Notes under the pieces: generated by a model
The model's database searches: none
Seen by the model: the letters and a program-made list of their open reading frames with translations, nothing else
Told to the model about the DNA's origin: nothing
Source: Planctomycetaceae bacterium
GTDB taxonomy: Bacteria; Planctomycetota; Planctomycetia; Pirellulales; Pirellulaceae
Direction: 5' to 3'
NCBI GenBank assembly: GCA_947463915.1
Contig: CANHVO010000032.1
Coordinates: 1-32,159 of the forward strand
Length of the DNA: 32,159 nucleotides
Part shown: in pieces, positions 1 to 32,159 of the stretch
Numbering within the stretch: the first letter of the stretch is position 1
How the letters are laid out: each line of letters opens with the position of its first letter
Program-made: the position numbers and the translations under genes

Positions 1-443
1 AGTTTCGATCTCCTTGATGCGTGATGAATCGGGCCACGGCGCTCCGCCTGCGATCCAGTCCTTAACCCATCGGACTTGCTCCGAATAAAGCTTGTCCGCT
101 TCTTTGGGTGGCATCGGCTGCCAATCGTCATGCGTTCGGAGGATCGCCTGGTAGATCGGGCTCTCGTCCGGCTTGCCTGCTATGAGAACCGGCTTTTTTT
201 GATCCCCCCCCGCAGCAACGCGGAGAGCGAACGCAAATCGAGCCCGCCTTGCATGTCCGACTCATCGTTCCCATGGCAGGCCATGCATTTTTCATTCAAC
301 AGCGGTTGAATACGGCGAACGAAGAGCGACTCCGCGTTCTCATCCGCGGCGTTCGCTGCGTTGGAGAACGCAATGATCGTCAATGCGAGGCAACAAGCAA
401 TGTCGATTAAAGGTCGTGCGATAGAACTCGTCGTTATACTCAT
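1..443 (-). pseudogene. PSCyt1-domain planctomycete cytochrome c protein, 5' part only, frameshifted
   Basis: The ATG at 443 opens a signal peptide (hydrophobic core LIDIACCLALTIIAF) followed by a mature start resembling planctomycete PSCyt1 domains: SLFVRRIQPLLNEKCMACHG contains the haem c motif CMACH. The frame ends at 180, but the neighbouring frame continues the same domain without a break down to position 1, with typical PSCyt1 wording (AGKPDESPIYQAI, MPPKEADKLYSEQ, WIAGGAPWPD). The switch falls in a run of eight C on the plus strand (204-211); one more base would restore an uninterrupted RGGDQKKP. The family normally continues with DUF1549 and DUF1553 to about 800-1100 residues, so most of the gene lies outside the window. 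It is either a recent pseudogene or a homopolymer sequencing error. It starts 18 nt after the sterol-desaturase remnant. Confidence 0.8.
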
Positions 444-461
444 TGCATTTCGGTTACTCTG

Positions 462-722
462 TCAGGGGGCTGCCTTTTTTGCGCGCCGGAAGTTCGATGC
501 AAATCGCTTCCACGGTTGGCCAAAATAGCCTTTTGGCATCGGCTCGCAGATCCCAAAGTTCTCTGGCCAGCGATCCTTGGGCATGTAATGCTTCCCAAAC
601 AGTATATCCCAAATGGGCAACAATCCGGAGACGTTTCTATCCCACGCTTCTGGCTCACGCGAATGATGCCAGCGGTGAAACACCGGAGTCGCAATCACGC
701 TTCGCAGTGGCCGACGGCTACG
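462..722 (-). pseudogene. Remnant of a sterol desaturase / fatty acid hydroxylase (C-terminal part)
   Basis: From about 722 down to the stop at 462 the frame reads RRPLRSVIATPVFHRWHHS and then continues with EAWDRNVSGLLPIWDILFG and YMPKDRWPENFGI. The HRWHH histidine box and the LLPIWDILFG segment are characteristic of the C-terminal part of the fatty acid hydroxylase/sterol desaturase superfamily, whose members are membrane di-iron enzymes of roughly 250-350 residues. Here only about 87 codons remain. An in-frame TAG at 723-725 precedes the homology, and the coiled-coil gene ends just upstream at 748, so the transmembrane segments and first two histidine boxes are absent. A GTG at 698 could start a 78-residue peptide, but a lone catalytic tail should not be functional. 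I treat it as a 5'-deleted pseudogene. Confidence 0.8.
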
Positions 723-747
723 CTAAGAATTGTCTTGTCGGTATCCA

Positions 748-1485
748 CTATCGTTTGTCTGCATTCTGCTTGAGCTCTCGAAGTTCGGCTCTCAAACGCT
801 CGTTCTCTTCTTTCAGCTTCGCGACAAGATCAGGCCGATCAGCTTCATGATGTTCCGAGTCTGCATGCATCTCAGCTGCTAACCGCAGTTTGGCCTCGTG
901 CAAGTCTTGCTCGATGTCTGCGGCCTTCTCCATCAGCTTGTGAGCCAGATCATGCTCCTCGGCGAACTTGAGGTGTTCGGCTGCAACTCGTAGATGATGC
1001 AAACGTTGCCCGACCCTTTCGAGCTTTTCTATTTGTGCTCGGAATTCAGGACGATGTTCGCTTCTCTCAGCGTGTTCAGCCTGGCTTTTATTGAGTGCTC
1101 GTTCGAGGTCGGCAATTTCGCCCCGAACTTTCATCAACTCCGACTCAGGAGCGCGCTCGGCTCGCATGATTCGTTCTTTGGTTAGCAAATCCTGCAGCCT
1201 GTCCTTGATTTGCAGTCTTTCTTTGTCGATGCCAAAACCAACTTGCTTTTTTGGCCTGCCGTTGGATTTCGCTTCGAGTCGCTCAGCCATTTCAAGCAGC
1301 TTTTGGGATTCCTTTTCAATCTCGTGGGCTTGATCCTTGTCCCCTTGCTCGGCCAAGTGCGAGGCTTTCGTCCGCATCGCTTTCGCCCGTTTCCGCAACT
1401 CGTCCGCATCAGAAGCAAGGAGTGCTCCACCGCTAATGAAAAGCAAGAGTCCAAAAATCACTTTCGAAAATGCTGTTACATTCAT
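748..1485 (-). CDS. Exported coiled-coil protein of unknown function
   Basis: This 245-residue protein begins with a signal peptide (MNVTAFSKVIFGLLLFISGGALLAS). Nearly all of the rest is charged, Ala/Leu/Glu/Lys-rich sequence with heptad-like spacing, suggesting two or three long helices: about 25-75, 85-175 and 178-245. The last segment (LVAKLKEENERLRAELRELK) is a classic leucine-zipper-like coil. No enzyme motif is visible. Such proteins are probably periplasmic, perhaps structural or oligomeric adaptors, but I do not recognise a characterised family. It sits 221 bp beyond the serine hydrolase gene, with its own candidate promoter in that gap, so it is probably a separate transcription unit. 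No strong Shine-Dalgarno is visible; the start was chosen because it begins the signal peptide. Confidence 0.8.
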   Translation of the reverse strand: MNVTAFSKVIFGLLLFISGGALLASDADELRKRAKAMRTKASHLAEQGDKDQAHEIEKESQKLLEMAERLEAKSNGRPKKQVGFGIDKERLQIKDRLQDLLTKERIMRAERAPESELMKVRGEIADLERALNKSQAEHAERSEHRPEFRAQIEKLERVGQRLHHLRVAAEHLKFAEEHDLAHKLMEKAADIEQDLHEAKLRLAAEMHADSEHHEADRPDLVAKLKEENERLRAELRELKQNADKR

Positions 1486-1597
1486 TCGCTTGTCTCTCTG
1501 TTCGATTTCTAAGGGGAGGGAATCAACACCAAGATGGGCTACGAAGTCGTCGAGTCCTCTTCATTGCTTCTGGGTTTGCACGCAGGTGCTGGCTGAC

Positions 1598-1603
1598 ATT
1601 ATA
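1598..1603 (-). promoter_or_regulatory. Candidate -10 element (TATAAT) for the coiled-coil gene
   Basis: On the minus strand the gap between the serine hydrolase and the coiled-coil gene contains a perfect TATAAT. The -35 position about 17 nt upstream is poor (TTTCAA or TTCAAA). It would give a 5' leader of about 105 nt before the ATG at 1485. A match to one consensus box in an AT-rich patch can be chance. Confidence 0.35.
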
Positions 1604-1639
1604 ACGTTCAAACGACACTTTTGAAAAAGGTCTTGGGAT

Positions 1640-1664
1640 GACGCCTGCTGCGTCGTCGGGCGTC
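1640..1664 (-). terminator. Candidate terminator hairpin after the serine hydrolase operon
   Basis: GACGCC and GGCGTC form a perfect 6-bp stem around a 13-nt loop, about 43 nt beyond the stop codon at 1707. On the minus strand a TTTTT run follows about 12 nt after the stem. The distance to the T run is longer than ideal, so this is only a possible rho-independent terminator. Its position at the end of a run of closely spaced genes and just before a candidate promoter fits an operon boundary. Confidence 0.35.
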
Positions 1665-1706
1665 CTAAGTCTTCCCAGTCGTTACATTGTGTCGGGATGG
1701 AGTCAT

Positions 1707-2759
1707 TCATTTGGTTCCTAATAACTTCTCCAGAAACACATTGTCGCTAAATTCGCGGCCTTCGCTGTCGCCCATACGGATGACAACCATTTCGAGAGAT
1801 GGAATGACATAGCACCGGTTCTTGCCTTTGCCCATGGCCGCCACAGTGTCAGCCGGTGGTTGGAAACTTCGTTTCCGACGCTCATCAAGGAGTCGTTTCA
1901 CTTTGGGAGCGATGTTCCGACCATTTGCGGCCTCGGTACTATCTTCATCGCCTCCGCCTAGAAGCCACCATGTCATGCCATACGAAGGTTGAGCCGTTGA
2001 TGGCTTAATGCATTCTGCGAGTATTGACGCAGGCACAATTTCGGTTTCATTCCAATTTCCCCCTAGTCGGACCAGCTCTCCGAACTTCACCCACTCGCGC
2101 GGTGTCAAAAAAGCACCCGCAGGCAAGTTGATATTGCCATCGAAATCCTTCCGCCAAAAGCCGACCTTCATTCTAATCGGATCGAGCACTCGTCGATGAA
2201 GATAAGCCTCGACCGACTCATGCTTGGGTTCAAGCTTGCGTCGCATCAGTTCGCCAAAGCATTGGAATGGAATTGGGCCATAGGAAAATTTCTTGCCGGG
2301 TTCTGCCGTTGCGTTTGCCATGGAAACGGCCCGTTTGTAGCTCGGCACTGTTCCATTGTCGCCGCCATCGATGCCGCTACTTAGGCTCAACAATTGGCGA
2401 ATCGTGACCCGCGACTTGCGTTTGTCTTCCTTCCATTCGGTGAGCGTATCGGCAACTTTTTCATCGAGTGTCAACAGTCCGTCGTGTACAGCGCATGCCG
2501 CCATCACACCGCAAAAGCTCTTCGTACCGCTGGCTAACAAGTGTGGTTTGTCAGCGGTCCAGCTCTCAGCGTAATCCTCAAAAACAACTTTTCCTTGAAC
2601 CATCACCAAAACCCCTGTCCCATTCTGCGAGTGAGAATAGGCGGCGGCAACTTTGCAGGCTTCAGTCGTTGTTGGAGATTGTGCGTGAGAAGTCCCGGGT
2701 GCGGTGAAGTAAATGGCTATCGTCAGGATGTTGACTACGAGATTATTAAATGCATGCAT
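1707..2759 (-). CDS. Exported serine hydrolase, beta-lactamase/class C-like
   Basis: This 350-residue protein has a signal peptide (about 1-26) and the layout of the beta-lactamase-related serine hydrolase family. It has a nucleophile motif SGTK (Ser77, Lys80), the block RVTIRQLLSLSSGIDGG around residue 120, a candidate catalytic Tyr160 in KKFSYGP, and a C-terminal strand CYVIPSLEMVVIRMGD. The third active-site motif is atypical (MGKGKN where HxG or KTG is common). Members include esterases, D-amino-acid peptidases and carboxypeptidases; the substrate cannot be told. The ATG at 2759 was chosen over one at 2813 because it begins the signal peptide and avoids overlapping the upstream esterase gene; it lies 19 nt beyond that gene. 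It is the last gene of the sigma-led run. Confidence 0.88.
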   Translation of the reverse strand: MHAFNNLVVNILTIAIYFTAPGTSHAQSPTTTEACKVAAAYSHSQNGTGVLVMVQGKVVFEDYAESWTADKPHLLASGTKSFCGVMAACAVHDGLLTLDEKVADTLTEWKEDKRKSRVTIRQLLSLSSGIDGGDNGTVPSYKRAVSMANATAEPGKKFSYGPIPFQCFGELMRRKLEPKHESVEAYLHRRVLDPIRMKVGFWRKDFDGNINLPAGAFLTPREWVKFGELVRLGGNWNETEIVPASILAECIKPSTAQPSYGMTWWLLGGGDEDSTEAANGRNIAPKVKRLLDERRKRSFQPPADTVAAMGKGKNRCYVIPSLEMVVIRMGDSEGREFSDNVFLEKLLGTK

Positions 2760-2778
2760 GGGATGTCGAAGAAGTTGC

Positions 2779-3750
2779 TTATTGAGTTGGCCGTAGGGTG
2801 TTCGGCTTAGCAACTTCGGGCTTGATGGTTACTTGCTCACCAAATGCCGAACGATAAAAATCCCAGTTGGAATCACCGAGCGCTATGAGTGTCTTCATCG
2901 GATTATGGTCCACGCCGGGTAATATAGTCCAAGTGTGTGGAATCTGTAGCTTTTCAAGATGATCATGAAAGTCACGATTGGGACCAAACGTTTCGTCCTT
3001 GTCACCGCAGACTTGTCGAACGAGCGAGCCCTTGATAATAGCCTCAGCATTTTGCTCAGCCAGTCGGCGAGGACTGACGCTCCTAAAATATTCTTGATCG
3101 CCCCCGTAAACTTGCTTCAAGACTTCTGCGGCTCGTTGTCTACCAGCTCGCGGGGCCTGGATGAGTTCGGCTTGCAATGGCCCTCCGCCCATGATGGACA
3201 CCGCTCGAAATAACTCAGTAAATTTGAATCCCAATCTAGCTGCTCCGTAACCTCCCATGCTGTAGCCATCGAGCAATCGCCCTTCGCGTGTTGCGATGGT
3301 GCGATACGTCCCATCGATATGTGGGACAAGTTCTTTGACGACAACGGTCTCCATCGGCACCGATCCGTCCTTCCAATCGACGTACATGCCTTCGACGAGT
3401 CCATTGACGAAGACGATAAAGCATGGCGGAGTCTTTCCTGCTTCGATAGCAGCATCAAAGTGAGCCGCGACTTTCGCTAATCCAGCAATTCCACCGCCCG
3501 ATCCATGCAGCCAATAGACAACCGAAAATCGTCTTTTGGGTTCGCGTTCGAATGCCGAAGGTGTGTAGATGTGGTAACTGACTTTGCCCTTGGCAGCAGT
3601 GCTTTCAAAAGTTTGAAACGACACTCGCGGAGCTTTTACTTCGGGCGTGACCCACGCATGCCGCGATTGGGATTCGACCTGCTGTGCCGTGGAAGAAGCC
3701 ACCATGTGCATTACCAGTAACAAGGTTAGTGCTCGAGTTGGGCAATTCAT
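2779..3750 (-). CDS. Exported esterase, esterase D / PF00756-like alpha/beta hydrolase
   Basis: This 323-residue protein has an N-terminal signal peptide (MNCPTRALTLLLVMHMVASS) and an alpha/beta-hydrolase domain. Visible motifs are the oxyanion-hole region VVYWLHGSGGG (about 77-87), the nucleophile elbow GYSMGG with Ser164, an acid candidate in CGDKDETFGP (Asp250 or Asp252) and the catalytic His282 in GVDHNP. This layout matches the putative esterase family that holds esterase D, tannase/feruloyl esterase-like and XynZ-type acetyl/feruloyl esterases, so it probably removes an acyl group from a sugar or small molecule in the periplasm. The start at 3750 lies 8 nt after the upstream esterase stop and opens the signal peptide; a longer frame to 3885 would overlap that gene and add no signal. 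Confidence 0.88.
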   Translation of the reverse strand: MNCPTRALTLLLVMHMVASSTAQQVESQSRHAWVTPEVKAPRVSFQTFESTAAKGKVSYHIYTPSAFEREPKRRFSVVYWLHGSGGGIAGLAKVAAHFDAAIEAGKTPPCFIVFVNGLVEGMYVDWKDGSVPMETVVVKELVPHIDGTYRTIATREGRLLDGYSMGGYGAARLGFKFTELFRAVSIMGGGPLQAELIQAPRAGRQRAAEVLKQVYGGDQEYFRSVSPRRLAEQNAEAIIKGSLVRQVCGDKDETFGPNRDFHDHLEKLQIPHTWTILPGVDHNPMKTLIALGDSNWDFYRSAFGEQVTIKPEVAKPNTLRPTQ

Positions 3751-3758
3751 GGCTTGTC

Positions 3759-4793
3759 TTATTGCTTCGTTGTTTTGAGAGGACGGCGAGGGTGCTTTTG
3801 GAAAAATTCCCACATCAAGTCGTTTGCTGAAATGTCCATGGTTGATTCGCCGAGGAGCGACACGATTGGTTTCTGCCCGGGCCACGTATGACCGCCGCCT
3901 TCGATTTCGATGAGTACGACTTCGCTATCCTCTTTGCCGCCTCTCCATGTTTTGCGGGTGACCTTCATTTTGTCATCTGCTTTGTCAGGCAGCCGCATGA
4001 TCTCAGGCTCGGTCTTGCAGCCGTTGGCTTTCACCCAGTTCTGAATGGTATGGTCGACGGATCTAAATGACGTAACCTTACTCCGGCCGAGGAATCCCTT
4101 TCCAAAGCCACCTTTGTATGGTGCGAATGCGTCTGCCGTTCCATGGAAATGAATGACCGGCACCGGGCGCTTGTTGTGGGGAGCTTCCATCATTAGCGGG
4201 CCACCGACCGGGGCGATGGCAGCGATGCGATCGGACAACTCCGAGGCCAAGTAATGTGCCATGATGCCGCCATTGGAGAGGCCTGTCGCGAAGACTCGAT
4301 CGGCATCGACGTTGGCTACCATAGCAAGATCATCGAGCAACTCGCGAGTGAAACCTACGTCGTCCACTTTGTTATCCATAGCGTAGCCGCAGCATTCGCC
4401 TCCGTTGAACGTGAGCAGTGTGTTGTCTAACTTGCCCGTGCCATAGGGATATATGACCAGGAAGCCCGCTTCGTCCGCTTTCGAGTTCATTTCGGTTAAC
4501 CGGATTATCCCCTCAGGGTTACTTCCGCCACCGTGAAAGACCAATATGACAGGCGTAGCATTGCTCGCGTCGTATTTCTTGGGGATATAGACGCGGTACC
4601 GTCGCTCAAGCTGACCGACATGCAATGTCCGCGTATGTTCGCCAGCATGGAGTTTACCGATGCCGCTCGTGTCGGTCCGCTTAGGTGAAGCATTGGCTTT
4701 TACTTTTTGCTGAGCATGTACGAACATCGTACCGGTCAGACAAATAAATGCTGCCATAGGAGCGAAAAACGAGACGATCTGTTTTCTGGCCAT
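3759..4793 (-). CDS. Exported PHB depolymerase/feruloyl esterase-like hydrolase (LpqC type)
   Basis: This 344-residue protein carries a signal peptide (cleavage probably near VHAQQ, residue 28) and a compact alpha/beta-hydrolase domain of the polyhydroxybutyrate depolymerase/LpqC group. Visible elements are VILVFHGGGSNPEG for the oxyanion hole, ATGLSNGGIMAH with nucleophile Ser173, HFHGTADAFAPY with Asp221, and GGGHTWPG with His302. The GGGHxWPG ending is characteristic of this group, which includes feruloyl and acetyl-xylan esterases (CE1-like) as well as polyester depolymerases. It is followed after 8 nt by another esterase gene, so the pair is probably co-transcribed. Which ester it cuts is unknown; hemicellulose or pectin acyl groups fit the neighbours. 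Confidence 0.9.
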   Translation of the reverse strand: MARKQIVSFFAPMAAFICLTGTMFVHAQQKVKANASPKRTDTSGIGKLHAGEHTRTLHVGQLERRYRVYIPKKYDASNATPVILVFHGGGSNPEGIIRLTEMNSKADEAGFLVIYPYGTGKLDNTLLTFNGGECCGYAMDNKVDDVGFTRELLDDLAMVANVDADRVFATGLSNGGIMAHYLASELSDRIAAIAPVGGPLMMEAPHNKRPVPVIHFHGTADAFAPYKGGFGKGFLGRSKVTSFRSVDHTIQNWVKANGCKTEPEIMRLPDKADDKMKVTRKTWRGGKEDSEVVLIEIEGGGHTWPGQKPIVSLLGESTMDISANDLMWEFFQKHPRRPLKTTKQ

Positions 4794-4857
4794 AAATTTA
4801 ATTCTGAAAAATTTAAAGAGACACGAGTTTTGAGGGGAACGTTAGAGTCGATTGTGG

Positions 4858-6138
4858 CTACTTTGCGGTTTTGGGTTTCATAGTGATGCCTTCGAGCACA
4901 GCGAGGATTGCGAAGCCGGGAGTCGGGGCTCCATTCTTTCCACTCGCATTGAGGTTGACATTTAACGCGTCTCGCCAAGATTTGTCTTCACCGATCCACA
5001 ACAGACCGCGCGCGAAGTTGTCGGTCCACGTACCGGTAAATCCCTGAGCAAGTGTTTCACCCGCCGCTTGATCCAATCCTCGCGTCACTGCGTCGAGAAG
5101 CGTCGGACGGAAAACATGATCGGCCGGAAGGACGTGCAGCAATTCGAGCAGCTCACGCATCAAGATGTTGTGATACACAGTGCAAGCATTGTGTGCGTCG
5201 AACCAACGCCCGCCGGCCAACTGACCGGGCAGCACTCCTACTTCGGCCTTCATCACTGCGGCGGCGAGATACTTTACCTTATCTGCGTCACGAGTGACTT
5301 CCGCCAGCCTTGCGAGCAATCCAACGCTGAATGCGTTGTAGTTCCAGTTCGAGACCAGCGGCCGAGTGGTCGCCCAATCGCCCGCTCTCCGTGCTGCGGC
5401 AAGATACCTTTCGTCTCGCGTTAACACCCAAGCACTGACAAGTGCTCGACCGCACAAGCCGTTGTCAAACTGCAAACCGCCATCGCTGAAGTCATCCGGA
5501 ATCCAGTCATTGACGACAATCTCAGGCTTATCCTTGATCGCACGCGCGACGATCTGCCCCACTTTATCGCGGGGATTCAACCCCGGACCAATGGGAAATG
5601 GGAAAACTCCGCTGGAATGTTGAAACTTGACGAGCCAGTCTGCACCTGCGCGGACTTGCTTGGTGAGTTCGTCGCGTTTTTCTGGAAAGAGCATGGCTGT
5701 TCGAGCCAGTCCATCGAGCGGGAAGGCCGCTTCGCGCAGACCTGCGTTCATCATGCGTGGATCTCCAGTTGGATTCTTTACCCATGGCAGCCCGCGCTGT
5801 CCGCGCTCTATTTCGCGCAACCACAACTCCTGCGCCTTTACCGATTCGAACGGCTCGGTCACGATTGGCGGATAGTGACGGGTAGCAGTCTCAGGATTCC
5901 CTGCCCATGGCCCAAGCACCGAGATGGCTTTCGCTACTGCGGCCCTCACAGCTACAGCGTCCTGAACTTCGAGTGCTCTTCGGCCTTCTTCCAACGCGGG
6001 CTTCGCAAGTTTTACCGTCTCGGCGGGTGGTCGCTCACCTGGCACCTGTGCGTGAACATCGGCCATGGACAGCATGCAGTAGAGCAAAGGCACGAGAATC
6101 AAAGTTGATTGTCGGAATTTACCGATTAGTCGCTTCAT
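4858..6138 (-). CDS. Exported alpha/alpha-toroid (six-hairpin) protein, possible glycoside-active enzyme
   Basis: This 426-residue protein has a signal peptide (about 1-30) and then a largely helical domain. Features are Trp-, Gly- and Asp-rich loops typical of six-hairpin glycosidase-like folds: AGADWLVKFQHSSGVFPF (165-182), DDFSDGGLQFDNGLCGRALV (215-233), AARRAGDWATT, VSNWNYNAFSVGLLARLAEV (262-281), FDAHNACTVYHNILMREL and TGTWTDNFARGLLWIG. I do not recognise a specific GH, PL or epimerase family, so catalytic residues are not assigned; the acidic loop at 211-220 is a candidate. The ATG at 6138 gives a 4-nt ATGA overlap with the upstream hydrolase, which indicates translational coupling; an ATG 12 nt further upstream is also in frame. 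A role in processing a polysaccharide backbone is inference from fold and neighbours. Confidence 0.8.
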   Translation of the reverse strand: MKRLIGKFRQSTLILVPLLYCMLSMADVHAQVPGERPPAETVKLAKPALEEGRRALEVQDAVAVRAAVAKAISVLGPWAGNPETATRHYPPIVTEPFESVKAQELWLREIERGQRGLPWVKNPTGDPRMMNAGLREAAFPLDGLARTAMLFPEKRDELTKQVRAGADWLVKFQHSSGVFPFPIGPGLNPRDKVGQIVARAIKDKPEIVVNDWIPDDFSDGGLQFDNGLCGRALVSAWVLTRDERYLAAARRAGDWATTRPLVSNWNYNAFSVGLLARLAEVTRDADKVKYLAAAVMKAEVGVLPGQLAGGRWFDAHNACTVYHNILMRELLELLHVLPADHVFRPTLLDAVTRGLDQAAGETLAQGFTGTWTDNFARGLLWIGEDKSWRDALNVNLNASGKNGAPTPGFAILAVLEGITMKPKTAK

Positions 6139-7103
6139 TTCTTTTGCCATTGGTCTTCCTTGTCGAGGACGCTTCGCACGGCGTCGCTATCGAGCCACTG
6201 TCGAGCATCTTTATCGTCGCGGAGATAAGCGTCCCAGAACGCCGTCGTGACTGCAAGCATCGCGCGATGATGATTCGGGTTCCGCCGCCCGGTATCGGCG
6301 GGCAGTGCACGCTCAGTGAACGCTGAGTGTTGGGCATTTTCGAGCACCAATTGGTACTTTGAGTTTGGCGATAGATCGGGGAAGACGACCAGCCGAGATT
6401 TACCATCGGCTCCGCTAATCGGATTGGAGTCATTCGTTCCTGTCAGCAGCATCCAAGGAATCTTCACGTTGCCAAAGGCCTGCTTCGTGTTGCCGTTTGC
6501 AGGTCCGCTTGGGCTCATGATCACGGCCGCTTGAATGCGGTCGTCCGTAAATCCCCTGCCCAGCGGATACGTTTGACCGCTGACCGCTTGCGTTGTCACT
6601 GCCCCGAAGGAATGCCCCGACATACCGACATGGCCCAGATCGAACCGACCTGCAAACGGATGCGAGCCGTCCTTCTTCCAAACTTCAAGTTGATCTAGAA
6701 CCACAGGCACATCCTGCACGCGAAGCAAGAAATCCTTAGGCCCCGCCGCTTTTGTCAACGCTGCCATACGTTGGGCGACCGGTTGGTCTTTCCATACGCT
6801 GTCATCGCTTCCCGGATGTTGTAAAAACACCGCCACATATCCGCGCTTAGCCCAGTGCTTTCCGAGAAACGCCGAGCCTTCTCTGTTACCGCCAAGTCCA
6901 TGACTAAAGAGCACTACTGGCGCGGCCGTCTTGTCCGCAGGCAGATAGACACGGATAGGAATTTCACGCGAGCGCTTCGAATCCTTGATAGCCAAATCCA
7001 CTTGCTCTACCTGGATAGAGGAGGTGAGTATTGGATCGTAATCCGTTCCTCGTCCAGTCTCCAACCAGAGAATCAACATTACCAACGCAAATGCTCGAGT
7101 CAT
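6135..7103 (-). CDS. Exported alpha/beta hydrolase, PAF-acetylhydrolase/dienelactone hydrolase-like
   Basis: This 322-residue protein starts with a short signal peptide and shows an alpha/beta-hydrolase core: VVLFSHGLGGNREG for the oxyanion region (64-76), GMSGHSFGAVT with nucleophile Ser165, GTNDSNP with Asp225, and NAQHSAF with His259. The insertion between the first strands and the GHSFG elbow resembles the platelet-activating-factor acetylhydrolase-like/dienelactone hydrolase group, whose members cut short acyl esters or lactones. A good Shine-Dalgarno (GAGGAG) precedes the ATG by 8 nt. The stop overlaps the start of the toroid gene by 4 nt, and the redoxin gene ends 34 nt upstream, so it is embedded in the operon. 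Confidence 0.9.
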   Translation of the reverse strand: MTRAFALVMLILWLETGRGTDYDPILTSSIQVEQVDLAIKDSKRSREIPIRVYLPADKTAAPVVLFSHGLGGNREGSAFLGKHWAKRGYVAVFLQHPGSDDSVWKDQPVAQRMAALTKAAGPKDFLLRVQDVPVVLDQLEVWKKDGSHPFAGRFDLGHVGMSGHSFGAVTTQAVSGQTYPLGRGFTDDRIQAAVIMSPSGPANGNTKQAFGNVKIPWMLLTGTNDSNPISGADGKSRLVVFPDLSPNSKYQLVLENAQHSAFTERALPADTGRRNPNHHRAMLAVTTAFWDAYLRDDKDARQWLDSDAVRSVLDKEDQWQKK

Positions 7104-7111
7104 GGTATCTT

Positions 7112-7117
7112 CTCCTC
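7112..7117 (-). promoter_or_regulatory. Ribosome binding site for the alpha/beta hydrolase
   Basis: GAGGAG lies 8 nt upstream of the ATG at 7103 on the minus strand. It is one of the few clear Shine-Dalgarno sites in the window and supports this start. Confidence 0.7.
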
Positions 7118-7137
7118 AATTCATCGATATCTCTTAA

Positions 7138-9189
7138 CTATTGGTTTCGGTTTCGGAAGTTCCGTAATCGCTCAGCTTCTTCGAGCGAGATCGATCCATC
7201 ATTGTTCGTGTCGAGCCGCATGAGACGTTGCCTCTGGGATTCGGGGATTTCATCGCGGGTCACTTTTCCATCGCCATTGCTATCCATGCGTTGAAAGATG
7301 GCTCCAAGCACTAGGCCGCCAGAACGAGCCTGAGTGTCCGGCTGATCCGCATCAGTAGATTCCGACGCGTCACTTAAAACTCGATATGTTTCAACATAGC
7401 CAATCATCATCTCGTCAGAGGTCTGCGGTCCCCAGCGGACTGTCTTTGTTGCATCTGGATTGGCCGGATTGTTAGTGCTATTGTCGAATACTGCTGTCAC
7501 CTTAACGGTCGATCCGGCTGGAATGACACGCGGCTGCGCATAGTCATACCGCAATTGCCAATTGAAATCGTAGTTAGGAATATCGAGGAGTGTTTCTGGC
7601 TTGCCATCTGCCGTTGTCAACTCGTACTTGAACGCTTTGCCGCGAACATGCATGTGAGCCATGTACGCCAACACATTGATGTCGCGCGGGATGCGTCGCG
7701 AAACGGATTCGATGTGGTTCGCTTCGCCCGGTCGAATGTTAAGGTCTCGATCCGCGAGTGCCAATGTTTCCACCGCATACTTGGGTGGCCCCTTTGCGAA
7801 AATCAACCCCATACGCAATTGGTCCTGAGTCGCTTTGCCGTTGGGAGTGTAATGAATCTGAAAACTGACGGTCGCTCCTGCGGGCAGTTTCCTTGCGAAT
7901 CCAGGTGGATAAATTTGCAACGTGTTGCCCGGAACGTAAGCTGCCCAGTATCCGCCGATTCCTTCTTCTCGATCTAGAATGCGTCCTGAACCTTTGGTAT
8001 GCACATTGACGATAACGTGATGCACAACACTCCGGTCGGTAGGCACAATTTCGTAACCTTGCACCCAACGGTCCTCTGTCAGCGTCGTCTCGGCGGTGAC
8101 AAACTGATAAGGCATCGTTCCTGTGGCTTTGATTGCAATCGGTTTTGGCAATTGCACGATCAAGTCAGGCTTGCCGATGGTCCATTCTCCTGCAAACTTG
8201 CGAGGCAAGGGCGCATCTTTTGGATCGCCTTGAGGATGATCGCTGGACAGCCATGCCAGTAGATCGCGCTTTTCAGGGGAGGCCAACGAGCGATCATTGG
8301 CCCATGGACTTACGGCGTTACCTGGAATGGGGGCAGCAAACCACGGAGGCATCACTCCCCGCTCGACGACATCCTTGATCATCGGTGCGTGGGCCATCAC
8401 GTCCTTGTAGGTATCCAAGGCAAACGGAGCTACGCCACCATCGCGATGGCACTCGAGGCAGTGCTTCTGCACGAGCCTAGAAATATCGGCATGGTAGGTC
8501 AGTTGCTCAGCAGTTGCGGAGTTTTCCTTTGCTGCCAAAACACAGCCAGGAGCTGCAGTTGCTGAAATAATAGGTGACTCGTTTGCAAGGACAGCGTCGA
8601 TTGCATCCGCTAAAAAACGATTCTTCGGGGCATCTATTGAGTATCCAAATCCGTACTGATCATCTATGGCACCGTGATAAACAACGGTTCGAGCCGAATC
8701 AAGAACGATCACATCGGTCGTGGATTTGGCATTCACAGCGCGAGCAATTTTTCCATCCGTGTCGGCTGCATAAATCGCATCGCTGCTCAGCATTTCTAAT
8801 GCGGACTGCATTTCGTTTGCCTTATCCGTTTCGACTGCATTTACCAAGACGAACGCGACGTCGCGAGCGGAATATGTCTTTGCCAGTTCCACGAGCGTCG
8901 GCAAGTATTTTTTGCTGAGGGGACAACTAGTGCTGGTCATGGCGATAACGCTCGCTTTGCGATTCGAGAAATCTTTAAGCTTATACGTCTTGCCTCTGAT
9001 GTCTTTGAATTCGAAATCGGCGACCATTCCGCCGATGCCATGTTCTCCAGGTATCAGAAGTCGAGGCCCCTGACGAACAACGCTTTTGTCACTAGGAACT
9101 TGTTGAGAATTAGCTGTTTGCAATCCAACGACTACGATTGAGACCGCTAACACAACTGTGTAGCTGATTGAGAACCATCGATAGTTCAT
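7138..9189 (-). CDS. Redoxin - cytochrome c - PHM-like copper monooxygenase - EF-hand fusion protein
   Basis: This 683-residue exported protein joins four parts. Residues 1-28 are a signal peptide. Residues 50-205 form a thioredoxin-like redoxin domain with TSTSCPLSKKYLP (single Cys89). Residues 235-325 hold a haem c motif HCLECH (Cys244, Cys247, His248) with the MPPW motif that often follows in such cytochromes. Residues 335-610 resemble the copper type II ascorbate-dependent monooxygenase fold: His390-His391, His446, His512-x-His514 and Met594/595 match the order and approximate spacing of the CuH and CuM ligands of peptidylglycine monooxygenase. Residues 630-680 contain two EF-hand loops (DSNGDGKVTRDE, DTNNDGSISLEE). 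The ATG at 9189 was preferred over one at 9246 because of its Shine-Dalgarno and signal peptide. The fusion occurs in other planctomycetes as redoxin domain proteins; its reaction is unknown. Confidence 0.88.
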   Translation of the reverse strand: MNYRWFSISYTVVLAVSIVVVGLQTANSQQVPSDKSVVRQGPRLLIPGEHGIGGMVADFEFKDIRGKTYKLKDFSNRKASVIAMTSTSCPLSKKYLPTLVELAKTYSARDVAFVLVNAVETDKANEMQSALEMLSSDAIYAADTDGKIARAVNAKSTTDVIVLDSARTVVYHGAIDDQYGFGYSIDAPKNRFLADAIDAVLANESPIISATAAPGCVLAAKENSATAEQLTYHADISRLVQKHCLECHRDGGVAPFALDTYKDVMAHAPMIKDVVERGVMPPWFAAPIPGNAVSPWANDRSLASPEKRDLLAWLSSDHPQGDPKDAPLPRKFAGEWTIGKPDLIVQLPKPIAIKATGTMPYQFVTAETTLTEDRWVQGYEIVPTDRSVVHHVIVNVHTKGSGRILDREEGIGGYWAAYVPGNTLQIYPPGFARKLPAGATVSFQIHYTPNGKATQDQLRMGLIFAKGPPKYAVETLALADRDLNIRPGEANHIESVSRRIPRDINVLAYMAHMHVRGKAFKYELTTADGKPETLLDIPNYDFNWQLRYDYAQPRVIPAGSTVKVTAVFDNSTNNPANPDATKTVRWGPQTSDEMMIGYVETYRVLSDASESTDADQPDTQARSGGLVLGAIFQRMDSNGDGKVTRDEIPESQRQRLMRLDTNNDGSISLEEAERLRNFRNRNQ

Positions 9190-9193
9190 TTTT

Positions 9194-9199
9194 CTTCCT
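9194..9199 (-). promoter_or_regulatory. Ribosome binding site that decides the redoxin-fusion start
   Basis: AGGAAG followed by four A residues sits directly before the ATG at 9189. It favours this start, which opens the signal peptide, over the ATG at 9246 that directly abuts the anti-sigma stop codon. Confidence 0.65.
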
Positions 9200-9246
9200 T
9201 CTTGCAAGTTCCGATTGAACATGGATTGAAATCGTTTGCGTACCAT

Positions 9247-10293
9247 CTATTTGATCCACTTCTCTGAGGCCAACCCGTTCCAGTTCGATAACACTTTTCT
9301 GCGTAGGTCTGGTTGCGACTTGCGGTTATAGAGCATGAATTGCTTTTCGACATGACCTTCTACTGAGTATTTGCTCTCATCAGCGATACCGGAATCGACC
9401 AAGGTGAACGTTACCGTGCATTCACCGCGTTCTGGAATCATCTGATTCAAAACCAAACGCCGAACCGCCTTCGTTTCGCGATCAACTTCGATCTTTGCGC
9501 TTTGAATACGTCGCTGCCAACGACGCATAGGAGTGGCCGTAATCACATGCAGCGATTCCGATTCATCGGAATACGTGAGTCGGCAGAACTTGAGGAAGCT
9601 ATCAAGTAAAGACTCCAATTCAAGTCCATAAAGATCACCGATGAATTGAAGCGGTACGCCAGCTTCATCTGCCTCGATTTGCATCGCTCGATGCGGTCCA
9701 AGCGTCAGCCAAAACGCGCCCTCAAGATTCCGCCCCCAAACCCAGCGTCGGGTGTTACGATTCATTTCGACATAAAAACGATCGCCTTGCGTGTGAACGC
9801 GAACATCTCTCATTTCATCAATACCAGTCTGATTGTCTTGACTGCTTGATTTCCTTTGCACCTCGACCATGTAAACTCGCTCCACCGGTTGGTGGTGCGC
9901 AATCAACGCGGCGCGAACCACTCGTGTCGGACTTGCTAATGCCGTGTTGTCCCAGCGTCCGACTAAAAACGCAGCGATAATGAATACCACCGCGGCAGCT
10001 ACCCAACTGAGTGGCTTCCAAAAACGGCTCGGCAGAATGGCCGTCCTTACTGAAGCAGAGTCTCCTTGCGTAGAGATAGGTGCTTGGTCTGCAACCAAAT
10101 CAACGAGAGCTGTCAACGGCTCCGCTCCTACGTTTTCGGAAAGCAGTGAGTCCACCAAAAGGTGATCGATCAGCAAATCGCGACCAACCACGTCCGACTT
10201 TAACAACTGACTCAGTTCCGCCATCTCCGAATCAGATGGCTCGCCATCGAGCATTTGCGAGAGGAGATATTCCATTCGTTCAGGCTGACTCAT
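9247..10293 (-). CDS. Single-TM anti-sigma-like membrane protein with a large periplasmic domain
   Basis: This 348-residue protein has a cytoplasmic N-terminus (1-90) of the planctomycete FecR/anti-sigma type (LLSQMLDGEPSDSEMAELSQLL, followed by DLLIDHLLVDSLL). One transmembrane helix follows at about 91-114 (FWKPLSWVAAAVVFIIAAFL), then a periplasmic domain of about 230 residues. That domain alternates short beta-like stretches (RVYMVEVQ, DRFYVEMNR, GAFWLTLGPHRAMQI, KIEVDRETKAVRRLVLN, ECTVTFTLVDSG), which reminds me of LolA/RseB-like beta sheets rather than a FecR domain; this is an impression only. The ATG overlaps the sigma-factor stop by 4 nt, the usual arrangement of a cognate pair. It probably holds the sigma factor at the membrane until a periplasmic signal is sensed. 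Confidence 0.85.
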   Translation of the reverse strand: MSQPERMEYLLSQMLDGEPSDSEMAELSQLLKSDVVGRDLLIDHLLVDSLLSENVGAEPLTALVDLVADQAPISTQGDSASVRTAILPSRFWKPLSWVAAAVVFIIAAFLVGRWDNTALASPTRVVRAALIAHHQPVERVYMVEVQRKSSSQDNQTGIDEMRDVRVHTQGDRFYVEMNRNTRRWVWGRNLEGAFWLTLGPHRAMQIEADEAGVPLQFIGDLYGLELESLLDSFLKFCRLTYSDESESLHVITATPMRRWQRRIQSAKIEVDRETKAVRRLVLNQMIPERGECTVTFTLVDSGIADESKYSVEGHVEKQFMLYNRKSQPDLRRKVLSNWNGLASEKWIK

Positions 10294-10817
10294 GTTGCAT
10301 CAGGCTCCGTTTTGATTTTGCTTTCAATGCAAGCCAGCAGTGCCGCCCGAATCCTATACAGAGTCTGCCGGATGGAGCCTTCCGGTCTGCCGATCCTCTC
10401 CGAGATCGCTTCTATCGCGTGACCTCCGCTGTAACGCAGGTCGATCAACTGTCGCTGAGCGGGCGGTAATTGCTGAAGACATTGATCCAATGCTTCCCGA
10501 CGACAATCCAGTTCAATAAGTCGCCGATCCGCCGCTTCCGCTAGTTGAATCAGCAAACCGTCATCGAAAACCAGTCGCTCTCGGGAATATTTGCGAATCT
10601 GGTTGATCGCTTTGAACCGGGCGATCTGGCTTGCCCAAGCCCAGAAATCGGTCCCTTCCTGAAACTCATCGACTTTAGCCCATAGGGTCGCATTGACCTC
10701 TTGAAGCACGTCCTCTACGTCGGCAGATCGTATCAAAAGACAGCGCACCAGAGCCCTTAGCCGCGATTGATGTCGAGCGATGAGTTGAACGAACGCTGAT
10801 CTAGACTGTTCCTGCAT
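10290..10817 (-). CDS. ECF-type RNA polymerase sigma factor
   Basis: This 175-residue protein has the two conserved regions of ECF sigma factors. Region 2 spans about residues 5-80, with the -10 recognition and core-binding segment SADVEDVLQEVNATLWAK and then FWAWASQIARFKAINQIRK. Region 4 spans about 105-165, with LPPAQRQLIDLRYSGGHAIE and the helix-turn-helix ISERIGRPEGSIRQTLYRIRAAL. It resembles the Rhodopirellula/Verrucomicrobium sub-family. The ATG is preceded by AGGAG at 9 nt. It overlaps the anti-sigma gene by 4 nt and heads a run of eight closely spaced genes down to 1707, so it probably controls that operon, possibly including itself. A TTGACG about 40 nt upstream of the ATG lacks a convincing -10 box. 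Confidence 0.93.
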   Translation of the reverse strand: MQEQSRSAFVQLIARHQSRLRALVRCLLIRSADVEDVLQEVNATLWAKVDEFQEGTDFWAWASQIARFKAINQIRKYSRERLVFDDGLLIQLAEAADRRLIELDCRREALDQCLQQLPPAQRQLIDLRYSGGHAIEAISERIGRPEGSIRQTLYRIRAALLACIESKIKTEPDAT

Positions 10818-10826
10818 ATCATTGGG

Positions 10827-10831
10827 CTCCT
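10827..10831 (-). promoter_or_regulatory. Ribosome binding site for the ECF sigma factor
   Basis: AGGAG lies 9 nt upstream of the ATG at 10817 on the minus strand and supports that start as the head of the operon. Confidence 0.65.
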
Positions 10832-10937
10832 ACAAGCAAATGTCATCATCGCCCAAATCGTCAACACAAAAATGAACTTTTGCTACAAACAAAGAATTTA
10901 CCTTTCCGCCCGCCCGCATTTCGGAGCTCACAGAATG

Positions 10938-12671
10938 TCATCGAGGAGTCGGTCTTGGCAGGACTTTCGTGCGCTTCGCCCAAGTTTCCCATTTGGCGGA
11001 CATATCGGCAACTCGCTCCGGCTGCGATGCGGCGAGGTCTTTCATCTCTACGCGGTCGGTTTCCATGTCGTAAAGCTCCCACGGCGCGGCGCCGATGGAG
11101 ACAAGTTTCCATTTGCCTTCGCGGATCGCGCGGTTGCCTTCATGTTCCCAGGCCAGGAGACGGGGAGAAAGCGAGGCTGAGCGACCATCGGCTGAATCAA
11201 ACAACGGGCGGAGGCTCATGCCTTCCATCGGAAGCACTTTCCTTCCATCCTGCTCAGCGGGATACTTAGCGCCTGCGATGTCTACGCATGTTGACATGAT
11301 GTCAATGAGATGCGCCGGCTCGTGAACGAACCGACCTTTCATCTTGTCTTTCCCTGTGGCCAAAGGCCAGTGCGCGATGAGCGGCGTACCGATGCCCCCT
11401 TCGTGGCCGTAGTGTTTGTAGAGTCGCCAAGGTGTATTGCATGCGTTCGCCCAGCCCGAGCCGTAGCTCGGAAACGAACCGGGTTGGCCCATCATCGGCA
11501 AATCATCGCCGCGATAAAGTTTATTCGGCAATGCTTGCGTACCCTGGTTGATCCCGGTGCCGGGAACAGGGTTCGGCGTTGGAGTCATCTCGAATCCAAA
11601 TGGCTCCCACTCTGCGCACGCACCATTGTCGCTAAGAAATAGGATGAGCGTGTTATCTAGCTCGCCGTTGGCTCTGAGGTCACTAAGCAGGCGGCCGATA
11701 TTGCGGTCCATCCCCGTGACCATTCCTGCATAAACTGCCATGCGCTGCGCGAGGTCAGCGCGGCGATCGGTTGGCAGCGAACCCCACGATGGGTTGTTGC
11801 CATCCTCGGTCCACGAGCTGAGGCGTTTGGAGGCGACGGGATGGGGAATAGGACTTCGTGGTGTCAGCACGGTGCCCTCAGGTATGAGGCCGCTTTCCTT
11901 CTGCCGCGCTAGGCGTTGCTCACGAATTTTGTCCCAGCCTTGCGAGTAAACTTCCGAGTAGCCGGTCATGTCCTCGCGTTTCGATTGCACAGGGAAATGC
12001 GGGGCCTGATACCCAATGTAGAGCAGCCAAGGGGCGCTCGATTTTCGCATATCGGCTAGGAAGTCCAGAGCATGATCGGTGATCGCGTCGGTTGCGAAGT
12101 ACTCGTCGGTTTTGTATGTGCGCTGCGGACTACCCGCGGGCAACCGAGTCATCATTCGCGGTTCCCATGAGTCAACTCCATATCCGCCGACGAAGCCATA
12201 GAAGTCATCGAAGCCGCGTTTGGTCGGCGTTTCGCTGTCACCGACATGCCATTTCCCCGCAGCAGCCGTGCGGTAGCCGGCAGGCTTAAGCACTTGTGCG
12301 ATGGTCACACAGCTCGCATTCAAAGCTCCTCGATAGCCTGGAAATGCTTCGCCTTTGTCGCCGGCGCCAGGAAACTTCGCGGACTGATCGGATGTCATTA
12401 ACCCAATGCCCGCCTGATGCGGATAAAGACCAGTAAGCAATGACGCCCGGGAGGGACAGCAGCGTGTGAAGGTATAGAATTGCGTGAAACGCAGTCCGTC
12501 CACCGCGAGCGAGTCGAGATTGGGCGTGCGGATCTCTCCGCCATAACACCCGAGGTCTGACCAACCCAGGTCGTCCGCAAGGATGACAAGGATGTTCGGT
12601 TTTTCAGCGGTAGCACTGTCTACGATCAGCCCGAGCAGTACGGCTGCGAAGAGAAGGCAGCGGATTTTCAT
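10938..12671 (-). CDS. Exported Cys-type sulfatase (arylsulfatase A-like)
   Basis: This 577-residue protein has a signal peptide (1-22) and a full sulfatase domain. The formylglycine motif is CCPSR (Cys71 to Arg75, in RCCPSRASLLTGLYPHQAG); it needs formylglycine-generating enzyme, not encoded in this window. Metal-binding Asp residues lie in LVILADDLGWSDLGCYGG (Asp33, Asp34) and LFLSDNGACAEWE, and GKWHVG supplies the usual active-site Lys and His. The C-terminal subdomain (WKLVSIGAAPWELYDMETD) is typical of arylsulfatases. The likely substrate is a sulfated polysaccharide or sulfate ester; the subfamily was not assigned. It stands alone, with 202 bp before it and 120 bp between its stop and the sigma-factor gene. 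No Shine-Dalgarno is visible. Confidence 0.93.
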   Translation of the reverse strand: MKIRCLLFAAVLLGLIVDSATAEKPNILVILADDLGWSDLGCYGGEIRTPNLDSLAVDGLRFTQFYTFTRCCPSRASLLTGLYPHQAGIGLMTSDQSAKFPGAGDKGEAFPGYRGALNASCVTIAQVLKPAGYRTAAAGKWHVGDSETPTKRGFDDFYGFVGGYGVDSWEPRMMTRLPAGSPQRTYKTDEYFATDAITDHALDFLADMRKSSAPWLLYIGYQAPHFPVQSKREDMTGYSEVYSQGWDKIREQRLARQKESGLIPEGTVLTPRSPIPHPVASKRLSSWTEDGNNPSWGSLPTDRRADLAQRMAVYAGMVTGMDRNIGRLLSDLRANGELDNTLILFLSDNGACAEWEPFGFEMTPTPNPVPGTGINQGTQALPNKLYRGDDLPMMGQPGSFPSYGSGWANACNTPWRLYKHYGHEGGIGTPLIAHWPLATGKDKMKGRFVHEPAHLIDIMSTCVDIAGAKYPAEQDGRKVLPMEGMSLRPLFDSADGRSASLSPRLLAWEHEGNRAIREGKWKLVSIGAAPWELYDMETDRVEMKDLAASQPERVADMSAKWETWAKRTKVLPRPTPR

Positions 12672-12776
12672 TTGGAAGTCTTTGGTTGAGGTTGTTTTCG
12701 CAGCTAAGCTGTGAACTTATCCTGGAAATGTAATTGATGGTCGACTTTTGCTCATAGGCCGTGAATTTATCATACT

Positions 12777-12833
12777 CGCCTTTCGCTGCGAGAAAGAAGC
12801 GTCCCATAACGCACTTTTGCGGAGCAAAAGGCG
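12777..12833. repeat. Imperfect inverted repeat between the two sulfatase genes
   Basis: Two 20-bp arms (12777-12796 and 12814-12833) match as inverted copies at 16 of 20 positions around a 17-nt spacer. Both contain a CGCCTTT...AAAG-type core. The element fills part of the 202-bp gap between the sulfatase genes. From memory, motifs of this sort recur between genes in Pirellulaceae; I could not check. It may be a dispersed REP-like palindrome, and in either orientation could act as a transcript end. Confidence 0.5.
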
Positions 12834-12873
12834 ACCGATGAAATTTGGAGAAGTGGAATTAGTGACGAGCATA

Positions 12874-14652
12874 CTAATGGATGATCAAGCGCGCTGGTTT
12901 ATCGGTGGCGACTACATGTCCCACGTCATTGCCATCTTCATCCATCAGAATCCAAGTGTGCCCTACAAAAGTCTTCAGTAGGTAGCGACTCGCGCCGGCA
13001 ATCACGATAGGTGCATGACGTTTGCCACTTTCGTCGAGCCACACTAGCTTTACCGACTTCTGCGTTTGGTTTTGGAACAAAAGCGAGACATTACTTGTGG
13101 ACGCTTTTGATGCAGGGGCAGGCTGGTTATTGATAGACGTTAAATCCAGTTCTGCTTTGAACGCATTGATGCCGGGTTGAGACTCGTGAATAGGGGCGAA
13201 ATGAGCGGGGACAAGTGACCGCATTTCAACGAGCTTTGCGGTATGCTCTGCAGTGGGAGCCCTGGCGAGATTAGTCCACTCGTGTGGATCGGACTCGATG
13301 TCGTAAAGTTCCTCTTCATCACCCATGTAATGAATGTAACGCCACCTCTCAGTACTGATGGCATAGTTCTGCGGATTGTCGAGATGTGTGATCGCGGCAT
13401 GCGGCCATTCGACTTTTGGATCACGCAGAAGCGGCACAAGGCTGCGGCTGCTAATGTCTGCTTTGGTTGGCAGGCCGCAAAGTTCAGTGACGGTGCTGAA
13501 GAGGTCCACCAAACTAACCGGTCGATTGCACTCTGAGCCTGCCGTGGTACCTTGCGACAAACCCGGTACTCCTTTGGGGACGCGAATCATCAATGGGACG
13601 CGTGCGCAGACTCGCCAACCAGTAAACTTCTGCCAATGCTCTTTCTCGCCGAGGTGCCAACCGTGATCGCTCCACAGAACAACAATCGTGTTGTCGCGAT
13701 GCGGACTCTTCTCCAAGGAATCGAGCACACGACCAAGCATGGCATCGGCGTAATGAATAGAAGCAAGGTAGGCTTGGATACCATGTTTCCACTGATTGTG
13801 TTCCTGGATGTGAGCGAAGTAGCGATTGCGAGCAATGCGTTGGCCGGCGGAAGACAGGTCGTCGAGATCGTCTGTCTTGTATCCAAGCGGGAGTTGAATA
13901 CTCTCGAGCGGAAATGGCTTAAAATACTTTTGTGGTACGAACCAGGGCTCATGTGGTCTATAGATACCGCAAGCGAGGAAAAAGGGTTTTTCCACCGGTT
14001 TGCTTAACTGTTCGCTGATCCACTTCGTGACAAGCCAGTCGCCGCCGTATTCCTCGTCGGTCACATCCAGCGATGCCCAATCGGTTTCGATGTATTGCCA
14101 GTTGCTCGCTCTTGGCAAACTGATGGGACGCTTTGAGGGATTGAAGGTGCGAGGAAAGGGGTTGTCCTTTTCCTTGGCGGGAAAGTAGTCATCCCAAGAC
14201 TGCGGATCAACCACGTAATGCAGCATTTTGCCTGAACCTGCCGACCAATAGCCATTTTTTGAAAGGTACTTTGGCAACAACTCCGCTTGTGGCATGACTT
14301 CACGCAGCTTCTGCATATTTTGATACAGACCAGATTGGTGAGGCGGCAGACCGCTGAATATCGCAGAGCGCGATGGATTGCAGGACGGTGCTGGGCAATA
14401 TGCATTTCGAAATAACACGCCGCTCGCTGCGAGTCGGTCGAGGTTCGGTGTGATCGATTGTGGGTGTCCGCCCAAGCAACCAACCCAGTCGTTCAGATCG
14501 TCGACTGCGATGAACAGTACATTTGGCTGGTCTGCAACAACCTTCGTATTACCGAAACAGAGAACCAATATCGCCAGAAGGCGCGGGATCGTTCTTTTTT
14601 CTATTGGTAAGATCCTTATGAACGCTTTGAGGACAAATAGAGCAGCGTTCAT
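12874..14652 (-). CDS. Exported Cys-type sulfatase (iduronate-2-sulfatase-like) with a VHL-beta-like C-terminal domain
   Basis: This 592-residue protein has an N-terminal hydrophobic export segment (about 22-40) and a sulfatase domain (43-500). It has VLFIAVDDLNDWVGCLGGHP for metal binding, formylglycine motif CNPSR from Cys91, LWSDHGWHLGEKEHW and a TGWRVCARVPLMIRVP segment as in iduronate-2-sulfatase-like enzymes. After a Ser/Pro/Ala-rich linker, the last 72 residues (521-592; 12877-13092) form a small beta domain: VSLLFQNQTQKSVKLVWLD, then GKRHAPIVIAG, TFVGHTWILMDEDG and PARLII. The order and wording match the VHL beta domain. The ATG lies 2 nt after the S9 peptidase stop, so the two are co-translated. 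The sulfatase substrate is probably a glycosaminoglycan-like or other sulfated sugar; the added domain may bind protein or hydroxylated ligands, which is inference. Confidence 0.92.
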   Translation of the reverse strand: MNAALFVLKAFIRILPIEKRTIPRLLAILVLCFGNTKVVADQPNVLFIAVDDLNDWVGCLGGHPQSITPNLDRLAASGVLFRNAYCPAPSCNPSRSAIFSGLPPHQSGLYQNMQKLREVMPQAELLPKYLSKNGYWSAGSGKMLHYVVDPQSWDDYFPAKEKDNPFPRTFNPSKRPISLPRASNWQYIETDWASLDVTDEEYGGDWLVTKWISEQLSKPVEKPFFLACGIYRPHEPWFVPQKYFKPFPLESIQLPLGYKTDDLDDLSSAGQRIARNRYFAHIQEHNQWKHGIQAYLASIHYADAMLGRVLDSLEKSPHRDNTIVVLWSDHGWHLGEKEHWQKFTGWRVCARVPLMIRVPKGVPGLSQGTTAGSECNRPVSLVDLFSTVTELCGLPTKADISSRSLVPLLRDPKVEWPHAAITHLDNPQNYAISTERWRYIHYMGDEEELYDIESDPHEWTNLARAPTAEHTAKLVEMRSLVPAHFAPIHESQPGINAFKAELDLTSINNQPAPASKASTSNVSLLFQNQTQKSVKLVWLDESGKRHAPIVIAGASRYLLKTFVGHTWILMDEDGNDVGHVVATDKPARLIIH

Positions 14653-14654
14653 GC

Positions 14655-16745
14655 TTATTGAGGTCCTGCTGGTAGATTGTCAAGTAAAAATCGCAGAATG
14701 TGCATCCTAACATGCACCACGGTTCCATCTCCTTCTCTCAGACCGTGATCTCGATTGGGGTAGACCATGTAGTCGAACGGTTTGCCCAAACTAATCAAAC
14801 GATCAACCAATCCCTCGATGATCTGAATGTGCGTATTCGTCTCGCCCGAGCCAGTCATGATTAGTAGTTTGCCTTTGAGTCCTTGCGCAAAGTTGATCGG
14901 GGCGGAGCGTTCATATCCCTCTGGATTGACTTCTCGAGTGCGCATGAAGATCTCTTGAAACCATGCATTGTAAAGATGCGGTTGAGGCTTAGGAACGACT
15001 GCGATGCCGACATGGTAGGATTCGGGTTTTCGGAAAAGTGCGTTGAGAGTGTTTGAGCCACCTCCGCTCCAACCCCAGATTCCCACTCGCTTGGTGTCAA
15101 TGAATAAGCACTGTTTCGCAAGTGCCTTTAGGCCAGCCTCTTGTTCTTCGGTAGACAGTGGACCAAGGCTGCCGAAGATAGTTCGTCTCCAAGCGGCTCC
15201 TTTAGGACATGGAGTCCCACGATTGTCGATCGACGCGACCACGTATCCCAACTCGGCAACCAGTCGGTGGAAATCGATCTGCGCTGCACCCCACTCATTC
15301 AGCACCGTCTGCGCATGCGGCTCGCCGTAGACGTAGATGAATAGAGGGTATTTCTTGGTCGAATCAAAGTTTTTTGGCTTCAAAATCCAAGCATCAAGTT
15401 CGACGCCATTTCCAATATCAAGCTTCAGAAACTCGGCTGGTTGACAAGTCAACAACTTCATCCTGTCGCGAATCGAAGTATTATCCTCTAATACTTTAAT
15501 GACTCGATGAGATTCCACCTCAACGAGTTCATGTACGGGCGGAGTGTTCAGCGAAGAGAATGAGTGGATTGCCCATTTGTTATCCGGCGAAAAGAGGTAA
15601 CTGTGAGTACCGGTTTGATCGTTTGGCGAGATGCGCTGGCTTTTTCCCGACCCATCTAATTCAACTCGATACAGATACTTTTGCGTACCATCCAGTGGCG
15701 AGGCGTAGAAATAATACCACCCATTCGCTTCGTCAACGACAGCGCGGTCAATCATGTCGAATTCATCCGGCGTAAGTGTCGCCAATTCTTTTCCTTCTCG
15801 CGAGTAACGGAACGCATGTCGCCATCCATCTTTTTCGCTAACGACGATAAACTCTTTGCCGCCTCGTATCCAGACGAGTCCCGAGTTCTTTCCCTGACTC
15901 GACTCCACCCAAGCATGATTCGACTCGGAGAAGATCGTTGCCACCGCGCCGCTGGTGCTGACAAGTAGGACGTCGCGTTTGTCCCGAAAGCGACTAAACT
16001 TTTCGATTAGCACCTCGCTAGAGTTCAGTGCCCATTCAACCTGCCCTAAATACATTCCGTCCTCTGGGCAATCGACGGGCAACCAAGTCAATTCTGTCCC
16101 ATCCGTATTCACTACACCGATGCGTTGCTTCTCGATAGTACCGCCAACTCTCGCAAATCGATTCTGCTGAACCTCTGGGTAAGAAGGATCGCTGGGCAAT
16201 AGAACCGCCCGCTGTTGAACGTTGGTGGAGTCAACCTCGACAAACAATACTTTCGAACCATCCGGACTCAATTTGGTGTTTCGATACTCCACGATCCGGT
16301 CCGGCTGGCCTGCAGCTAGAACAACTTCATTTTGGTTCTCCTTATCGATAGCTATGAGCTTCGCATCTTTGGATTGGATTCGAACGCTGCCCTTGGATAG
16401 GCGGCCTTCGTCGCTGGGCTGGATGCCTCTTTTCTTGTCTTCCGACGCAATGCTTCGCTCGCCTGTCCTGCCGTGATAAAACCAAGCCATGGGCTCATTC
16501 GTATTCGAATCGACTTCTTCGACTAAAAATCCTGAGCTATCTCGCAGCCAAGTTGGTTGGAAGGCTTTGGCGCGAAACTCGCCGCGGTTATAGATCGCCT
16601 TCAATCGGGCTTCAGCAGGGCTCTGCCAACTTGAACCAGTAACGGACTGCGCAATTGACGATTTCGTCGCGGGTTCAACAGCAAATACGAAAACTAACGA
16701 AAGCGATGAGAGCAGAGTTTTGCTGGATACATTCCGAAGCGTCAT
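14655..16745 (-). CDS. Exported S9 (DPP IV-like) peptidase, divergent at the catalytic Asp
   Basis: This 696-residue protein has a signal peptide (about 1-32), a beta-propeller N-terminal half with WYFYASPLDGTQKYLYRVELDGSG and LFSPDNKWAIHSFSSLNTPP, and a C-terminal S9 hydrolase domain (about 470-696). The nucleophile elbow is GWSGGGS with Ser560, and the catalytic His is His667 in NRDHGLREGD. At the Asp position the sequence is TGSGETNTH, placing Glu635 where dipeptidyl peptidases have Asp (usual HGTxDDNxH). The DPP IV double-Glu anchor found in the other S9 protein of this window is also missing. It may be an altered-specificity or inactive peptidase. It is followed 2 nt later by a sulfatase and preceded by a 395-bp gap. 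Confidence 0.9.
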   Translation of the reverse strand: MTLRNVSSKTLLSSLSLVFVFAVEPATKSSIAQSVTGSSWQSPAEARLKAIYNRGEFRAKAFQPTWLRDSSGFLVEEVDSNTNEPMAWFYHGRTGERSIASEDKKRGIQPSDEGRLSKGSVRIQSKDAKLIAIDKENQNEVVLAAGQPDRIVEYRNTKLSPDGSKVLFVEVDSTNVQQRAVLLPSDPSYPEVQQNRFARVGGTIEKQRIGVVNTDGTELTWLPVDCPEDGMYLGQVEWALNSSEVLIEKFSRFRDKRDVLLVSTSGAVATIFSESNHAWVESSQGKNSGLVWIRGGKEFIVVSEKDGWRHAFRYSREGKELATLTPDEFDMIDRAVVDEANGWYYFYASPLDGTQKYLYRVELDGSGKSQRISPNDQTGTHSYLFSPDNKWAIHSFSSLNTPPVHELVEVESHRVIKVLEDNTSIRDRMKLLTCQPAEFLKLDIGNGVELDAWILKPKNFDSTKKYPLFIYVYGEPHAQTVLNEWGAAQIDFHRLVAELGYVVASIDNRGTPCPKGAAWRRTIFGSLGPLSTEEQEAGLKALAKQCLFIDTKRVGIWGWSGGGSNTLNALFRKPESYHVGIAVVPKPQPHLYNAWFQEIFMRTREVNPEGYERSAPINFAQGLKGKLLIMTGSGETNTHIQIIEGLVDRLISLGKPFDYMVYPNRDHGLREGDGTVVHVRMHILRFLLDNLPAGPQ

Positions 16746-17140
16746 GGATTGGGAACCTGGATTGGCTAGCGGTAAAGAATTGTGATGTTCGTTTCAGCCT
16801 CAGAGCCCGTGGGGTAGGAACTGGAAGCGATTATTTCGCTTTTGGATTTATCTGCGACATCGAAGGGGATTGTTCTAGGGCTAGTTTTTCATCGATTTCT
16901 AGGTGCACAGGAAGCCCCGATCATGCATGGTCGCCAAATTGTACTCGCGAATGTTATGCTTCCGGGGCGCAATTGCCGCCTGAAAATCGTTTATTCTATT
17001 TTGGAGTCCAAGACGAGTACTGATAATCAAAAACAATCTAGCGAAGAAAAGAAGCGTACCGGTGCTTGTCCAAGTCACCGTAAAGCGACGACAGTACGTT
17101 TCTTGCTTGATTTCGGTGAGCCGGGAGTTTAGCTTTTCGT
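16746..17140. other. 395-bp gap without a supported gene
   Basis: I see no convincing coding signal, tRNA or repeat here. The stretch separates the DUF1592 gene end from the S9 peptidase start, so it should hold the terminator of one unit and the promoter of the next, but no strong -35/-10 pair or U-tract hairpin stands out. The only structure noticed is a GCCCCG/CGGGGC pair (16914-16919 and 16963-16968) with a 43-nt spacer, which is weak. Confidence 0.5.
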
Positions 17141-19669
17141 TCACCGCGAACGAAAGATTTCGCTCGTCAGCACTTCGACAACCATTGTTCGAAGACCCAA
17201 AGCATCTTCTTTAACCCGTTGCATGATCTCCTCGATTTCCGATCGATCGTTATGCTCCATATGCCTTCCGGTACCGTATGACAGCAACGTCTCGATCATG
17301 TGGCGGACAAAAAAATCGCTGCGTGTATCGATTAATAATTGTTTGAACTGCGAAAAATCCGCGTATTTCTCGCCCGAAGGAAACGTACCAGAAGGATCGA
17401 TTTTGGGTGTTGGCTTGTCACCCTTGGGCTTTCCGTATTGATCGCGAAAACGTCCGATCGGATCGAAGTTTTCCAGTGCAAAGCCCATGGGATCGATCTT
17501 GCGATGGCATACGATGCAGGTTGCGTCGGCTCTGTGCTTGTCCAGGCGATCCCGAATTGTGGTTGCGCCACTCACGTCGGATTCAATTGCGGGCACTTCG
17601 TCTGGTGGCGGTGGTGGGGGTGTGCCCAACAGGTTCTCCAGGACCCACACGCCCCGAGTGACTGGTGACGTGTCCACTCCGTTAGCACTCGCGGTTAACA
17701 CTCCTGCCATTCCAAGCACACCGCCGCGTCGATTACGTTCGGTCAAAGGAGTTTTTTGAAATCCATCGGCCAATCGCATCGTGTCTTTCTGTGGCAGCTT
17801 GTAAAGCTTTGCAAGTTTCTTATCCACGAAAGTGTAGTCGGAGTCGATGAAGTCGGTCACCGGACCATTCGAATCCAGAAGATGGCGAAAAAAGTACTTG
17901 GCTTCTTCTTTCATCGAGGTGGCTAAATCTTCGGAATAGTATTCATTTGCTGTTTGCCGAGGCGGAGGTAGAGAGCCAATTACGCGCAGATTTAACCAAC
18001 TATCAAGGAACCGTCGTACGAATTCGTCGGATCGAGCGTCCGCCAACATTCGGAGCACATGCTCTTTGAATAAGGCCGGTTCCGCGAGCTGTCCAGCTGT
18101 CGCGGATTGCATCAATGCATCGTCCGGCGAAACTCCCCAGAGCGTGTACGAAAGCCTCGACGCAAGATCATAAGGTCGCAGCTTCGGCTCCTCCTCTGGC
18201 GTACGTTCGCAAAGATAGAGAAAGGAAGGTGAGCAGAGGATCATTTTGATTGCATCCAAAGCCGCTTGGCGTTCAGAAGTTCCTTCATCGATTCGCTTAC
18301 GATAGATCTTTTCGATGCGAGATCGATCTGGTTGTTGGATTGGCCGGCGGAAAGCGCGCTCCGCAAATGCACAAAGCTGTTCGATCGCTTGTTCAGACTG
18401 AAAACCATTCGGTCCAAAGACTGCGATCTCTTCGGCCGTGCCGCTTGGCTCTGGCAATGGTCCCCGAATCTTGACTTCATCAATCCGGATATGGGGCAAT
18501 GCACCATCCGTCAGCAACTTGGCACGGCTCACGCCTGGGTCTTTCTCGACCTTTAGTTCCTCTTTGTATTTCTTATTGGTTTCAAGGACCGAAGCTCGCG
18601 ACTCATAAGGTCCATTAGGAAAAATGAAACGGGGTGTCTGGCCTTCTTCCAACCAAACTCGAAATGGGATCCATTCCGCTTCTTTGTCGGGAACAACTGC
18701 CTGTCCAAGAATTGGCTCGATGGATTGCGGATAATGAATGTGACCTCGCTTGATGTCGCCTGGTACAACGGCTAGCTGAAACGGTTCGGAGAAGTCGATC
18801 CGAAAGATCTTGGGATCATAGTGCGTGTCGCGATGCATGGCTTGAGCATGCACTTCGATATCGTAGAGCCCTGACACGGGGACACCCTTAAGAAAATCTT
18901 CGATGTGACCATATCCACCTTGCCGCGTATCGGTGTTGGGTTGTTCGTAAAGACAAAGGTATCGGTAATTGAAGACGGACTTATGAGGCCCTGACAGCTC
19001 TTCGTATTGCACAAAGTGGCCTTGGAAGTGCCAGTCTTTAGGCGGTGTCTCGGGTTTGTTCAGCCGAAGTTCGACGAGACGATTGGCTGCACCAAAGTAC
19101 TGGTCCAGCAGCACGCCCGAAGTGATCATTTCGGAACCGATTCGTTCTATATTTCGGCTCACTGTCTCAGACGGAAACTCCGTCGTCAGCCCCAGAGTAT
19201 CGACGCGCCGCGAAAAGAGAGTGGCTAACGTGTTTTCGTATTCCCTATTGGTCAGTCGGCGCATCACCGTTCTACCACCCGTGCTCTGAAGGCGACTCCG
19301 CGCGTCTCGCATGTCTGCACGAAGAAACTCTACTATCGCAACGCGTTCCTCCGTCGTTGGCTGATCCGAATCAGGAGGTGGCATCTGCCGCAAGGTGAGT
19401 TGATCGACGATCTCATCAGCCGTAATAAGACTTGCTTCCGAATCAAGCGGCAACCGCAACGATTCAAATTCTCGTTCCCCCTGCGTATCTTGTTGATTGT
19501 GACAATCGATGCAGTATGCCTTTAAGAACTTCGAGAGCGTCTCCGTCCGCTCTTCGCAGGCTGCATTCGAGCCCATCCATGCCATCAAAAGACATGTCGC
19601 CGTCGCAATCAATATCTTTGAGTGAAGCAGCATGAGTTGTGCACCCAATGGTCGAAGCCATGTGTTCAT
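17141..19669 (-). CDS. DUF1587/DUF1592/DUF1588/DUF1585 planctomycete cytochrome-type protein
   Basis: This 842-residue exported protein has a signal peptide (about 12-37) and a PSCyt-type haem c motif CIDCH (Cys53, Cys56, His57) followed by LRLPLDSEASLITADEIVDQ and LRQMPPPDSDQPT. It then runs through the usual domain string: RRLTNREYENTLATLF (DUF1587), FAERAFRRPIQQPDRSRIEK (DUF1595), YDLASRLSYTLWGVSPDDAL (DUF1592), GVDTSPVTRGVWVLENLLG followed by a polyproline turn (DUF1588), and MIETLLSYGTGRHMEHNDRS (DUF1585). A second CxxCH (CIVCH) sits in the DUF1588 part. Function is unknown; electron transfer or oxidation at the cell surface is assumed from the haem motifs. It lies 15 nt after a DUF1552 gene, the common pairing in planctomycetes. 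Confidence 0.92.
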   Translation of the reverse strand: MNTWLRPLGAQLMLLHSKILIATATCLLMAWMGSNAACEERTETLSKFLKAYCIDCHNQQDTQGEREFESLRLPLDSEASLITADEIVDQLTLRQMPPPDSDQPTTEERVAIVEFLRADMRDARSRLQSTGGRTVMRRLTNREYENTLATLFSRRVDTLGLTTEFPSETVSRNIERIGSEMITSGVLLDQYFGAANRLVELRLNKPETPPKDWHFQGHFVQYEELSGPHKSVFNYRYLCLYEQPNTDTRQGGYGHIEDFLKGVPVSGLYDIEVHAQAMHRDTHYDPKIFRIDFSEPFQLAVVPGDIKRGHIHYPQSIEPILGQAVVPDKEAEWIPFRVWLEEGQTPRFIFPNGPYESRASVLETNKKYKEELKVEKDPGVSRAKLLTDGALPHIRIDEVKIRGPLPEPSGTAEEIAVFGPNGFQSEQAIEQLCAFAERAFRRPIQQPDRSRIEKIYRKRIDEGTSERQAALDAIKMILCSPSFLYLCERTPEEEPKLRPYDLASRLSYTLWGVSPDDALMQSATAGQLAEPALFKEHVLRMLADARSDEFVRRFLDSWLNLRVIGSLPPPRQTANEYYSEDLATSMKEEAKYFFRHLLDSNGPVTDFIDSDYTFVDKKLAKLYKLPQKDTMRLADGFQKTPLTERNRRGGVLGMAGVLTASANGVDTSPVTRGVWVLENLLGTPPPPPPDEVPAIESDVSGATTIRDRLDKHRADATCIVCHRKIDPMGFALENFDPIGRFRDQYGKPKGDKPTPKIDPSGTFPSGEKYADFSQFKQLLIDTRSDFFVRHMIETLLSYGTGRHMEHNDRSEIEEIMQRVKEDALGLRTMVVEVLTSEIFRSR

Positions 19670-19684
19670 TCAAGTGCGTTCCTA

Positions 19685-20956
19685 TCAGGAGAATGTACCG
19701 GTGCTGGTTCCGAACGAATCTGCCGGAATCCCGAACCGCTGAATGATGTCCAGGTACAGATTGCACAAGGGCACTCGCTCGGTCATGTGTTTGAACTCAC
19801 CTCGTCCATAACCGCCTCCTGCCATGATGATCGGCAAGTCATCGTTGGTATGCGAATTGGCGTCGGCGATACCACTGCCAAACAAAACTGCCGTTGAATT
19901 TAATAGCGAACCATCTCCGTCGTTGATCTCTGACAAACGCATCAAAAATTTGCTGAAGTGCTCGATTTGATAATGTTCGAGTTTAATTAGTTCATCGATT
20001 GCTTGCTGGTCATTGCCGTGGTGCGATAGTCCGTGATAGGACTTGTCAATGCCCAAGTCTTGAGGCAAAAAGCTACCACCGATCTCAAGCGTTGCGACTC
20101 GCGTTGAGTCCGTCTGAAGGGCCAATGCAATGAGTTCGTAAAGCAATGGCAAATCATGAACCGTATTGCGATCTGCGGGCCGGTCCATAGGAGCCTTTGG
20201 CTTCGGATGATCGACCCACTGCGATTTCGCTTGGAGTCGTTTTTCTACGTCTCGAACCGAGCAGAGGTACTGATCGAGCTTGGCGTTATCTTCCCGGTTG
20301 ATTTGACTCGACAAGGTTCTTGCTTCGTCGACCATCGAGTCCAAAATCGAAGCTTGCAGGCCGTTAGCAATTTTTTGCTTTTCACGCTGCCCCAAGGAGT
20401 CCTCGATAAAGAGTTTTTCAAAAAGAGCACCGGGGCCTGTAATGGGAGCAACGCGAATACCGGAACGAGTCCACGCCAATTGACATCCACCATGAATGCC
20501 ATCCTCAGACCCAACAGTGAGTGAAGCAAATCGGGTTTGGCCGCCAACTGCATCGGCGATGAATTGATCGACGGTAACGTTACCATCGGGGCGATTCTTC
20601 GCCTCGTGATGTAGGACGCCGGACAAAAACGTGTGGACCGCAAAGTGTCCACCTTTCAATCCGTGATTGAGGCCACGGTACAGCGTCATCCGATCGCGTA
20701 CCGATTCGAGGGGCTCCAATAGCTTCGTTGTTTCAAAGTCTTTGCCAACGGCTTCGGGAAACAACTGCTTGCGCTGAAATCCGAGAAGGTTGCCGATGGC
20801 TACAAATCGACGTGCGCTGACACCCGCGCCCGGAGCGATACCGGCGACCGACCGCTTTCCGATGTCATCATCTGCGAGGGAGGGCAAAACAGGGATGGCC
20901 AATGCTCCGGCCGCAGACTTGAGCACAAATCGACGTCGAGAAAGGAACGGATTCAT
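19685..20956 (-). CDS. DUF1552 Tat-exported protein
   Basis: This 423-residue protein has a twin-arginine signal (SRRRFVLKSAAGALAIPVLPS). The rest matches DUF1552: RFVAIGNLLGFQRKQLFPE near the start, LYRGLNHGLKGGHFAVHTFLSG, ASLTVGSEDGIHGGCQLAW, LDQYLCSVRDVEKRLQAKSQ, STRVATLEIGGSF and LPIIMAGGGYGRGEFKH near the end. DUF1552 proteins regularly accompany DUF1592 cytochrome-type proteins; their reaction is not known, and Tat export suggests folding or cofactor loading in the cytoplasm. Here it is the first gene of the pair. AGGAG lies 8 nt upstream of the ATG. It is homologous to the second DUF1552 gene in the window but clearly divergent from it. Confidence 0.93.
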   Translation of the reverse strand: MNPFLSRRRFVLKSAAGALAIPVLPSLADDDIGKRSVAGIAPGAGVSARRFVAIGNLLGFQRKQLFPEAVGKDFETTKLLEPLESVRDRMTLYRGLNHGLKGGHFAVHTFLSGVLHHEAKNRPDGNVTVDQFIADAVGGQTRFASLTVGSEDGIHGGCQLAWTRSGIRVAPITGPGALFEKLFIEDSLGQREKQKIANGLQASILDSMVDEARTLSSQINREDNAKLDQYLCSVRDVEKRLQAKSQWVDHPKPKAPMDRPADRNTVHDLPLLYELIALALQTDSTRVATLEIGGSFLPQDLGIDKSYHGLSHHGNDQQAIDELIKLEHYQIEHFSKFLMRLSEINDGDGSLLNSTAVLFGSGIADANSHTNDDLPIIMAGGGYGRGEFKHMTERVPLCNLYLDIIQRFGIPADSFGTSTGTFS

Positions 20957-20964
20957 CGTGGAGG

Positions 20965-20969
20965 CTCCT
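20965..20969 (-). promoter_or_regulatory. Ribosome binding site for the DUF1552 gene
   Basis: AGGAG lies 8 nt upstream of the ATG at 20956 on the minus strand, supporting this start as the head of the DUF1552/DUF1592 pair. Confidence 0.6.
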
Positions 20970-21130
20970 GGCGTAGAAGGAGGTGGTGGATTCAGAACGA
21001 ATCGAGTTGGCGGGAAAGGGCTAAGTGAATTGTTCTGCCCGCACTCAGTGTAGATCGTTTAGCCAAAAACATCCAGACGAACAACTGCAAAACCCTCAGC
21101 CGGGCGCCTACTTGCGACTAGTTCTACAAA

Positions 21131-21900
21131 TCATTCCGAATTCTGGTCATCGAGCGCGGTTCTTTCGTTTTCCACAGCGAGCGCTTTTTCTTGATCCTCG
21201 ATTTGCCTCGCCTTGCCAAGCGCCGAAGCGACTAGGCCTCCAGGACTGAAATAAAGCCCAAACCAACTATTAGAATAAAGAACGTGAAAATCTTCCCGCC
21301 TACGGTAATCGGATATACATCGCCATAGCCAACCGTCGTTAGTGTCGAGACTGCCCACCAAAGGCAGTGGAACACCGAGCCAAAAGTATGAGGTTGCGCT
21401 TCGCTTTCGAAATGATGTATACCCACCGATGCTAAAAAGATCAGAATCAGTGTCACGCAAAAGAAAAGAATCAGTTCTTCACGGGCAATGTTCAATGCGA
21501 TGTGGAAGCGGCGCGTTGCTGAGCTGTATCGTGCAAACTTAAGAATGCGAAATAGTCGCAGTAGTCGAAATGCGCGCATTGAACGCAAATCCAAGCTAAG
21601 GCCGATGAGGTAGGGTAAGACTGCGAGCAAATCGATCATGCCGAAAAAACTGAGAACGTAGCTCCGGCGGGGCGTGGCGACGCAAACACGTGACAGGTAT
21701 TCCAAGGTAAAAACCAACACAGTGCAAAGCTCGAACCAATGAAGGAAGACTTCAACCTCTGCGCTCAGATTTGGCAGGGTTTCAATCGAAAACGCCAGAA
21801 GAGATAAGACAACCATTACTTGAATGAACGAGTCAAAGACAAATCCTGCGGGGCTATTTGTTTCTTCCACGATGGACTTTAAATGCAACTTATTCATCAT
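21131..21900 (-). pseudogene. Voltage-gated potassium channel-type protein, frameshifted near its C-terminus
   Basis: The main frame (21232-21900, 222 residues) is a six-TM Kv-like channel. S1 lies near 22-40, S4 carries spaced arginines (RSMRAFRLLRLFRILKFARY, 106-125), the pore helix and selectivity filter read STLTTVGYGDVYP (Thr189, Gly191, Tyr192, Gly193), and S6 is IFTFFILIVGLGFISV. The frame then ends abruptly as LEA. The neighbouring frame continues exactly where homologues would, with PGGLVASALGKARQIEDQEK and a charged tail to the stop at 21131. Adding one base at the CC pair of GTCCTGG (plus strand 21243-21244) would give a protein of about 255 residues. The pore is intact, so a truncated channel might still work; alternatively this is a sequencing error. 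It moves K+ across the inner membrane and has no obvious link to its neighbours. Confidence 0.85.
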
Positions 21901-22087
21901 TCAAACCACGAGTAAGGATTTCGTTTCGCTAATTTCCGCGATTTGCGTTCTCTTCGATGCGACCGGATTGCGACGCATTATAACCGCAAAAACGCCTTGC
22001 CTCCGCCCCAATTACGAGACCAGATATCGACAAATTTCGCACCGAACAGCAGAAGCATTGCGACAGTTCGTATCGAATAGAGCGAAC

Positions 22088-22597
22088 TTAAACCATCTTC
22101 CCCATCCCTGCCTCGTGGCGTGACTTGGTCGACGTATCGTCCCTTCGAGAAAACAACCGCTCGAATACGACATAACCCGTTTCGCTGAATCCGAGGCGCC
22201 GGTAGCTTTCCCGAGCGGTTTCGTTTTCCCGCTCCATGTAGAGACGTATGCCGCAGCAATCGGCATCCGCTTCACCGAGTTCCTTGATATGCATAAAGAG
22301 AGTTCGGAACACGCCCTTGCTTCGAAAAAGGGGATGCACATAGACACTCTGAATCCACCAGATCTCGCCGTTTCTCCAATCGCTCCACTCGAAAGTATGA
22401 GCGGCTTGTCCCACGACTTGGCCATCGATCTCCGCCACGAAGTATCTACCCCTTTTGGATTCGGTAACAAAGCGCCGAACTCCGTTGGTTACGGTTACGC
22501 GCTCCAGTTCTCTGCCTTCGGTTTCTCGGCAAAGCGCGATGTTGAACTGGGCGATGATTTCCACGTCGGTAGATACGGCCGGTCTGATCTCAATCAT
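22088..22597 (-). CDS. GNAT-family N-acetyltransferase
   Basis: This 169-residue cytoplasmic protein has the GNAT fold order. It starts with MIEIRPAVSTDVEIIAQFNI (motif C region). The central beta strands are YFVAEIDGQVVGQAAH and WWIQSVYVHPLFRSKGVFRTL, where RSKGVFRTL is the acetyl-CoA pyrophosphate loop in a relaxed R/Q-x-x-G-x-G/A form. The closing part is CCGIRLYMERENETARESYRRLGFSETGY, the usual motif B ending. The tail after residue 150 is charged and probably disordered. The acceptor substrate is unknown. It stands alone between the channel and a palindromic repeat and has no visible Shine-Dalgarno. Confidence 0.9.
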   Translation of the reverse strand: MIEIRPAVSTDVEIIAQFNIALCRETEGRELERVTVTNGVRRFVTESKRGRYFVAEIDGQVVGQAAHTFEWSDWRNGEIWWIQSVYVHPLFRSKGVFRTLFMHIKELGEADADCCGIRLYMERENETARESYRRLGFSETGYVVFERLFSRRDDTSTKSRHEAGMGKMV

Positions 22598-22672
22598 GGT
22601 TCATTTCGTAGATGAAGATGGATGCAATCGCTGCGAACTAAGCACATTGGCATGTTTATTTCATATCCATTT

Positions 22673-22696
22673 GCCGTTTGGCGATAGCCAAATGGC
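22673..22696. repeat. Short hairpin next to the larger palindrome
   Basis: Two 10-nt arms around a GATA loop (GCCGTTTGGC and GCCAAATGGC) pair with one mismatch. It lies 12 nt from the 74-nt palindrome and may belong to the same element. Confidence 0.5.
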
Positions 22697-22707
22697 GCTC
22701 ACTTCGT

Positions 22708-22781
22708 TAGCGGAACGGCGCAAGCCGTCCGGTTAGTGATCATAAATACCGCGACACCGGAAGGCTCGCGCCCTGCCGCTA
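22708..22781. repeat. 74-nt imperfect palindrome (26-bp arms), probable dispersed repeat
   Basis: Arms at 22708-22733 and 22756-22781 are inverted copies with 22 of 26 identities around a 22-nt loop; both start and end on TAGCGG/CCGCTA. It takes up much of the 297-bp gap between the SASA esterase stop and the GNAT start. Arms of this type (TAGCGG, then GCC and CCGGT blocks) look familiar from intergenic DNA of Pirellulaceae, but that is memory, not a search. The rest of the gap shows no gene. Confidence 0.65.
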
Positions 22782-22894
22782 CAAAAACACAATCGAAGGT
22801 AAGTGCCCACTGCCATTAGTTTGTTTCACTCGAGGACTTTTGCCTATGTGCTTAGCCACAGGCTCCGCCGATTTGTTTGTTTCTTACTTCTTGA

Positions 22895-24676
22895 TCACTT
22901 CTTGATGAGTTCGAGATTTGCTTCCGCAAAGGCTTTTCCCATCTGAGCAAAGATTTTTGCGCTGCCGAAGTAGTGGTAGCCGCCATTGGATGCGCCCTTC
23001 AGTGCTTCTCTGTCTTTGGGTGAAAGGACTTCCTCCAAAGCGAGATCGAGCTTTTTTTGATCCGTCTTAGTGATTCCCTCAATCCATGCATCGATCGCGG
23101 CATAATGCTCAGAGGAGTCTGGGGAGTATTGGTCATTGGCATAAACCGCCAAGACGTTCTTCCCTTTCTTCAAATATTGAGTCTGTTCTTGATCGAGGAT
23201 GATGGATCTGTATTGCGGTTTATCCAGCCACCATATGTAGGTGTGAATCTTGTGTCCATTCAAAAAAACATGGAACCCCTGTCTCGCTAAAATCGAAATG
23301 CGGTAGGTATCGTAATCGAGGTTGTCTACTTCAAAAGTAGATCGCATGAGCAGGAATTCTTCTTTGCCCCAAAGTGAGGAATGTTTTTCCAAAGTGACAC
23401 CGCTATGGTTCCATACGCCCTTGCCAATGGGTGCATTGCCTGCAGTCCATTGGCTGTCATCGAACTCAGGCGAATACCATTTTTCCATTCCGGCGGGGAA
23501 TGTGATGTCACGAAATCGCCTATCGGTAAACTCTTTCAATTTGTCTTTCGATTCGGTGGCATCGACCGTGACGTAGTGCCAGTTGCGATCCTGTGGCAGA
23601 GGCTTACCAATCGGCGTCCAGAACTTATCCCATTTCCGCTGCGTATTGAGCGTGCCATCCGCTCTCAATGTGTGAGCCGTACCGACGATATTGTTATACT
23701 CACTCTGCTTGGGCTCTGCGGCTTCGATGTCACGATCCCAAAAAGGAGCGGTATCGACAGCAACTACATTCCCTTGGAACTCGGGCATGACAGCTGGAGC
23801 AGCCATGGCTTTGCGGAAGTTGACGTTCTTCTCGCCATCGACACCGAGTACGCCAATGACAAATGGCATCTTCGGAGCGGAAAGGTCATTGCGCACGTCG
23901 CGGATGAAGTGCGCCAAGAGACGCGAGTACTCGTCATACTGACCATTCGGATAGGTCTGGCCATCGACAAGATCGTTGAACCCCTGAAGCCATACAAAAC
24001 CCGCAAGCTCATAGCCCGCTTTAGGATCATAAGCGGGGCACACTCGAGCGGGATCCGCGAGCACCTTTTTCACGTGTTCAACCATCATTCGGTAAAACAC
24101 ACCTGATGCGGCAGCCTTGTCTTCCTGCCATTTCTTCCGATCCTCAAGCTTGGGAATGCCATGGGCCCCCTTGGGATGTTTGTCCCACTCATCTTGAACC
24201 TGCTTGGGCAGTTTATATGGCCCGGCACTAGGCGGACGAAATTCCGTGTTGAGCGATCTGCCGCCCCATGCAGTCTTGATGATCAGGATGGGTTCCTTTA
24301 GCTCTTTCTCCATGGTGATACCGAAGGTGAACTCAGGCCCAATCTTGCCGCCATCCTTGGTGGGTTGGTCTCCGCGTGCTCCGAAGCCTGCGGTCAATTT
24401 CCCCAAGCCCTCACCATTTGCACTGCCATCATAAGGCCCGGTCAAATAGGACATCCAGACCTTGTCGCATACGCGAGGCGTTCCATCGGGATTGCGCATC
24501 TCCTTGAGCAAGGGTGCCGTGGCTGGATCTTTGCCGATGTAATCAAAGGTCCGGATTTCAGCGTGTCCTTCCATGTTCGATTGTCCAGCCAAGATAAACA
24601 CCTTGAGTGGCTGGGCGAGGCAGTTTGAAGAGAGGACGCACAACAACGCTGTAGTAATTATTGTTTTAGTTGTCAT
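22895..24676 (-). CDS. Exported SASA-type (sialate O-acetylesterase-like) carbohydrate esterase
   Basis: This 593-residue protein has a signal peptide (1-21) and an SGNH/SASA esterase domain. The nucleophile block is VFILAGQSNMEGHAE with Ser33; further blocks are ILIIKTAWGGRSLNTEFRPP (Gly oxyanion block) and FVWLQGFNDLVDG (Asn block). The catalytic His568 lies near the C-terminus in GYHYFGSAKIFAQMGKAFAEA. Between the Asn block and this His an inserted beta-rich region (about 370-545) contains EKWYSPEFDDSQWTAG, FHVFLNGHKIHTYIWW and GKNVLAVYAND, which resembles a galactose-binding-like jelly roll. The enzyme probably removes O-acetyl groups from glycans in the periplasm. It follows the DUF1552 gene after an 86-bp gap, so co-transcription is uncertain. 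Confidence 0.9.
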   Translation of the reverse strand: MTTKTIITTALLCVLSSNCLAQPLKVFILAGQSNMEGHAEIRTFDYIGKDPATAPLLKEMRNPDGTPRVCDKVWMSYLTGPYDGSANGEGLGKLTAGFGARGDQPTKDGGKIGPEFTFGITMEKELKEPILIIKTAWGGRSLNTEFRPPSAGPYKLPKQVQDEWDKHPKGAHGIPKLEDRKKWQEDKAAASGVFYRMMVEHVKKVLADPARVCPAYDPKAGYELAGFVWLQGFNDLVDGQTYPNGQYDEYSRLLAHFIRDVRNDLSAPKMPFVIGVLGVDGEKNVNFRKAMAAPAVMPEFQGNVVAVDTAPFWDRDIEAAEPKQSEYNNIVGTAHTLRADGTLNTQRKWDKFWTPIGKPLPQDRNWHYVTVDATESKDKLKEFTDRRFRDITFPAGMEKWYSPEFDDSQWTAGNAPIGKGVWNHSGVTLEKHSSLWGKEEFLLMRSTFEVDNLDYDTYRISILARQGFHVFLNGHKIHTYIWWLDKPQYRSIILDQEQTQYLKKGKNVLAVYANDQYSPDSSEHYAAIDAWIEGITKTDQKKLDLALEEVLSPKDREALKGASNGGYHYFGSAKIFAQMGKAFAEANLELIKK

Positions 24677-24762
24677 GTTGATTGATTTGGTAGATCCCTA
24701 TTATTCTTAAGACCAAACAGTTAGAGCCATTCACGACTGCCCCGATGTAACAACGCTCCAGC

Positions 24763-26157
24763 TTAGACTCGGTCAAGACCGCCTTTGTAACCGGCGAACT
24801 CGTTGGTTTCGATGCCCATTCGTTTCAGGATGGTAACAAAGAGATGAGCGAGGGGGAGTTCATGATTGTCGGGGTCGCTGCGCCAACCTGTGTCATCCGC
24901 GATTCCGGCGTTGGCTTGGTTGTCTTCGTTTCCTTTTCCGAACTTGAGGTAGCGGCCATTTTGGAAGCCGAGGTTTTTGCCGCCGGCGGAGATAATGGGG
25001 TAGTTCCGCGAAAGGTGGAAACTGCTAGAGGCTGACCCGTGCATCGCGAAGGTGTTGTCGAGAAGCGTGCCGTTACCGTTGGGCTCGCGGGTGTCCTTGA
25101 GTTTTTGGAGGAAGCGACCGAATTCCTCTGTTTGAAAGCGGTTGTAGGTTCCGAGGTTGCGCCAGCCGTCGGGCTTCTTGACGTCGTGGGTCAGGCTGTG
25201 GGCGTTGTTGAGACCGACTGCCCGAGCAAGGAGATCCTGAGGCCCCCCGGTGTTTTCCCTGCCCATCATGTAGGTGGCGACACGGGTGGAATCGCTTAGG
25301 AAGGCGAGAAAGATGAGTTCGTAGATGGTCTGAATATAGGTACGGCTGTCGCGGACGGTAACTTCGAGATTCAAGTGGTCGGCATCGACTTCGGGAAGGG
25401 CCGTATCGATCCATTGTTCGGCTTTGTGCAACTTGACCTCGGTATCGCGCACGGAGTTGAGGTATTGCTCTAGCGTTTCGCGGTCGTGGCTCGAGAGCTT
25501 TCGGTTGAGCGTGTTGACGTTGGCGATGAGGAGGTCGAGCGCGCTTTTGCTTCGGGCAAGCTTGTCACGGGTTTCCCTTCCTTGAGTGACAAAGAGGAGA
25601 TCGAAGATTTCTTTGGGGCGGTTTATCGATGGAATGGGGCGGCCTTGTTGGTCGAAGGAAGAAGTATGAGTGGCCCGGGGTGCGCCAGTCCCAGCATTGG
25701 TAGATAAGACGAGGGAAGAGTGACGGGTGTGGCTACCGACGTGAGCGGCGATGATTTGGTCGAGCGAGATCGTGTTTTTGTAAGGTCCCTCGCTTCCGGT
25801 TTCGGCACCGGTGAGGTATTGGTCTGCATTGGCATGGCCGTGGACTTTACGAGCGGCGGGATGGGAAAGGCCGGAGTAAATCGTGATCTCGCTGCGCAGT
25901 GGTTCGAGGACATCGAGGACCTTGGTTAAGCGGAAGTCGCGTTCGCCTCCCTGGGGGAACCAGCTCCAGTCCCTCCAGGCGGGGTCATCCTTCCGGGGCA
26001 GGCCCACTCCATCCGGATGGTAGATGCTCACAAAGCGAGCCACTCTTTCCGTCGGCTCATTGTTGGCGGCAAAGGTCTCCATCCAAGGCAGGGCGAGGCC
26101 AATGCCGGCGCATTGAAGAATCTCTCTTCGTTTCAAGAGGTGGCGGTTATTGGTCAT
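24763..26157 (-). CDS. DUF1552 Tat-exported protein (second copy)
   Basis: This 464-residue protein starts with a Tat-like signal (KRREILQCAGIGLALPWME). DUF1552 features follow: ARFVSIYHPDGVGLPRKDDP, ITIYSGLSHPAARKVHGHAN, DQYLTGAETGSEG, ISLDQIIAAHVGSHTRHSSL, LEQYLNSVRDTEVKLHKAEQ, STRVATYMMGRENTGGPQDL and NYPIISAGGKNLGFQNGRYL. The ATG at 26157 overlaps the end of the DUF1592 gene by 11 nt, indicating coupled translation. A longer frame to 26310 would lie wholly inside that gene and lacks export features. Compared with the first copy it is longer in the signal and tail regions and only distantly similar, so it is not a recent duplicate. Confidence 0.92.
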   Translation of the reverse strand: MTNNRHLLKRREILQCAGIGLALPWMETFAANNEPTERVARFVSIYHPDGVGLPRKDDPAWRDWSWFPQGGERDFRLTKVLDVLEPLRSEITIYSGLSHPAARKVHGHANADQYLTGAETGSEGPYKNTISLDQIIAAHVGSHTRHSSLVLSTNAGTGAPRATHTSSFDQQGRPIPSINRPKEIFDLLFVTQGRETRDKLARSKSALDLLIANVNTLNRKLSSHDRETLEQYLNSVRDTEVKLHKAEQWIDTALPEVDADHLNLEVTVRDSRTYIQTIYELIFLAFLSDSTRVATYMMGRENTGGPQDLLARAVGLNNAHSLTHDVKKPDGWRNLGTYNRFQTEEFGRFLQKLKDTREPNGNGTLLDNTFAMHGSASSSFHLSRNYPIISAGGKNLGFQNGRYLKFGKGNEDNQANAGIADDTGWRSDPDNHELPLAHLFVTILKRMGIETNEFAGYKGGLDRV

Positions 26158-28816
26158 GGCCTTTTTCCTGATTGATCTTTTGATTGAACAAATTGCTATG
26201 AATGACGATGAAAACGAGATCATGCAGACCGTTTCCACGTTCTTTGAGTTCGTCTGCCATGTTGTCGATCTCGGCCCGGTCAGCGAAGGACATCGGGCGG
26301 CCCAAGGCATAGGTGCTCAATTTGTGAACCATCGCTCTTGCGAACTGATTTTGTCGGTCGGCCATGAGGTAACTTTTCAATCCCGCCACTCCGACCAGTG
26401 GTTGCTTGTTGTAGAGAACAGCGGTGGCATCGACAGGTTGGTCATGGATGGTCGTACGGAAGCGACCGATGGCATCGTAATTTTCCAAAGAGAGTCCCCA
26501 GGGATCGATCTTGGCGTGACAGGATCGGCAGGCGGCCTGGTTGCGATGATCGGCCATGCGTTCCTTCGGAGTCATCTTGAGAATCCGGGGGTCGGTCAGG
26601 TCCACCTCGGGAACATTCGGCGGCGGTGGTGGCGGTGGGTCGTGAAGAATTTTTTCTAGTAGCCAAACTCCTCGCTTAAGAGGATTGGAATCAACGCCGT
26701 TGGAATTCATCGTGAGGACGGCCGCGGTGGTGAGGAGGCCGCCGCGGCTGAAGCCGGGGCTGAGTGGGACTTTTCGAAAATCCTGCCCAGAAACGCCCGG
26801 GATTCCGTAGTGCCGAGCCAGTGACTCATTGATGACGAGATAGTCCGAATGGAGGAAATCCATGATGCTGAGATTGTTTCGCAGCATGTGGTCAAAGATG
26901 GCGAGCGGCTCGCTGAGAAGGTTCTCTTTGAAGGCTTCGTCGTAGACCTCGAATTTCTTTTGATCGACGACGAGGTTGTCTATGGCCTCGAGGCCCAGCC
27001 ATTGCTGGACAAAGTGTCGGGTGAATCGTTGTGATTTGGAATCAGCCAACATTCGCTCTATTTGGGAATCCAGAACGTCTGGCGATTTGAGTTTGCCGGC
27101 AAAGGCGAGATCGAGAAGCGTGGTGTCCGGGATGCTAGACCACAGAAAGAATGAAAGACGGTTGGCCAACTCAAGGTCGCGGATGGTGTGCGAAGCGGAA
27201 GGCGATTCGAATTCGGTTTGGACCAGATACAGGAACTCAGGTGAGGCCAACACGGTGGCGAGGACTTCGATCATGCTCTCTTGAAAGGAGGAGAAGCCTG
27301 GCCGATATTTTGAGAAGAGTTCGTGGTAGGGTGCGATGTCCTCTTCGGCAATAGGACGTCGCCAAGCCCGCGTCATGAAACGCGATAGGATCTCCCGGCA
27401 ATAAGTATCTTCATCATTCAGATTCGGGCTCTCGAAGAAGATGGCGGTGTGGGATTTTGGTGGCCAGGTTTCATAGAGTCCGGCTTCGACCTCGACATAG
27501 TCGATTTCCAGATTCACCGGATCGCCTTCTCCTCTTTTTCCGCTGTAGGAAATGTTTTGGATTGCAAGATACTCAGTGCAATTGGGGGAGCCTCCGACTT
27601 CGTGTGTTTTTCGGTAGGGGTTTCGCGGCAGCCCATCGAGCGGGACCTCAAAGGTGAGAAACTCCGGATCTTTTGCAGAAGCGGTCACCTCAACGTCCCT
27701 GTCAGTGATCGTTTTCGACATTTTTCCCTCATTGTTGGTTTGAAAGCCGAAATGCAATCTGAGGTTCGCTGACTGACCTGGTTGACGTTCGCTTGCACCG
27801 ACTCGAATCCGAACGCGTAGGATGCCCTCATCCGGAACCGAGTTGCCGAGATCGAGCTGGAATTGTCGGGATGGCGGGAGGACTGCGACGACGCTGGAGA
27901 CTGGGGGGACGGCGGAGGTGATATTGTCGGGTTTGAGATTCCAAACCCCTTGGCGGTCATCATCATCGAGGACCACGTAATAAGTCCATTGGTAAGAGAA
28001 GCCCTCACCGGTGTCCTTGTTGACAATGTGTGTGTTCCGGATTTTTCCGGCATCAGAAGGATTTTTGCGATGGATGGGCTTTTGTTTCAATGCTGCGGCC
28101 TTATCCATTGCCTCTTGCATCGGGATCTGCCAGGTCACCACTTTTGGGCGGTCCCCTTCGACAGTTGCTTTTTGAAGGGCCACGATCGCAATCTCGCGAT
28201 AGGTCTCGAGCTGCGTCGCCGACATCTGAAGATATTTTGAGCTGTTCTTGAAACCGTCTTCGGAGGTGATTTCGGGCGGGAGACCTGCTGTAAACTGAAT
28301 GTTGAGATCCAGCAAGTCCTGTAGGGCGTGGTTGTATTCGTAGTTCGCCATGCGACGAAAGGAGCTGTTACGTACGGCGTTTCCTCGGACCTGGCTGGCC
28401 TTTTGAATTTCAATCCCAAGCCATTCGATGATTTGCGCTCGGTCCTCGTCCTTGAGATGGTAATCCGGTTCGTCATCCGGCGGCATCTCGCGTTGACTTA
28501 AGACGGCGTAAATCTCGCCCCACCGGTCGATGTCTCCACCGGTGAGACGATTGGGATCCAGTTCGTCAACCCTGAGTCCTGCCTCGGACTTTTTTGGGCC
28601 GTGACAATCGACGCAGCATTTTGCGAAAAGCGGTGCAACGAACTTTTGATAGTCGTCAAGATTGGCTGTTGGCGCGGGTTCCGCTGCGCCAACCGGGTAG
28701 AACCATCCTGCTATCGCAATGACCGGCAACAAACAGGCAAGTTTTGTTCGAAACAGCGTCGCAATAAGGACTACATTTGTTCTGAAGTTTGTGAATGCCG
28801 TGTGTCCTTGAAACAT
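26147..28816 (-). CDS. DUF1587/DUF1592/DUF1588/DUF1585 planctomycete cytochrome-type protein (second copy)
   Basis: This 889-residue exported protein has an N-terminal hydrophobic segment (about 24-45, ending VGAAEPAPT), then a haem c motif CVDCH (Cys68, Cys71, His72) with GLRVDELDPNRLTGGDIDRW and QREMPPDDEPDYHL. It continues with FRRMANYEYNHALQDLLDL (DUF1587), RFMTRAWRRPIAEEDIAPYH (DUF1595), LANRLSFFLWSSIPDTTLL (DUF1592), GVDSNPLKRGVWLLEKILHD and a seven-proline run (DUF1588), and LSTYALGRPMSFADRAEID (DUF1585). A second CxxCH (CRSCH) lies in the C-terminal third. The ATG at 28816 shares one base with the S9 stop (TGATG), and the 3' end overlaps the DUF1552 gene. The reaction is unknown; surface electron transfer is inferred from the haem sites. 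Confidence 0.92.
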   Translation of the reverse strand: MFQGHTAFTNFRTNVVLIATLFRTKLACLLPVIAIAGWFYPVGAAEPAPTANLDDYQKFVAPLFAKCCVDCHGPKKSEAGLRVDELDPNRLTGGDIDRWGEIYAVLSQREMPPDDEPDYHLKDEDRAQIIEWLGIEIQKASQVRGNAVRNSSFRRMANYEYNHALQDLLDLNIQFTAGLPPEITSEDGFKNSSKYLQMSATQLETYREIAIVALQKATVEGDRPKVVTWQIPMQEAMDKAAALKQKPIHRKNPSDAGKIRNTHIVNKDTGEGFSYQWTYYVVLDDDDRQGVWNLKPDNITSAVPPVSSVVAVLPPSRQFQLDLGNSVPDEGILRVRIRVGASERQPGQSANLRLHFGFQTNNEGKMSKTITDRDVEVTASAKDPEFLTFEVPLDGLPRNPYRKTHEVGGSPNCTEYLAIQNISYSGKRGEGDPVNLEIDYVEVEAGLYETWPPKSHTAIFFESPNLNDEDTYCREILSRFMTRAWRRPIAEEDIAPYHELFSKYRPGFSSFQESMIEVLATVLASPEFLYLVQTEFESPSASHTIRDLELANRLSFFLWSSIPDTTLLDLAFAGKLKSPDVLDSQIERMLADSKSQRFTRHFVQQWLGLEAIDNLVVDQKKFEVYDEAFKENLLSEPLAIFDHMLRNNLSIMDFLHSDYLVINESLARHYGIPGVSGQDFRKVPLSPGFSRGGLLTTAAVLTMNSNGVDSNPLKRGVWLLEKILHDPPPPPPPNVPEVDLTDPRILKMTPKERMADHRNQAACRSCHAKIDPWGLSLENYDAIGRFRTTIHDQPVDATAVLYNKQPLVGVAGLKSYLMADRQNQFARAMVHKLSTYALGRPMSFADRAEIDNMADELKERGNGLHDLVFIVIHSNLFNQKINQEKGHDQ

Positions 28817-31095
28817 CACTGCTTTGGCCCTGGTGGAAGTGTGCGTAGGAAATGATTGGTGATCATCTGGTAGAGGTGCCGCGTAGTATTGTCGCCCTCG
28901 CGGATCGCATGAGTACGATTCGGATAAGCGAACATAGAGAAGGGTTTGTTGTGCTTGATCAACTCGTTGATTAACAACTCCGTCGTCTGGTAGTGGCAAT
29001 TGTCATCGCCTGTACCATGGATCAACAGAAGTTCACCCTGAAGCTTGTTCGCAAATGTGATGGGCGATCCCAAGCGATAGCCCTCTTCGTTGTCGCTGGG
29101 CAAGCCCATGTATCGCTCTTGATAGATGGTGTCGTAATAAAGTTGATTCGGGACAGGTGCAACCGACACCCCGGCGGTATAGATTTCAGGGTAGCGAAAC
29201 AAGGCGTTAAGCGTCATCGATCCGCCCCCGCTCCAACCCCAAACGCCTACACGCTTCGGATCTAGATACGGACGTTCCTTAAGCACTGACTTCACCGCAG
29301 CAGCTTGGTCGGCCGAAGCAAGAATACCAATCTGGCGATATACACTTTTTCGCCATTTGCGTCCGCGAGGCGCGGGTGTGCCTCGGTTGTCAAAGCTCAT
29401 CACAACATAGCCTTTTTGTGCGAGCATATTATGCCACAACATCTGATCTCCGCCCCACTTATCCACAACGGTTTGACCCGCAGGTTCGCCGTAGACATAA
29501 ACGATCAGTGGATACTTTTTCGATGGATCATGATCTGGCGGCAGAATGCACCAGGCGTCGAGCTCAACCCCCTCACCGATGTCGACGCGAAAGAACTCAC
29601 TCGTAGGCAACTGCAACGCCTTAACCTGATCGCGAAGTCTTGAGTTGGCTTCGGCGACGAACTGCGTTGCGTGATCGCTTAGACGGACTACCTCGGTCGT
29701 GGGTGGCGAAGTGAGTGTAGACGATGTGGCCAATGCCATTTTGCGATCGGGCGAAAGAACGTAACGATGCATCCCGGTCTTGGTCTCTGGTGTAACGCGT
29801 TGCAACTGGCTGCCATCGAAATGCACACGATAGAGATACAACTGGGTAGCGTTAGAAGGGGAAGCATAGAAATAGATCCATTGGGCGTCGTCATCAATGC
29901 CAAGTATCTCCATGACATCAAAATCACCAGAAGTCACAGGCTTGACGGATTTGTTAGCGACGGAAGCGAGATAGATATGCTGCCATCCATCTCGTTCGCT
30001 TAACCAAGCGAACTGCGACCGGTCGGCAAGCCAGTGGAGGGTGTCTTGAACATCGATCCATGCATCATCTTTTTCCGTCAACATCACATCGACATGTGAA
30101 TTGGTTGCGTTAGCGACATAAACGACGAGCTGGTTTTGCAGTCGATTCATTTGCTGGATTACCAACCGCGTTTCGTCGACCCACTCCATGCGAGGCAAGT
30201 AGTTATCTCGTTCGTCCCCGGGAATCGGCATCCATCTGGTTTTTCTACTGGAAAGTTCAATCACGCCGATTCTCGCAGCGGGGTTGATCGTTCCGACTTT
30301 TGGATAGGGGATATACTGAATCTTGGGATAGAGCGTTTCCGTGTTGTTTACCAGCGGGAATGATTCGATCCCAGTTGCGTCGATCTCCCAAAAGGCAATC
30401 CGTTTGCCATCGGGGCTAAAACGAAAACCGTCCCGATCAGCAAACTCTTCTTCGTAAACCCAGTCAAACGTACCGTTGATTTTGGCCGCCTTGGCTGTAT
30501 CGGTCAGTCGAGTGATCGAACGATCATTCAAGTTTTGAATGTAGAGATCGTTCTTGTAAACATAAGCGACTTGTTTAGCATCCGGAGAAAATTTGGCGAA
30601 CATGAGGGACGAAGCAGACGCATCACCGCCAACTTTCAAAAGTGTTTTGGACTCCATGTCAAGAACCCAATAGTCACCGCGCGTGTTGTAACGCCAAACA
30701 CGTTCCGTGTTCGTAAAAATCAGTAGCTTGGTTTTGTCGTGCGACCATTGGTACGAATCAATACTGAGCGGCTTCTCGGTATCCACAGGAGTCAGCATCT
30801 TGCTGGACACCAATACCTGTTCAGCCGCCGCAGCGGTAAGATCGACTCTTATGATCGATGTGTTTCCTGTCTTGGCGTCGCGTTTGATTCGCTCGAACCC
30901 TTGGCTGTCGCTCTGCCATTTCCCAACGAACGTCTCGCCATCCAAGTCGTTACTGTTAAATATGGAATCGATCGTAAGTTCTGCGGCCTGACGAAGAGGC
31001 CTTTCTTGGCCGCGAGTAACATCCGCCATCGAAACCATGTTCACAACGGCCGCGATACCAAAGAGGACAACAAATCGAACTGGATGACGGTTCAT
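28816..31095 (-). CDS. Exported S9B dipeptidyl-peptidase IV-like peptidase
   Basis: This 759-residue protein has a signal peptide (about 6-30), a beta-propeller (about 50-500) and a C-terminal alpha/beta-hydrolase domain. The catalytic triad is complete: Ser622 in GWSGGGSMTLNAL, Asp697 in HGTGDDNCHYQ and His729 in NRTHAIREGD. The DPP IV anchor for the free N-terminus is present as DWVYEEEFADRDG (Glu215, Glu216), so it should release dipeptides from peptides in the periplasm. The ATG at 31095 was chosen because it begins the signal peptide; an upstream in-frame ATG at 31173 adds no plausible export signal. It is coupled to the DUF1592 gene by TGATG and is the first intact gene of its cluster. 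Confidence 0.93.
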   Translation of the reverse strand: MNRHPVRFVVLFGIAAVVNMVSMADVTRGQERPLRQAAELTIDSIFNSNDLDGETFVGKWQSDSQGFERIKRDAKTGNTSIIRVDLTAAAAEQVLVSSKMLTPVDTEKPLSIDSYQWSHDKTKLLIFTNTERVWRYNTRGDYWVLDMESKTLLKVGGDASASSLMFAKFSPDAKQVAYVYKNDLYIQNLNDRSITRLTDTAKAAKINGTFDWVYEEEFADRDGFRFSPDGKRIAFWEIDATGIESFPLVNNTETLYPKIQYIPYPKVGTINPAARIGVIELSSRKTRWMPIPGDERDNYLPRMEWVDETRLVIQQMNRLQNQLVVYVANATNSHVDVMLTEKDDAWIDVQDTLHWLADRSQFAWLSERDGWQHIYLASVANKSVKPVTSGDFDVMEILGIDDDAQWIYFYASPSNATQLYLYRVHFDGSQLQRVTPETKTGMHRYVLSPDRKMALATSSTLTSPPTTEVVRLSDHATQFVAEANSRLRDQVKALQLPTSEFFRVDIGEGVELDAWCILPPDHDPSKKYPLIVYVYGEPAGQTVVDKWGGDQMLWHNMLAQKGYVVMSFDNRGTPAPRGRKWRKSVYRQIGILASADQAAAVKSVLKERPYLDPKRVGVWGWSGGGSMTLNALFRYPEIYTAGVSVAPVPNQLYYDTIYQERYMGLPSDNEEGYRLGSPITFANKLQGELLLIHGTGDDNCHYQTTELLINELIKHNKPFSMFAYPNRTHAIREGDNTTRHLYQMITNHFLRTLPPGPKQ

Positions 31096-31204
31096 GGGCT
31101 TGATTTTAACATAGGGGTATGGAAATTGGATTTGGAAAGCTGCCTTTTCGCCCCGTAATCGAAGAAACGGCAATCGTCCTTAAGTCGTATGGCCGAGCCA
31201 ACAG

Positions 31205-31224
31205 GCAAATCCGATTGGATTTGC
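31205..31224. other. Perfect 8-bp hairpin after the DUF6288 remnant
   Basis: GCAAATCC and GGATTTGC flank a GATT loop. It lies 19 nt beyond the stop of the decayed DUF6288 gene and 110 nt before the S9 start. No T run follows on the minus strand, so it is not a standard rho-independent terminator; it could be an old terminator or an operator. Confidence 0.4.
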
Positions 31225-31242
31225 GAGACTCCGCCAGGTTCA

Positions 31243-31795
31243 TTATCTTAGTCGGTCGAGTTCCGGTGTCTCTGTCGTCGCCTCGATAGCTAGAATCGTA
31301 TTCCGGATGGACTTGGCCTTCTGCTTCATCAGTTCTTCGGTGAAGTCCGGCTCGTCCTTTTCGAAGTAGTTGGCGATTTCGGTCAGTTCTGGAATGACCA
31401 CTTTGGCGTGAGTGCCATAGCTTAGCAGGATTTTCATCAGTTCCGGCGTTCGCAACTGGTTTTCCCCCGGGTTCTGCTGCCGTGTGTAGCGAACGCATGC
31501 CTGGATCCCTTTTTGCGATGCGGTGCTTGGCAAAGACGCGAAGCCCCTCCACCCGAATAGCATATGCCAACAAGTAAGTGCCAGTTGCATCGAAACCCAC
31601 GAAGCTGTCTTCCTCGTTTTCTGGCGGGCTTTGGTGCGGGTAGCTGCCGTCCCATCGACGTGCCAGATCAAAGTACCAAGTACCGAACTCCTTCATCCAC
31701 GCTCCAGTGGCGTTAGGCCCGGACAAAGCGACACTCGGCATCCCCCAGAGCATGTTGAAATAGTTGCCGCAATGCCCACAGTCGCGCTTGCGTTG
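31243..31795 (-). pseudogene. Decayed DUF6288-domain protein gene
   Basis: Two parts in different frames recall DUF6288 proteins of planctomycetes. The first (about 31795-31559) reads RDCGHCGNYFNMLWGMPSVA, then ATGAWMKEFGTWYFDLARRW, PENEEDSFVGFDATGTYLLA. It runs straight into IRVEGLRVFAKHRIAK, which in relatives, as I recall them, lies several hundred residues further on, so a large in-frame deletion is likely. At an A5 run (plus-strand TTTTT, 31510-31514) the frame shifts by one; removing one base restores KGIQACVRYTRQQN, continuing as RTPELMKILLSYGTHAKVVI and IANYFEKDEPDFTEELMKQK to the stop at 31243. The 5' part is also missing. The intact family is a large exported protein of unknown function. 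It cannot make the full protein. Confidence 0.78.
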
Positions 31796-31876
31796 GCCGC
31801 AAGAGAGCACAAAGTTCGCGAAAGAAAGACAGCGGCTCTGAAAGGATGTGGCTGTCACCCCCTCTTTCTCTTTCAC

Positions 31877-32159
31877 GTTCTCTGTGTTCTTTTGCGGCCA
31901 TCACAAAAAATCGATGGGGGGTGACGAAGGTCTATCGAAGCGAAAAATAGAGCAGTGCTAAGGCTCTTAATGGCCGGTTAAATGTACGGGCGAGCCACCT
32001 GGAAGTGAACGCTCCGGCGTGTCAATCGCGTGTCAAACCGGGGCGAGTTGGGGTTGTGATTCAATCGCGAACGCGATGGCAGTTTTTAGCCGGGGGTAAG
32101 TTCGCAGGGCGAACGAAACCCCAGCTCCAATGCCCCAACTGCCACAGAGCTCTGAAGGA
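31877..32159. other. Gene-free right edge with nested palindromes
   Basis: No coding region is supported. Perfect inverted repeats are present at 32064-32077 (ATCGCG/CGCGAT), 32100-32114 (GTTCGC/GCGAAC around AGG), and an outer pair GGCAGTT/AACTGCC at 32078-32084 and 32137-32143 enclosing the second. This looks like a structured intergenic repeat, possibly cut by the window edge. Confidence 0.45.
32064..32143. repeat. Nested palindromic repeat at the right edge
   Basis: One short hairpin (32064-32077) adjoins a larger stem (7-bp perfect arms, 32078-32143) that encloses a second hairpin (32100-32114). The layout is like REP-type or other dispersed intergenic elements, but no second copy exists in the window to prove repetition. 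Confidence 0.4.

Follow-up and report, generated by a model that had tools for sequence, protein, structure and literature searches.

Planctomycetes encode dozens of ECF sigma factors, and among their secreted proteins are many haem and copper proteins without an assigned purpose. A locus of a Planctomycetaceae bacterium at which genes of both kinds stand side by side raises the question of whether such a sigma factor governs the secreted enzymes encoded behind it, and what it might sense. The locus lies in a stretch of 32,159 nucleotides (GCA_947463915.1, contig CANHVO010000032.1), here called the window. The initial annotation, made from the DNA letters, had proposed an envelope-sensed, sigma-controlled system of eight genes for the oxidative and hydrolytic attack on an esterified polymer.

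Gene order and secreted enzymes

All eight genes were found as open reading frames on the minus strand, and the gaps between them match those first given. The sigma factor gene (10290..10817) overlaps the gene of its putative anti-sigma factor (ASF, 9247..10293) by 4 nt. Next comes a redox fusion protein (REDOX, 7138..9189), whose frame is open from 9246; its start at 9189, which reproduces the 57-nt gap of the initial annotation, is preceded by AAGGAAG and marks the beginning of a signal-peptide-like stretch. An alpha/beta hydrolase gene (ABH, 6135..7103) follows after 34 nt and is overlapped by TOR (4858..6150), by 16 nt counted from the first ATG of TOR and by 4 nt counted from the ATG at 6138. 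Behind TOR, three further hydrolase genes follow: PHBE (3759..4793) after 64 nt, ESTD (2779..3750, likely start 3750) after 8 nt and BLA (1707..2759, likely start 2759) after 19 nt. In agreement with the claim that nearly all products are exported, the six proteins downstream of the pair start with hydrophobic stretches (mean hydropathy lowest in ABH, at 0.97, and highest in REDOX, at 2.14). Family profile searches bore out the domain names given for the sigma factor, the redoxin/copper/EF-hand fusion, and the esterase, PHB-type and beta-lactamase-type hydrolases, and by sequence found no family for TOR and ASF. A SusC/SusD-like pair, as in polysaccharide utilization loci of the Bacteroidetes type, had no Pfam match among the eight proteins. 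The search for internal promoters and terminators returned seven sigma-70-like sites versus 6.6 expected, a chance-level outcome that leaves room for internal promoters.

REDOX, annotated at first as a haem/copper redox fusion, can now be described as a predicted secreted fusion of thioredoxin, mono-haem cytochrome c, a PHM-type dicopper monooxygenase and EF-hands. Its Pfam content comprises AhpC-TSA/Redoxin, Cu2_monoox_C (PF03712, 25.8 bits, cut-off 23) and EF-hands, and the N-terminal Pfam domain of the copper type II monooxygenase family was absent from these matches. In the structural model (pLDDT 78.5), the thioredoxin part reached Z 21.9, and the PHM part (residues 340–606) Z 19.5 against PHM and 19.3 against dopamine beta-hydroxylase. 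Numbered from the start at 9189, C244, C247, H248, M280, H390, H391, H446, H512, H514 and M594 are invariant in 28 sequences. These include the predicted haem ligands as well as six predicted copper ligands: three histidines of the CuH type, and two histidines plus one methionine of the CuM type. Motifs, rather than superposed structures, were used to pair the copper ligands with those of PHM. REDOX thus has the two-domain copper fold and the ligand set of the type II ascorbate-dependent monooxygenases (PHM/DBH), and may catalyse the O2-dependent hydroxylation of C–H bonds. Unlike PHM and dopamine beta-hydroxylase, it carries thioredoxin, c-type haem and EF-hand parts in the same chain, and structural alignment gave about 17% identity.

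Among the hydrolases, ABH is of the PAF-acetylhydrolase/S15/PETase-like type and has a GHSFG elbow; relatives occur at comparable loci (G015, G002, G025 and L137). PHBE is a secreted type-1 short-chain PHA-depolymerase-like esterase, scoring 170.8 bits against NF050058 (curated cut-off 150), and its GxSxG-type elbow, GLSNG, has a serine that is invariant in five sequences including that of the window. Unlike the extracellular depolymerases of this family, PHBE, with its putative activity, sits in a multi-enzyme gene set headed by a sigma factor. ESTD is a secreted feruloyl-esterase/esterase-D-like protein (PF00756) with a GYSMG elbow, and matched the ferulic acid esterase 7xrt at E 6e-16. BLA is a secreted serine hydrolase of the beta-lactamase fold (PF00144). 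A plain resistance reading of BLA was set aside: the SGTK serine motif is present, but the neighbours are secreted esterases. TOR, a secreted protein and an optional member of the set, showed a faint Pfam likeness to C5-epimerase and GH88 toroids (E 0.099 and 0.25, short of the cut-offs) and no match to PDB sequences up to E 1; it was matched in 8 of 392 genomes of the phylum, the window's included. The substrate cannot be read from these enzyme families. The esterified polymer put forward as the target is still a guess, and the LolA-type sensor described below suggests a hydrophobic or acylated ligand instead.

An anti-sigma factor with a predicted LolA-type domain

The sigma factor belongs to the Rhodopirellula/Verrucomicrobium family of ECF factors (TIGR02989, Sig-70_gvs1; 158.8 bits versus a cut-off of 124.55). 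ASF has the features of a membrane anti-sigma factor: its gene is coupled to that of sigma, with the 4-nt overlap kept in 7 of 7 aligned loci, and the protein has one membrane helix and a presumably cytoplasmic N-terminus. It would bind and inhibit sigma. The AlphaFold2 model (mean pLDDT 83.3) consists of a helical N-terminus (residues 1–68), a low-confidence linker, a membrane-type helix (95–117) and an outer domain (118–327; 9313..9942, minus strand, VIA-align range). This outer domain aligned with LolA at Z 14.1 (182 residues), with RseB at Z 10.1 (160 residues) and with MucB at Z 9.3 (163 residues), each at an rmsd of 4.1. ASF is thus predicted to combine RseA-like and RseB-like parts in a single chain. 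It differs from RseB proper, a free-standing periplasmic protein that attaches to the anti-sigma factor, in that here the domain forms the C-terminal portion of ASF. A LolA fold alone is no proof of lipid binding; the proposed envelope sensor is credible and can now be given a predicted fold.

The RpoE–RseA–RseB and AlgU–MucA–MucB systems likewise comprise an ECF sigma factor, a one-helix anti-sigma factor and a LolA-fold periplasmic lipid sensor. The window differs from them in that sensor and anti-sigma factor form one polypeptide, the sigma factor is of family TIGR02989 and the output would be secreted enzymes; RpoE and AlgU systems serve outer-membrane biogenesis or alginate. For MucB, an excerpt of PMC7400510 reports that lipid A, LPS and alkyl-tailed detergents promote MucA cleavage, fatty acids more weakly.

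A scan of 392 sampled genomes of the phylum with an ASF alignment, scoring the best five candidates per genome, gave matches in 46 genomes, most of those listed covering the N-terminal part only; the best match outside the window's own genome had E 1e-18. A scan of named genomes with the single ASF protein as query confirmed no pair, whereas the alignment-based scan did. On contig C233 of the window's genome, a sigma gene is accompanied by a FecR-type partner, not one of the LolA type.

The sensor fold, which RseB/MucB share with the lipoprotein carrier LolA, would also suit a sigma-E-like envelope-stress response, in which the domain senses the cell's own misplaced lipids or lipoproteins, and the task of REDOX and the hydrolases is envelope repair or remodelling rather than feeding. 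Three ECF factors of R. baltica were indeed upregulated under heat, cold and salt stress, according to an excerpt of PMC2754498. We nevertheless regard this explanation as unlikely, since the cargo is patchy and varies among relatives (PHA-depolymerase-, feruloyl-esterase- and sulfatase-type), and close orthologues of ASF occur in just 6 of 27 genomes of the genus, unlike a core stress system.

A promoter-like motif and variable cargo in relatives

The motif TGTTGAC-N15-GACATTTGC (10836..10866, minus strand) lies 18 nt upstream of the sigma start codon and is predicted to be a sigma-dependent autoregulatory promoter. We found the sigma/ASF pair at 19 loci, window included, and the consensus TGTTGAY-N15-GACATNNGC upstream of the sigma gene in all 17 readable ones, 17–25 nt from the inferred start. 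It is exact in 15; L029 and L130 carry two and three mismatches, in both cases in the first box. Over 15 loci, the two boxes have a mean pairwise identity of 0.84–0.86, versus 0.26–0.28 at 40–160 nt farther upstream. No other exact match occurs in the window or elsewhere in its genome. Across the 27 genus genomes, 11 exact copies were counted: five at sigma genes, one before PHBE–ESTD and five inside long frames (311–643 codons); the other six also overlap open frames, of up to 275 codons, in antisense. The copy before the two esterase genes (G002, contig C54) is followed by about 27 sigma codons directly upstream of PHBE, and then by ESTD; sigma, ASF, REDOX and ABH of G002 are on a separate contig, C68. 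Further targets in the window's genome were sought among 12 one-mismatch sites, with no convincing second site: 11 fall within ORFs of 80 aa or more, and the first start downstream of the twelfth is 126 nt away. That is, a shared motif was recovered before the sigma gene in every readable locus and before a second esterase operon in G002, but at no convincing second site in the window's genome. At the level of sequence, the motif follows the sigma lineage of the window.

REDOX is encoded downstream of the pair at 13 of the 19 loci, and a hydrolase of the alpha/beta or beta-lactamase type at 15. Among the 19 loci, the full set of eight genes in this order is confined to the window, and a fixed eight-gene operon was rejected; the conserved order foreseen at the outset holds as synteny beyond the pair, while the enzymes vary. 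Other cargo includes sulfatases, other esterases and PSCyt/PSD1 cytochromes with DUF1501, the PSCyt/PSD1 genes standing downstream of the pair in L122, L123, L127, L130, L131 and L138. In L124 and L138, the pair is present and REDOX is absent from 10 and 7.7 kb downstream. At RB10049–RB10051 of R. baltica, an ECF factor adjoins PSD1/PSCyt proteins (Studholme, as cited in an excerpt of PMC2754498); the window shares with it the ECF gene beside secreted haem proteins, but here esterases and a copper enzyme of the PHM type take their place. In L139, sigma and the sigma-binding part are replaced (N-terminus Z 1.9), whereas the sensor (Z 91.8) and REDOX are kept; no exact copy of the motif was found at this locus. 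This replacement rests on the separate N-terminus test, because an alignment of 325 residues at 39%, extending into the N-terminal part, is still obtained by translated search.

A search that started from REDOX found relatives in every one of the 27 genomes of the genus. An ECF pair or its relic stands near 8 of the 11 copies with at least 51% identity and near none of the 15 lower-identity paralogues fetched, which were hand-picked from many weaker matches; L180 and L181 lie at contig edges, and a G026 fragment (55% over 300 aa) was dropped. Since related genomes are not independent and the paralogues were hand-picked, a Fisher value for this comparison is descriptive. The three close relatives without a nearby pair are those of G019, G005 and G008 (none seen on the short G008 contig). 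Near one paralogue, L187, a sigma-like ORF lies on the opposite strand at a distance of 5.7 kb. Paralogues at about 30–39% identity occur genus-wide and lack the pair; the enzyme class can therefore do without this sigma switch.

The differences in hydrolases between loci could also mean that sigma governs itself, ASF and REDOX only, and that the hydrolases form a separate, shuffled cluster with its own promoters. They occur without the pair, as REDOX–ESTD in G019 and G005, and in G015, ABH (84%), ESTD (81%) and BLA (92% over 266 residues) are closer to the window than ASF (46%) and REDOX (52%). Such a division appears quite improbable, given that no gap between the genes of the window's set exceeds 64 nt and that a copy of the sigma promoter stands upstream of PHBE–ESTD in G002. 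That the genes are neighbours by chance, in a genome with many ECF factors and secreted enzymes, is hardly credible despite 58 sigma-like matches in that genome and the ubiquity of REDOX relatives in the genus, since REDOX recurs behind the pair, the promoter-like motif is conserved, the chimeric L139 retains sensor and REDOX together, and more ECF genes with LolA-like partners adjoin REDOX relatives.

A proposed sensory switch

With some reservation, we favour an autoregulated ECF sigma switch with a LolA-type sensor that governs a set of secreted oxidative and esterolytic enzymes, for which we infer ligand, substrate and transcription. The N-terminal domain of ASF would tether sigma to the membrane as long as ligand is absent. 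A hydrophobic or acylated envelope molecule, either substrate or product of the enzymes, would enter the LolA-type cavity, comparable to lipids on RseB and MucB; ligand-bound ASF would change its shape or be cleaved, and the released sigma would drive its own operon from the motif. REDOX would hydroxylate C–H bonds with electrons supplied intramolecularly via its thioredoxin and haem modules, and the esterases would cleave ester bonds in the same kind of material, be it a polyester, a lipid or an acylated polymer. Of the sigma-controlled eight-gene system proposed initially, relatives support the sigma control but not the fixed unit.

The individual parts are known. In the open-licence literature, we found no description of the operon, of a planctomycete LolA-type ECF anti-sigma factor, of a thioredoxin–cytochrome–PHM fusion or of the combination, and no paper on an ascorbate-dependent monooxygenase in planctomycetes. 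Tentatively, the locus may represent a planctomycete class of hydrophobic-ligand-sensing ECF switches with RseA and RseB fused, in which the sensor is matched to what the copper monooxygenase and esterases under its control consume or produce, and the sensor–enzyme pair persists when sigma is exchanged.

If true, this would be a sigma-controlled oxidative-esterolytic utilization locus. The fused RseA/RseB-like sensor, the motif and the natural chimera offer a direct handle, as knowing what the sensor binds should lead to the enzymes' substrate. In addition, the self-contained thioredoxin–haem–PHM fusion raises the question of whether bacterial PHM-type copper enzymes may be fed electrons without ascorbate.

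Gene set and promoter-like motif of the window

The open reading frames bear out the initial annotation, which had described eight genes on one strand with short gaps and overlaps; all eight lie on the minus strand. From 10817 down to 1707 they encode an ECF sigma factor (SIG), its putative anti-sigma partner (ASF), a thioredoxin-cytochrome-PHM-EF-hand fusion (REDOX), an alpha/beta hydrolase (ABH), a toroid protein (TOR), a PHA-depolymerase-like protein (PHBE), a feruloyl-esterase/esterase-D-like protein (ESTD) and a beta-lactamase-like protein (BLA). The window, contig C32, belongs to a 7.6-Mb draft genome, planctomycete judging from its relatives, with 58 sigma-like matches, of which three, SIG among them, exceed the cut-off of TIGR02989, the Rhodopirellula/Verrucomicrobium ECF family (SIG 158.8 bits, cut-off 124.55). 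From the gaps and the relatives we infer a continuous operon from SIG to BLA, which may contain internal promoters; signal peptides of its proteins were judged by hydropathy alone.

A promoter-like motif, TGTTGAY-N15-GACATNNGC, ends 17–25 nt before the inferred sigma start in all 17 loci with readable upstream DNA. It is exact in 15 of them, and the first box carries two mismatches in L029 and three in L130; all 17 share the first-box TGA, GACAT and a later GC. Mean pairwise identity reached 0.84 and 0.86 for the two boxes, fell to 0.44 in the spacer and was 0.26–0.28 at 40–160 nt upstream (15 loci). The copy at 10836-10866 is the only exact one in the window and in its genome. The 27 genomes of the genus hold at least 11 exact copies: five at sigma genes (the window, G002 contig C68, G007, G009 and G015), one before PHBE-ESTD in G002 and five inside open frames, the longest frames being 311–643 codons. 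The sigma copy of G025 falls outside this count because of its two mismatches. Since shorter frames (antisense, up to 275 codons) also run across the six promoter-placed copies, the argument lies in the position before a start, not in the absence of a frame.

A sulfatase gene (10938-12671) sits directly upstream of the sigma promoter. At the G015 locus most of this sulfatase is absent before the sigma gene, where an ORF (L025 5404-6042) shares 87.5% identity over 80 residues with its end. On the same strand as the eight genes, window positions 12874-31173 hold further sets, identified by eye rather than by family scan: another sulfatase-like gene, two genes of prolyl-oligopeptidase-like type and two cytochrome/DUF1552-like pairs.

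Conservation around the sigma/anti-sigma pair and around REDOX

An alignment scan of named genomes with ASF gave 18 loci (19 with the window), six of them the same places as in G049, G009, G015, G002, G025 and G007. All 18 are recorded as planctomycete MAGs, including L131, recorded as Candidatus Kuenenia stuttgartiensis, a planctomycete, and most relatives are draft metagenome contigs. According to the gene maps, a SIG-type gene (at least 61% identity) precedes ASF in 18 of the 19 loci; the gene's end is all that L125 shows, as its contig starts there, and L139, the sole exception, has a different sigma factor.

A fixed eight-gene order did not hold, as among these loci it is complete in the window alone. 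Synteny nevertheless extends past the pair: REDOX lies downstream in 13 of the 19 loci. In nine it is the next gene behind ASF (the window, L126, L128, L129, L132, L134, L136, L137 and L139). In L133 it comes after ABH and an ORF on the opposite strand, and in L122, L123 and L127 after genes of the PSCyt/PSD1 and DUF1501 types. REDOX was not seen in L124 (10 kb of sequence), L138 (7.7 kb), or L125, L130, L131 and L135 (only 3.4–5.2 kb to the contig end). A PSCyt/PSD1 gene stands behind ASF in six loci (L122, L123, L127, L130, L131 and L138). A secreted haem protein, either REDOX or PSCyt/PSD1, was seen in 16 of the 19. For Rhodopirellula baltica, an ECF gene has been proposed as regulator of a PSCyt/PSD1 protein (Studholme, as cited in PMC2754498).

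Hydrolases of the alpha/beta or beta-lactamase type were found downstream in 15 of the 19 loci. PHBE-ESTD-BLA follow REDOX in window order in L126 and L129, and ABH stands after or before REDOX in L132, L133, L134 and L137. Other loci carry two beta-lactamase-type genes (L124), a carboxylesterase/BD-FAE protein (L125), BD-FAE/S9 domains (L135) or a beta-lactamase/BD-FAE fusion (L138) downstream of the pair. No such hydrolase was seen in L139, in L130 (4 kb of sequence) or in L128 and L136, whose contigs stop at REDOX or shortly behind it.

In four loci, an esterase and the unexplained PSCyt/PSD1 set form a single protein of 1181–1357 residues, which combines an acyl-hydrolase domain and EF-hands with PSCyt1 (planctomycete cytochrome), PSCyt2 (DUF1549) and PSD1 (DUF1553) (L122 11104-15159, L123 7075-11148, L131 from 2245, L138 8704-12558). 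In L127, hydrolase and PSCyt2-PSD1 are adjacent genes. Between window positions 1707-7103 and L025/L026 the hydrolases are 81–92% conserved, versus 46% for ASF and 52% for REDOX at the same locus, which would reflect either recent hydrolase exchange or fast change of the sensor.

A search that started from REDOX, independent of ASF, found relatives in all 27 genus genomes (E 1e-30 or better). Eleven copies share at least 51% identity over most of their length, six with SIG/ASF orthologues upstream. Two others are in G001: one on C174, where a diverged ECF pair lies downstream of an ABH-like gene, and one on C143 in an operon relic without a sigma gene (L178 4603-12015), comprising a promoter with one mismatch and 40 ASF residues before REDOX, a sulfatase, a shortened ABH, PHBE and ESTD. 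No pair was seen near the close copies of G019, G005 and G008 (the G008 contig spans only 3.7 kb); ESTD still follows REDOX in G019 and G005. That is, an ECF pair or relic is near eight of the 11 close copies versus none of 15 fetched lower-identity paralogues (Fisher 1e-4, descriptive only), which lacked both an adjacent ECF gene and these esterases. Among nine additional loci with more distant, mostly split REDOX relatives, an ECF gene stands with a one-helix partner of 311–319 residues in two (G002 C54 and G022 C82), and a third (G016 C105) starts at the contig edge with such a partner. By profile comparison, all these partners match ASF in its helix-plus-LolA part (96.6%, E 6e-10).

In G002, contig C68 carries the sigma gene, ASF, REDOX and ABH. 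On C54, the motif with about 27 codons of the sigma gene leads directly into PHBE; ESTD comes next, and BLA lies 4 kb further along. Identity to sigma gene DNA is 74% through these codons and 29% beyond. This fusion argues that a rearrangement put the esterases behind a copy of the sigma promoter, and their placement suggests that the C68 sigma factor acts on them in trans. Divergent from this second promoter copy, L237 3439-7307 holds another ECF gene together with a LolA-like partner, as well as a sulfatase and a split relative of REDOX.

Predicted sensor and enzyme chemistry

ASF matched no Pfam or NCBIfam family and, by sequence, no solved structure. In its AlphaFold2 model (25 sequences, mean pLDDT 83.3), the N-terminus is helical and is joined through a low-confidence linker (56-92) to a membrane-type helix (95-117), beyond which lies an outer domain (118-327) with a predicted LolA fold. 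The outer domain aligned to LolA 8cgm (Z 14.1, rmsd 4.1, 182 aligned), E. coli RseB (Z 10.1, rmsd 4.1, 160 aligned) and MucB (Z 9.3, rmsd 4.1, 163 aligned); Foldseek concurred. RseB and MucB are established cases of anti-sigma control by a LolA fold. In E. coli and Pseudomonas, anti-sigma factor and LolA-fold sensor are two proteins that bind each other, with lipids promoting release (PMC7400510). ASF appears to unite both functions in one chain, a prediction that covers the fold, not the ligand.

The REDOX model (683 residues, pLDDT 78.5) comprises a ResA/thioredoxin-type domain (49-222; Z 21.9, rmsd 2.4), a CXXCH site accompanied by a conserved methionine (MPPW), a PHM-type domain pair (340-606; Z 19.5 to PHM, 241 aligned, rmsd 2.8; Z 19.3 to dopamine beta-hydroxylase) and C-terminal EF-hands. 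Across 28 sequences, 27 of them 31–57% identical to the window protein, C244, C247, H248, M280, H390, H391, H446, H512, H514 and M594 are invariant; the same holds for C89 in the thioredoxin domain and for C216. REDOX is predicted to be a copper monooxygenase that contains its own electron carriers.

As enzyme types, PHM, PHA depolymerases and feruloyl esterases have all been described before. PHBE scored above the cut-off for extracellular type-1 short-chain PHA depolymerases, and ESTD matched solved ferulic acid esterases. The GxSxG serine is kept in six (ABH), five (PHBE) and seven (ESTD) aligned sequences and the SxxK pair of BLA in four, the window included each time. In G002 (L237 14884-15837) and G015 (L026 809-1663), BLA ends in a 4-nt overlap with a gene of the fatty-acid-hydroxylase family; none is present there in the window. 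The hydrolase families, this neighbour and the LolA-type sensor favour hydrophobic or acylated substrates, naming none. Our searches of a library of open-licence papers found no description of a sigma pair combined with these enzymes, nor of a fused LolA-type anti-sigma factor in a TIGR02989 context, the promoter motif or a sensor-REDOX link.

A different sigma factor beside a retained candidate sensor

At L139 the sigma factor belongs to another subfamily (35.7 bits to TIGR02989), and no exact motif was found. The first part of its ASF-like protein showed no significant likeness to window ASF (alignment Z 1.9, versus 20–27 for four others). The LolA-type part (Z 91.8 to the window) and REDOX (57%) are kept. 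Against an exchanged first part stands a tblastn alignment to window ASF that spans 325 residues at 39%. In these sequence comparisons, the motif goes with the sigma lineage and the sensor remains beside the copper enzyme. We regard L139 as the best hint that the sensor may detect something tied to REDOX chemistry.
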